Source: Maylandia zebra (lineage: Eukaryota > Chordata > Actinopteri > Cichliformes > Cichlidae). From it: a stretch of 64,000 nt of DNA. A model generated the notes under the pieces. The model did no database searches, was not told the origin of the DNA, and saw only the letters and a program-made list of their open reading frames with translations. The translations under genes were made by a program, and so were the position numbers. The stretch is taken from positions 27,649,529 to 27,713,528 of the forward strand of contig NC_135185.1 of assembly GCF_041146795.1 (NCBI RefSeq), given 5' to 3'. How positions within the stretch are numbered: position 1 is the stretch's first letter; the number at the start of each line of letters is the position of its first letter. Positions 1-64,000 of the stretch are shown in pieces.

Positions 1-294
1 CTCAGAAGTTGGGATTTCTGGCATCCCACTTCAAATGGAACACAGCATTAAAGGGACAGTGGCCAAAACAGTTCTTTCAGACAGAGGCTGAACTTAAGAG
101 ACTGCACTAAAACTCAGTGTTACATAAATAAGCAATTTGATTGAACTGGGTGAAACAAAGCTACTTAGAGAATAAAAACAAGGAGCTTCATTCCTTACAA
201 GGATTGCTTAGCAGCTTTACACTAACACATTCTAATAACATTAAACACACAGCACAGTTTGGACTAATGCTTGTTTGTTTGGAGTCCTTTTGAA

Positions 295-505
295 GATATT
301 TTAATGGTTCAAACATCTGGAAAGTATCCCTTCAGAAAATCTCCTGGGTGAGGTGTTTTGACCGAGGACCAGGACGAGAGAGATTTTGTCTCTATGGCCC
401 TAGGAACTTGTTATTATTCCCCTGTAGATGACTCAGGGAGGGGATGTCTGGGTATCTCTGCTTACACTGCTGTTCATAAGCAGTAGAAAATGGATAGATG
501 GATAT
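295..505 (+). repeat. Degenerate 3' end of a Rex3/RTE-like LINE
   Basis: The stretch reads as a mutated version of the LINE 3' end that is much better preserved at 38,385-39,088. It keeps 'ctcctgggtgaggtgtt', then 'gagagattttgtctct', then 'gatgtctgggtatctctgct', and ends in a short (GATG/GATA) tail. No open frame survives, so it is an old fossil. The family name rests on the terminal GATG-type tail and on resemblance to the other copy in this window. Confidence 0.6.
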
Positions 506-839
506 TTTGTGGCAATAAATGGTCAAAATAAAGATTTGAGGTTAAGGTGAGGCTAAATGCAAATGCAGCTGGGGCATTTCATCTACACTAAGACATTAAT
601 GTGCAGTAATTTGTTTAGTAGTTAACTATAAAAGAGGTGAACTAAACAAAAGACCATAAACACGAATGTAGACACCACTGCAGACAAATAAAATAGTAAA
701 TATCCCTCAGTAGATTAAACTGGCAAAACATCTGAAATCTATAACTGCTGCAACCTAGCATCAAAATGTAGATCCCCATGGAAGTTTCTAGAATATGAAA
801 CCATTAGAGGCTAGTACTGCTAAAGTGGGGACAGTTTAT

Positions 840-1075
840 GACCGGGGGTGGGGGTCTCACAGCAGGAAGGCCTTTGAGTTGTTCATTCTTCCTGTCACTA
901 CGTGGGTTTTCTTCTGGTACTCTGGCTTCTACCCACACCTCAGAGTCAGGTTCGGTTAATTAGGGATTCTTAACTGGCTGTGGGGATGACTGGTTGTCTG
1001 TTTGTCCTCTATGTGATTAATTGACAACTTGTCCAAGGTGTTGCCTGCCCCTCATGTCTTATGTCGGCTTCGAGA
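840..1075 (+). repeat. Degenerate tRNA-derived SINE fragment with LINE-type tail
   Basis: It has the recognisable run of phrases of a common teleost SINE: 'tctcacagcaggaaggcc', 'cgtgggttttcttctgg', 'tactctggcttct', 'aattagggattctta', 'ggttgtctgtttgtcct'. The same family occurs in better shape at 33,952-34,236. Many substitutions indicate an old insertion. Confidence 0.55.
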
Positions 1076-1079
1076 AACA

Positions 1080-2560
1080 AAATGTATGTGGTTGTGGGAT
1101 GGGATGTAAAACGTTATCTCACTTTGTTCCCTTAACAAGCAGGACAGACATAAAGAAATGAAGACTGTTAATGTTCAGATTTTTATAAAATCCTGTTATG
1201 CAAACCAGTTGTAATGGTAAGAAAATAAAAGCAATAAAATTATGCAATTAAGTCAACAAGTACAGTCATCACAGAGCAGGGTCACCTTGGGAGGAGAGGA
1301 AAAAATAGAAACGAGAGCAGAGAGCTCGTCATCAGAGCAGAACATGTCCTGAGGCCTGGACACAGATTGAAGCTTCTCTCTGTCTCTGTACTCGTCTACC
1401 GTCTGTGCTTCTCAGACACATAGCCAGATTACCTTGGTGAAACAAAGGCATTTTGTTTTGTGCCTGCTGAGGAAAGCTTTTATCACAAGTGCAAAAAAAA
1501 AAAAGAAGAAGAAGCGAAAAGACCACGCTGATCTCTGTCTGGGTAAGTCTTGCACAATCATCTCAGGGGACCAAAAAAAGGGAGAAAAAGTAACAATTCT
1601 CCATAAAATCACTCTTGTTGTTACATCCAATGGATGAAAAAATGAAAAAAAATTGAAGAAAAGGGTTTAAAAAAACTTTTCAAAACACACGTGTGACAAA
1701 GTTCTAAGCGCCTTATCAGATTTTCCATATTTGGGCAAAAGATAATTTCCTGAAGCATTGTTTCCAGGAAGACACCGTAGCAGCACTTCCTGCAGGGATA
1801 TCCTTGTATATTTCTGTCCACAGGATATTTGTACTAGTTCTGGTCCTATTCATGTCCCTAATATAGTATTTAGCAAAGTAAATTAACTGAAATACTGAAT
1901 GACAGGGAACATTCGGCCCACGTCTTCTTTATCAGCCTCAGCCGCAGAGAAAACATTTCACTGATTGACAGTTTACTTGAGATACTCATCACAACTTCTT
2001 TTTTTTTAATTGAAGACATTGTTTCCAAATGATAATAGAGAGTGTGTGCATGCCAACTTTACCACAGAAGGAAGAAATTAGAGCAGAAATTTGAACCATT
2101 AGAGAAAAAGAGAGTTGACCCTTGGATGGAAATAAAAGTACAGACTGAGAAATAAAAATACTTAAAATAATAATAGTTAGATGAGATGACTAATACCAAT
2201 TTCATCTTTGTTTGCAAAGTTTAATGAGCATTAGTTTGGCAAAAAAAACAGGGAAAGGCCAAACGTGGCTCACAAACTGTACATAAAAGGTGGGTAGAGT
2301 CCCTGTGATGTCATTCACTGTCTTTTCTACTTTGCATTTTGAAACCTCAACAGCTTTTTAGTGGCTACTGTGTTGGTTTTTTAGAGCCTGAAGTGATCAT
2401 ATTTGATTTAGAGTGCAGCGTGCTAATCTATCAGCTAAACCTAGCAAGCTTGCTAAGCAAGATGTAGCCATAACGTGTGAAGTAGCCTGAAGCACAAACC
2501 TCTTGGACATCTTTAGTGTACAGCCGGCTGATAATTTGATGAAAAATGGACCAAATGGTG
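1080..2560. other. Intergenic, no gene recognised
   Basis: AT-rich DNA with short homopolymer runs, for example A-runs near 1,493 and T-runs near 2,000. The only open frames are short, lack splice-site partners, and have low-complexity translations. I see no exon, RNA gene or clear mobile element here. Confidence 0.5.
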
Positions 2561-2569
2561 CCAGCAGCA

Positions 2570-2750
2570 AAAAACATGGAAGAATAGTGAAGGCTTCACA
2601 TTAACTTGGCAAGCCAAAAGTTGTTGGTTCAATTCCAGCTGGATACACAAATCTCCTTTGGGGGAATCTGGTGGAAAACTCAAACCAAACATGGCGCTGC
2701 CTGCTGTAGTGATCTCTTGCAAGGGAGAAGCTGAAAGCAGCTACAGTTGT
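2570..2750 (+). repeat. Possible tRNA-derived SINE fragment
   Basis: The segment 'gttggttcaattccagctgg' resembles a Pol III B box (GGTTCRANTCC) followed by a SINE body. No convincing A box was found and the ends are not defined. It could also be chance. Confidence 0.3.
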
Positions 2751-2831
2751 TATGAAGTGAGTAAAACTTAATTTACTACTAGTCATAATTTAGGAATCTA
2801 ACTGGTTTCAGTCGCCTCAATATCATAAGAT

Positions 2832-2950
2832 TATCCATCCATCCATTCTCTTATGCTTATTCAATTTAGGGTCATGGGGGGCTGGAACCTATCCCAGCTG
2901 TCTTAGGGTGAGTGGCAGGGTGCAGGCTGATCTCAAGATTTATTACAGTG
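2832..2950. repeat. Dispersed teleost repeat (LINE 3' tail with CCAT repeats)
   Basis: Starts with 'atccatccatccattctctt' and continues with 'ggggggctggaacctatccc' and 'agctgtcttagggtgagtgg'. These phrases recur as the tail of LINE/SINE families in many fish genomes. Only the terminal ~120 bp is present, typical of a 5'-truncated insertion. Confidence 0.55.
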
Positions 2951-2959
2951 AATCCAGTG

Positions 2960-4525
2960 GCAAGTCTAGGTTCAGAGTTTTAGGAGTGCTCAGCTCTCAG
3001 TCATGAGGTCATGCATACAGTGCCTTCCAATTAATATTAAAGGAATATGCCACTGGTGCTCAACTCTTTTCACATTTGCAAGCCTCATTTCAGCTGGGTA
3101 CATGCTGTAATGTTACCTTCAAAATGAATTTAAATTGGTAACGACCTATTGTGTCCAAGAATAATTCAGAATGAATAATCGTAGATTTTTATATTTTTCA
3201 CCAGTTTTAGGGTGGAGCCTTTGGTTATCAAATCTGAGGCAAAGGCTCAATCATGTTGACCAAATTTTTCAAAGTAAGAAACATGCACAACATTGTTTCA
3301 GATCACACTGCCAAGCCATACACAAGAAGCAAACTGCTCAGACTGCAAAGTTGCTTTTACATTAAAGTTTTTTGAGTCATACAAATCCTCCCTATATTGT
3401 GCAGACTAAGCACAGAAAGGCTGTGATAATAAAACATTAAAAAAATATTTTTTAATTATTTGGTGAAAAATATTTATTGCTTTTCCAGCTAACTTCATTA
3501 TCTGCCAGTTTACTCACCTGGTTGTTCCTGCTCTTGTACAGTTGTTCTGTCCTGGTCTCCTTTCCACTGAGAATCACACACAAACACATTAAGATAACAT
3601 AATAATATCATTTGATTAATATTATTATAAGAACAAGTTGGGAATCCATATTTGATATCAGTATAACACACAGCTTAGTTATCTGAAATCATCATCTGTG
3701 ACTATGGGCAAAACCACTCCCTTTATAATATACATGTCCACTCTTACCTGTTTATTTTTCACTCTTTTTGCTGAATACAAACTGCTGCTGGACATAGACG
3801 GGTAACATCGTTTTGACTAGCTCTCACCTGGATGTGGAGCTGTACTGTATACAAACAATGAAGCACAGAACAGGAACAGAAATCTTTAACAAGCTGAAAT
3901 GATAAAGCAGCTCCTTTATTATTTTCGTGTGTAGCGATATACGGTACCAGCAGACTAGTTGCACAGAAAGCTAAAATTAGCTAACAATCGCTAGTGATTT
4001 AGCTCATTTTTATTGCTATTTAGAGAACAAATAAAAACAAATAAACATAAAAATAAGCAGACACTTTATCATGCCCCAACTCAGAACATTCTCCCGCATC
4101 TTTTTAAGTGTTCATCAGTGTCTTCATTCTGCCACAAAATCGTGATTAATGACAAGCAACGATGTTGAAGCAGCAGAGCGTCAGTGTGAGCATATTAGCA
4201 CCACTGGACAGTTTTCACTCTAACAAAACTCTATCAAAAGTTCTTGCTATAACTATTTGCAATCAGTCACCAAATTCATTTTTGTGCAATAATCTAGGAA
4301 ACACCGATTTTACCTAATCGTAAAGAGGCCGAAGTCATATTTTTACTCTGGTGTGACATTAGAGGAACTCCAGATTTTGACACATTCATGATGGCTTCGC
4401 ATGGCAGCCTCAGAGGTTCCCTTTGGGCCTGCATCAGTCTAAAGATAACATAAAGTGACTGGCACCGGTAAACTCATAAATGACCGTATCATTTCTTAAA
4501 TAGCACACAATCCTTCAAGTGAAAA
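2960..4525. other. Intergenic, no gene recognised
   Basis: AT-rich DNA. I found no coding exon, splice pair, or repeat that I can name. Confidence 0.45.
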
Positions 4526-4529
4526 CAAA

Positions 4530-4578
4530 ACACACACACACACACATGCACACATACACACACGTATATATATATATA
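4530..4578. repeat. CA/TA microsatellite
   Basis: An interrupted (CA)n run passes directly into a (TA)n run ('cacacacaca...cgtatatatatatatag'). It is simple-sequence DNA of a kind commonly length-polymorphic. Confidence 0.9.
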
Positions 4579-5784
4579 GTATCAGTGGTTATGAGGCAGA
4601 CTATTTCCTACTCATTCACAGTAACTTCCTGGAATTTACAAGAAAGGTTACTGCACCTATCCAAGAAATAGTCTCAGACAAAAAGCTGTCCACTGCTGAC
4701 TTTAAGACCATGAATAGTAAAGGATCTATTCTCATGTCTCTAGTATTTTTATCAAGTAAATAAATAAAAAGTAATGTCCTTGAATGACTAACTTGTCCTT
4801 GTTTATATATGCTTTTCTTTATCTCTTCTTTAGCATCCTGGTATAATGCTAAATAAGCCAAGAGAACTATAGTATGAGTGCCTAGTTACAATTGCAGTAT
4901 TGATTGCACAGCAGTGTTGCACAGTGACCTGTTTAACCTGCTCTGTTTCACATATTTAGGCTCAAGCAGTAAAACTGTATCCCTTACTTGCTCTTCTTCA
5001 TTCTCTCTATCAGGGTCTGCAGGCTGACCCGGCTAGCTGTTGCTAAGTTTATCTCAATAATCTGTGCCTCAGAGGCATGCAAAGGCAACCCAGAAAAGAC
5101 AGAGTGCACTGTCAGAAAAATCAGCAAAGGGAGGAGGTGGTAATGGGAAGAAGGGAGGAGGATGGGATGAAAACTCATGATGGCCTGTTCTGTTTTGCAG
5201 GAGGTGCAAGCTGTAATCTCCTGCAAATGGCTTTGTCAGCACGTGGGTGTGTGCAATGGTTAAGCGTGACAGACCGTTTGCATCACATAACAATAGACAA
5301 TATCAGCTTCAAATGATTGTAGGGTGTTTTTAAATTCATTAGAAATGAGCCCCATGCCATGCTCCCTGTAACCTTTTCTGCTGCTGTTTTCCTGCAAGGC
5401 TCTGGACCTGACTCAGCCACTTAATAATTAACAGCAAGCCCCCAAACCATTTCATGTGGTCCATACTAATTTGGTGATGAAGCACTGGACTGTGTGTATG
5501 TGTCTCTTATAAGCTCACTGGCTTTCACACCAGCCACATTGAATTTTTGTTATGTATACCACAAAAAGAGGTTACAGCCATTTGTTCTTTTGTCATTGAA
5601 AGAATAACTGCTCCACTTAAAGCTCTCATGCTTGTGGCTAAAATGTACACATTTATAGAAATGTATACTTTCAGAGAATACCAGGACACCACCAGAATTA
5701 TGATCCAGTACCACAAAACAAATGCTTTAAAGAATTATACATAGTTTCAGACTGTGTAAAGGTGCCCTGAAGACATTCCAGCAG

Positions 5785-6330
5785 TTAGTAGCAAGATGTA
5801 AGATTCAAGCATAGACTGCATACTCCGAGAGGTACAACCGAGTGCTGGGATAGTGTACAGGAACATCTGCACAACATGTGGACTAAGGGCCCCAACTCCA
5901 CTACAAAGGTGATTGACAACAGCAGGGCAAAGGTCCTGTGGGATATTTGAGGTTCAGACATACAAGCAGCTGCTGTCCAACCAACCAGATGCAGTGGTTG
6001 ACAGAAAACCGCAATTGTGATGGATAAAGCAGGCAAAGCAGCAACTTCAGAAAGAAAGACCATGAGCAGAGAAGTAGTAGGGGCTAAAGGAACAGCTGGA
6101 TCTGATGTAAAAGGTAAAGTCCACAGAAGTTTAGGGGGTTATAAGAGATTTTGGAGATGTAACCCTGAAAAACTGTAACAGTGGCTTCAGCAGATTCAAC
6201 AGGCACAACACCAGAGGTCTCTGTCCAGAAGAGTGCAGTCCTAGGAACAGCTAAGATACTGCGCAGAACTATCAAACTCCCAGGTAGAGGACCAAGCTTG
6301 ACTGGCATTTTCTCCCTTTTCCCCTTAATT
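5785..6330 (+). pseudogene. Fossil of a LINE reverse-transcriptase ORF, C-terminal part
   Basis: Conceptual translation from 6,181 contains 'TTPEVSVQKSAVLGTAKILR', a phrase I recognise from the C-terminal end of reverse-transcriptase ORFs of abundant teleost non-LTR elements. The upstream part to about 5,790 reads as the same ORF in shifted frames, with words such as 'MDKAGKAATSERK'-like coding and several stops. It is broken by frameshifts and stops and cannot encode an active enzyme. The assignment to a specific clade (R2-like or other) is uncertain. Confidence 0.55.
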
Positions 6331-7079
6331 AAGAATGGCTTCTTGATAGCTACCCTTCCACTGAGAATATGCCTGTGAGGATTCAGTGACCAGTACATGG
6401 ATCAACTAAAAATGCCCACATGCGTCTCTGGGGTCCTGTGTAAAGTCTTTGTTGTATTTTATGCCCATTTCTTAGGGACAGGACTTTCTGTTACTGTTCA
6501 TGTGATGTAACCAGTATTTTAATCCTGCCACGTTCTTCTTTTGTCCTCTTGTCTATAGGTCTTTGGGAATCACCTTGTTGGTGGAAAAAATACATTTTTA
6601 TGCTTGCCAAACTGTGTTATCTTTGTTTTTTTTAATAGATTCAACTAAACAGATGTGAACAAACTGTGTGCACGTCTGCTAGTACTAAAGTGCCTAAAGA
6701 TAACATTCAAAATTTCTGCAAACTATTGCCCTACTACAGCTGAAGAGGTTTGTGAACTGCACATCACATGTCCTATACTTGACACAACTCCATTTCTGCA
6801 TGTTGTAGTTTTTCTTTTTTTCTTCTTTTCTTGAGTAATTGATTTCCTGATTTTTAGGTTTCGTAGGTTTTTTAAATTTTGTGTTGTGTCACAGGTTATA
6901 AAGATGATGTGTGCGGGAGAAAACCCATTTCTGAATTCTTTGACCACATTATCATAATTACATCATCTTGTGATGCCGTGCCTATAATGTCAACTGTAAA
7001 CATACCAAATTAGTTCACAGTTTCAGCACACCATGCCAAGATATGCCTAGTTATTGCCTAAACATTTCGACCTGGAGTC

Positions 7080-7330
7080 CAGATCTAAGTACAACTGTAC
7101 TGACCTGAGAGAGACAGGATCATGGCTAAGCTGGAAAGCTGGACCCTCCGTGGCCACTTACCAGTACTATGTGAAGCACCCTCTGTAACCGACCAGCTGC
7201 AGCACCACAGCAGCAGTGATCACTGAGATACATGGCTACAAGATGAACACTCACAAGGAGCAGTACCCTCCATGACAAAGGAGACTAGAGAAGAAGATCA
7301 AGGCAGCAAGGAGGGACGCTGACCAGCTCT
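7080..7330 (+). pseudogene. Second fossil piece of a LINE ORF
   Basis: Translated in pieces it gives 'EIHGYKMNTHKEQYPP' and, after a stop, 'RRLEKKIKAARRDADQL'. Both look like segments of the same type of teleost LINE ORF as the fragment at 5,785-6,330, from a part lying further upstream in the ORF. The two pieces are out of normal order, so this is either a separate insertion or a rearranged copy. It is inactive. Confidence 0.45.
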
Positions 7331-7339
7331 TCATACTGG

Positions 7340-10300
7340 AGACCCTTTCTTGGATGTCTGCCAATATGATGGTTACTGGATCCTGTTCAGGGAGGTTGCT
7401 GTGGTCTGCACTTACATCCACTAGCCACTGAGAATTGCTGTTATGGGTTGCATCCGTCTCCCAAATGCTCTTCCAGTATTGCTCCATCACTGTTTATGTT
7501 TCTTACATCTGGTTGTGCATTTTAGTAAACCTTTTTTTCACCTACAGAATTGAAAAGGGAGTCATTCTAATCAAAAAGTGGTCATCATGATCATCTACTT
7601 TAATCAATTACCAAAGCAAATAAGAAACAAGCATTTTTCAATGTTTTCTCAAACCTTGTCATCCCCATTATTTCCCTTTGATTCAGCAGCAGCTTTCTCT
7701 GCAGGCATGTTGTGGCAGTGTCTGTTTGCTTTCTGTCCCAGTGGTTGTGCGGTGCCCTCTGATGACTCATAAAAAAAACTCAAGAGAAAAAAAAGAAAAT
7801 AAAAGGACCTCTGCGCATGCTTCTGCGTTTTGCATTTGTCTCTTGGTCAAAGTGTTGCTATAGTGTTTGCCACAAACAAACAATAATATTCATCCTCAGT
7901 TGCATTGCGGCCACATAGGATACAGACTCTGTGACACTTTACAATTCATGCCTGGGGCACACAGCAGTGGGCCACTCATCTCACCTTTGGGTAAACCACA
8001 GGGAGTGGCCAGAATCAAACCAGCTTTAGTAAGTTTTCATTTTAGTTCATTACAGTTGAAGAAGAAAAAGGCCCGTTTGATGTCTGCGCAAGTGTATTTC
8101 TTGAACTTTTAATGCGTTTAAAAATTTACTTTCATAACATTAATTATGCATACCTAACATTTCTGCTCAACATTTTTGATGAACAAATACAGAACAGCTT
8201 ATTTTTACTTTTTCTTTTAATGACAATTTTCTATCAATCCTTTAACTGCATAAAAGCAGCTTAACAATCACAAGAATACAGACTTGATGCTCACTGTGTT
8301 GAACTACAAATCTCTAGCAAGATTCAAGCAGGATGTGATTGGCATGCTAGACAAAAATTCCCAGAATGACACATCCAATGCATCCAAACGAATAATATGT
8401 TTATACAGGAAGCATATCGGTCCAAGGATTAAACAGAAGGTGGATGTGTACAGAAAATACTTTCATGCAGAGCCTTTGGTTTGTGGTACAACTGAAAAAT
8501 ATATTCCTACTAGGACACCAACGCCTCTCCCCTAAGAAGACACGCGTCCTCGTAATCGCACTTCCTGGGAGAAAGCATTCACTCTCTCCTCTGCTTTCAT
8601 TCTTGGCTGCATTCCTGTGCAGAGTTGGTCACGTTTCAACTCAGCAAGTCGACACAGAAGCCCATCAGCCCTTCTGTCTCCTCTCCTAAGAATATGCATG
8701 CAGGGTGTTGGTAGCTGGGCGTGTACCTTGCAAACACACAGTAACAATGCTTTTTACACAGATAAGTAGATGTTTGTGCTAATTGTTAATACCATGTGCG
8801 TGTTTCCAACTTTCCATGCAGCAATAAAGCAAAAATAAACGGATGAAAAAGAGCCCATGAAGATGAAACAATGAAAAAGAGACAGATGGCAACTGGGAGA
8901 GAAAGAGGAGCACTTCAGCCTACTCTTATCTCTGTTTCATTTGGCTGAGTCTTCGGTACTGTAGCACCCTGGGTGGGAGTTTTTGGAAGCCCGCTTGTTG
9001 TGTAACACCATTTGCTTCCTCCACACAATCTATACTACAGCAAGGTTGAATTACAACGGCTTTAATCTTTATGGGGAAGGGTATTTAAAATGTTTTGCTG
9101 GCTTCATGCTACCCCTTCCGACTTCCTCTTTAATACAGTGTAAAAGGGAATCTACAAAATTCAATGAATGCATTAGTTAGAAGGCCCAGTGTGTGAAATT
9201 CTTCCCTTTTCAGTTCATCTACCCTGCTGACTGATTGGGCATTCTGATGTGAAATTACAGCTTCTCAATTTAAAAATACAATCTGTTCAATAAGTGCTGT
9301 GGGAGGACTGACAATTAGCCAATCAGCGCCATGGACAGTATCAATGTTGTTGTCAAGCTGAGTGCCAGACTGAGTGGACAATTCTGTGTGATATCAAACA
9401 AAGTCAGCCTGAATTCAAAATCAAAAACTGCATTTTTTACTTCAATATGTCCGGGGAAGGTCTTTGTGCTTAGGAAGCACTGCAGACTGGGAGCGCTATG
9501 ATCTCATTCTGAACACTGGGCTTGGATTCCCTTTGGCTGCTAGTCAAGGTCAAGACACCAGTTATCCTCTTTTTCATAACAGTCAGCACAACTTTGTATA
9601 TATTTCACTTGGACGGATGATTTCTGCCTGCATCACATAAGGTTTTGAGAGGAAAAGTCTGAGGGGGAAAAAGTGTCTCTGTGGGATTTGAATCATAGTC
9701 TCTTGCGTAAATGACACAGATCACAGATCAAAGATGAACTTTGACCACCGTTTCAAGAAATGAGAGCAACAGGAGCTGTCATACATTTTCTTGACTGACA
9801 CAGCTTGGTGTGAACAGGGCTGCTCAGGTGCTATATCCTGTCATCGCATAGCAACAGTCAACTCTAAATCTATGCTAAAGCCTTATCGGGGATTCACTAC
9901 ACTAAAAGCCTGTTTGGACTAAAAAGACTTGATTAGATTTAAAAATTGCAGAAGTGACATATTAGCCTTGTAGTTAGCCTTGTAGTTAAGTCGCACTCAC
10001 AGCACCTTGAATATATTACTTGTTTTCTGAAGAGAACTGAAGCTGAGGTCTGGTATAAGGCTTGGGTTTAAGTCTCAGTTTTTGGACTAGGTTTTTAGAG
10101 TAATGAAACATTTCCACTACAGTATAGTAGTTATATTTTTTCCTAACTTCACATTGTGGCTGCTCGTTATATCGGATATAGCAACAGGAAATGTGAACCT
10201 GAGCAAGAGAAGCCGCCACACTGCAGGGTAGAGACAGCTCAAAACTAGAGCTGAAGCTATGGGAATTCCCAACCTTTTAACCAGTGCTTTTTATAGCATC

Positions 10301-12685
10301 TGGTCTATTGTGAACAGGAGACACTTCATCTAACAGTGGCATCTCTAAAGACAAAAATAGCCACCTTATTTGTCACCTACAGAGGCAATGCGTAAGTGTT
10401 AAATCAAATATGGACTTTTTGTTTGAAGGTCCATATTTATCTTCATTAAAGGGGACCAGTTGGGCTTTTTGTTTCCTGTCATGTGACAGAGTGCTCATAT
10501 GGTGATTCGAATGATCAGTTTCAGGCAATTCATTTCCACTCTTGCCTCTATATGATGTCAATGAGGGCAGATATGCACACAGCCCATCTTCACAGTTCAA
10601 GCCAGAGGCAGCCAATCACAAGACAGCTGGCTTAAAAAAAAGGCAGTAGCAGGGGGCGGGGAGTTGTGGCACACTGTAGTGAGATAATGCTTTGAGGTCA
10701 GAGATTCATGACTGTGGTTACTATAGCATTTTGTATATGTGCGCATGTATGTATGGATTGGACTGCTTGGGAAAACACAGTTAATAAATATTTTAACTCA
10801 CACTTGGTGAGCAAAGAGTGATGAACCAGCAGTGTGATTGTTTTAGTCAGTACATATGTGTGTGTCTGAGCATGTTTGACTGCTGGGCATCCCTGGAAAG
10901 GCTGAGTCAGTCGAGAACCACAGGGTGAGTGAAAACAGGGTTGGGAGGGAGAACAGGTACTGAGCGTTATGAAAGCAGAGTACGTGGGAAAGGGAAAAGA
11001 AACTCGAGGACACTGTGTGAAGGGTATGCTGCAACCTAAAAAAAGCCCTTCTCTTTTCTATCACGCAAATGAGAAGGACAAAAGCCATCAGTACATATCC
11101 CAAACTCCTCTTTAGCTCTTAATACAACACAAAGATGTGTTTTACATTTTTTTATCCACATGGCATGCTTATCTTGAAAGACATTTCCTCTTCTTTTTCT
11201 TTCCCATCTGCTGCTGGTTCTAAGAACAGAGGACCTGTATAGTAAAACAGATTAGCTGACTTTGATGGGGTACATTTTCTACCAATAGCTTATCTTAGCA
11301 CACATGTTGTGTTTAAAGAGAGCAGATGAAGGGCGAAGGAAGCTCTGATTGTCCAAAATCTGTGATTTTGGAGAACTAGAATTACTGTCATGTCCATCGT
11401 AAAGCACTAGCTAAAGAGCGTGAGTGACTAAATTTAACTGAAATCCTAGGTCCATCTGTTTGCTTAGCCCATGTTCACACCCAGCAGGCATGTTTGTGCA
11501 AATTATTTTGTTTTTAAGCTTGTGATTTTAATAGGAACCAGAAACTTTAAAAAGTACTCCATGAGGCATGCTGAAAGTGCAAAAAAAAACTATGAACAGT
11601 CATTACAGTTCTAATATAATAAAAACATATGGATAAATTTGAGTTTAAATCTCATATTCACTATGTTTGCATATATGTCGATATTTTACATTAGCTGTAA
11701 TAACATCTAGCACTGAAATACTCAGAGATTCAGCTATTTGTGACACATTCCAGAAAGTGCATTATGTTTTTATAAATGATAAATCGTGATCTTAAATCTT
11801 CCTTTAATCGCCTGTGACTCTATAAACAAGACCTCTAAAAACAAGACCTCTAAAAGCTAAGATTCTGAAACAAAGTGTCTATTGCTCAATTGTTGTTCTG
11901 ACCTTTTCCATTTATGTCTTGGATTAAAAGGCCCCGTTAGCTTGCTTTAGGTCTGTTAGGAGTGGTAACTAATGCATCTACACTAACCCACTCATATATA
12001 TGACTAAGGTACACAGACTATATGTAAAAGATTTTTAAATCGGGATGTGACCATATTTGGATGAAAGGGTAGACCTGTGCAGGGTTACATAACTATCTTG
12101 ATGATTAAGGTGCATCAGTGCAGTAGGTGTGGCGAGGAAAATCCCAAATATTTGGCCAATAGAGGGGATTTAATTAGTGTCTTTTAGCAGAACAAAAAAA
12201 CAATGTTACCAGACTTTCATTCAAAACACACAATTGCTTAACAATGGAAAAAAAATGCACACATAAGTGTTTGTAATGTGTCACTCGGACACATTAAACT
12301 AAGCTGTCATGTAGTTTTGTAGTAGTCTGTAGTTAAAGTGAGGTAGCAATTCTTGACACCAGCAATTGCCAGAATTGGGTTTGGTCTGAAATTTACCCGT
12401 TAAAACCTGAAATATGAAATAATTGCTAGAAATATTTGAAAATGGGGAGTTTATTGAACCATCTGACAAATTTGTTTTAAAAAATGAATTCAATTTTAAT
12501 ATACATATATGACTTAATTATATCATGTTTGTTATATCTGGCATTTAAAAAAAAGAGATCACACTGATGATGTAGAAGTCTAAAAAACTGTATGTATCAA
12601 ATATGATAAGCTTCTATGTTATAGTTTGACATGAAAGTGATGAAGGAAATGCAAAGCAGTACACTGTTTCTTGAAGCCCCTGTGG
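7340..12685. other. Intergenic, no gene recognised
   Basis: About 5.3 kb of unannotated DNA. Open frames are short and not arranged as exons with splice sites. Isolated features include a local direct repeat of 'acaagacctctaaaa' near 11,826 and 11,841, and homopolymer runs. The human neighbour TAF1B would be expected on this side of YWHAQ on the opposite strand, but I could not see any of its exons. Confidence 0.4.
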
Positions 12686-12689
12686 GCGA

Positions 12690-12960
12690 TGCAACAGGTT
12701 ACCAATTTTTTTTTCTTCCTATAGTGCCAAATCACAACAGGAGGCACTGCAAGGCACATTATATTAAAAGGTAAAGGCCCTTCAATAATACAGATAAAAC
12801 CTCAACAACCAGACCCCCACTTGGTTACAGTGAGTAGGAAAAACTCCCATTTTACAGAAAGAAACCTCTGGCAGAACCAGGATCAGGGAGGGGCAGTCAT
12901 CTGCCTCAGCCAGTTGGGGGTGGGGGGAGGGAGACGGGACAAGGGTTACTGCTGACATAC
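12690..12960 (-). repeat. Dispersed teleost repeat with 'CTGGTTCTGCC' core, old copy
   Basis: Contains 'aggaaaaactcccatttt', 'aaacctctggcagaaccagg' and 'catctgcctcagcc'. These are the reverse complement of the element at 26,355-26,570 and match the copy at 48,734-48,880 in the same orientation. It is the most diverged of the copies in this window. Confidence 0.6.
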
Positions 12961-12969
12961 AGTTCACCC

Positions 12970-14035
12970 TGGCTTAAAAGCTCAGTTATCTAGAAGCTGG
13001 AAATTAGTTTAAAAAAAGAACAAAAAAAAAAAAAAAGAAACGTCTTTTGTTGAAGGCTTTAAACACCTTTAATTTTGCTGTTTAGTTCGGCATTGTAAAA
13101 TGGAGGTTCATGAGATTTTCACTATAATTTGGAGCTGGTCTTAAGTGGTCAATCGGGAAACTGAAGTTTTGACATGTTACTGCTTGTCAAACATACAAGA
13201 AATCAAATCAACTAATACAAGGTAAGTAAGGAAAGTCATTTTTGACAGACAATTTGCACTGCAAGCCCAGCCCAGATACAAAATTAGAAGTATCAGGTAA
13301 ACTACAGATCATAGTCATTTTTTAAGTGTCAGGGAAACTGAGAGAGAGAGAGCGAGCTGTTATCTGTTGTTATCAGCTGTCATACAGGTTTTAGATGAGA
13401 GCAGCCTCACAAGGTTTTCAACACATTACGTAAGCCCACTCAGCCTATTCTGTATTGTCCTCGACATCAAAAGCAAAGACACCTTTGCACTGTATCTTTG
13501 TATTATTGTATAATAATTAATGCGGTCATAAAAGTGTAATCCCATTTACTTCAGTCAAAAGCTGATCACTTTCTTTTACCATGTGAAAGCAACAACTTTA
13601 TTTAGTTGCTGCAGAATAATCTCTTCCATTGTTAGAGGGCATTACTGGGAGTTTTAAAGATGATATTTAAATCATTTAAATCAATCCTGGTGACAGTTGA
13701 AGTAGCTTAAATCCAGGCAAAAAAGCAGAATGAAAATCAAAATAAACAAGGCTGCTGACTTGTCTTCATATGTGAAAGTGGATTCAGCATTGCTATTTGA
13801 TTAACTGACATACTTATGCCTGGATTTAAAGCCTACTGGATTTAAAGCTGGATAGATTTCAACACAGAAATTAGCCACAGTAATTAAAATGTGCAGATAT
13901 CGACTCAAGTTCTCAAGTGATTTCTTTAAAATAAGAAAGAACCAATGAAATATTATCCAAAACACTTAAAAAGGCAAATTTCTAGTCATGAAAAAAAGCC
14001 AGAACCACACCCGCCTACAGTGCCCACAGCTTGTG
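12970..14035. other. Intergenic, upstream flank of the 14-3-3 gene
   Basis: AT-rich DNA with a poly(A) run near 13,022 and a short (GA)n run near 13,340. No exon or named repeat was seen. Distal regulatory elements cannot be excluded by eye. Confidence 0.4.
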
Positions 14036-14039
14036 GAAG

Positions 14040-14300
14040 GCAAGGGCGTGATTGGATAAGCATCACCATGGCAATGCGATGACGTCTTCATCCCTTGGTC
14101 TCATTGGAGGAAACCCCGTGGGCCTCAGTCTCTGCAGCGTTCCGCTCAACCAAACTACCACCATAAGCCCGCCTTTTTCCCCCGCGCTAAACAGCTACAG
14201 GTTTACAGAGCTTACTATTCCTGTCAATCAAATGCGAGACGGACTTATGATTGGAGAGTCAACACTCAGATGACTTTCCCCCCCCACACCCCCCTTTATT
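14040..14300 (+). promoter_or_regulatory. Candidate promoter of the 14-3-3 gene
   Basis: Just upstream of the predicted non-coding first exon there are three CCAAT boxes in reverse orientation (ATTGG at 14,051, 14,103 and 14,250) and a cAMP-response element core TGACGTC at 14,080-14,086. The region is also richer in G+C than the flanks and has no TATA box. This is typical of a broadly expressed gene promoter. The transcription start is inferred to be about 14,300-14,340 and is not directly visible. Confidence 0.55.
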
Positions 14301-14309
14301 TTAGCAGTT

Positions 14310-14415
14310 CAGTTGGGTTTTTTTCTGCTGCCACCGCCGTTCTTCTCCTTTCTAGTCACTATCTCATAACGGAGCATTTTGGGGAGAAAATTTAGACTTC
14401 ATTAGGTCAGCAACA
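14310..14415 (+). other. Predicted non-coding first exon of the 14-3-3 gene
   Basis: A strong splice donor 'caaca|gtgagt' at 14,416 lies downstream of the promoter motifs. A matching acceptor 'tttccgcag' ends at 14,897, 117 bases before the start codon. The resulting 482-bp intron would sit in the 5' UTR. The 5' end of the exon is a guess. Confidence 0.45.
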
Positions 14416-15014
14416 GTGAGTATTTATTTTTTTCCTGGAAAATATACGGTTAGTGGTGGATTGCTTTAGTGACACGTTGTGGGTACGTTTAGGCTTTTCT
14501 GGAACTAGTGACTTTTTTTCATAATGAAAGGAGTGGCCGTTGTAGCCAGCTAGTTCTTTTGCTAACTCGCTAGCTAGGTGCAGCAGACAGCTTTGTGGCG
14601 GGTTCAATTGTGAGACGGGCTTGCCAGTAGATCTCCTACTTCCGATGCTCGCAGCAAACCGCAGCTTTAAAAGAACCGTATAGCGAGATCAAGTGTCTTT
14701 ACTGTTAACACTACAGGTTACTTATGTTTGGGATCGGAAATTTCTGTACGCTAAAGCGATTTAACGCGTTCAGTTTGGAAAAATTGTGCTATTTTAAACC
14801 CGTTTTTACGCCCCGTTACGATTATCGTTGGGATATCTTGTCCTCCAGTTGTATATTGATATGTCCCATCGTACTAATTGTTAACGTCTTTCCGCAGCTT
14901 GTGGGGATTGCCACAGTCCATCCCATCCTACGGCCATTCTAAAGCGTAACAGTCCTCGACTGTCACTCACCTTCCCGGGATTTCTCATTTCTCGCTTCAA
15001 TAAATATATAAACT

Positions 15015-18000
15015 ATGGCTAAAACGGATCTTATCCAGAAAGCCAAGCTGGCAGAGCAGGCTGAGCGCTACGACGACATGGCAGAATGTATGAAGGCTGT
15101 TACAGAGATGGGAGAGGAGCTGTCAAACGAAGAGAGGAACCTGCTGTCCGTCGCCTACAAAAACGTGGTTGGGGCGAGGCGGTCCTCATGGAGGGTGATA
15201 TCCAGCATCGGACTGAAGACCGAGGGTTGCGAAAAGAAGCAGCAGATGGTCAAAGAATATCGCGAGAAAGTGGAATCAGAACTGGATGAAATCTGCAGAT
15301 GTGTTTTGGTAAAGTGTATATATATTTTTAATTGTACTTATTTTTTTTTTTCTTTAAATCGCGCAGCATAGCGCATGTTGCTTATATGTGAGATGGAGAC
15401 CACAGTCTTGGAATATGTACTCTGGAAGCTAAGCTGTAATGTCTTATTGTTGACTAAATTATAATTATTGTAACCAACTTTAGTTAGTGGTGACTAAAAC
15501 TGCAGCGTTTCTTTTTTTAGAATCTACGTTTGCTCTTGAGGGGAGTGGCAAATGCTTGATGTGTTTTGTTGTAAGGAGAGATTTCCACAAGATTTTTTTT
15601 TCTTTTAAGAATGCACTTAATTAAGCAAATATACTTTTTACCTGAGATCTAAATATGATACGCACACACATTTTAATTTTGCATTTTAAAATTTTTTTTT
15701 TTTTTTTTTAAATTGAATTCAATGCTCTTTCCTGTAAGTTGTCCTGTAAATATGGACTCTAAAACCAGTGGGGACAAGGAAGTATTCTGTTGTCCTCCCA
15801 CTGTTCCTGTCTTTTGGGAATCTGGATTTCAAACAATGGGCTTAAACTTGTGAGGGTGTGCTGTAACTGAGGAAAGGTCAGATTAGCTGCACCAAAAAGG
15901 TGTGTCTAAATGGGTAAAGGCTTAACCTAGGAAATGCACTGCATGTATGCTGTAGATGATAGTCAGTGTAGTCTATAATATTATTGGTGCCATTTATACA
16001 TGCAGAAATGCCTCACTCTTCCTCAAGTTCAGCTTGATTGGTTTAAAAAAAAAAAAGTCATCCTTTGTTGTGCAGATCCACCTATTAAAACCAGTCCAAT
16101 TAAATACCTTCTCAGACTTTGCTTGCTGCATTTCAAGGCTTATCATTACAAAGTTGCTGGAGTATGCTTTACTACTTAACCCAATGCTACATCACAGATT
16201 GGTTCTTTACATTGTTTCTAGCTGGCCTTGATAATGGATTAGAGGGGATCAAAGTGAAACCTTAGTTATAAGATTGAAATAATTTTTCTGAGCTGATGCC
16301 TTTTTCAAATGTGTTGCAAAGACGTAGAAAGCATTCATTTTCCACCATCTTCCATGCGTGTTCATGAGGATGTGCGCTTGCATGGCAGTGACTCAGCTTT
16401 CAGCTTTCTCCCTACTGAGTCTTGACTGAGGGTCTGTCAGCAGAGAAGGGCGTGTCAGTGCTCATGCCTTAACTTGTCTGCTGAAGCCTTACAAGTTGGT
16501 AATGCACCCACAAAGAAGAGCAAAGACGGCAATAGACGAGTAAGCTGCTTATGTGCCGCCTTATTTGATTTCCTGCACAGTGACAAGTGCTAGACTTTTC
16601 ACTGTGCAGACAGCAGAGGTGTGGAGATGCTTTGCTCCGGTTTTCACGCATGTGCATTTAGAGCTTTAAAACACAACTATAGGCTTGTCAGCTGAGCAGA
16701 TGCAGGCTATTGAAAAGTTTTAAACCCTAAATTGTACACAGTCTAAAAAAATTAAAGCCTTCAGCAAAACTCTTAATTTCCAGCGTAGGCATCTTTGATA
16801 TTCTAAAGGGAGGACACAGACACATTGCGTTATTCTGCCTGATTAACCTTTGCTATGTAAAAAGTAAAGGAAACACCCTGCAGCTAATAGTGAAATGATA
16901 AGGGATCCGCCCATACTCTGAAAGCACATCAATTCACATTAAAAATGTGAAGACACTTGCACAGTTGGGATTAAATGTAACAACACCATGCTGTGTGTGT
17001 GTGTGAGCACTGGTGACTGAAATCAGAGCTTTGTGTGAAAGCTCTGAAGGGAAATGCACTCCTCTTCTTGTTTATTGTGTAGAATATGCAATGAAAGAGG
17101 AACGCTTAGCACTTGTGTGTTTCAGCTGAGCGTGTTTGGAAATGGCGGGTATGGACCTTTTTGTTTGAAAACGGTTTAAATTTGTAAAACGGAAGTTGTA
17201 GGTAAAATTGATGTTTGTCTGCAGAGTATCAAGCTTTTCATTTAGTCAAACAGTTAATCTGCACTTTCAATCGGTTAAGCCATGTGAGTTTCACTGACAG
17301 ATTAGCCAAAGTAATCCTCTATACATATCCACTCAAAGATGAATGACTTAGCCTAGCTTAATCATCACGAAGTTGGGGAAAATACTGTTAGGTGACCGAA
17401 ACGTAACAGTTGATAGTAATTTAACTTGGAAATAGAATCTAGTAGCTAAATGCAATATTTGCACAAGGCAATTGGTAAATGGAAAAATACGCAAATACAA
17501 ATTTAAAACTAACAGTTTAAAAAGCTAAAAATAAAGTTTTAAGTAAAATGTAAGCAAAATGGCTAGATGTGGTTGGTAAGACTTTCTACATTGGTCTTTG
17601 TTGCAGATGGATGGTAAAAAGGAGTCATTTATGTCTTAAGTAACTAGTTATTTACTCAAAACTGCAAAAAGTAGTTTGCAAGTACAGTTTTTAAAGCTTA
17701 AGATGGTTTTACAACCAAAGCTTATTGCTCTAGGCAAGTAGTAAGTTAAAGAACTTTGGCTTTATTTATAAAAAAACCCCATACGAAATTAGAAAGGAGA
17801 AGGTAGCTGTAAACTAGCCACTGAGCATCAGGGCTCGCGTTTCCTTCTCTCGCAAACTTGATTCAATTTCAGGCAGATTCTGAATTTGCCAGCTAGAGAT
17901 GGACAGCATTTTCTTTCTTTCTCCTTTTTTTTTTTGTTTTTTTAAATTTAAATGAGTATGCAGTATGCACATGGAGCAAGTATGGGTCTTTTCTGAACTT

Positions 18001-21000
18001 TGTGGTTTCAAGTAGTAATTATGGGAATGATCCATTGCAGCCAGAGCTTCTGTTTCCCTAGACTTTGCTCATGGAATTTCTGTGGGGATTGTGGTATATG
18101 GGGAAAAAAATCAAAAATTTTATACCGTTAAACCATTACCGTATACCTCTCAGCACTAGTCGGGATGGAGTTTGTTTAGGCATAACATGCAGGTGGAGAA
18201 ATGATCAGCTTGTAGTTTCTGCTGTTACCCCAGTATGTTATGTATAGCCCACACAAATGGTTAACTTATGTTAATGTGGGTTGTATGTAGCTTTTTATTT
18301 TTATTGAAAGAAATAAACTTTGGGCACCTGATTGTATATCTTACCATAACTATATCAGATGTAGTTATCATCTAAACTGTTCAAATTCAGATGAGGTGGA
18401 TTTAATTAGTTTTCTTAGTTTTCTTTGTTATCTGTGCCAAGATGCTCATTGTTAGTCTTTACTGCATGTGGTAAAATGGGGGGGGGGGGGGTGCAAATGG
18501 ACCATTGTAATGGGAGTATTGTAAAAACATAGTACCTTATAAAATATCTGAGAAAATCTCTAGCCTATAAGCAATGCCATTGCTGTTTCAAAATGGCAAT
18601 AACGGCAGTGTCAGCAATAAGATGTGAAACCATGCTGCACAGTCCTTGCACAAAATGCAAGTATCTGGGGCAGAAGACAGCTGGGGACACACCAGAGGCC
18701 TGGCCTGGTTCTGTGCAATTTGGAGCAACTTCAGCTGAAATTACCACAAAGTAAAATGATCCTTCAAAATGACAGTGTGAGCATATGCACTTGACTCCTG
18801 ATGGATACAGAATGTACTCGTAAAGAGCAAAGGCAGGAGAGCTTTCTAATGGATGTAGGCCAGCATGACACTTGGATGAACCATTGCTCATCCAGTGGTG
18901 TTGAATGTTGCAGTCCTCATATCTTTTAACTTGGGGCTCAATAAATAATATTCATACTGAAGTTTTGCTGTTCAGTATTTGGTCTGTAAACTTGAAATTA
19001 ATCTCACATTTATTTTCACAGAAACTGCTGGAGGACCATCTAATTAAAAATGCTTCAAATTCGGAGAGCAAAGTCTTCTATCTAAAGATGAAGGGTGACT
19101 ACTATAGATACCTTGCTGAAGTTGCCAGTGGAGAAAACAAAACAAGTGAGTTAACATCAGTACTACGGTTATTTTATTCTCACACTAGCATTTGTAAGTT
19201 TTCATTTATTTAAGTTTACAGTTTTGCCTCCTGCTGAAAGTGGAGTGTAGTCTTTAAGTTGAACAATTTCTGTTCAATGGATTTGTTTGGGAACTTTGAT
19301 AATTACACAAATGATTTATTTTTTCCTTTAGATACCATTGAAAGCTCACAGCAAGCATACCAGGAAGCATTTAACATCAGCAAGGCTGAAATGGAACCCA
19401 CACATCCCATTCGTTTGGGCTTGGCACTTAACTTCTCGGTCTTCTTCTATGAGATCCTGAACTCCCCAGAAAAAGCCTGTGAATTGGCCAAACAGGTACA
19501 GACTTTAATAGTAATCTGACAACTAATTGAGGTCTTAAGTTGTAAACAGCTGGAAATGGATCAGTTCTAAGTGTTGCTGTTTATCTTTGCACTTGCAGGC
19601 ATTTGATGATGCTATTGCAGAGCTCGACAATCTACAAGAGGAGTCCTACAAAGACAGCACTCTTATCATGCAGCTCCTCAGAGATAACCTGACAGTGAGT
19701 GCTTTACTCTTTTGACATAAAACAGTTTTCACTGAACCGAATGTATCATAGTTGTTTCAGTGTCATGAACCTGATGTTCAGCCACACCTAAAATATTGCT
19801 GGGCAGTATTTTTAATTTCTAATTCAAGTTTCAAGCAAGAAGAAGGGGAATTTATTTTTATTTTTATTTTTTGTGTGTATCACTGTGGTTGTTGGTTTTG
19901 TGACTTTGGTGCTTTTTAAACCACAAAACTGATGTGTTAAACACTAAGTCGCACCAAGGCAAGGTAATATGTTAGCGCTGGTTAAGCTCCTATTACTCCT
20001 ACAGTAGTAAGTTTTTTTTATTTTTTTTATTTTTTATTTTTTTATTTTTTTCTTCCTCCTTCCCTGTACAGGAGACATCTTATATGTTGCTTAAAGATGT
20101 ATATCATATATTGCCATTGAATCGTGTGCACTGACTCTTACAAAGAGTTACAAACATCTGGGGAAAAGACACACAACCTGCAAAAATTAGAAATGTAAAC
20201 TTTTCCTTTAAAGAAAATTGACAAAGTATGATCACAACTAGTAAGGATGTCTTAAAGCAGTGCTGTCCCTCAGTTTGCAGTTTCAGTGATAACCCAGACT
20301 GTTAATTTGCATCGAGATGCCCATAAAACAACTTTGCTTGGGCAGCTGCCTTATTTTTATTTTATTTTTTTTCCAGTGTCCCACCCCAATGTATGACAAG
20401 GAGTGTTGTAATTTAATTTTTTTTTTTTTTTTTAAGGTTTGTTTGGAAAAAACAATCAATACTTAGCCACAAACATTTAAATACCATTACTCTTTATCCC
20501 AAGTGACAAATCTGCAGTGTACAGATCCTTTTTGATGAAAGATGCAAGCATAAGCATGAATCGGCTATTTCTGCACATGCACAGACTTCCTGTGGTTATC
20601 CAGCCAGTCTGTGTGCTGAGGGGAAGAAGGCTTTCTGTCACTTGACAAGTCAGTGTAGCAAAGGCCAGAGCATGACTTGTCTTTGGCTTATGCATGTTGT
20701 GTGACATTGAGGTTATAAAGTCACGATTACTTTTAATTGGCTTAAAAGAAACATGTCATTCTTCAAAACCGTATCCCTTCATGATAAAATGGCTGAGACT
20801 GTCAGGTTGCGTGTTCGGATAAGTGTTGGACCCCACCCAATCAATTAAAAATGCCTTTTAACAGTGTCCCTGTTTTTTAGTGTGTACAATACAGTAAATT
20901 TTCATTAAATTGATCATAATCTGTGAATGAATCTGGATATTTGCCTGTCTTAAATCTCTCTGTCTCTCTCTCCCCCTCCCATAGTTATGGACATCAGACA

Positions 21001-21050
21001 GCGCCACTGAAGAGGGAGAGGGAGAAGAGGGCTCCAAGCCATCGAACTAA
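15015..21050 (+). CDS. ywhaq: 14-3-3 protein, theta-like, 5 coding exons
   Basis: This is a dimeric phosphoserine/phosphothreonine-binding adaptor of the cytosol that docks on phosphorylated kinases, phosphatases and transcription factors. Coding exons are 15,015-15,308, 19,022-19,145, 19,332-19,495, 19,599-19,694 and 20,985-21,050. All junctions are GT-AG and in frame, giving 247 residues (family usual ~245). Phosphopeptide-binding residues K49, R56, R60, R127 and Y128 are all present. So are the family words '[15 protein letters not shown]', '[17 protein letters not shown]' and '[20 protein letters not shown]', followed by an acidic tail. The start is the first ATG after the predicted 5' UTR exon and gives the family N terminus. 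The isoform name comes mainly from the adjacent ADAM17 gene, as in human. Sequence alone is also partly zeta/beta-like ('GARRSSW'). Oddities are a divergent 'CRCVLKLLEDHL' at the exon 1-2 junction. Confidence 0.93.
15309..19021 (+). other. ywhaq intron 1 (coding)
   Basis: A 3.7-kb intron with donor 'gtaaag' and acceptor 'tattttcacag'. It contains poly(T) runs, a 14-base G run at 18,478-18,491, and no recognisable gene or named repeat. A 108-codon antisense open frame near 18,565-18,891 has no support. Confidence 0.7.
18478..18491. repeat. Poly(G) tract
   Basis: Fourteen consecutive G within ywhaq intron 1. On the transcribed RNA this is G-rich and could form quadruplex-type structures. Confidence 0.9.
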
Positions 21051-21469
21051 GAAGCCCAAGCCCATGCTGCTGGGGTTGACTCCAAAAAATAAAAGGAAAA
21101 AAAACAACAACTTTTTATACATCCTTCATTCCTTAAAATGCTCCACTTAAACATTCTACCATGAAAACATTGCTGAAAACGGTTGTGTATTAATATGGGG
21201 GGGAGAAACGACAAAAACACACACTTGATTTGGACACAAGAGAGAACCCTCCATTCCTGTACTTTGTGGTCTCAGCCATCCCCTTTGTGTGCAGTTTACC
21301 GTGAATGCTAGCTCAACATGATATCAGATTCCCTACCTCAATTAGAGGCAAAACAACTGGAAAGCTAAACTTCATAAAATGGTTGTATTTTGTTCCAATA
21401 ACAAATATTACACACATACTAATTTCCTTGTATATCTTACTGTAGTACACCTGTTGCTACATAGCAGTT

Positions 21470-21650
21470 TTAATTTTTTTGGCCTTTTTATTTTGATACA
21501 CCCAGTGAAGAAAGGACAGGAAAGCGGGGGCAGAGAGAGGGGAAGACATGCGTCAAAGGGTTGTGGGTCAGATTCGAACCCGGGCCGGCCGCTCTCAGAC
21601 TTATGGCATGTGGTCGCCTGCTCGACACACTGAGCTAAACCGGCGCCCAG
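21470..21650 (-). repeat. tRNA-derived SINE inserted antisense in the ywhaq 3' UTR
   Basis: On the minus strand the element begins with an A-box-like 'GGTTTAGCTCAGTGTGTCGA'. It then has a B box 'GGGTTCGAATCTGACCC', a CT-rich body ('cccctctctctgcccccg'), and ends in 'aaataaaaaggccaaaaaaa'. This is the standard architecture of a Pol III tRNA-derived SINE that is abundant in teleosts. It is quite well preserved, including a G+C-rich head. Confidence 0.8.
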
Positions 21651-22388
21651 CAACAGGTTTAACTTCCCTCACTTTGTCCTGGGTCTGATGAAGCATTTAT
21701 ACTTGGTGGGTAATAGTGGGCCTCGTGTGATCAAATTCAGGGACATGCTTGTCTCTTAAACCTTGTGGTGTTGATACACTTCCTAAATATAATAAGTTGT
21801 TAATGCGCATCACTTCCTTTAAACCTCTCTGGTGTGGCGAGTTCGAGAACAGCGCTCAGAGGCAGCCAGCTTGTGGATGTCGAGGACTCTGATGTCCATG
21901 CACTAGACCCCGATGGACAGCTGGTTGAATTTCAGTGAACTTGTCTTTTCATCACTCATACACCGTGATGAGACTTGAAGTTTCCTGTAATGTCCTTAAT
22001 GCATCACTGTCTTGATACTTGATGTCCACTGGGAACTAGTTGGACTTTGTTTATTTTCTCTCGTTGTAAATTTCACGTCACAGAAGGAAAACCAGACTGA
22101 GATGTGGATGTTGAAGTAGATGTTCACACTCCAGTCTGTTATATTCTGATTTATTTATAATGTCAGTCCTCCTCATCCTCCAGCAGAGAGGCCACCTTGA
22201 TTTTCTGGGTCTTGTGCATCTTCAGACTGACATGGGAAACTGCTGTAACACAAACCTGTCCAAATGTCAAGTTTATCCATTTCCAATGCAAGTTTGTACA
22301 CATCCTAGAAGGGGTGAAATGTTAGTCTATCCAGTGATTGTCACTAGAGATTTGGACCACTATTTTGCTATTCATTCAGTTGTAGACA

Positions 22389-22413
22389 CCCCCCCCCCCC
22401 CCCCCCCCCCCCC
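22389..22413. repeat. Poly(C) tract
   Basis: Twenty-five consecutive C in the ywhaq 3' UTR, about 55 bases before the poly(A) signal. Its length in the assembly is likely imprecise. Confidence 0.9.
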
Positions 22414-22467
22414 AGAAGCCTTGTTGAACAGTCTGTTGAATCTGTATGTATCGGCTATGTTAACATA

Positions 22468-22473
22468 AATAAA
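22468..22473 (+). terminator. Poly(A) signal of ywhaq
   Basis: AATAAA hexamer followed by T/G-containing sequence ('ccttttataaaccaag'). It is the first canonical signal at a sensible distance from the stop codon. Confidence 0.65.
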
Positions 22474-22939
22474 ACCTTTTATAAACCAAGTTCAGCCTTT
22501 GCCTTTGCCTTTTTCTTTCTTTTTTTTTTATTTTTTTTTAACTTGGTGCTTATAAACAAAAGGAAAAATGAGGAATTTTTAACTGTACTTAAAACTCCCT
22601 GTAGGATTAAATCAATAAAAAGCGAACTTGAGATGACTCAAACAGTGAATTATGACATTAAATTTGCATTTACAATTGACATTTTCCACATTTGATATGG
22701 GTTAAATGTTTACCTTTACTGCAATAAAACTTAAGCTAGCAATATTGATCTCCGCATTAGCACAGCTTGAGGTAAAATGCTTTAACAAACACTGGTGGAA
22801 AATACAGATGAAACATGAATATATTTGAAATGAAAATGTTTTGTCCCAGTGAGTTAACTGCAATACATGACAACATATTGGCATAGAGGGAAAACCTGAG
22901 ATGTTTTCGATGTGTGAGAAACTTAGAATAGTGGATGTA

Positions 22940-23035
22940 ATGGAGGACATGCAGAGAGGGTTGGCATGTCAGAAGAGGATGCTAGGGAGTGAGATGGAGG
23001 CAGATAATTTTCTGTGGCGACCCCTAAAGGGGGGA
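22940..23035 (+). repeat. LINE 3'-end fragment
   Basis: Reads 'gacatgcagagagggttggc', 'agaagaggatgctaggga', 'gtggcgacccctaaaggg'. These phrases match the end of a common teleost LINE whose ORF finishes in a '...RWRRMIRCGDP' type sequence. It is a short, 5'-truncated relic in the ywhaq-adam17 intergenic region. The rest of 22,480-23,460 shows nothing else that I can name. Confidence 0.5.
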
Positions 23036-23367
23036 GCAGCAGTATGTACATTTGTTCATACTCCGATTTGAAGGTAAACTCGGGATGACCTGGGCTTGTA
23101 ATTTGGTGTGTTCAGTTTTATTTTGGTTATAGTTTCACTATTGGTTTTAGTTTTCAGTCACGGAGAGGATTTCTTTTTCTCGGATGCAAGATGTACTTTA
23201 CTCAAGTGGTATAAATACACACTGAGGAGTATGATAAGACGATCTCAGTCATATATCAACAACTCCTCATGCTTATGTTTACGGAATTGAGATTTTCTGT
23301 GTATTTAAAATTTTAAATGCAAAATGGCATTTACATTATTTCTATAGGTTTATTTATAAACTACAGA

Positions 23368-23378
23368 TTATATATATG

Positions 23379-23420
<42 letters not shown>

Positions 23421-23425
23421 TATAT
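23368..23425. repeat. (TA)n microsatellite
   Basis: An almost pure TA dinucleotide run with two TG interruptions, about 45 bases before the adam17 promoter motifs. Confidence 0.9.
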
Positions 23426-23469
23426 CAAAATCAAGCGTTTTATCTAATGTCGTACATCAGTTTTGCTCT

Positions 23470-23630
23470 TCATGTGTCTGACGTCATTCGTCACTCCTTT
23501 CCAACGGCACATTAGCTTTTAGCGGATGTTTTCCATTCGGTGGACTTCCGGGTAGCTTAGCTAGCTGTCGAAACAAACGGATTATTTACCCCCGACAATG
23601 ACAGCACATGTATAGAGAGCTCTGCTTAAA
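23470..23630 (+). promoter_or_regulatory. adam17 promoter and 5' UTR with an upstream ORF
   Basis: A full palindromic CRE (TGACGTCA, 23,479-23,486) and an ETS-type site (ACTTCCGG, 23,544-23,551) precede the gene without a TATA box. Two upstream ATGs precede the main start. ATG at 23,598 opens a five-codon frame that stops at 23,615. ATG at 23,608 opens a frame that runs out of phase across the main start codon. Such uATGs usually lower initiation at the main ATG if they are in the mRNA, which depends on the unseen transcription start. Confidence 0.5.
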
Positions 23631-26600
23631 ATGGAGAGCATACTTTTATTTACCCTTCTGGCTCCTTGCTGGGTAAACGCTGCAATTAAGCCAATGACTG
23701 CTACCGATGGGGACCACGAAGACCACCCCGAGTTTGGTAAGAAGCTAATTTAGCAATTCAGCCTAAGCAGAAGTTAGTTTACGGTAACATTAAAGCTATC
23801 TTCTGGATAATTTTGGTAAATAATAAATACTTTAAAGCAATGCCACTTATATTTTCTCGATCTTAGATATGTTATAACTTATTAACTCACGAAATCCCGA
23901 ACAGTTGTTAATTGCGAGCACAGGGGCGTTTTACTGCGGTCAAGTGAGCCCTCACTTACGAAGTCGCAGTCAAGCTAGCCGCCCCGCCAGCCGCACCTAA
24001 AATGTGGTTGCACTACTCTTACGTATATTACGGTAAAGGTGCCGACTGGCTTAGAAACGCAGTGTTTTCTGTCCTGACACTATTTTACTTCACAATCCAC
24101 TCCCAGTTTTGGTTAATCTCCACTTTCACCCCTGTGATCCACAGCCCAAATTACTGTATGATTCAGAGAAAATTAACAATAAAATTTACCCAATTTACTC
24201 AACTATACTTTTAATGTCCTCATCTTTGAGCTCAGATTACAGGAAAACTGAAAGAGGTGACGCAGATATCTCACTGGATTCTGACTCTGGGTGACCCCCA
24301 CTCTGCATGCTGTGATCCACAGCCAAAATTACTGTACAGTTTTTGAGAAAATTGATAGTAAACTTTGCACAATTTACTCTACTGTACTCTATATATTCTC
24401 ATCTTTGAGCTTAGATTACAGGAAAACTGTAAGAGGTGACGCAGATATTTCACTGGATTATGAATCTAGGCCATCTCCACTCTTCACCCTGTGATCCACA
24501 GCCCAAATTACTGTACAGTTTTTGAGAAAATTGATAGTAAAATCTTCCCATTTTGCTTTACTGTACTCTACATATTGACATCTTTGAGCTCAGATTACAG
24601 GAAAACTATAAGAGGTGACGCAGATATTTCACTGGATTCTGAATCTAGGCTGTCGCCACTCTTCACCCTGTCATCCACAGCCAAAATTACTGTACAGTTT
24701 TTGAGAAAATTCATGGTAAAATCTTCCCATTTTGCTTTACTGTACTCTACATATTGACATCTTTGAGCTCCGATTACAGGAAAACTATAAGAGGTGACGC
24801 AGATATTTCACTGGATTCTGAATCTAGGCTGTCGCCACTCTTCACCCTGTCATCCACAGCCAAAATTACTGTACAGTTTTTGAGAAAATTGATAGTAAAA
24901 TCTTCCCATTTTGCTTTACTGTACTCTACATATTGACATCTTTGAGCTCCGATTACAGGAAAACTATAAGAGGTGACGCAGATATTTCACTGGATTCTGA
25001 ATCTAGGCTGTCGCCACTCTGCACCCTGTCATCCACAGCCAAAATTACTGTACAGTTTTTGAGAAAATTCATGGTAAAATCTTCCCATTTTGCTTTACTG
25101 TACTCTACATATTGACATCTTTGAGCTCAGATTACAGGAAAACTGTAAGAGGTGACGCAGATATTTCACTGGATTATGAATCTAGGCTGTCGCCACTCTG
25201 CACCCTGTCATCCACAGCCAAAATTACTGTACAGTTTTTGAGAAAATTCATGGTAAAATCTTCCCATTTTGCTTTACTGTACTCTACATATTGACATCTT
25301 TGAGCTCAGATTACAGGAAAACTATAAGAGGTGACGCAGATATTTCACTGGATTCTGAATCTAGGCTGTCGCCACTCTTCACCCTGTCATCCACAGCCAA
25401 AATTACTGTACAGTTTTTGAGAAAATTCATGGTAAAATCTTCCCATTTTGCTTTACTGTACTCTACATATTGACATCTTTGAGCTCCGATTACAGGAAAA
25501 CTGTAAGAGGTGACGCAGATATTTCACTGGATTATGAATCTAGGCCATCTCCACTCTTCACCCTGTGATCCACAGCCAAAATTACTGTATGGATTTTGAG
25601 AAAATTGATAGTAAACTTTGCACAATTTACTCTACTGTACTCTATATATTCTCATCTTTGAGCTTAGATTACAGGAAAACTGTAAGAGGTGACGCAGATA
25701 TCTCACTGGATTATGACTCTGGGTGACCCCCACTCTGCACCCTGTGATCCACAGCAAAAATTACTGTATGGATTTTGAGAAAATTCATAGCAAAATCTTC
25801 CCATTTTGCTTTACTGTACTCTACAAATTGACATCTTTGGCCTCAGATTACAGGAAAACTATAAGAGGTGACGCAGATATCTCACTGTATTCTGACTCTA
25901 GGCTGTCGCCACTCTTCACCCTGTGATCCACAGCCAAAATTACTGTACGGTTTTTGAGAAAATTGATAGTAAACTTTGCACAATTTACTCTACTGTACTT
26001 TTAATATCCTCGTCTTTAACCTCACCCTTCCAGGGTGGCCTTTTGTTGTGGGCAGTCTGAGGTACACCTGTGCACTACTCATGATGTCAGATCAGCATCC
26101 TGATGTGGCACACCTGTGAGGTGGGATGGATTATCTCAATATGGCAGATGTGCCCACTACCACACATTTGGACTGATTTGTGACCACTGTTTGGGAGGGA
26201 TGGTTATATTGTGTATCTGGAATGAATTTTCGGTCTCTACGTCCATCCCATGGGGAATGGGAGCAGTAACAAAGGTGTTGCGTTTATATTTTTGTTGAGT
26301 GTATCTAAACTGTGTAGTAGTAATATGAGAAATCAGTAATCTGAGAAATGTAATTTCTCACCCTGACCGGTTGAGGCAGATGGCCGCCCCTCCCTGAGCC
26401 TGGTTCTGCCGGAGGTTTCTTCCTGTTAAAAGGGAGTTTTTCCTTCCCACTGTTGCTCATAGGGGGTCATATGATTGTTGGGTTTTTCTCTGTATGTATT
26501 ATTGTAAGGTTTAACTTATTATGTAAGTGCCTTAAGTTGACTATTGTTGTGATTAAGCACTGAATAAATAATGTCTAAAACTGAAGTTGATACTTGAGGT

Positions 26601-29600
26601 GGTGTGTGAATGACATTTTGAAAAATTTAAATTGTGTGTGGAAAGACATTTCTTGTAGTTAAGCAAATACTTCAATGAACTCATTTTGTTTGGTAATGGA
26701 ATAGGATTTAATTTTATCAGAAATCCGTACAGTAATTTTGGCTGTGGATCACAGGGTGCAGAGTGGGGGTCACCCAGAGTCATAATCCAGTGAAATATCT
26801 GCGTCACCTCTTACAGTTTTCCTGTAATCTGAGGTCAAAGATGAGAATATTAAAAGTACAGTACAGTAAATTGTGCAAAGTTTACTATCAATTTTCTCAA
26901 AAACCGTACAGTAATTTTTTCTGTGGATCACAGGGTGAAGAGTGGCGACAGCCTAGAGTCATAATCCAGTGAGATATCTGCGTCACCTCTTACAGTTTTC
27001 CTGTAATCTGAGCTCAAAGATGTCAATATATAAAGTACAGTACAGTAAATTGTGCAAAGTTTACTATCAATTTTCTCAAAATCCGTACAGTAATTTTGGC
27101 TGTGGATCACAGGGTGCAGAGTGGAGACAGCCTAGAGTCAGAATCCAGTGAAATATCTGTGTCACCTCTTATAGTTTTCCTGTAATCTGAGCTCAAAGAT
27201 GTCAATATGTAGAGTACAGTAAAGCAAAATGGGAAGATTTTACTATCAATTTTCTCAAAAACCGTACAGTAATTTTGGCTGTGGATGACAGGGTGCAGAG
27301 TGGCGACAGCCTAGATTCATAATCCAGTGAAATATCTGCGTCACCTCTTACAGTTTTCCTGTAATCTGAGCTCAAAGATGAGAATATATAGAGTATAGTA
27401 CAGTAAATTGTGCAAAGTTTACTATCAATTTTCTAAAAATCCGTACAGTAATTTGGGCTGTGGATAACAGGGTGAAGAGTGGGGGTCACCCAGAGTCATA
27501 ATCCAGTGAGATATCTGTGTCACCTCTTATAGTTTTCCTGTAATCTGAGCTCAAAGATGAGAATATATAGAGTACAGTAGAGTAAATTGTGCAAAGTTTA
27601 CTATCAATTTTCTCAAAAACTGTACAGTAATTTGGGCTGTGGATAACAGGGTGAAGAGTGGGGGTCACCCAGAGTCATAATCCAGTGAAATATCTGCGTC
27701 ACCTCTTACAGTTTTCCTGTAATCTGAGGTTAAAGACGAGGATATTAAAAGTACAGTAGAGTAAATTGTGCAAAGTTTACTATCAATTTTCTCAAAAACC
27801 GTACAGTAATTTTGGCTGTGGATCACAGGGTGAAGAGTGGCGACAGCCTAGAGTCAGAATACAGTGAAATATCTGCGTCACCTCTTATAGTTTTCCTGTA
27901 ATCTGAGGCCAAAGATGTCAATATGTAGAGTACAGTAAAGCAAAATGGGAAGATTTTGCTATGAATTTTCTCAAAATCCATACAGTAATTTTTGCTGTGG
28001 ATCACAGGGTGCAGAGTGGGGGTCACCCAGAGTCATAATCCAGTGAGATATCTGCGTCACCTCTTACAGTTTTCCTGTAATCTAAGCTCAAAGATGAGAA
28101 TATATAGAGTACAGTAGAGTAAATTGTGCAAAGTTTACTATCAATTTTCTCAAAAACCGTACAGTAATTTTGGCTGTGGATCACAGGGTGAAGAGTGGAG
28201 ACAGCCTAGATTCATAATCCAGTGAAATATCTGCGTCACCTCTTACAGTTTTCCTGTAATCGGAGATCAAAGATGTCAATATGTAGAGTACAGTAAAGCA
28301 AAATGGGAAGATTTTACCATGAATTTTCTCAAAAACTGTACAGTAATTTTGGCTGTGGATGACAGGGTGAAGAGTGGCGACAGCCTAGATTCAGAATCCA
28401 GTGAAATATCTGCGTCACCTCTTATAGTTTTCCTGTAATCTGAGGCCAAAGATGTCAATATGTAGAGTACAGTAAAGCAAAATGGGAAGATTTTGCTATG
28501 AATTTTCTCAAAATCCATACAGTAATTTTTGCTGTGGATCACAGGGTGCAGAGTGGCGACAGCCTAGATTCATAATCCAGTGAAATATCTGCGTCACCTC
28601 TTATGGTTTTCCTGTAATCTGAGCTCAAAAATGAGAATATATAGAGTATAGTACAGTAAATTGTGCAAAGTTTACTATCAATTTTCTCAAAATCCGTACA
28701 GTAATTTTTGCTGTGGATCACAGGGTGCAGAGTGGGGGTCACCCAGAGTCATAATCCAGTGAAATATCTGCGTCACCTCTTACAGTTTTCCTGTAATCTG
28801 AGGTTAAAGACGAGGATATTAAAAGTACAGTAGAGTAAATTGTGCAAAGTTTACTATCAATTTTCTCAAAAACCGTACAGTAATTTTGGCTGTGGATCAC
28901 AGGGTGAAGAGTGGCGACAGCCTAGAGTCAGAATCCAGTGAGATATCTGCGTCACCTCTTACAGTTTCCCTGTAATCTGAGCTCAAAGATGAGAATATAT
29001 AGAGTACAGTAGAGTAAATTGTGCAAAGTTTACTATCAATTTTCTCAAAAACTGTACAGTAATTTTGGCTGTGGATGACAGGGTGCAGAGTGGCGACAGC
29101 CTAGATTCATAATCCAGTGAAATATCTGCGTCACCTCTTACAGTTTTCCTGTAATCGGAGCTCAAAGATGTCAATGTATAAAGTACAGTAAAGCAAAATG
29201 GGAAGATTTTGCTATGAATTTTCTCAAAATCCATACAGTAATTTTTGCTGTGGATCACAGGGTGCAGAGTGGGGGTCCCCCAGAGTCAGAATCCAGTGAA
29301 ATATCTGTGTCACCTCTTACAGTTTTCCTGTAATCAGAGCTCAAAGATGTCAATATGTTGAGTACAGTAAAGCATAATGGGAAGATTTTGATATGAATTT
29401 TCTCAAAATCCATACAGTAATTTTGGCTGTGGATCACAGGGTGAAGAGTGGAGATGGCCTAGAGTCAGAATCCAGTGAAATATCTGCGTCACCTCTTATA
29501 GTTTTCCTGTAATCTGAGGTCAAAGATGAGGACATTAAAAGTATAGTTGAGTAAATTGGGTAAATTTTATTGTTAATTTTCTCTGAATCATACAGTAATT

Positions 29601-32600
29601 TGGGCTGTGGATCACAGGGGGGAAAGTGGAGATACACTAAAAATGGGAGTGGATTGTGAAGTAAAATAGTGTCAGGACACAAAACACTGCGTTTCTAAGC
29701 CGGTCTTCACCCATACCGTAATATACGTAAGAGTAGTGCAACCACATTTTCGGTGCGGCTGGCGGGGTGGCTAGCTTGACTGTGACTTCGTAAGTGAGGG
29801 CTCACTTGACCGCAGTGGCGTTTTCACATGTGCAGACTTTTGTAAATGAACGAACTCAGTATGTCCTCGGTCTTATGTGACAGTTTTCCCCTTCATATTC
29901 CAGATTCTCTGAACTCAGTCCTGTCAGATTATGAGGTGCTGCCTTTGTCAGGCCTCCAGTTGCACTCTCTGAGGAAGAGGGACGTCCACACCCAGTCCCA
30001 CCTTGAGCGTCTGGTGAGCTTCAGAGCCCTGCACAGGTACAACAATGAGCTCTTTTAAGCGATGTTGTTGAGTCGCTTCACTTTTCCTTTAGGTTTGTGT
30101 TAAAACAAAGACCCCTATAGCTGTGCACATGAGGTAAAAATCTTGATCAAATCTATGAGCAGATTTCCACTGTGATATTATACATTGGTTTTGGAGTAAT
30201 GAGGACCTGGTAAAACATCTCTAACGTGTTTGACATGTTTTTTTTTTGTTTTTTTATCAGTCTCTTTAGAAACACAAATTTGTGTTTGTGGCTCAGAGAT
30301 TATAACACTGATCTGCTGTTGTCTCACTAGTCACTATATTCTAATAATAATAATGATCACAATCAGTGGCACAATCAGGTCTCCAAGTGTTACAGAGAGG
30401 GTAAAAATTAATCTCATAGGAGCTTTGTTTTCTTTAAGCCATTTTTCTTGCACTTTCCTGATAATTCTTTCCTGATTTTCTCAAAGCATGCTTTGTTTTT
30501 TTTTCGTTTAGTCTTAACTGGGCTGCTTTTTTGCCCGAAGCACTCAGAACCTTTTCTTTTATTGGTGAATCCTACATGTGCATTACTGCCATCATTGCCA
30601 AATAGCAGTAATGGCAGAAACTGTGTAAGTCTTGGAAAAAGCTAAATGTTTTGCGTTCTACCTTTTAGAAACTGTTAAAAATCCACACAGCCATGGCTCA
30701 GTACAAACCTAATAGACTGTTGTGGCTGTTATAGACTGTTTTGTAAGAAGTGTTATTTGTAAAAAGAAAAGGCTCAGTTGAAGCGGTGAGTTCGTGCCTA
30801 GTTCCCTTTGTCTTGAAAGGGGAACAAGAAAGGTTTCAGTTTTGTTAGTTTTGTTAAATCCTCTCACGTCAAAAATAATTGAGATGACAATTCTAAATTT
30901 ACACAAACTGTAAAATCGAAATGTGCCCAAAGACTATTTTTTTGCCTGCTCTATTTAATAATTGCAATTTATATTTACTAGCAAACTCCTGTGCGAGGTG
31001 TTTGGTGCTCAATTGAACTGTCAAATGTACAAATATATACAATTGTGGGATTTTTATAGAATATTTGTATATGCTATATAGATGTTGGCCCTCACACTGG
31101 ATGTTCTACAGTGTTCCAATCTAGGAGGAGATACAGACACATACACACCGTGACACCAAAGTATCGAACCGAACCGTGAATTTTGTGTATCGTTGCACCC
31201 GTAGTAAATACTATGTCTGCTAAACCCAGTTTGATGTCTCACACAGGACCAAACAGCCATTTATTGGTTAAGTAAAATATGTTATCTTCTTTTCCAAATC
31301 CAGACATTTCAAACTTTACTTGACCACAAACACAGACCTTTTCACGGACAACTTCCAAGCTGTGTTTGTTGACAAACACGGGATGAAGGAAAATTATGAT
31401 GTTCACCTCCAAAACTATTTCACTGGCCATGTTGTTGGTGAGTGAATGAAAAAAAACATATTTTCAGAATATAATTTTTCCAGTCTTTCATTTTAGAAGA
31501 GTTACAGTTTATATGTGGAAATCAAGCAAATTTTTATATATCTGAAGTAAATCCATATTTATTAAATGTTACTAATAATTTGTTTTATGTTCGCAGGGGA
31601 GGAGAATTCGCGTGTGCAGGCACACATAGACGGAGATGAGTTTTCTGCTCACATTCTGACTGATGAAGCAGAGTACAATGTAGAGGTATGCATCTGTATA
31701 CCTGCTGTCTCCGTGCCAAAATAGAGGGAGAATTTAAATTCAGTATTTTTCTTTGTAAGACGCTTAACCTTAGCTGTTTCACATCATCAAGCCCGCACTC
31801 CTGAAGCATGTAACGGCAGCAATAACAAAACCAATACAAAACCCCAAAATCTATATGTATACAACAACTGAGTACAACGTGCTGGGCTTGCTTGCTGAGA
31901 TATCATAAAATATTACCAGTATAGAGCTTACCTATAGTGTCAGTTGAAAAAGATGCTAGATTAGTAGAAAGTGAGGCAGCTAAATAATCGATGCCTTGTA
32001 GAAATGAGCTTATTTTGTGTGATTAAAAATGCCCAATATCTGTTCTAATTATTCACAACTAACATGTGAAACTACACAGAAGTAAACGATACAGTGCATT
32101 TTTCATATTGTGTAAATCTGACACACCTGCCAGTCCATTCCCACCACACCACTACCCTTACTGTCTTTTTTTCTCCAGCTATCAATACTCACGTTTCATC
32201 AAGCTCTGTGATTTTTTTCTCTCTAATACCAGCTCTTTCTTTCTCTCTTTAAAAAATTTATAAAAATGCAGCCCCTGTGGAGATTTACCGATTCCCCAAC
32301 TGATGGGAGGTTGCTGGTTTATCGCTCAGAAGATGTCAAGAATCTGAGCCGCATTGCTTCTCCAAAAGTGTGTGGCTACGTCAACGCTGAGCCCCTTTTG
32401 CCACAGAATACCAGAGGGGACTGGGAAGGGCAGGAGAGGGTGGACCAGGAAGAGGGTGAGCTGTGCTTTTTAACTCTCTTGAAGTGGTGAATCTCGCAAA
32501 TCTGTGCAGATATTTGTGCTGTTACAGCGTGGGCTCTGTGCTGGTGTGGATTATAGGAGTAGGTGAAAAAGAGTAGGAGGATAGCAAATGTTTAAGGTGG

Positions 32601-35600
32601 AGAGAAAGAAAGAGGAGCCTGTAGTGAGACAAAGGAGGTGGGTGTTGGATTCAGTCACTTTAATACAAGCCTTTCTATCTCCATCCTGTGTTATGCACAT
32701 ACACACTGATCACAAGTAGGCATTATGTAAAAACCAAATGCCTCTTCATTCTTTTGTGCTGCTTTGGAAATGTAAAGAATATAACAGCGCGATGTGCCAG
32801 AGGAAATGTATGCAACAGCTCTCACTGGTTCCTGGTTGAAAATGCTCTTTGGGGAAATGAGCTGAGGTGAAGGTTCGTATGGAGGAGGAGGCATTAAAAT
32901 TCATGGATGCTCCTCTGCCCAATGAGCGGACTCTGAGTCGTCACTGGTCTCCCACTGCTTGTTGTGGAGGACAGTGAAGCGCACACCCACACTTTTGAAT
33001 AGTGTCGAGTGTACTGTGTGATGTAATGCCCCAAAGGATGTCTTCCTGTTTTCCTTTTCTGTAATGCATTATTTATGGTGTGTGAGTCTCACTTAAACAT
33101 TTCTAGGTAGAATATTCAGATTTTTATGACGAACATACTGTGACCGTTACACGGTAAAATGACTTTGCACATGCATTCGAATAATTTATTTATTTATTTT
33201 TAAATTGTATTAATCGTCATTCTTTCCTAAAGGATTTGCTGTTGATTTTATCTTGGGTAGTAGGTTGTAGATTTTTAGTCTATTAAAAGCACAGATTTAT
33301 AATGAAGGATCGCCTTAGTTTATATGGAGGGCTGCAAGAGCCAAAATGAGTTAAATAAATTATATATTAATATGAATTGTAACATTTAATGTGTAAGTAA
33401 TTAAATATTATTTTATTTAAAAAATGTAAAAGATTGTTTATGTATTTATTTTAAATTTTAATTAAATATTGACTCATATTTAATTAATTATCTAATGATG
33501 TGTGTTGTTGCCAACTTAGTCATCCAGATGAGGAAATCCCCAAAAGTTCGTTTTATTCATCTGGATCTTATCAAAGTGACAAAACGTTCGTTCCACTGAA
33601 AGCGCTACGTCCAGGTGAACAGAACCAACTTTTGGATGTTTAATGATGTGATTGTTTAATTTATTTTTGCACTCATGGCCCTCCACCTTTTATAGAAGAG
33701 TTTTTTTTAAAGCTGGGTGATGTAGGGCTCTTTGCACAATAGGAGGAATTGTGCAAAGAGCCCCTTAAAATAACCCCCAAAACCCTTAAAAATAACCCAA
33801 AAAATAAAATAAATAAATGAATAAAATAAAGCCATCTTCTGTTTAGTTTGAAAATCCTTGCAGCAAGAGAACTTTGTTTCCTTCGTGTCTAAACACATAT
33901 TTGGCTTATATTTGAAGGACCCTGCTGAGGAACATGATTAATTGAATATTGACAATGAATGCAGGGGCAGCAGACTGGTGCAGCGGTTAGCACTGTTACC
34001 TCACAGCATGAAGGTTCTGGTTCTGTGCCCGTGTGGGTCGTCTGTCTTCTTCACACAGTCCAAAAACATGCATATTAGTTTAGCTGTTGATTCTAAATTG
34101 TCCGTAGTTGTGAGTGTGAGCGCGAATGGTTGTTTGTGTGTCTGTGTTAATGTTGTTGTAAACCGCCAACCTGTCAGGGGTGTACCTCGTGATGGCTAGG
34201 TTGCGACCTTAAATTGGAAAAGTGAGTGGGTAGATGGATTAATGCTAGACTTTTAATAAAGGAAGAACAAAGCAACTTAAGCGGACTAAAAATAAATAAC
34301 TGAGTATATCATGAATACCTACGCTTAAGGTAGGTGATGGAGCCCAACACTGTATGATCTGCGCATTAAATTACCTTGTGTTTACAGTGGCTTTGTTCCT
34401 CCCTGTAAAGTACACCTCATCCACATTTATTGTGCTGTTAAACCTCTATAATAAGGCTAAATCTGCTATTTAAATCTGGCCTGAACAGAGGTAGAGCTTA
34501 ATCAGATCACAGCCAAGCAAAAAAAGAGAAGTCATGTTACTATATCTGAAAATGAGGACAATTAACAATGGGATATTGGAGCGTGGCCTCATTGTCCAGC
34601 ATCTTTATGTACTTTGTACTTAATCTGTCTTACCTGAGACTTATCTGGTGAGGCAATGCTACAAAAAAAGATTCTACTTTTCTGAATCTTTTGCTTGTAC
34701 TTATTCTTTCTCTCTGCTTCTGTTGCTTCGTCCTGGCAGAATACCACCACAGAGAGAAGAGACAAGTTCACGATCACAAGAAGAATACCTGTCCCCTGTT
34801 GCTGGTTGCAGACTACCGCTTCTACAGACACATGGGCCGCAAAGAAGAGAGCATTACTCTGAACTACCTGGTCTGATTTTCTAATGTGTTATTATACATG
34901 TATATTTCAGCAGAATAACTTTTGTCACATTTTGTTTCCCGTTGAAAGAGTAATTGTAAATAAAGCCAGCAGGAATTTTGTTGTTTGCATATTCAGGTGT
35001 GTCAAAATGCTTTATTTGTATGTCTGATTATTTTCTTTTCCTATCCCAGATTGAGCTAATTGATCGAGTTGACGATATTTATAGAAACACAACATGGAGT
35101 AAGGAATTTAAAAACTATGGGGTCCAGATCCATCAGGTGTGTACGTGGCTGTGTGTCATAACATTACAGTACTGTCAAATATTGACATTTTGATCCACTT
35201 GTGGCGATTTAGTGTCAGTCGGTGCTGCTCCCAGCCTCACGATGGCTGATGTTTTATATTGCGTCACTCCGGAAATGAGGCTGAGAATAACGCTGCCCCC
35301 TCAGTGGCTTTGAGAAGTGCATTTTTAGGAGAAACTGGAAGCTTTTGTGCATTCCTCGTTGGGTAATTTAATTTGTTCCACTGGCTTTGGGAATGAATAG
35401 AAACACTGTTTGTCACACTATGAACTCAGTGCGTTCTCACTGAAAAGATATGCATTCATTTAGCTGCTTAATGACTAATTTTCTTCACAATAAATGTCAA
35501 GAGGAACTTGAACTGTGTCACATTTAACCCCCAGTAAGGGTCTGAAAGGGAACGCCCAACACATTGCTCTTATTACTTTAATAGCTTTTCAAATAAAATG

Positions 35601-38600
35601 TTCCACGTAGCACTTATTATTAGCATTACACTTAGGGGCATGGCTTTAATTTAAATTTTGTATTACTCAGAAATGACACTTACTGAAATTGTGTCTTTGG
35701 TTACTATTCGCAGATCATTATTAACAAGGAGCCTACAAAGCCTCCCCCTAACCAGCCCAACTGGGTCCATTACAACATGGAGGACAGCCCTGTAAAAGGA
35801 AAGGAGGTCTGGGACGTGAAGAGACTTCTGGAGGTACAAAAGCAAGAAAACCAAAGTGTATAGATACACAAAGTTCAAAGGGGCCTTTTCAGGCAAAACT
35901 GACTGGATTCATATTTCCAAGATTAGTTTTGGAAATCATTCAGTTCAACTCAATCAGGTTGTTTAATCCATTTACACAAATGCATAAAAATAGTGAGTTC
36001 AAGTAGCTGAGCACAGGTTTGTTTGAGGTAATATGGTAAATAAGTTGAGTGCATCATGTAAAATGTCCTGGTATAAGATAAATATTGTTCCAAATCAAAG
36101 AGTTTTACACAGAGCTCAGTTTCTGAATGTCCAATATTTTTGTATTGCCATTGAAAAATAATTAGGATTTACAGAAATGGTGACAAATAAGAATCCTCTT
36201 GTCCTGCAGCAATTCAGCTCGGACATTGCTGACAATGCCTCTAGTGTGTGTCTGGCCCACCTGTTTACATACCAGGACTTTGATGAGGGGACACTGGGTC
36301 TGGCGTATGTGGCCCCCTCCAAACCTCAGGCTCTAGGTGGACTCTGCCCAAAACGTAAGATCACTTTTTGATTATTTGCATGGAGGATTTTTCTAATGTC
36401 ATTTTGAAAGCCTAACTTTTAGCGTTTCCCTGTTAGGACAATTAGTTCCATTAAAATTTACTGCACTGGCACAGCTCTTGACCAGATGGACAAACTATGA
36501 TTTCTACTCTGTGAAGCTAAAAACAAAAAGAAAAACGAGCCATAATATTGAAAAGAAACCAAACAAAAAGCCATGTGTTGGAGGCTTTTTTTAGAACAAA
36601 CAAAAAAAGGTACTGACACTTTCCTTTGTAATTTTCTAGCTTACTATCCATCTCATTCTTCAAAGAAGCCGAGTTATCTCAACACAGGCCTGACAAGCAC
36701 CAAGAACTACGGCAAAACCATCCTCACAAAGGTCTGTTTCGTCTCATTTCTTTAGTCATAATTTCAGAATAAAACGAGTTGCTGGGTGCAGTTCAGCCAA
36801 GATGTTACGCAACATGTCAGTCTGCCAAGCTGAGGTTCTAGGTAGAGCAGACACACCTTTTTGTGTGGGTGTGATGAGTATCGATGTCAAGTCAGGCTGC
36901 ATTTTGACACCCCAAGTAGCGTTATGCTCCACGCTCATCTGCAAAACGCTTACTGTTATAAATATAATGTGCAAAACTTAACTATGTAATTATAACTTTT
37001 ACCTTTATTTTAAACAGAATGGATTTTAGATTCTAGATTTATTCTTAGGTAGCTTAAAAATTAAGCATTAAAAATTAATGTTGTTTTTGTCTCATCAGGA
37101 GGCGGATTTGGTAACTACTCATGAGCTGGGCCATAACTTTGGAGCAGAGCATGATCCTGATAATATACCGTACTGTGCCCCCAGTGATGACCAGGGGGGG
37201 AAGTTTGTCATGTACCCTATTGCTGTGAGTGGAGATCATGTCAACAACAAGGTAACTATCCATTCATGTAATATAAAAACATATATGCTTGGTAAGCCTG
37301 ACATCATTAGCTATTTCCAGGGTTCAGATGCTTCTTCACTTCCCAAAGTAAACACAGTGAAGCAACACTGAGAGTTAAATAGTCCAGGTTCTTTCAGCTA
37401 CAGTATCATGATCAATGTGTCTGTCGTCCAAGGTGTTACAATAAAGTTTAACATCCAGGTATCCATGAAAAAGCAGCCTTAGAAATGATCGAGAAGCTAG
37501 TTAGCTAGTTTCCACCTAAAGAGGAGTTGCCATGTTATGATTAAAGAGAGAAAAAACAAAACTACACTGTACATCTTTGCACACTAAACATAAAAAACTA
37601 AATGTCAGTGACCTTTGGAGGATTAGTGAAATTGCGCTACTTGAAATAAAGTTGAGACCTAAACACCAGGAAGATGAAAGAGGAGGGTTAAACTGTTCTT
37701 CGTGAAAGTCCATGTTGACACAGAGACAAATACAGTCACATGCCAGGAAGAGAGAACGTCTGCGATGACCCACAATGTTAGTCATTAATACATAGCTGTG
37801 TGAATTAGTATTACTCACTATGAATAAGACCTGATCCTAAGCTTAATTAAATCTTGGTCCTTCTTATGTTGAGCTCACAGGCTGCAGTGTACACAGTGAG
37901 TTCTGGATTTAGTTTAAATATGTGCGGCACAGGAGTAGTGCTGATAAAAGGCCAGATAGGTGATTATTTTTGGCAGGATTAAAGAAAAGACAACAAAAAG
38001 AAAACAACCATGATAAGCACAGTAGATACTTGGTCCTGGAGACAGGGCTGGCATGTCATAACTAGACAAGGGGGGGGGCAGACCCAACAATACTTCAGCT
38101 GTGCTCGTAGTTCAGCTACTACTTGATTTGCTTTGATCAAAAAGTTGTGGGAATGGACAAACTATTGGTTATAAGTGATTGGCATCATCTTTTTGTGCAA
38201 CTCTGTGGTGAAATCAAACGGTGTACAGTGTGAGAGGTCAGAACAGCAAGTCCACAACAGAAACAGAATTATTATCGTTTTGATTACTTTCATTTGGACT
38301 TTTTGTTTTTCATTTGGTTAAGTTTCAGTAAGTTTCCAGAGTGAGTTTGCTCGTTTCAGTTATCGTTGAAAATGTTTCGTTTCCATCCATCCATCCATCT
38401 TCATCCGCTTTATCCGGAGCCAGGTCGCGGGGGCAGCAGCCTAAGCAAAGAGGCCCAGACCTCCCTCTCCCCAGCCACCTCCTCCAGCTCATCCGGGGGA
38501 ACACCAAGGCGTTCCCAGGCCAGCCGAGAGATATAATCTCTCCAGCGTGTCCTGGGTCTGCCCCGGGGCCTCCTCCCGGTGGGACACGCCTGGAACACCT

Positions 38601-41600
38601 CACCCAGGAGGCGCCCAGGGGGCATCCTTGTCAGATGCCCGAACCACCTCAGCTGGCTCCTTTCGATGTGGAGCAGCAGCTGCTCTACTCTGAGCCCCTC
38701 CCGGATGGCCGAACCTCTCACCCTATCTCTAAGGGAGAGGCCAGCCACCCTTCGGAGGAAGCTCATTTCCGCCGCTTGTATCCGCGATCTCGTTCTTTCG
38801 GTCACTACCCACAGCTCGTGGCCATAGGTGAGGGTAGGGACGTAGATCGACCGGTAAATTGAGAGCTTCGCTTTTACACTCAGCTCCCTCTTCACCACGA
38901 CGGACCGGTGCAGCGTCCGCATTACTGCAGCCGCAGCCCCAATCCGTCTGTCGATCTCCGGCTCCCTTCTCCCATCACTCGCGAACAAGACCCCGAGATA
39001 CTTGAACTCCTCCACTTGGGGCAGGAACTCATCCCCGACCCGGAGTGGGCACTCCACCCTTTTCCGGCTGAGAACCATGGCCTTTCGTTTTGTTTCCATT
39101 TAGTTTTTATTTGTTTCAGTTTTAGTCTGTAATGTTATTATTGTATCGATGGATTATGCCAGAGGCAAGGTTTAGGAAAATCAGTTTCAGCTTTACATTT
39201 TAAACACAGAACTTGTAGAAAGCAGTCGACTTAAAGTCCCCTTTTGTTACAGCCAAACAAATAAAAATCTGACCAGTTTTAATTATTTTCGAAAGTCTAG
39301 TTTTTATTTTAGTTAGCTAAAATGTCACATTTTGTTTTAGTTAACCATAATAACCTTGCCAACAAGTTGTACTTGAGGGGGCAGATCAATCAAATTTACA
39401 GCAGGTAGCATTGTTTATTTATTTTTTTTAAATAGGCTATGATGCCGTTTAGTTTGAATAGACTGCTGCATACCAGGATATATGTCTGCAAGATGAGCTG
39501 AGATGATACAGAATGTGATGGGCAGAATGGATGGCAGCTTCTGGTTGTGCAGAAGGTGGGATAACTGAGTCACAGTTGTTCCTGTGAAATTAACAACACA
39601 CGCAAAATCTTATGCGCTTCCTCCATCATTGGCCTTATGATTTCTGCAGCTTCACATCAACCACGTTAGGTGTTTGAGGAGAAGCATAAAACAAGATAAT
39701 TGCATAAACTGTTAAACCTTTTGAGATTCAGGTTTGGAAAATTTAGAGGCAAGTGATTTGCGTATGTCATTATTTCAGCGTTAAAGATTCATGACTATTC
39801 TTTGTCACATCACCTTTAATCACACACACAAAATAACAGTAAAAATTTAGTCCTCTTTAACCTGTTACAGATTAATTCTTATCTTCTTGTTTTTCCTCAA
39901 GCATTTCTCCAACTGCAGCAAGGCTTCTGTAGAGAAGACATTAAGTCACAAGGCACCGCTGTGCTTCAAAGAGAGGAACAGCAAAGTCTGTGGAAACTCC
40001 AGAGTGGAGAATGGGGAAGATTGTGACCCTGGGCTTCTCCACCTCAATGATGACCCCTGCTGCACCTCCAATTGCAAGTTCAAAAGTCATGCAAAGTGCA
40101 GGTATGAAATCCAAAAGATGGATCTATAAGGAATTTTTTTGAAAAACAACAATCGAATTAAATGTTGGATTAATTGATTTCTTTACAGTGACAGAAACAG
40201 CCCTTGCTGCAAGAACTGCACTTATGCAAAGAGAGGAACAGTGTGCCAGGAGCCCATCAATGCTACCTGTAAAGGCAAATCAGTCTGCACAGGTGATCGC
40301 CTCCTGCTGGTGTAACACGAGAACTGCAGCAGTTATTCAAGCCTGCCTATTAAAAAACTAGATAAATTAACCCTTTTCTTCACATAACAGGTAACAGCAG
40401 TGAATGCCCACCTCCTGAAAATGCTGCTGACAAAACAGTGTGTGTTGACAAAGGCCTGTGTCGCAATGGAGAGTGTGTGCCCTTCTGTGAGGCTGAGCTG
40501 AACCTTCAGCCTTGCGCTTGCAATGGTGATTTTTATTTCTTTCAACAACATTTGAAAATGTCTGAGATTTGCTGAATAAGCCTGGAGACTCTCACTGATT
40601 ATAGAGGTAATCAGATGGAGGAGTATCTAGACAAGCAAAAATCAATGAGTTTGGAAAGAAATGACAAGATCACAGATGAATTTTTCTTTTTTGGATTTAC
40701 AGCTGGAAGTAACATATTAAGAATAAAAGGGACTGTTTGAATAAGCTTGGATATTCTTTCAATATATCCAGGATATAAATGTTCTCAATATTTTTTTAAA
40801 TGCTTCTTGTGTTGATCGTCTCTTCTGCTTCCAGATACTGAGCACTCCTGTAAAGTGTGCTGCAGGAGTAAAAATGGCACCTGCTCTCCCTACTCTAAAG
40901 GTGGCAACTTTCTATTCCTTCGCAAAGGAAAACCCTGCACCGTGGGCTTCTGTGATGAAGGCGTGAGTTACCAAACCTTTATACTTCTCTGCTCTGCAAT
41001 CAAGAAACCTGCTGATCCTATCATATTTCTGTATTTCTGAACTACAGTAGTGCTGACAAAACTGTGTCAGCGTTACAACATTTTGGAGATATTATTTTTA
41101 TTTCAATGTCAACTTTGTTTTCGGTCATAAAGGGAAAGTGCATGAAGCAGGTACAGGATGTGATTGAGAGGCTGTGGGACTTTATTGACAAGCTGGACAT
41201 AAACACATTTGGTAAGTCGGCGTTAAAAAGTGTGTGAAAATGCTTCCAGATACAATAAAACTCTGAATAATTGTGATATTGTTTTAATGTTTATGACTGT
41301 AGTAGCTTAGCTTAGTCAAATTCAAAGTTTTTCTTCTTCTTCTCCTCTTTTGTGTGTTTATCACTATCCTCCACCTCATCACCACATCAGGGAAGTTCTT
41401 GGCTGATAACATAGTGGGCTCAGTCGTGGTGTTTTCCCTCATCTTCTGGATTCCTCTCAGTATCCTGGTTCACTGTGTGGTAAGAAGCTGCTGAATATCC
41501 ATTTGCACTGATCCCCATTGTCTTCAGTGTACAATGAGCAGCTGATATTTGCATCATTAGCACTATGCTTATGCTGTCCTTTTCTGTTACCTCTATCTTT

Positions 41601-43935
41601 AGGACAAGCGACTCGACCAGCAGTATGAGGAGAACACAAAGTCATTTTATTATCCTCCAAATGTAAGTTCTTCAACTTTCCAGTGCTCACACACGCTGAT
41701 CCTGTGCACCACCGTTGCTCTCTTGCACCAGACTAACCAAACTAATCCAGTTCCATATTGCTTCTTAAAAACTGACCTCTTTAATCAAGCAGGGAGAAGA
41801 AACAGGAAGGACTGTAACTGAGGATCAGGGATTGGCCTTTTTTCATTGCAAATGAGAAATTAAGACATAAATTCAAAACTGCAGTGTAACATTTAAAGTT
41901 CAAAGTATTGCTTATATCTTATGCTGGAGCATACGGCAACCCCCTCATTGCCAGAAAACAAGATCTGTTTTTAGCTCCTCTTCTTTCCAGCTGACTTTCC
42001 TCAGATTGGCTGAGCCTTTTAAACAGAAGGTTTAACCAAAAGTCTTGTGTGTCTGCTGCTGATTTTCCTTCTCTGATCATCCTGCAGCACCAAGAGTAAA
42101 AGGAAACATGATGAAATTAGCATTTAGAGCATCTTAAGCCTGAGCTTTTAGTTCATAGGGAGCCTGGCCATGTTTTATATGTGCTTCCCACATTGAAACG
42201 GTATATGTGTGACAAAAGATGAGAAAAATCAAAATAGGCCAACTTTAAAATTTGCTAACAGTTATGGTTTTTGTTGCTGAGCTGGGAAATTGTGGTTTTA
42301 CCTTTAATATCATTATTTGATGTTGGAAAAGGCTAGTGGTAAACCAGCCCAGACCTGGAAAAATAAAAGGGTAAGAATGAGAATCAGAAGACTCTCTTTA
42401 AATTGTATAAACCAGTGGTCAGATAATCCACAAGCAATGGCCTCACTGTCACTGCTGGGTTTTCTGAATGACCTGTCCATCACTCTTTGCCTTGGAACTG
42501 CAGCAGATGGTGGAAATTTGTAGTAGAGCTCCCGCCATAGGTGAGTGTGTGTGCGACGGCTTGGTGTTGCAATGCGTTGCCATTGAGTCCATGACGGTGC
42601 ATGGTCAGTGGCCCACGTTTGGGATACTCTTGCAGTCACTTACTGCTTGATGGTAATCACTGATCCAGCTGCACATTTGCAGCCCCTCGAACTCGTCTTC
42701 ATCTGACAAATAAAGTGAGGGAGGCTCGCACAGCTTCATGTGACTGAACAGCTGTGGAGCAGCAGATCAGGAATTGCCTCAAGTAAGCAAGATTGCACTT
42801 TTGGAGTATTCAAACATCGAGACGACCAAACGGGTTTCACATTGTTGTCGTTCGTGAAATTGGATGCAGTGTGTGTCGACATTTTTCAGTTTTTAGTTGC
42901 TCTTCAAAGCCAAAACAAGAAGCGTTTAGGTGACTGTTTTTATTTTTTGTTTAGTGGCTGTGTGCACTGTGTGAGGTCCTTCTTTGGGTTTGATTGGAGG
43001 GAGAAGAAAAAGACTGGGGGGTACATTCCTCTTAAGACCTTTCTTGCAGACATTTTGACTTGTTAGAGCATTTTTAAGCGCTCGCACAAATGATCAAATT
43101 AATGATGGCTTAGTTCCATTTAGGTTTGCTTTTAAATCCTGCAGCTGAACCAATGTGTTTAATATCAGGGTGCTGGTAACCCTAAATGGATTGCAGTCAT
43201 AATTAATAAATCACATTTGCCTGACACTTCAAAATGGTCAAAGGCAGAAAGGTTTTTGTTTTTACTCATTCCCACCTTAAGCTATTGGGTGTGTTTTAAG
43301 AGTGTAGATAAGAGTAGATAGGAGCTACTTAAAGGTAGCGCAATCAGCAACATGAGGTTATTATTATAAAACATATGTTGGGGAGTTAAACTGTAAAGTT
43401 CTGGGATACATGTGATGCTCTGAATTAAACAGAATGTAGTAAAAAGGGAATGGGTGCCACCTCAGTCACACACAGCTGTGACTTGCCTCCGTCCTCACAT
43501 GCTGTTCTCCCTCTTCAGAATCAAGACGTGCTGAGCAACCTCGAGTCAGCATCCGTGCGCATCGTCAAGCCTCTTCAGCCTCCCTCCTCCTCCGGCGGCC
43601 GGACCGTGCCCTTCATCCATCAACAACAGCCTCAGCCGCAGAGCCAGGTCCGGGCCACACTCGCAACCAACACCAGTACCCCGGCCCCCGATCTGAACTC
43701 CGGCCCCACCCCGGACAGCGCAGGGGGGCTGCGGATGGCCACCATCCAGGAGGACACCAGCAGCGGCTCTCACCTGGGAGAGGAGGGCCTGCTGGAAGAT
43801 TTCACAACCGCAGGAGCCTGCTCGTCGGCTACGAAATCCTCCTTCGAGGATCTGACCGAACAGAACCTACCAGCCAAGGACCGACGGCGCCTTAAGAGGC
43901 AGGAACGCATTGATACTAAAGAGACGGAGTGCTGA
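23631..43935 (+). CDS. adam17: ADAM17 / TACE metalloprotease, 19 coding exons
   Basis: Type I membrane sheddase that cleaves TNF-alpha, EGFR ligands, Notch and other ectodomains. Exons: 23,631-23,736; 29,904-30,036; 31,304-31,437; 31,597-31,685; 32,272-32,455; 34,740-34,870; 35,050-35,136; 35,714-35,833; 36,210-36,354; 36,640-36,731; 37,099-37,251; 39,902-40,101; 40,189-40,292; 40,391-40,525; 40,835-40,962; 41,133-41,211; 41,391-41,479; 41,603-41,662; 43,519-43,935. They join in frame to 861 residues (human 824; same exon number). Visible: signal peptide; Cys switch PKVCGY (C188); furin site REKR 220-223; zinc site [11 protein letters not shown] 415-425; Met-turn VMYPIA (M445); disintegrin/Cys-rich '[15 protein letters not shown]'; juxtamembrane CANDIS-like '[13 protein letters not shown]'; TM ~681-702; C terminus 'DTKETEC'. 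The tail is ~27 residues longer than human, and the human Thr735-Pro site is replaced by a Ser-rich stretch. The paralog (a or b) is undecided. Confidence 0.96.
24110..26020 (+). repeat. Left array of ~179-bp tandem repeats
   Basis: About eleven head-to-tail units, each containing 'ctgtgatccacagcc', 'attactgtacagtttttgag', 'gattacaggaaaact' and 'gaggtgacgcagatat'. Successive inner units are exactly 179 bp apart (for example at 24,754, 24,933, 25,112 and 25,291). At least three sub-types differ in one ~40-bp block: 'tcttcccattttgcttt', 'tttgcacaatttactct', and an outermost 'atttacccaatttactcaac'. The 60-codon open frames here are by-products of the period and not genes. Confidence 0.93.
26027..26302 (+). 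repeat. Dispersed teleost DNA-transposon-like fragment nested in the foldback centre
   Basis: Reads 'gatgtcagatcagcatcctg', 'cacacctgtgaggtgggatg', 'ttatctcaatatggcaga' and ends 'gtgttgcgtttatatttttg'. These are phrases of a widespread non-coding teleost repeat often grouped with non-autonomous DNA transposons. The family assignment is from memory and moderate. Confidence 0.5.
26355..26570 (+). repeat. Dispersed teleost repeat with 'CTGGTTCTGCCGGAGG' core
   Basis: Contains 'gcctggttctgccggagg', 'tttcttcctgttaaaaggga' and 'gctcatagggggtcatatga', ending in an A-rich 'actgaataaataat'. Inverted copies occur at 12,690-12,960 and in each tandem unit after the 509-aa ORF. Here it sits inside the unique centre of the foldback element. 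Confidence 0.7.
26710..29640 (-). repeat. Right array of ~179-bp tandem repeats, inverted
   Basis: Roughly sixteen units of the same repeat as the left array, reverse-complemented ('ggctgtggatcacagggtg', 'atatctgcgtcacctctta', 'agttttcctgtaatctga'). The same sub-types appear in a different order. The outermost unit (about 29,520-29,630) is the counterpart of the outermost left unit, so the arms were once matched and the inner parts expanded independently. Confidence 0.93.
30037..34739 (+). other. adam17 introns 2-5
   Basis: These are introns between the short prodomain exons. They are AT-rich (especially 33,180-33,480) and contain the SINE at 33,952-34,236. A stretch near 33,530-33,630 has phrases ('gtgacaaaacgttcgttcc') like a common fish repeat. 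No other gene was seen. Confidence 0.6.
33952..34236 (+). repeat. Diverged tRNA-derived SINE with LINE-type tail
   Basis: Reads 'gtgcagcggttagcactgtt', 'acctcacagcatgaaggttc', 'cacagtccaaaaacatgca', 'gattctaaattgtccgtag', 'gcgaatggttgtttgtgtg', 'aacctgtcaggggtgtacc' and ends 'gggtagatggatta'. This is the full architecture of a common teleost SINE, with several internal deletions. It lies in adam17 intron 5. Confidence 0.7.
37252..39901 (+). other. adam17 intron 11
   Basis: A 2.65-kb intron separating the catalytic and disintegrin exons. It hosts the LINE insertion at 38,385-39,088. That insertion sits in T-rich sequence ('ttttagttaaccataataac' near 39,335), itself typical of another dispersed repeat. 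Confidence 0.6.
38385..39088 (-). mobile_element. 5'-truncated Rex3/RTE-like LINE, C-terminal ORF still open
   Basis: On the minus strand an open frame (39,099 to 38,410) gives 229 residues with LINE C-terminal phrases '[19 protein letters not shown]', '[11 protein letters not shown]'-like text, '[19 protein letters not shown]' and '[18 protein letters not shown]'. It ends in a (GATG)n tail. Flanks 'tttcgtttccat' and 'ttttgtttccat' could be a one-mismatch target duplication. The reverse-transcriptase core is missing, so it is immobile, but the uninterrupted frame says it is young. The clade name is from the tail type and general resemblance. Confidence 0.8.
41663..43518 (+). other. adam17 intron 18
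   Basis: A 1.86-kb intron before the last exon, donor 'gtaagt' and acceptor 'cctcttcag'. Overlapping open frames on both strands at 42,313-42,650 have no recognisable product. No named repeat was seen. Confidence 0.6.
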
Positions 43936-45020
43936 GAGAGGAAAAACAAAAAACAAGTGCGTTTGCACAAGCGTCCTGATATTTGTTTTGTTTTTTTTAG
44001 GGAACACGAACAAATGTGCAGCATCATATGCTTTTCTTTCTTATTGCAACCGGTGTTAAAGCGTAACATATCTTTCTCAGATCTTAGTGCTCTAAAAGTG
44101 TTTATTCAGTCACATGAAATTAGATTGAGTCACTGAACAAATACAACACAGGAAGTCTCAAAGCCCTCTAACACTAAATCCAAATAAGTTCATGTTTTTG
44201 TGCCTTTTTCACTAAGGTATCTATTTCCATGGCCATTTGAAGCTTTTGAGTGTCTGTGGAAATAAACCTGCCAGTTCTTTAAACAATGTTCATTTTGTTT
44301 AAGCTAATGGCTAAATGTTTTTCTGACAATGCAAATATTGGTCAGGAACAAAAAGAGATTATATTAAATATTTAACTGTAATCCCTGCAGATTGAAAATG
44401 ATTACACAAATACTTATTCGTAGGTTTATTATGTGTTATATGGTAAGTAACCGTAACATTTCTTGCTCCAAACAGCGCCTAGAAGCAGAACAAACCTTAG
44501 CAGTACGATGCAGAATTCTCTATATTAATGTTGTAAGTGTAACTATTTTTCAGTGAAGGAAACATTTACTGGAAGTGCAAACAACACATAAAGGAGGAGT
44601 TGGTCTAGAAGTATTTTAACATCACTGGAGAATTGAAGTTTACATGCTTACACATTCTGTCTCATCAGCTGTTTCTTTGAGGTACTGTGTAAGTAGCATT
44701 ATTGTGTTATTTGGTAGGTGGAGCTTAAAGTGGGGAGAAGTAATATCAGCTTTGCTAAAGCTTCAGTATTGTGATGTTTGAACCTGTAGAAAACAATATG
44801 GTGCTTTTTTGGATTTTGTGACCAACTATCCCACGGTGACTCTCATCTATATACAATTCCCAGCAGCAGACAACTCCAACATTCTGTATTTAATATTTGA
44901 ATATATATTTTTTAATTTTCTGTCTGTGTGCCAAGGTGAGCTATGCACCTGTTTATTGTTACCTGCTGTGTCTCATGTTAAGAAAACATGTATGGTCAAA
45001 ATAAAAACACTAGCTTTTAG
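43936..45020 (+). other. adam17 3' UTR
   Basis: Runs from the stop codon to just after AATAAA at 45,000-45,005. Its last ~170 bases (from 44,838) are also the first bases of the tandem unit, so the same poly(A) signal recurs at the start of units 2 and 3. The UTR end is inferred and not proven. Confidence 0.55.
45000..45005 (+). terminator. Candidate adam17 poly(A) signal
   Basis: AATAAA in 'gtcaaaataaaaacactag', the first strong signal at a plausible distance (~1.07 kb) after the stop codon. It is duplicated with the tandem unit. Confidence 0.55.
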
Positions 45021-46340
45021 TGTACAGGATGGATGTGAATGTTAGTGAACAAAACAGGCCTGCTGTATATCAGATGATGTGTATATTCTTAATGTTTTTA
45101 TGCTTACAAAACTCTACTCAAGTTTCTTTTAAAGTTTTTGCTTGCATTTCCTACACAAATGTCAAAATAATAAAAAATCTTTGTGCACTGATACATGGTC
45201 TCACATTTTTATCTATTCAGCTGCTGTGTGATGCACACCAGTGGTCCTCACTGCGCAATGTTAAAAGAAAGGCTTCATTTTTATCAGCTGGTTTTCACAT
45301 AGGCCAAACATCTCTAAGGATATTTCTCCATTGTCTATAAATACATGTCAACAACATGTAGCAACAACTACTACTGATTCATACATGTCCATCACTTTGG
45401 ATGAGTGCATGTTTTTTTGCACACTGTCATCCTGTGCACTGTCCCAGCATGATTAGACCTTAGCGATGAACCTTGTTGCCAAAAAGCAAAGCCAGTGGGA
45501 GCAACATCTTCCAGAGCTAAAGCTCCGTTCACCAGCACTACTGGTGAGCCTTGTCTATAACAATGCCATGTTTACATCACATACCAAATGTAGTCATTTT
45601 TTTTAAATTAACAGAATGATATATAGGATGTGATACTGATTACATAGTACTGATCCTCACCTGAGTACATTTTGTTTTATAATTTCCCTGAGGTCCAGAA
45701 CATCTCCATCATAATGATCATATCTTGTTTGGGGATGCTGCCCTGCCACACAGTTTGTAGGCCTCAAAAACCTGTTGATCTCAGTACACCTGCAGATTCA
45801 AGGAGACATACTTTTACAGGTGACAGTATGTACTAAAGTATATGTAATTTAAACTTTTTTCATAACATTATGAAGTTGTGTGATATGCGAGTGAGAGATT
45901 ATGACAAACATCCAGAAAAGTCTTGTGATCATGCAGTCATGTCTGAAACTTCTCCCACACCGAGTGCAAGACAGGGTGGAAAAACCCTTTAATTCATAGT
46001 GTTCTTGTTGCAGTGAAACGCTAAAAGATTTAAAACAAAAAATAAGGGCACATAAAGTGACACTGCTTGCTTTTTGCAAACTACTTTCACAAAAAGCCCA
46101 TTATGGATTATGCTCAAGTACACTGTTGTGTAAAATTTACTTTAGTAAATTTACTTGTTTCATGCTTGGTCATGCAAGTTCTGTAAGTGAGTGAAAATAA
46201 TTCCACAATTTTTTTTTAGACATTTTTAGACACTCTAAGCTTTTTGAAAAAGAAAATTATCAAATTGTAACACAGAGTGTGGTCAGACTGCTTTTGTTAC
46301 ACACAAATACCTGTACACGTTTGTAAATCTTAGTTTACGC
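45021..46340. other. Unit-1 segment with no recognised gene
   Basis: Repeated at about 51,510-52,828 and 58,011-59,329. Short open frames on both strands (for example 45,020-45,340 plus and 45,849-46,079 minus) stay open in all copies because the copies are nearly identical. They show no recognisable domain, promoter or splice context. Confidence 0.5.
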
Positions 46341-46344
46341 TAAG

Positions 46345-46832
46345 AGATCAGAGGAGAAGGGTGGAGTGCCCACTCCAGGTCAGGGATGAGTTCCTCCTCC
46401 AAGTGGAAGAGTTTAAGTATCTCAGGGTCTTGTTCACGAGTGATGGGAGAAGGGAGCAGGAGATCGACAGACAGATTGGTGCTCTCAATTTACTGGTCAA
46501 TCTAGGTCCCTACCCTCACCTGTGGTCACGAGCTGTGGGTAGTGACTGAAAGAACAAGACTGCAGATACAAATGGCTAATATGAGCTTCCTCAGAAGCGT
46601 GGATGGCCTCTCCCTTAGAGGGGAGGCCAAGTGGCTTCTTTCCACATGGAAAGAAGCCACTTGAGGTGGTTCGGGCATCTGAGAAGAACACCTCCTGGGG
46701 TGAGGTGATCCGGGCATGTCCCACTGAGAGGAGGCCCCCGTGCCTTGGTGTTCCCCCAAACAAGCTGAAGGAGGTGGGTGGGGAGAGGGAGGTCTGGGCT
46801 TCTTTGCTTGGGCTGCTGCCCCCGTGATCCGC
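46345..46832 (+). pseudogene. Truncated Rex3/RTE-like LINE fragment in unit 1
   Basis: Plus-strand relative of the LINE at 38,385-39,088. It has '[19 protein letters not shown]' and 'SDGRREQEIDRQIGA', then a deletion, then 'CPTERRPPCLGVPPNKLKE' and '[15 protein letters not shown]'. It is internally deleted and frame-broken. A perfect 16-bp-arm hairpin lies inside it at 46,628-46,663. Copies: 52,835-53,322 and 59,334-59,821. Confidence 0.75.
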
Positions 46833-47254
46833 GATCCAGTAGAGTTGAGTATGTGGGTTACGCCCATTAAAAACTTGCCAGATTTTCTAATACAATACCA
46901 AACAGCACATTCTGCTATTCACTCTTGCTTTGAGCTTTGATACCCAGGTGCTCCAGTCATGTTCCTGATTGATACAAGTTTGATTTACTGAATACTAGCT
47001 AAGCAATCTAAGCAATCTACAGAATCTACAGAATCAACAAATTTCTTCCAGTCAGCGAATGCTGCATATAATTTTATTTTTTGCTTGTTGCAACGTGCAT
47101 AAAATTAAAAGGTTAAAACTAATGAAACTAGTTTTGAAAATTTTTTTTTTATTTGATTCAATTTTATATCATGAAATATGCAGAAAAAATAGAATTGGGC
47201 TGAAAGGTCTAATGCTTCATAACGTATTCAGGTTGTGTATCATATTTTTTAAAA

Positions 47255-47388
47255 GTAACTAAGTAAGAAAGTAACAAATTACTTACAAAAATAAGCAATC
47301 AGTAAAGTAATGGGATTAATTTCTTGGAGAAGTAATCAGTAATTAGTAAATAATTACTATTTTCAAGTAACTTGACCAACACAGGGTA
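47255..47388 (-). repeat. Fragment of a 'gtaac'-rich non-autonomous DNA transposon (unit 1)
   Basis: Repeated motifs 'aagtaactaagtaa', 'aagtaatgggattaat', 'agtaatcagtaattag' and the terminal phrase 'aagtaacttgaccaacac' are characteristic of a dispersed fish repeat usually classed with hAT-like non-autonomous elements. Copies: about 53,745-53,878 and 60,235-60,367. Confidence 0.4.
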
Positions 47389-48543
47389 TTACCGTATGAA
47401 GTGGCAGATGTTAAAGAAACTGTTCGGCTACATGTCCAGTAGGTGGTGCAGACGACTGTCAGGATCCACTAATTCACCACAGTCAGAGTCTTTTGGATTA
47501 CCTCTGCATCAGCTGAAGGAGTTAGTTTATTTAGTTTTTTGGTTATGTCATAGAATAAAAAGGCCCACATTTTGGAAGGATTTAAGCCCATAAATAAACA
47601 GCAGAAATATCCATGTATAGAAAACCTTTTTCTATTAGAAAAAATTCTAATAATGTATAGATACATATCAATACTCAATAACTCATTGTTCCACTTACAA
47701 TAGCTGTAAGTGCAGCTTACCATGACTTGAGTGTTATCTCACACATCAACCACGGTAAAGCGTGTTATAGACAAGCCAGCCCACTGTGACCATTTCATGC
47801 TTTGCCTCTTTCAAAGTGTGAAATATACATGCATGCAAAAATTGCAGTAAGCTGTGGTTACAGCAGAGGGAGACATTTTATTTCAAGCCAAAGTGAAAAG
47901 AACCACAGGAAAGCATTTAAAAATGAAATTATTAACACATTTACAATTAAATATACATCAGCTGCCTAGCACTGCTCTGCTCACTACTGTGATATGGAGT
48001 TGCACACAAGTGTTTCTGTTTGCAACACTTTGCAAGATGTTGAAAGAGATGGAAGGAAAGATCTTACTGTGAACTAGCTCCGGCCTTGAGTTGAATTATT
48101 TCTTCAAGAAGTCACTTGGATGAGTGACGAAATGTTTCTCCCACACATAGGGTTTTAGATAGCACCTCCTCTCCTGACTTAGCTTGTTTTTGTTTGTTAT
48201 TTTGGCCTGTGTTCACCAGGGAGTTAAGTTTTCAGTGGAGACAAATAAACCACCGTTCACTTAATAAATAGTTTTTTCTTCCCAAACCGTCACTTCCTTT
48301 TTAACCCTTATGCTACGTTCCTGTACCCCTAGACTGGGGCGTAACACATCTGAAATGAAAAGCCTGTAAACGTGTGTTCCAGCCTCCTGACTTTGCTGGC
48401 ACTCGGTCTTCATACTCGACTCCAGATCTGGACTTGTGTTGAACTCGACTGAGGTGGTCTGATCAGACACAGCGCTGCTGTTTGCTGCAGCTGTCCAAAA
48501 ATCACAGACAAAGTCAGGAATGTTTTTACCTCGTCTAGCTGCT

Positions 48544-48571
48544 CTGTGTGTGTGTGTGTGTGTGTGTGTGT
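48544..48571. repeat. (GT)n microsatellite, unit 1
   Basis: About 28 bases of GT repeat. The equivalents are longer at 55,033-55,062 (unit 2) and 61,527-61,578 (unit 3). Confidence 0.9.
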
Positions 48572-48696
48572 ACAGGTCACATGACAGCACAGCATTTTCT
48601 ACCCACAGTTTGAACTGAGCAAGAAATAACAAATGTATTTATTCAACTTACAGACAATAAAAAAACAAACAGGAATCAGTGTAAAATTTAATAACT

Positions 48697-48702
48697 TTTA
48701 TT
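48697..48702 (-). terminator. Poly(A) signal of the 509-aa gene, copy 1
   Basis: AATAAA on the minus strand ('catcaataaaagttatt'), about 190 bases after the stop codon. Conserved in copy 2 (55,188-55,193) and copy 3 (61,704-61,709). Confidence 0.6.
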
Positions 48703-48733
48703 GATGTTAACTTTTTAAAAAGTTATTAAAAAG

Positions 48734-48880
48734 AAAACCCCAACAGAAAAACCCCTCTGAGCAAGCACTTGGCGACAGTGGGGAAGAAAAACTCCCTTTT
48801 AAGAGGGAGAAACTTCCGGCAGAACCAGGCTCAGTGAGGGGACAGCCATCTGCCGCGACCGTTCCAAGGGGTTATCACAA
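48734..48880 (-). repeat. Dispersed 'CTGGTTCTGCCGGAAG' repeat forming the 3' UTR of the 509-aa gene (unit 1)
   Basis: Reverse complement of the element at 26,355-26,570: 'tccggcagaaccaggctc', 'aaaaactcccttttaagag', 'agcaagcacttggcgacag'. It begins within ~10 bases of the ORF stop codon, so the predicted mRNA tail is transposon-derived. Copies: 55,225-55,371 and 61,741-61,887. Confidence 0.75.
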
Positions 48881-48887
48881 TTTTTTT

Positions 48888-50417
48888 CTACAATGCATCA
48901 ACCTTGTTTTGTCTCCTGGTGAAACAAAACAGTCGGCCTATAGATGAGAAAAACCGACGTATGCAACTTGGCTTCTTCGAAAGTTTGGCTGCCTCTTCTA
49001 TGAAAATTTTAACAATCGTATTGTCGACTGTTGGTTCATTTAATTCCATGTTTTGCAGAACTACTTCTGCCTCTTGCCACTGTTTACACAGGGCTTTGAA
49101 AATCACCTTCTCAAAGTTTTTGAACTTCCTTAAGGGGATTTGATCAATTTCATCCCTGATTTTAGCCCAGATTTTTTCGCTAAGCCTCTTGTAGATGGTT
49201 AAAACTCTTTCTGGACTTATGACTTTACCTGATTTTTTTATAACCCGCTTAACTAGTTCTTCCATACATGTTTCCACAAAAAATCGGTATTTTTCTTTGT
49301 TTTGAGACAATTCATCCTTTGCTACCAAAGGGTGTTTTTTGAATTGATTTTGCATGCTGGCTTCATGTTGAGCCGAGGATTTCTTTGGGGTTACATCATT
49401 TTCCAAAGAGGTTCCTGCTTTATCTACAGCCTGCGTGGTGTCACGGTTTTTCTTGTCTATTGGAGTTCTGGGCTCGTCAGATGTATCAATGATATTTGTG
49501 GCAACATTTTCTGCTGTGTTGTTCACGTTGACTGTTGTTTTCTGTTGTTCAGGAGCTGTCTGTGTCTCCTTTGAGGCCACTGTTGTTGTGATGTTTTCTG
49601 TGATGTTGATCAAATCCCTTGTTTTCTGTAGAATCACAGCCTTAATGTGATCTGCCAGCGATGCATTATCCTCTGAGTTTTCAGGTGTTTCCATGGTATT
49701 TTGGATATTAGTGATAAGTGTGGCACCAGCGGAATTTTCTGCTGTGCTGTTCACGTTGACTGTTGCTTTCTGTAAAATAACAACTGGCACACAGATTAGA
49801 TTTCCCATGATGCGGTCACCTGTGTTAGAGGTCTGTGCAAGTTCAGGAGCTGTTTCTGTCTCCTCTAAGGCCACTGTTGTTGTGCTATTTTCTGGGATGT
49901 TTAACAAATCCATTGCTTTCTGTAGAATCACAGCCTTAATTTGATCTGCCAGCGATGCATAATCCTCTGAGTTTTCAGTTGTTTCCGTGGTATTTTGGAT
50001 ATTAGTGATAAATGTGACATCAGCGGAATTTTCTGCTGTGCTGTGCAAGTTGGCTGTTGTTTCCTGTGAAATATGAGCTGGCATTTCCGTGTTGCGGTCA
50101 ACTGTGTTAGAGGTCTGTGCAAGTTCAGGAGCTGTCTGTGTCTGCTTTAAGGCCACTGTTGTTGTGCTAGTGACAGCAGTGTCCTGGCAAAACCTCAGTT
50201 CTGCACCTGCTGACAGTGAGCATAGGGCAATGACATTATCTACAAAATTACATAGCCTTCCTATGGTGGCATTTTCGGCGTAATCAGACCGCAACTGTTG
50301 CCACTGCTCATGTGTAACATTATTTAGCAATTCCTCTAGCAGTGGCCTAACATCATTTGCAGGAGTGGAATGACTCCTGACATTGTCTGGATTGCTCCTA
50401 GCTGTGTTGTTGTCCAT
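48888..50417 (-). CDS. Unknown 509-aa protein, copy 1 (intronless)
   Basis: I do not recognise this protein. It is one uninterrupted frame with the first ATG ~86 bases below a TATA box and a stop just before a dispersed repeat. Residues ~20-80 look helical ('DVRPLLEELLNNVTHEQWQQ'). Residues 84-310 are Thr/Asn/Glu-rich and built of internal repeats: 84-177, 178-275 and a partial one from 276, each starting TTTVA and holding 'ETENS/ETPENSED.ASLAD.IKAVILQ'. A linker with 'EPRTPIDKKNRDTT' follows. Residues ~368-475 form a Lys/Glu-rich, probably helical module ('FFVETCMEELVKRVIKKSGK', 'RVLTIYKRLSEKIWAKI'). The end is basic and amphipathic with two Cys ('CIRRFFSSIGRLFCFTRR'), perhaps membrane-touching. 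No signal peptide or catalytic motif is seen. It is tail-to-tail with adam17. The long open frame, promoter and poly(A) signal argue for a real gene. Confidence 0.75.
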   Translation of the reverse strand: MDNNTARSNPDNVRSHSTPANDVRPLLEELLNNVTHEQWQQLRSDYAENATIGRLCNFVDNVIALCSLSAGAELRFCQDTAVTSTTTVALKQTQTAPELAQTSNTVDRNTEMPAHISQETTANLHSTAENSADVTFITNIQNTTETTENSEDYASLADQIKAVILQKAMDLLNIPENSTTTVALEETETAPELAQTSNTGDRIMGNLICVPVVILQKATVNVNSTAENSAGATLITNIQNTMETPENSEDNASLADHIKAVILQKTRDLINITENITTTVASKETQTAPEQQKTTVNVNNTAENVATNIIDTSDEPRTPIDKKNRDTTQAVDKAGTSLENDVTPKKSSAQHEASMQNQFKKHPLVAKDELSQNKEKYRFFVETCMEELVKRVIKKSGKVISPERVLTIYKRLSEKIWAKIRDEIDQIPLRKFKNFEKVIFKALCKQWQEAEVVLQNMELNEPTVDNTIVKIFIEEAAKLSKKPSCIRRFFSSIGRLFCFTRRQNKVDAL

Positions 50418-50502
50418 TTTGCTTCAATATCTATTTGTTTGCTGTTAATGTCTTCTCTCTGTTTGTTAAAGCGAGCGTTAGAAAAAACAGAGTTGCAGAG
50501 GG

Positions 50503-50600
50503 CTATTTATAGGTTTTTGTCTGTATGACGTCTTTGAAGCCCCGCCCACTTCAAGTGTGACGTCTTTGAAGCCTTTGATCTAAGCCCCGCCCACTTCGAG
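50503..50600 (-). promoter_or_regulatory. TATA/GC-box promoter of the 509-aa gene, copy 1
   Basis: Minus-strand CTATAAATAG at 50,503-50,512 is a consensus TATA box. Upstream lie two GC boxes (GTGGGCGGGG, plus-strand coordinates 50,540-50,549 and 50,585-50,594) and two copies of 'tgacgtctttgaagc' starting at 50,526 and 50,558. Each of those contains a CRE half-site. The start site would be near 50,475, leaving a ~55-base 5' UTR. Confidence 0.65.
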
Positions 50601-50638
50601 CAAAAAAAGAATGCGCTCGGAGAGTGTGGTTTGTTTGT

Positions 50639-50666
50639 CTCTCTCTCTCTCTCTCCCCCCCCCCCC
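50639..50666. repeat. (CT)n(C)n tract, unit 1
   Basis: A CT run of about 16 bases followed by 12 C, just upstream of the 509-aa promoter. Confidence 0.9.
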
Positions 50667-50779
50667 AAGCTTCATCACAGCCTCCCATAATAATAACTTT
50701 AGTAATGGTAGCAGTTAAAATATTGTCTGGTTTCATTTGGAACAACGATAGTTGTTTCGTTTATCGTTGATTGTTGATC

Positions 50780-50924
50780 TATTACAGTCGACCAGGTGAC
50801 AACAATCACGTTGAAAAATCATTTATTTATAGTTGGCCGGAAACTAAAGCTGCTGTCACTTGGACTATTCCGTAGCACCCACCCGAGTAGTCGTCCTCGT
50901 CCCTGCACTGCACGTCGATCTCAG
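50780..50924 (+). other. Possible plus-strand exon end with strong splice donor (unit 1)
   Basis: A segment richer in G+C ends in 'cgatctcag|gtaagaatg', an excellent GT donor at 50,925, and is followed by AT-rich intron-like DNA. With the nearby promoter elements it could be a first exon transcribed divergently from the 509-aa gene. Repeated with donors at about 57,426 and 63,954. No partner acceptor or recognised coding sequence was found. Confidence 0.3.
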
Positions 50925-51326
50925 GTAAGAATGTATTTATTTAGTCATTGTTTGAATGCTGAATTTGGAAAAACAGTCAAGATTGCTTGATATTTATAGT
51001 CTATTAAAATGTATATTATAGTATATTTAAAATGTGGGGAAAATTTCTCAATAGAAATGTCTAAAATATCATAATTTGGTTCCCAAGTATAAATAACATT
51101 TAAAGCTATCTTGGACAGAAGGAAAAGAGTATGTATTTCTTAGAAAACGCGAAATCTGCACAAACATACCATTTTCATGTCATAATGTTCTTTCTGTTAT
51201 AAAGCTATATTAGCAAAGGTGCTGTAAAGTTGTTAGCAGTGTGTCAGCTTGGTGACCTGCCACAGAGTACCTTTGTGACGTCATTCGCTATGCTCCAGAT
51301 CGGATGGGTGGTGCAGGACGCCCGAC
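50925..51326. other. Right end of unit 1, no recognised gene
   Basis: AT-rich DNA ending in a more GC-rich stretch with 'tttgtgacgtcattcgctat' (a CRE near 51,277) just before the unit junction. Copy in unit 2 at about 57,426-57,827. In unit 3 it is cut off by the window end. Confidence 0.4.
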
Positions 51327-52834
51327 GACTCTCATCTATATACAATTCCCAGCAGCAGACAACTCCAACATTCTGTATTTAATATTTGAATATATATTTT
51401 TTAATTTTCTGTCTGTGTGCCAAGGTGAGCTATGCACCTGTTTATTGTTACCTGCTGTGTCTCATGTTAAGAAAACATGTATGGTCAAAATAAAAACACT
51501 AGCTTTTAGTGTACAGGATGGATGTGAATGTTAGTGAACAAAACAGGCCTGCTGTATATCAGATGATGTGTATATTCTTAATGTTTTTATGCTTACAAAA
51601 CTCTACTCAAGTTTCTTTTAAAGTTTTTGCTTGCATTTCCTACACAAATGTCAAAATAATAAAAAATCTTTGTGCACTGATACATGGTCTCACATTTTTA
51701 TCTATTCAGCTGCTGTGTGATGCACACCAGTGGTCCTCACTGCGCAATGTTAAAAGAAAGGCTTCATTTTTATCAGCTGGTTTTCACATAGGCCAAACAT
51801 CTCTAAGGATATTTCTCCATTGTCTATAAATACATGTCAACAACATGTAGCAACAACTACTACTGATTCATACATGTCCATCACTTTGGATGAGTGCATG
51901 TTTTTTTGCACACTGTCATCCTGTGCACTGTTCCAGCATGATTAGACCTTAGCGATGAACCTTGTTGCCAAAAAGCAAAGCCAGTGGGAGCAACATCTTC
52001 CAGAGCTAAAGCTCCGTTCACCAGCACTACTGGTGAGCCTTGTCTATAACAATGCCATGTTTACATCACATACCAAATGTAGTCATTTTTTTTTTAAATT
52101 AACAGAATGATATATAGGATGTGATACTGATTACATAGTACTGATCCTCACCTGAGTACATTTTGTTTTATAATTTCCCTGAGGTCCAGAACATCTCCAT
52201 CATAATGATCATATCTTGTTTGGGGATGCTGCCCTGCCACACAGTTTGTAGGCCTCAAAAACCTGTTGATCTCAGTACACCTGCAGATTCAAGGAGACAT
52301 ACTTTTACAGGTGACAGTATGTACTAAAGTATATGTAATTTAAACTTTTTTCATAACATTATGAAGTTGTGTGATATGCGAGTGAGAGATTATGACAAAC
52401 ATCCAGAAAAGTCTTGTGATCATGCAGTCATGTCTGAAACTTCTCCCACACCGAGTGCAAGACAGGGTGGAAAAACCCTTTAATTCATAGTGTTCTTGTT
52501 GCAGTGAAACGCTAAAAGATTTAAAACAAAAAATAAGGGCACATAAAGTGACACTGCTTGCTTTTTGCAAACTACTTTCACAAAAAGCCCATTATGGATT
52601 ATGCTCAAGTACACTGTTGTGTAAAATTTACTTTAGTAAATTTACTTGTTTCATGCTTGGTCATGCAAGTTCTGTAAGTGAGTGAAAATAATTCCACAAT
52701 TTCTTTTAGACATTATTAGACACTCTAAGCTTTTTGAAAAAGAAAATGATCAAATTGTAACACAGAGTGTGGTCAGACTGCTTTTGTTACACACAAATAC
52801 CTGTACACGTTTGTAAATCTTAGTTTACGCTAAG

Positions 52835-53322
52835 AGATCAGAGGAGAAGGGTGGAGTGCCCACTCCAGGTCAGGGATGAGTTCCTCCTCCAAGTGGAAGA
52901 GTTTAAGTATCTCAGGGTCTTGTTCACGAGTGATGGGAGAAGGGAGCAGGAGATCGACAGACAGATTGGTGCTCTCAATTTACTGGTCAATCTAGGTCCC
53001 TACCCTCACCTGTGGTCACGAGCTGTGGGTAGTGACTGAAAGAACAAGACTGCAGATACAAATGGCTAATATGAGCTTCCTCAGACGCGTGGATGGCCTC
53101 TCCCTTAGAGGGGAGGCCAAGTGGCTTCTTTCCACATGGAAAGAAGCCACTTGAGGTGGTTCGGGCATCTGAGAAGAACACCTCCTGGGGTGAGGTGATC
53201 CGGGCATGTCCCACTGAGAGGAGGCCCCCGTGCCTTGGTGTTCCCCCAAACAAGCTGAAGGAGGTGGGTGGGGAGAGGGAGGTCTGGGCTTCTTTGCTTG
53301 GGCTGCTGCCCCCGTGATCCGC
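52835..53322 (+). pseudogene. Truncated LINE fragment in unit 2
   Basis: Same insertion as at 46,345-46,832, duplicated with the unit. It differs by single substitutions (for example 'cagacgcgtgg' for 'cagaagcgtgg'). Confidence 0.75.
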
Positions 53323-55030
53323 GATCCAGTAGAGTTGAGTATGTGGGTTACGCCCATTAAAAACTTGCCAGATTTTCTAATACAATACCAAACAGCACAT
53401 TCTGCTATTCACTCTTGCTTTGAGCTTTGATACCCAGGTGCTCCAGTCATGTTCCTGATTGATACAAGTTTGATTTACTGAATACTAGCTAAGCAATCTA
53501 AGCAATCTACAGAATCTACAGAATCAACAAATTTCTTCCAGTCAGCGAATGCTGCATATAATTTTATTTTTTGCTTGTTGCAACGTGCATAAAATTAAAA
53601 GGTTAAAACTAATGAAACTAGTTTTGAATTTTTTTTTTCAGTTGATTCAATTTTATATCATGAAATATGCAGAAAAAATAGAATTGGGCTGAAAGGTCTA
53701 ATGCTTCATAACGTATTCAGGTTGTGTATCATATTTTTTAAAAGTAACTAAGTAAGAAAGTAACAAATTACTTACAAAAATAAGCAATCAGTAAAGTAAT
53801 GGGATTAATTTCTTGGAGAAGTAATCAGTAATTAGTAAATAATTACTATTTTCAAGTAACTTGACCAACACAGGGTATTACCGTATGAAGTGGCAGATGT
53901 TAAAGAAACTGTTCGGCTACATATCCAGTAGGTGGTGCAGACGACTGTCAGGATCCACTAATTCACCACAGTCAGAGTCTTTTGGATTACCTCTGCATCA
54001 GCTGAAGGAGTTAGTTTATTTAGTTTTTTGGTTATGTCATAGAATAAAAAGGCCCACATTTTGGAAGGATTTAAGCCCATAAATAAACAGCAGAAATATC
54101 CATGTATAGAAAACCTTTTTCTATTAGAAAAAATTCTAATAATGTATAGATACATATCAATACTCAATAACTCATTGTTCCACTTACAATAGCTGTAAGT
54201 GCAGCTTACCATGACTTGAGTGTTATCTCACACATCAACCACGGTAAAGCGTGTTATAGACAAGCCAGCCCACTGTGACCATTTCATGCTTTGCCTCTTT
54301 CAAAGTGTGAAATATACATGCATGCAAAAATTGCAGTAAGCTGTGGTTACAGCAGAGGGAGACATTTTATTTCAAGCCAAAGTGAAAAGAACCACAGGAA
54401 AGCATTTAAAAATGAAATTATTAACACATTTACAATTAAATATACATCAGCTGCCTAGCACTGCTCTGCTCACTACTGTGATATGGAGTTGCACACAAGT
54501 GTTTCTGTTTGCAACACTTTGCAAGATGTTGAAAGAGATGGAAGGAAAGATCTTACTGTGAACTAGCTCCGGCCTTGAGTTGAATTATTTCTTCAAGAAG
54601 TCACTTGGATGAGTGACGAAATGTTTCTCCCACACATAGGGTTTTAGATAGCACCTCCTCTCCTGACTTAGCTTGTTTTTGTTTGTTATTTTGGCCTGTG
54701 TTCACCAGGGAGTTAAGTTTTCAGTGGAGACAAATAAACCACCGTTCACTTAATAAATTGTTTTTTCTTCCCAAACCGTCACTTCCTTTTTAACCCTTAT
54801 GCTACGTTCCTGTACCCCTAGACTGGGGCGTAACACATCTGAAATGAAAAGCCTGTAAACGTGTGTTCCAGCCTCCTGACTTTGCTGGCACTCGGTCTTC
54901 ATACTCGACTCCAGATCTGGACTTGTGTTGAACTCGACTGAGGTGGTCTGATCAGACACAGCGCTGCTGTTTGCTGCAGCTGTCCAAAAATCACAGACAA
55001 AGTCAGGAATGTTTTTACCTCGTCTAGCTG

Positions 55031-55032
<2 letters not shown>

Positions 55033-55062
<30 letters not shown>
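55033..55062. repeat. (GT)n microsatellite, unit 2
   Basis: Second copy of the tract, about 30 bases of GT. Confidence 0.9.
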
Positions 55063-55064
<2 letters not shown>

Positions 55065-55187
55065 AGGTCACATGACAGCACAGCATTTTCTACCCACAGT
55101 TTGAACTGAGCAAGAAATAACAAATGTATTTATTCAACTTACAGACAATAAAAAAACAAACAGAAATCAGTGTAAAATTTAATAACT

Positions 55188-55193
55188 TTTATT
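55188..55193 (-). terminator. Poly(A) signal of the 509-aa gene, copy 2
   Basis: Same AATAAA as in copy 1, in the same position relative to the ORF. Confidence 0.6.
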
Positions 55194-55224
55194 GATGTTA
55201 ACTTTTTAAAAAGTTATTAAAAAG

Positions 55225-55371
55225 AAAACCCCAACAGAAAAACCCCTCTGAGCAAGCACTTGGCGACAGTGGGGAAGAAAAACTCCCTTTTAAGAGGGAG
55301 AAACTTCCGGCAGAACCAGGCTCAGTGAGGGGACAGCCATCTGCCGCGACCGTTCCAAGGGGTTATCACAA
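55225..55371 (-). repeat. Dispersed repeat after the ORF, unit 2
   Basis: Duplicate of the element at 48,734-48,880. Confidence 0.75.
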
Positions 55372-55378
55372 TTTTTTT

Positions 55379-56908
55379 CTACAATGCATCAACCTTGTTT
55401 TGTCTCCTGGTGAAACAAAACAGTCGGCCTATAGATGAGAAAAACCGACGTATGCAACTTGGCTTCTTCGAAAGTTTGGCTGCCTCTTCTATGAAAATTT
55501 TAACAATCGTATTGTCGACTGTTGGTTCATTTAATTCCATGTTTTGCAGAACTACTTCTGCCTCTTGCCACTGTTTACACAGGGCTTTGAAAATCACCTT
55601 CTCAAAGTTTTTGAACTTCCTTAAGGGGATTTGATCAATTTCATCCCTGATTTTAGCCCAGATTTTTTCACTAAGCCTCTTGTAGATGGTTAAAACTCTT
55701 TCTGGACTTATGACTTTACCTGATTTTTTTATAACCCGCTTAACTAGTTCTTCCATACATGTTTCCACAAAAAATCGGTATTTTTCTTTGTTTTGAGACA
55801 ATTCATCCTTTGCTACCAAAGGGTGTTTTTTGAATTGATTTTGCATGCTGGCTTCATGTTGAGCCGAGGATTTCTTTGGGGTTACATCATTTTCCAAAGA
55901 GGTTCCTGCTTTATCTACAGCCTGCGTGGTGTCACGGTTTTTCTTGTCTATTGGAGTTCTGGGCTCGTCAGATGTATCAATGATATTTGTGGCAACATTT
56001 TCTGCTGTGTTGTTCACGTTGACTGTTGTTTTCTGTTGTTCAGGAGCTGTCTGTGTCTCCTTTGAGGCCACTGTTGTTGTGATGTTTTCTGTGATGTTGA
56101 TCAAATCCCTTGTTTTCTGTAGAATCACAGCCTTAATGTGATCTGCCAGCGATGCATTATCCTCTGAGTTTTCAGGTGTTTCCATGGTATTTTGGATATT
56201 AGTGATAAGTGTGGCACCAGCGGAATTTTCTGCTGTGCTGTTCACGTTGACTGTTGCTTTCTGTAAAATAACAACTGGCACACAGATTAGATTTCCCATG
56301 ATGCGGTCACCTGTGTTAGAGGTCTGTGCAAGTTCAGGAGCTGTTTCTGTCTCCTCTAAGGCCACTGTTGTTGTGCTATTTTCTGGGATGTTTAACAAAT
56401 CCATTGCTTGCTGTAGAATCACAGCCTTAATTTGATCTGCCAGCGATGCATAATCCTCTGAGTTTTCAGTTGTTTCCGTGGTATTTTGGATATTAGTGAT
56501 AAATGTGACATCAGCGGAATTTTCTGCTGTGCTGTGCAAGTTGGCTGTTGTTTCCTGTGAAATATGAGCTGGCATTTCCGTGTTGCGGTCAACTGTGTTA
56601 GAGGTCTGTGCAAGTTCAGGAGCTGTCTGTGTCTGCTTTAAGGCCACTGTTGTTGTGCTAGTGACAGCAGTGTCCTGGCAAAACCTCAGTTCTGCACCTG
56701 CTGACAGTGAGCATAGGGCAATGACATTATCTACAAAATTACATAGCCTTCCTATGGTGGCATTTTCGGCGTAATCAGACCGCAACTGTTGCCACTGCTC
56801 ATGTGTAACATTATTTAGCAATTCCTCTAGCAGTGGCCTAACATCATTTGCAGGAGTGGAATGACTCCTGACATTGTCTGGATTGCTCCTAGCTGTGTTG
56901 TTGTCCAT
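55379..56908 (-). CDS. Unknown 509-aa protein, copy 2
   Basis: Second copy in unit 2, full length with the same start, stop, TATA box and poly(A) signal. The only amino-acid difference from copies 1 and 3 is residue 167 (Lys to Gln, AAA to CAA, at about 56,408). At least one silent change is visible near 55,671 (G to A on the plus strand). No frameshift or stop has arisen, so either selection is acting or the duplication is too recent for decay to show. Confidence 0.75.
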   Translation of the reverse strand: MDNNTARSNPDNVRSHSTPANDVRPLLEELLNNVTHEQWQQLRSDYAENATIGRLCNFVDNVIALCSLSAGAELRFCQDTAVTSTTTVALKQTQTAPELAQTSNTVDRNTEMPAHISQETTANLHSTAENSADVTFITNIQNTTETTENSEDYASLADQIKAVILQQAMDLLNIPENSTTTVALEETETAPELAQTSNTGDRIMGNLICVPVVILQKATVNVNSTAENSAGATLITNIQNTMETPENSEDNASLADHIKAVILQKTRDLINITENITTTVASKETQTAPEQQKTTVNVNNTAENVATNIIDTSDEPRTPIDKKNRDTTQAVDKAGTSLENDVTPKKSSAQHEASMQNQFKKHPLVAKDELSQNKEKYRFFVETCMEELVKRVIKKSGKVISPERVLTIYKRLSEKIWAKIRDEIDQIPLRKFKNFEKVIFKALCKQWQEAEVVLQNMELNEPTVDNTIVKIFIEEAAKLSKKPSCIRRFFSSIGRLFCFTRRQNKVDAL

Positions 56909-56993
56909 TTTGCTTCAATATCTATTTGTTTGCTGTTAATGTCTTCTCTCTGTTTGTTAAAGCGAGCGTTAGAAAAAACAGAGTTGCAGAGGG

Positions 56994-57091
56994 CTATTTA
57001 TAGGTTTTTGTCTGTATGACGTCTTTGAAGCCCCGCCCACTTCAAGTGTGACGTCTTTGAAGCCTTTGATCTAAGCCCCGCCCACTTCGAG
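56994..57091 (-). promoter_or_regulatory. TATA/GC-box promoter of the 509-aa gene, copy 2
   Basis: Identical arrangement. The TATA box is at 56,994-57,003, with both GC boxes and both 'tgacgtctttgaagc' repeats present. Confidence 0.65.
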
Positions 57092-57129
57092 CAAAAAAAG
57101 AATGCGCTCGGAGAGTGTGGTTTGTTTGT

Positions 57130-57167
57130 CTCTCTCTCTCTCTCTCTCTCTCTCTCCCCCCCCCCCC
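57130..57167. repeat. (CT)n(C)n tract, unit 2
   Basis: Expanded equivalent of the unit-1 tract, with about 26 bases of CT and about 12 C. Confidence 0.9.
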
Positions 57168-59333
57168 AAGCTTCATCACAGCCTCCCATAATAATAACTT
57201 TAGTAATGGTAGCAGTTAAAATATTGTCTGGTTTCATTTGGAACAACGATAGTTGTTTCGTTTATCGTTGATTGTTGATCTATTACAGTCGACCAGGTGA
57301 CAACAATCACGTTGAAAAATCATTTATTTATAGTTGGCCGGAAACTAAAGCTGCTGTCACTTGGACTATTCCGTAGCACCCACCCGAGTAGTCGTCCTCG
57401 TCCCTGCACTGCACGTCGATCTCAGGTAAGAATGTATTTATTTAGTCATTGTTTGAATGCTGAATTTGGAAAAACAGTCAAGATTGCTTGATATTTATAG
57501 TCTATTAAAATGTATATTATAGTATATTTAAAATGTGGGGAAAATTTCTCAATAGAAATGTCTAAAATATCATAATTTGGTTCCCAAGTATAAATAACAT
57601 TTAAAGCTATCTTGGACAGAAGGAAAAGAGTATGTATTTCTTAGAAAACGCGAAATCTGCACAAACATACCATTTTCATGTCATAATGTTCTTTCTGTTA
57701 TAAAGCTATATTAGCAAAGGTGCTGTAAAGTTGTTAGCAGTGTGTCAGCTTGGTGACCTGCCACAGAGTACCTTTGTGACGTCATTCGCTATGCTCCAGA
57801 TCGGATGGGTGGTGCAGGACGCCCGACGACTCTCATCTATATACAATTCCCAGCAGCAGACAACTCCAACATTCTGTATTTAATATTTGAATATATATTT
57901 TTTAATTTTCTGTCTGTGTGCCAAGGTGAGCTATGCACCTGTTTATTGTTACCTGCTGTGTCTCATGTTAAGAAAACATGTATGGTCAAAATAAAAACAC
58001 TAGCTTTTAGTGTACAGGATGGATGTGAATGTTAGTGAACAAAACAGGCCTGCTGTATATCAGATGATGTGTATATTCTTAATGTTTTTATGCTTACAAA
58101 GCTCTACTCAAGTTTCTTTTAAAGTTTTTGCTTGCATTTCCTACACAAATGTCAAAATAATAAAAAATCTTTGTGCACTGATACATGGTCTCACATTTTT
58201 ATCTATTCAGCTGCTGTGTGATGCACACCAGTGGTCCTCACTGCGCAATGTTAAAAGAAAGGCTTCATTTTTATCAGCTGGTTTTCACATAGGCCAAACA
58301 TCTCTAAGGATATTTCTCCATTGTCTATAAATACATGTCAACAACATGTAGCAACAACTACTACTGATTCATACATGTCCATCACTTTGGATGAGTGCAT
58401 GTTTTTTTGCACACTGTCATCCTGTGCACTGTTCCAGCATGATTAGACCTTAGCGATGAACCTTGTTGCCAAAAAGCAAAGCCAGTGGGAGCAACATCTT
58501 CCAGAGCTAAAGCTCCGTTCACCAGCACTACTGGTGAGCCTTGTCTATAACAATGCCATGTTTACATCACATACCAAATGTAGTCATTTTTTTAAAATTA
58601 ACAGAATGATATATAGGATGTGATACTGATTACATAGTACTGATCCTCACCTGAGTACATTTTGTTTTATAATTTCCCTGAGGTCCAGAACATCTCCATC
58701 ATAATGATCATATCTTGTTTGGGGATGCTGCCCTGCCACACAGTTTGTAGGCCTCAAAAACCTGTTGATCTCAGTACACCTGCAGATTCAAGGAGACATA
58801 CTTTTACAGGTGACAGTATGTACTAAAGTATATGTAATTTAAACTTTTTTCATAACATTATGAAGTTGTGTGATATGCGAGTGAGAGATTATGACAAACA
58901 TCCAGAAAAGTCTTGTGATCATGCAGTCATGTCTGAAACTTCTCCCACACCGAGTGCAAGACAGGGTGGAAAAACCCTTTAATTCATAGTGTTCTTGTTG
59001 CAGTGAAACGCTAAAAGATTTAAAACAAAAAATAAGGGCACATAAAGTGACACTGCTTGCTTTTTGCAAACTACTTTCACAAAAAGCCCATTATGGATTA
59101 TGCTCAAGTACACTGTTGTGTAAAATTTACTTTAGTAAATTTACTTGTTTCATGCTTGGTCATGCAAGTTCTGTAAGTGAGTGAAAATAATTCCACAATT
59201 TTTTTTAGACATTTTTAGACACTCTAAGCTTTTTGAAAAAGAAAATGATCAAATTGTAACACAGAGTGTGGTCAGACTGCTTTTGTTACACACAAATACC
59301 TGTACACGTTTGTAAATCTTAGTTTACGCTAAG

Positions 59334-59821
59334 AGATCAGAGGAGAAGGGTGGAGTGCCCACTCCAGGTCAGGGATGAGTTCCTCCTCCAAGTGGAAGAG
59401 TTTAAGTATCTCAGGGTCTTGTTCACGAGTGATGGGAGAAGGGAGCAGGAGATCGACAGACAGATTGGTGCTCTCAATTTACTGGTCAATCTACGTCCCT
59501 ACCCTCACCTGTGGTCACGAGCTGTGGGTAGTGACTGAAAGAACAAGACTGCAGATACAAATGGCTAATATGAGCTTCCTCAGAAGCGTGGATGGCCTCT
59601 CCCTTAGAGGGGAGGCCAAGTGGCTTCTTTCCACATGGAAAGAAGCCACTTGAGGTGGTTCGGGCATCTGAGAAGAACACCTCCTGGGGTGAGGTGATCC
59701 GGGCATGTCCCACTGAGAGGAGGCCCCCATGCCTTGGTGTTCCCCCAAACAAGCTGGAGGAGGTGGGTGGGGAGAGGGAGGTCTGGGCTTCTTTGCTTGG
59801 GCTGCTGCCCCCGTGATCCGC
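59334..59821 (+). pseudogene. Truncated LINE fragment in unit 3
   Basis: Same insertion again. Substitutions include 'atctacgtccc' for 'atctaggtccc' and 'aagctggaggagg' for 'aagctgaaggagg', the latter variants looking more like the intact family. Confidence 0.75.
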
Positions 59822-61523
59822 GATCCAGTAGAGTTGAGTATGTGGGTTACGCCCATTAAAAACTTGCCAGATTTTCTAATACAATACCAAACAGCACATT
59901 CTGCTATTCACTCTTGCTTTGAGCTTTGATACCCAGGTGCTCCAGTCATGTTCCTGATTGATACAAGTTTGATTTACTGAATACTAGCTAAGCAATCTAA
60001 GCAATCTACAGAATCTACAAATTTCTTCCCGTCAGCGAATGCTGCATATAATTTTATTTTTTGCTTGTTGCAACGTGCATAAAATTAAAAGGTTAAAACT
60101 AATGAAACTAGTTTTGAATTTTTTTTTTCAGTTGATTCAATTTTATATCATGAAATATGCAGAAAAAATAGAATTGGGCTGAAAGGTCTAATGCTTCATA
60201 ACGTATTCAGGTTGTGTATCATATTTTTTAAAAGTAACTAAGTAAGAAAGTAACAAATTACTTACAAAAATAAGCAATCAGTAAAGTAATGGGATTAATT
60301 TCTTGGAGAAGTAATCAGTAATTAGTAAATAATTACTATTTTCAAGTAACTTGACCAACACAGGGTATTACCATATGAAGTGGCAGATGTTAAAGAAACT
60401 GTTCGGCTACATGTCCAGTAGGTGGTGCAGACGACTGTCAGGATCCACTAATTCACCACAGTCAGAGTCTTTTGGATTACCTCTGCATCAGCTGAAGGAG
60501 TTAGTTTATTTAGTTTTTTGGTTATGTCATAGAATAAAAAGGCCCACATTTTGGAAGGATTTAAGCCCATAAATAAACAGCAGAAATATCCATGTATAGA
60601 AAACCTTTTTCTATTAGAAAAAATTCTAATAATGTATAGATACATATCAATACTCAATAACTCATTGTTCCACTTACAATAGCTGTAAGTGCAGCTTACC
60701 ATGACTTGAGTGTTATCTCACACATCAACCACGGTAAAGCGTGTTATAGACAAGCCAGCCCACTGTGACCATTTCATGCTTTGCCTCTTTCAAAGTGTGA
60801 AATATACATGCATGCAAAAATTGCAGTAAGCTGTGGTTACAGCAGAGGGAGACATTTTATTTCAAGCCAAAGTGAAAAGAACCACAGGAAAGCATTTAAA
60901 AATGAAATTATTAACACATTTACAATTAAATATACATCAGCTGCCTAGCACTGCTCTGCTCACTACTGTGATATGGAGTTGCACACAAGTGTTTCTGTTT
61001 GCAACACTTTGCAAGATGTTGAAAGAGATGGAAGGAAAGATCTTACTGTGAACTAGCTCCGGCCTTGAGTTGAATTATTTCTTCAAGAAGTCACTTGGAT
61101 GAGTGACGAAATGTTTCTCCCACACATAGGGTTTTAGATAGCACCTCCTCTCCTGACTTAGCTTGTTTTTGTTTGTTATTTTGGCCTGTGTTCACCAGGG
61201 AGTTAAGTTTTCAGTGGAGACAAATAAACCACCGTTCACTTAATAAATTGTTTTTTCTTCCCAAACCGTCACTTCCTTTTTAACCCTTATGCTACGTTCC
61301 TGTACCCCTAGACTGGGGCGTAACACATCTGAAATGAAAAGCCTGTAAACGTGTGTTCCAGCCTCCTGACTTTGCTGGCACTCGGTCTTCATACTCGACT
61401 CCAGATCTGGACTTGTGTTGAACTCGACTGAGGTGGTCTGATCAGACACAGCGCTGCTGTTTGCTGCAGCTGTCCAAAAATCACAGACAAAGTCAGGAAT
61501 GTTTTTACCTCGTCTAGCTGCTC

Positions 61524-61526
<3 letters not shown>

Positions 61527-61578
<52 letters not shown>
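61527..61578. repeat. (GT)n microsatellite, unit 3
   Basis: Third copy, about 52 bases of GT and clearly expanded relative to the other two. Confidence 0.9.
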
Positions 61579-61580
<2 letters not shown>

Positions 61581-61703
61581 AGGTCACATGACAGCACAGC
61601 ATTTTCTACCCACAGTTTGAACTGAGCAAGAAATAACAAATGTATTTATTCAACTTACAGACAATAAAAAAACAAACAGAAATCAGTGTAAAATTTAATA
61701 ACT

Positions 61704-61709
61704 TTTATT
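61704..61709 (-). terminator. Poly(A) signal of the 509-aa gene, copy 3
   Basis: Same AATAAA as in copy 1, in the same position relative to the ORF. Confidence 0.6.
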
Positions 61710-61740
61710 GATGTTAACTTTTTAAAAAGTTATTAAAAAG

Positions 61741-61887
61741 AAAACCCCAACAGAAAAACCCCTCTGAGCAAGCACTTGGCGACAGTGGGGAAGAAAAACT
61801 CCCTTTTAAGAGGGAGAAACTTCCGGCAGAACCAGGCTCAGTGAGGGGACAGCCATCTGCCGCGACCGTTCCAAGGGGTTATCACAA
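61741..61887 (-). repeat. Dispersed repeat after the ORF, unit 3
   Basis: Duplicate of the element at 48,734-48,880. Confidence 0.75.
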
Positions 61888-61894
61888 TTTTTTT

Positions 61895-63424
61895 CTACAA
61901 CGCATCAACCTTGTTTTGTCTCCTGGTGAAACAAAACAGTCGGCCTATAGATGAGAAAAACCGACGTATGCAACTTGGCTTCTTCGAAAGTTTGGCTGCC
62001 TCTTCTATGAAAATTTTAACAATCGTATTGTCGACTGTTGGTTCATTTAATTCCATGTTTTGCAGAACTACTTCTGCCTCTTGCCACTGTTTACACAGGG
62101 CTTTGAAAATCACCTTCTCAAAGTTTTTGAACTTCCTTAAGGGGATTTGATCAATTTCATCCCTGATTTTAGCCCAGATTTTTTCGCTAAGCCTCTTGTA
62201 GATGGTTAAAACTCTTTCTGGACTTATGACTTTACCTGATTTTTTTATAACCCGCTTAACTAGTTCTTCCATACATGTTTCCACAAAAAATCGGTATTTT
62301 TCTTTGTTTTGAGACAATTCATCCTTTGCTACCAAAGGGTGTTTTTTGAATTGATTTTGCATGCTGGCTTCATGTTGAGCCGAGGATTTCTTTGGGGTTA
62401 CATCATTTTCCAAAGAGGTTCCTGCTTTATCTACAGCCTGCGTGGTGTCACGGTTTTTCTTGTCTATTGGAGTTCTGGGCTCGTCAGATGTATCAATGAT
62501 ATTTGTGGCAACATTTTCTGCTGTGTTGTTCACGTTGACTGTTGTTTTCTGTTGTTCAGGAGCTGTCTGTGTCTCCTTTGAGGCCACTGTTGTTGTGATG
62601 TTTTCTGTGATGTTGATCAAATCCCTTGTTTTCTGTAGAATCACAGCCTTAATGTGATCTGCCAGCGATGCATTATCCTCTGAGTTTTCAGGTGTTTCCA
62701 TGGTATTTTGGATATTAGTGATAAGTGTGGCACCAGCGGAATTTTCTGCTGTGCTGTTCACGTTGACTGTTGCTTTCTGTAAAATAACAACTGGCACACA
62801 GATTAGATTTCCCATGATGCGGTCACCTGTGTTAGAGGTCTGTGCAAGTTCAGGAGCTGTTTCTGTCTCCTCTAAGGCCACTGTTGTTGTGCTATTTTCT
62901 GGGATGTTTAACAAATCCATTGCTTTCTGTAGAATCACAGCCTTAATTTGATCTGCCAGCGATGCATAATCCTCTGAGTTTTCAGTTGTTTCCGTGGTAT
63001 TTTGGATATTAGTGATAAATGTGACATCAGCGGAATTTTCTGCTGTGCTGTGCAAGTTGGCTGTTGTTTCCTGTGAAATATGAGCTGGCATTTCCGTGTT
63101 GCGGTCAACTGTGTTAGAGGTCTGTGCAAGTTCAGGAGCTGTCTGTGTCTGCTTTAAGGCCACTGTTGTTGTGCTAGTGACAGCAGTGTCCTGGCAAAAC
63201 CTCAGTTCTGCACCTGCTGACAGTGAGCATAGGGCAATGACATTATCTACAAAATTACATAGCCTTCCTATGGTGGCATTTTCGGCGTAATCAGACCGCA
63301 ACTGTTGCCACTGCTCATGTGTAACATTATTTAGCAATTCCTCTAGCAGTGGCCTAACATCATTTGCAGGAGTGGAATGACTCCTGACATTGTCTGGATT
63401 GCTCCTAGCTGTGTTGTTGTCCAT
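61895..63424 (-). CDS. Unknown 509-aa protein, copy 3
   Basis: Third copy in unit 3, identical in protein sequence to copy 1. One silent change is visible in the fourth-last codon region (GCA to GCG at about 61,901). Promoter and poly(A) elements are retained. Its CT/C tract upstream is the longest of the three, which could alter promoter spacing for anything reading the other way. Confidence 0.75.
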   Translation of the reverse strand: MDNNTARSNPDNVRSHSTPANDVRPLLEELLNNVTHEQWQQLRSDYAENATIGRLCNFVDNVIALCSLSAGAELRFCQDTAVTSTTTVALKQTQTAPELAQTSNTVDRNTEMPAHISQETTANLHSTAENSADVTFITNIQNTTETTENSEDYASLADQIKAVILQKAMDLLNIPENSTTTVALEETETAPELAQTSNTGDRIMGNLICVPVVILQKATVNVNSTAENSAGATLITNIQNTMETPENSEDNASLADHIKAVILQKTRDLINITENITTTVASKETQTAPEQQKTTVNVNNTAENVATNIIDTSDEPRTPIDKKNRDTTQAVDKAGTSLENDVTPKKSSAQHEASMQNQFKKHPLVAKDELSQNKEKYRFFVETCMEELVKRVIKKSGKVISPERVLTIYKRLSEKIWAKIRDEIDQIPLRKFKNFEKVIFKALCKQWQEAEVVLQNMELNEPTVDNTIVKIFIEEAAKLSKKPSCIRRFFSSIGRLFCFTRRQNKVDAL

Positions 63425-63509
63425 TTTGCTTCAATATCTATTTGTTTGCTGTTAATGTCTTCTCTCTGTTTGTTAAAGCGAGCGTTAGAAAAAACAGAGT
63501 TGCAGAGGG

Positions 63510-63607
63510 CTATTTATAGGTTTTTGTCTGTATGACGTCTTTGAAGCCCCGCCCACTTCAAGTGTGACGTCTTTGAAGCCTTTGATCTAAGCCCCGCCCA
63601 CTTCGAG
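63510..63607 (-). promoter_or_regulatory. TATA/GC-box promoter of the 509-aa gene, copy 3
   Basis: Identical arrangement. The TATA box is at 63,510-63,519, with both GC boxes and both direct repeats present. Confidence 0.65.
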
Positions 63608-63644
63608 CAAAAAAAGAATGCGCTCGGAGAGTGTGGTTTGTTTG

Positions 63645-63695
63645 TCTCTCTCTCTCTCTCTCTCTCTCTCCCCCCCCCCCCCCCCCCCCCCCCCC
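63645..63695. repeat. (CT)n(C)n tract, unit 3
   Basis: Longest equivalent: about 25 bases of CT and about 26 C. Confidence 0.9.
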
Positions 63696-64000
63696 AAGCT
63701 TCATCACAGCCTCCCATAATAATAACTTTAGTAATGGTAGCAGTTAAAATATTGTCTGGTTTCATTTGGAACAACGATAGTTGTTTCGTTTATCGTTGAT
63801 TGTTGATCTATTACAGTCGACCAGGTGACAACAATCACGTTGAAAAATCATTTATTTATAGTTGGCCGGAAACTAAAGCTGCTGTCACTTGGACTATTCC
63901 GTAGCACCCACCCGAGTAGTCGTCCTCGTCCCTGCACTGCACGTCGATCTCAGGTAAGAATGTATTTATTTAGTCATTGTTTGAATGCTGAATTTGGAAA

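What the first reader, a model, noticed from the sequence alone, without database searches (positions are those of the whole stretch)
48888..50417. Uncharacterised 509-aa intronless gene with a convincing promoter
The ORF has a consensus TATA box, two GC boxes, a short 5' UTR and a poly(A) signal, and survives intact in three copies. Its protein has no motif that I recognise: a repetitive acidic Thr/Asn-rich half, a basic helical module, and an amphipathic Cys-containing tail. TATA-driven, single-exon, multicopy genes are often restricted in tissue or inducible, such as germ-line, egg or immune genes. That is only a suggestion.
Basis: partly seen in the sequence, partly recalled or inferred. 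Interest (0 to 1): 0.8.

Follow-up and report, generated by a model that had tools for sequence, protein, structure and literature searches.

The report
Giant intronless gene family, LINE-type tail
The gene is real and belongs to a family of more than two hundred open single-exon fish genes; nearly all those examined share a folded RNA element in their mRNA tails that a jumping gene also carries, but what the proteins do is unknown.

Summary
The ORF is real: minus strand, 50417 to 48888, 509 aa, in a 6.5-kb tandem repeat with 8 intact copies. It belongs to a large superfamily without a Pfam match. In the window's own genome, about 125 loci of its helical-module branch have open frames (hand count), and 100 of 103 scored places of a linked coiled-coil branch have no stop. 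Thirteen subfamily promoters, at protein identities down to 17%, share GC-box, HMG, CRE and TATA sites. The unexpected part is the 3'UTR: in 52 of 55 fetched ORFs a ~120-nt element lies close to the stop, always in sense. It has 6-8 pairs with two-sided changes and diverges less than its flanks in all 11 pairs compared. A young one-ORF L2-type LINE has the same element in its 3'UTR; a 42-nt core has 7,693 copies with at most 3 mismatches. I think it is a cis-acting signal for intronless RNA, kept by genes and LINE alike. Its function, the direction of transfer, expression and protein function are inferred or unknown. Interferon and NF-kB consensus sites are absent from those promoters. Two open paralogs lack the element at its usual place, and folding energies are mostly unremarkable.

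The parts
48888..50417 (-). 509-aa intronless ORF, copy 1
55379..56908 (-). 509-aa ORF, copy 2
61895..63424 (-). 509-aa ORF, copy 3
48891..49322 (-). conserved C-terminal helical module (residues 366-509) with basic-aromatic tail PSCIRRFFSSIGRLF
   Evidence: predicted helical, low confidence
50166..50414 (-). N-terminal stretch shared with C9 genes (residues 2-84, E about 1e-4)
49547..50169 (-). acidic Thr/Asn-rich half with an internal tandem duplication (86.5% identical DNA). By eye its 'SLADQIKAVILQK' stretches recall helix 1 of the module; the profile found no second module in this protein
50504..50511 (-). TATA box, copy 1 (copies 2, 3: 56995-57002, 63511-63518)
50526..50564 (-). two CRE-type sites (50558-50564, 50526-50532)
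50540..50592 (-). two GC boxes (50585-50592, 50540-50547) and an HMG/TCF-type site ATCAAAGG (50572-50579)
48752..48870 (-). structured LINE-type 3'UTR element, copy 1
   Evidence: (138.6 bits)
55243..55361 (-). same element, copy 2
61759..61877 (-). same element, copy 3
48638..48702 (-). AATAAA signals (48697-48702, 48638-48643) and GU-rich downstream stretch (48650-48664)
44838..51327 (.). first tandem unit of about 6.5 kb (approximate borders)
26359..26465 (+). solitary LINE-type copy of the element
   Evidence: 106.4 bits
12814..12921 (-). solitary, decayed LINE-type copy of the element
   Evidence: 75.6 bits

Best explanation
The window gene is one member of a very large, fast-evolving superfamily of intronless genes encoding alpha-helical or coiled-coil proteins, amplified mostly in tandem arrays. 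The members examined have compact promoters with GC-box, HMG, CRE and TATA sites, one coding exon, and a conserved ~120-nt folded RNA element in the 3'UTR, homologous to the 3'UTR of a one-ORF L2-type LINE. Shown: the family, its open frames, the shared promoter sites, the element, its conservation and covariation, and its presence in the LINE. Inferred: the element acts in cis after transcription (export, stability or translation of unspliced RNA), which is why an intronless gene family and an intronless LINE both keep it; and the arrays make much mRNA in a short time, in germ line or cleavage-stage embryo.
For: Family: 8 open C19 copies and relatives on many contigs; coiled-coil branch 100 of 103 scored places without stop; the two are linked through gene C14. 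Promoters of 13 subfamilies: TATA 12, CRE 12, GC box 12, HMG 12 of 13, against 22, 12.5, 11 and 34% of 5,000 random 350-bp windows. Element: in 52 of 55 fetched family ORFs in sense, 0 of 55 in antisense; 7 of the 55 loci had been chosen by the element, so 45 of 48 without them, many of these near-identical copies. Divergence is lower than in the flanks, e.g. C19/C9 K 0.12 against 0.66 (25 columns) and 0.70. Covariation: 6 pairs with two-sided change against 1.8 +/- 0.9 in shuffles (15 rows); 28 such cells against 9.8 +/- 2.3 (19 rows, second structure). The clade-B variant lies at 35 places in the genome: 32 directly 3' of listed family matches, 2 one step beyond listed array genes, 1 elsewhere (positions held), so it is not being refreshed from the LINE. 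The window gene lacks the terminal hairpin and (ATTGA)n that LINE copies have (by eye), so mobility does not explain why it keeps the element. The LINE has endonuclease and RT domains in one 1,031-codon frame.
Against: Two paralogs with open frames (C1/L028, C4/L024) have no element at the usual place; C4 and C22 also lack the promoter sites by eye and were not among the 13. Single-sequence folding beats shuffles clearly in 1 of 6 elements (z -2.97; the others -1.05 to 0.10). The second structure shows no excess of pair types (321 of 500 shuffles reach it), 7 of 500 reach its pair count, and two competing 5' foldings exist. C17 of the window's clade still has a changed form of the terminal hairpin (by eye). 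C21a and C16b elements are nearly identical to the LINE and unresolved from it, so insertion or replacement is likely there. dN/dS near 1 in recent copies. No expression or function data. Covariation among related sequences can partly reflect shared descent.
Confidence: 0.5

Rival explanations
1. LINE hitch-hiker: the genes are large non-autonomous retroposons whose mRNA is copied by the L2-type LINE through the shared tail; arrays formed later.
For: Shared 3' tail, no introns, spread over many contigs. L2-clade LINEs, one-ORF ZfL2-2 among them, recognise a 3' stem-loop (PMC4176376, passages seen).
Against: Promoter sites upstream of the start and a GU-rich stretch downstream of the AATAAA are shared between subfamilies, which points to DNA-level copying. 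The terminal hairpin and (ATTGA)n are missing from the window gene (by eye). Target-site duplications were not tested.
Confidence: 0.15
2. Passive descent: a LINE inserted once in the ancestral 3'UTR and has since been homogenised by gene conversion with abundant LINE copies, without function.
For: 7,693 core copies with at most 3 mismatches are available as donors; C21a and C16b tails group with the LINE.
Against: The clade-B variant is found almost only at the genes. Clade-B genes group together in the element tree with C7 outermost, as in the protein tree. Two-sided pair changes are in excess.
Confidence: 0.15
3. The LINE took its 3'UTR element from the gene family rather than the reverse.
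For: On the unrooted element tree the LINE copies sit with C21a and C16b, inside the spread of gene elements.
Against: The tree is unrooted, short and partly unresolved; from memory, related L2 tails occur widely in other fish, which I could not test.
Confidence: 0.2
4. Decoy or self-binding: the element is bound by the LINE protein or by the family's own proteins, so that these mRNAs compete with LINE RNA (LINE control).
For: The same model finds the element in LINE and genes; many copies and rapid amino-acid change; basic C-terminal tails in most subfamilies.
Against: No RNA-binding domain recognised; no binding data.
Confidence: 0.12
5. Inducible immune genes.
For: Fast-evolving multigene family.
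Against: No ISRE or NF-kB consensus in any of 13 promoters; CRE/GC/HMG/TATA instead.
Confidence: 0.05

Closest known systems
L2-clade one-ORF LINEs such as zebrafish ZfL2-2 (PMC4176376, passages seen)
   Same: The dispersed carrier of the element is a one-ORF EN-RT LINE with a structured 3'UTR. Its L2 assignment is from recall.
   Different: The window gene has no EN or RT, its own promoter sites and poly(A) signal, and no terminal hairpin or short-repeat end.
Early zygotic genes of fish: short, often intronless, young (PMC4654234, passages seen); zebrafish miR-430 and over 350 znf copies on chr4 (PMC6370886, passages seen)
   Same: Intronless, short, multicopy arrays.
   Different: Timing of expression unknown here; different proteins; LINE-type 3'UTR element.
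Cis elements for export of intronless RNA: cytoplasmic accumulation regions, retroviral CTE, GC-rich RBM33 targets (PMC9186391, passages seen)
   Same: A structured element of GC 0.54-0.63 at the genes in a genome stretch of GC 0.36-0.46.
   Different: Function not tested; not in Rfam.
Clustered intronless histone genes (recalled; mentioned in PMC4654234, passages seen)
   Same: Clustered, intronless, conserved 3' RNA structure.
   Different: AATAAA signals present here; unrelated proteins and RNA element.

Membership tests
L2-type LINE | endonuclease and reverse transcriptase domains | tested here: not met
   window protein has no Pfam match; the dispersed carrier L053 has both
L2-type LINE | the LINE's structured 3'UTR element | tested here: met
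L2-type LINE | terminal hairpin and (ATTGA)n end | tested here: not met
   absent from the C19 3'UTR by eye; ATTGA-type end in 8 of 10 LINE copies
SINE | tRNA-like or other small-RNA head with Pol III promoter | tested here: not met
   no tRNA and no Rfam match in the window; TATA-type promoter with a 509-aa ORF
Retrocopy / processed pseudogene | lost promoter, copy ends at the poly(A) site | tested here: not met
   shared promoter sites, shared downstream GU-rich stretch; the C22 copy, which did lose its promoter, extends past the poly(A) site
Interferon or NF-kB inducible gene | ISRE or NF-kB consensus in the promoter | tested here: not met
   0 of 13 for both over 350 bp
Early zygotic / germ-line gene | transcription in embryo or gonad | not testable with these tools
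   no expression data at hand
Any Pfam family | match above gathering score | tested here: not met
   no family member scanned reached a cut-off (one search gives E-values only, best 0.0087)
Known fold | confident structural match | tested here: inconclusive
Rfam family | match above gathering score | tested here: not met
   (best 18.2 bits against a cut-off of 49.5)

The most novel reading that the evidence does not exclude
A hidden superfamily of hundreds of intronless genes and a young one-ORF L2-type LINE form a co-evolving pair built on one RNA element. The family proteins (coiled coil or helical modules, mostly with a basic-aromatic tail) bind that element on their own mRNAs and on LINE RNA, and so either supply the nucleic-acid-binding role for which this LINE has no ORF1, or restrain it.
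Probability: 0.12. Interest if true: 0.92.

Novelty: new variant of a known kind. Interest (0 to 1): 0.7.

Why it matters
If right, more than two hundred open genes of a vertebrate without a recognised family share a post-transcriptional RNA element with a LINE. That is a natural system to ask how unspliced mRNAs are exported and translated, and how a retrotransposon and a gene family come to share a structure. The element also works as a finder: it led to coiled-coil arrays that the earlier protein searches had not listed.

Tried and rejected
Tried without result: Pfam, PHROGs, NCBIfam and PDB sequence searches (weak SMC, GAS and GIT hits to coiled-coil members look compositional); viral relatives (2 stretches matched a pattern, none confirmed); fold search (no fold stands out for a low-confidence helical model, and absence proves nothing); tRNA and Rfam scans. 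I considered that the window gene is an ORF1 of the LINE: rejected, since L053 and L054 show one long frame, no second frame of 100 codons in their shared stretch on that strand, and no similarity to family proteins (best E 0.22). I considered positive selection: one pair has 33 replacement to 3 silent changes (P 0.029), one of seven pairs tested and not corrected, so not claimed. Three coding sequences in that script (C17a, C17b, C16a) held 1-8 codons upstream of the assumed ATG, and C22 has no ATG. Whether the RFX-type X-box matters is open: 4 of 13 promoters, not in the window gene. Ten answered paper searches listed no paper on this family or element; for I saw only the first 10-12 of 100, 118, 31 and 74 papers. 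One search looked for pieces of the element itself in full text and found none. Heyn et al. 2014 is recalled; it is not held.

Rows dropped before counts: for the structure alignment A2 (15 rows) three near-identical genes of the 18 (C21a2, C8, C21e); for A5 four of the seven coiled-coil loci were added (L055, L057, L058, L060). The C16b row is cut by its locus end. For the 13 promoters I used one gene per subfamily and left out C22, C4, C1, C14 and C8.

Species: probably an African cichlid, from two giant contigs (C7 69.5 Mb, C3 64.4 Mb) beside others of 31-50 Mb; this is recall, not a test. Promoter motif names are consensus labels from memory; no factor binding is shown. That L2 tails like this one are widespread in other teleosts is recall.

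Full report
Observation. The ORF at 48888-50417 exists on the minus strand and encodes 509 aa. It recurs at 55379-56908 and 61895-63424 in a 6.5-kb head-to-tail repeat, 99.0-99.5% identical in the longest self-matches. In the own genome (G000, 962 Mb, 63 contigs; window at C19:27649529-27713528) the array has 8 copies without stops. Pfam, PDB, PHROGs and NCBIfam give no usable match for the window protein.

Family. Protein searches of the own genome with the window protein and three subfamily members listed 93, 97, 116 and 106 matches; the tool scores only the best candidates, so these are lower bounds. By hand count, about 125 separate loci have open frames of 316-621 codons and no stop inside the match (the C22 copy, which has no ATG, not counted). 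Broken copies also exist, for example in the C21 7.45-7.50M cluster and four C21 9.54M copies with one TGA. Many lie in tandem arrays, e.g. 13 copies on C7 near 11.8M and 17 on C16 near 16.3M. The members fetched have one coding exon; introns in UTRs were not tested. They share a C-terminal helical module. A profile built from these same sequences finds one or two weaker upstream copies of it in C9, C21b, C4, C5a, C21a and C1 (E 1e-6 to 1e-18); in the C17-type genes such hits are not significant (E 0.2-2.3) and in the window protein and C22 there is none. Invariant columns include E382 and W417 of the window protein (13 rows). N-terminal halves differ: acidic repeats in the window gene, long coiled coils in others.

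Selection on the protein. Nei-Gojobori dN/dS between subfamilies is 0.32-0.79 at dS 0.18-0.90; between recent copies it scatters from 0.28 to 2.97. About 4-5% of point changes in these frames would create a stop, so open frames at dS near 0.5 suggest that frames are maintained. Silent changes are in excess in three of seven pairs tested, the distant ones (P 9e-13, 2e-6, 1e-3), and not in the four recent ones. The protein evolves fast under moderate constraint.

Promoter. In 13 subfamilies, up to 350 bp upstream of the ATG hold TATA in 12, CRE-type in 12, GC box in 12, HMG-type in 12 and an RFX X-box in 4; random 350-bp windows from the same loci and the window, some promoters among them, give 22, 12.5, 11, 34 and 1%. 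ISRE and NF-kB consensus: 0 of 13. C4 and C22 were not among the 13 and by eye lack these sites. Six coiled-coil genes show a TATA-like box in 6, a relaxed CRE in 6, HMG in 5 and a GC box in none; the TATA-like and relaxed CRE patterns were widened after looking.

The 3'UTR element. The fetched subfamilies except two lineages carry the same ~120-nt element starting 25-281 nt after the stop; in two coiled-coil genes it overlaps the stop codon. By script, 52 of 55 family ORFs in the fetched loci have it in sense and none in antisense. The three misses are C4 (L024), C1 (L028) and a truncated copy with only 67 bases of 3' flank (L033). Seven of the 55 are coiled-coil loci found through the element, so without them it is 45 of 48, many being near-identical array copies. 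C1 lacks the element cleanly where its sister C21a has it. A covariance model, built from 15 of these elements, scores 98.9-139.6 bits where the element is complete, 111.5 and 81.5 in L029 and L030 (cut by the locus end), 36-50 bits in decayed antisense copies upstream of C17-type genes, and 34.5 bits 1.2 kb downstream of C4.

Conservation and structure. In 11 pairs the element differs less than its flanks: 2.9-5.4 fold against the 5' flank in nine, 1.2 fold in C16c/C11 and 26 fold in C21a/C16b; 1.4-8.3 fold against the 3' flank in the ten pairs that have one. It has 0-2 gap columns except in C21a/C16b, where a locus ends. RNAalifold of 15 elements gives 23 pairs, 6 with two-sided change; against 500 shuffles that is 6 against 1.8 +/- 0.9, none reaching it. 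With four coiled-coil elements added it is 7 pairs and 14 cells against 2.2 and 3.1. Another fold, preferred by RNAalifold on the larger set, has 95.8% of cells paired and 28 two-sided cells against 9.8 +/- 2.3; 7 of 500 shuffles reach its pair count and 321 of 500 its number of pair types. Both share the stems at columns 56-60/87-91 and 64-69/76-81. Folding energies are unremarkable for five of six sequences. There is no Rfam match.

LINE carrier. A 42-nt core with up to 3 mismatches occurs 7,693 times in the genome, 0 in the reversed-pattern control. Ten copies fetched from C1 are dispersed; six (L047-L052) share over 600 bp with each other in most comparisons, including an upstream frame end like that of LINE reverse transcriptases (recall), and 8 of 10 end in ATTGA-type repeats. 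Long copies L053 and L054 share 3.7 kb at 99.4% (3' ends cut by the fetch), with a 1,031-codon frame holding endonuclease and RT domains. L2/Maui type is my assignment from recall. Copies without a gene also lie in the window at 26359-26465 and 12814-12921.

Gene versus LINE. On an unrooted tree the window's clade (C19, C22, C9, C17, C5a, C21b, C14) splits from the rest at 97/93; clade-B genes form a group (97/90) with C7 outermost, as in the protein tree; C21a and C16b are unresolved among the LINE copies. The clade-B variant occurs at 35 places: 32 lie directly 3' of family matches (C8:12824310, C21:9557679) one step beyond listed array genes, and 1 elsewhere. The clade-A variant occurs at 684 places, some LINE-like; its listed places showed arrays on C3, C7 and C8. 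All 7 stretches fetched from them held single-exon coiled-coil ORFs of 395-596 aa. A search with one lists 103 scored places, 100 without stops (hand count). They are tied to the helical-module genes by C14, whose coiled coil matches C8cc (1e-21) and whose module matches C4, C21b, C5a and C9, and weakly C19 (5e-4); matches between coiled coils are weaker proof of descent than others.

Mechanism. Shown: genes, shared promoter sites, open frames, and a conserved folded element shared with the LINE. The window gene lacks the LINE's terminal hairpin and repeat end (by eye; C17 of the same clade keeps a changed hairpin), and promoter sites and a GU-rich stretch beyond the AATAAA are shared between subfamilies, so copying was at DNA level and mobility does not explain retention. 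The simplest use common to a LINE and to intronless mRNA is export, stability or translation without splicing; such elements are known for intronless and viral RNA (PMC9186391, passages). This step is inference. Array size, TATA promoters and missing introns fit genes that must be transcribed fast, as in early embryos (PMC4654234 and PMC6370886, passages); also inference.

Verdict. Tandem intronless families and transposon-derived UTR elements are each known kinds; the combination on this scale is a new variant.

Noticed in passing
window 24120-25999 and 26710-29619: Two large arrays of a 179-bp satellite in opposite orientation, with a solitary LINE-type tail between them.
   Followed up: no
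window 38410-39099 (-): 229-aa ORF that reads like the C-terminal end of another LINE reverse transcriptase (recall; no Pfam match).
   Followed up: no
window 43450-43935 (+): 161-aa ORF just before the array, perhaps an exon of a host gene; no Pfam match.
   Followed up: no
L010, L016, L025, L027 upstream regions: RFX X-box-like sites (e.g. GTTGCTAGGCAAC) in 4 of 13 subfamily promoters, absent from the window gene.
   Followed up: partly
L009 (C22): An 89% identical copy that lost the ATG and promoter but has an open frame of 521 codons, with about 250 bp inserted in its 3'UTR.
   Followed up: partly
own genome C3 44-60M, C12 7.6-8.0M, C13 31.6M, C7 61.3M: Large sets of single-exon coiled-coil genes, several with a KKKKRFFSFFR-type tail; contig C3 has the most places in the list.
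   Followed up: partly
L035-L037, L038-L042 3'UTRs: Several clade-B 3'UTRs hold a long inverted repeat after the element (e.g. AAAATGTCC..GGACATTTT).
   Followed up: no
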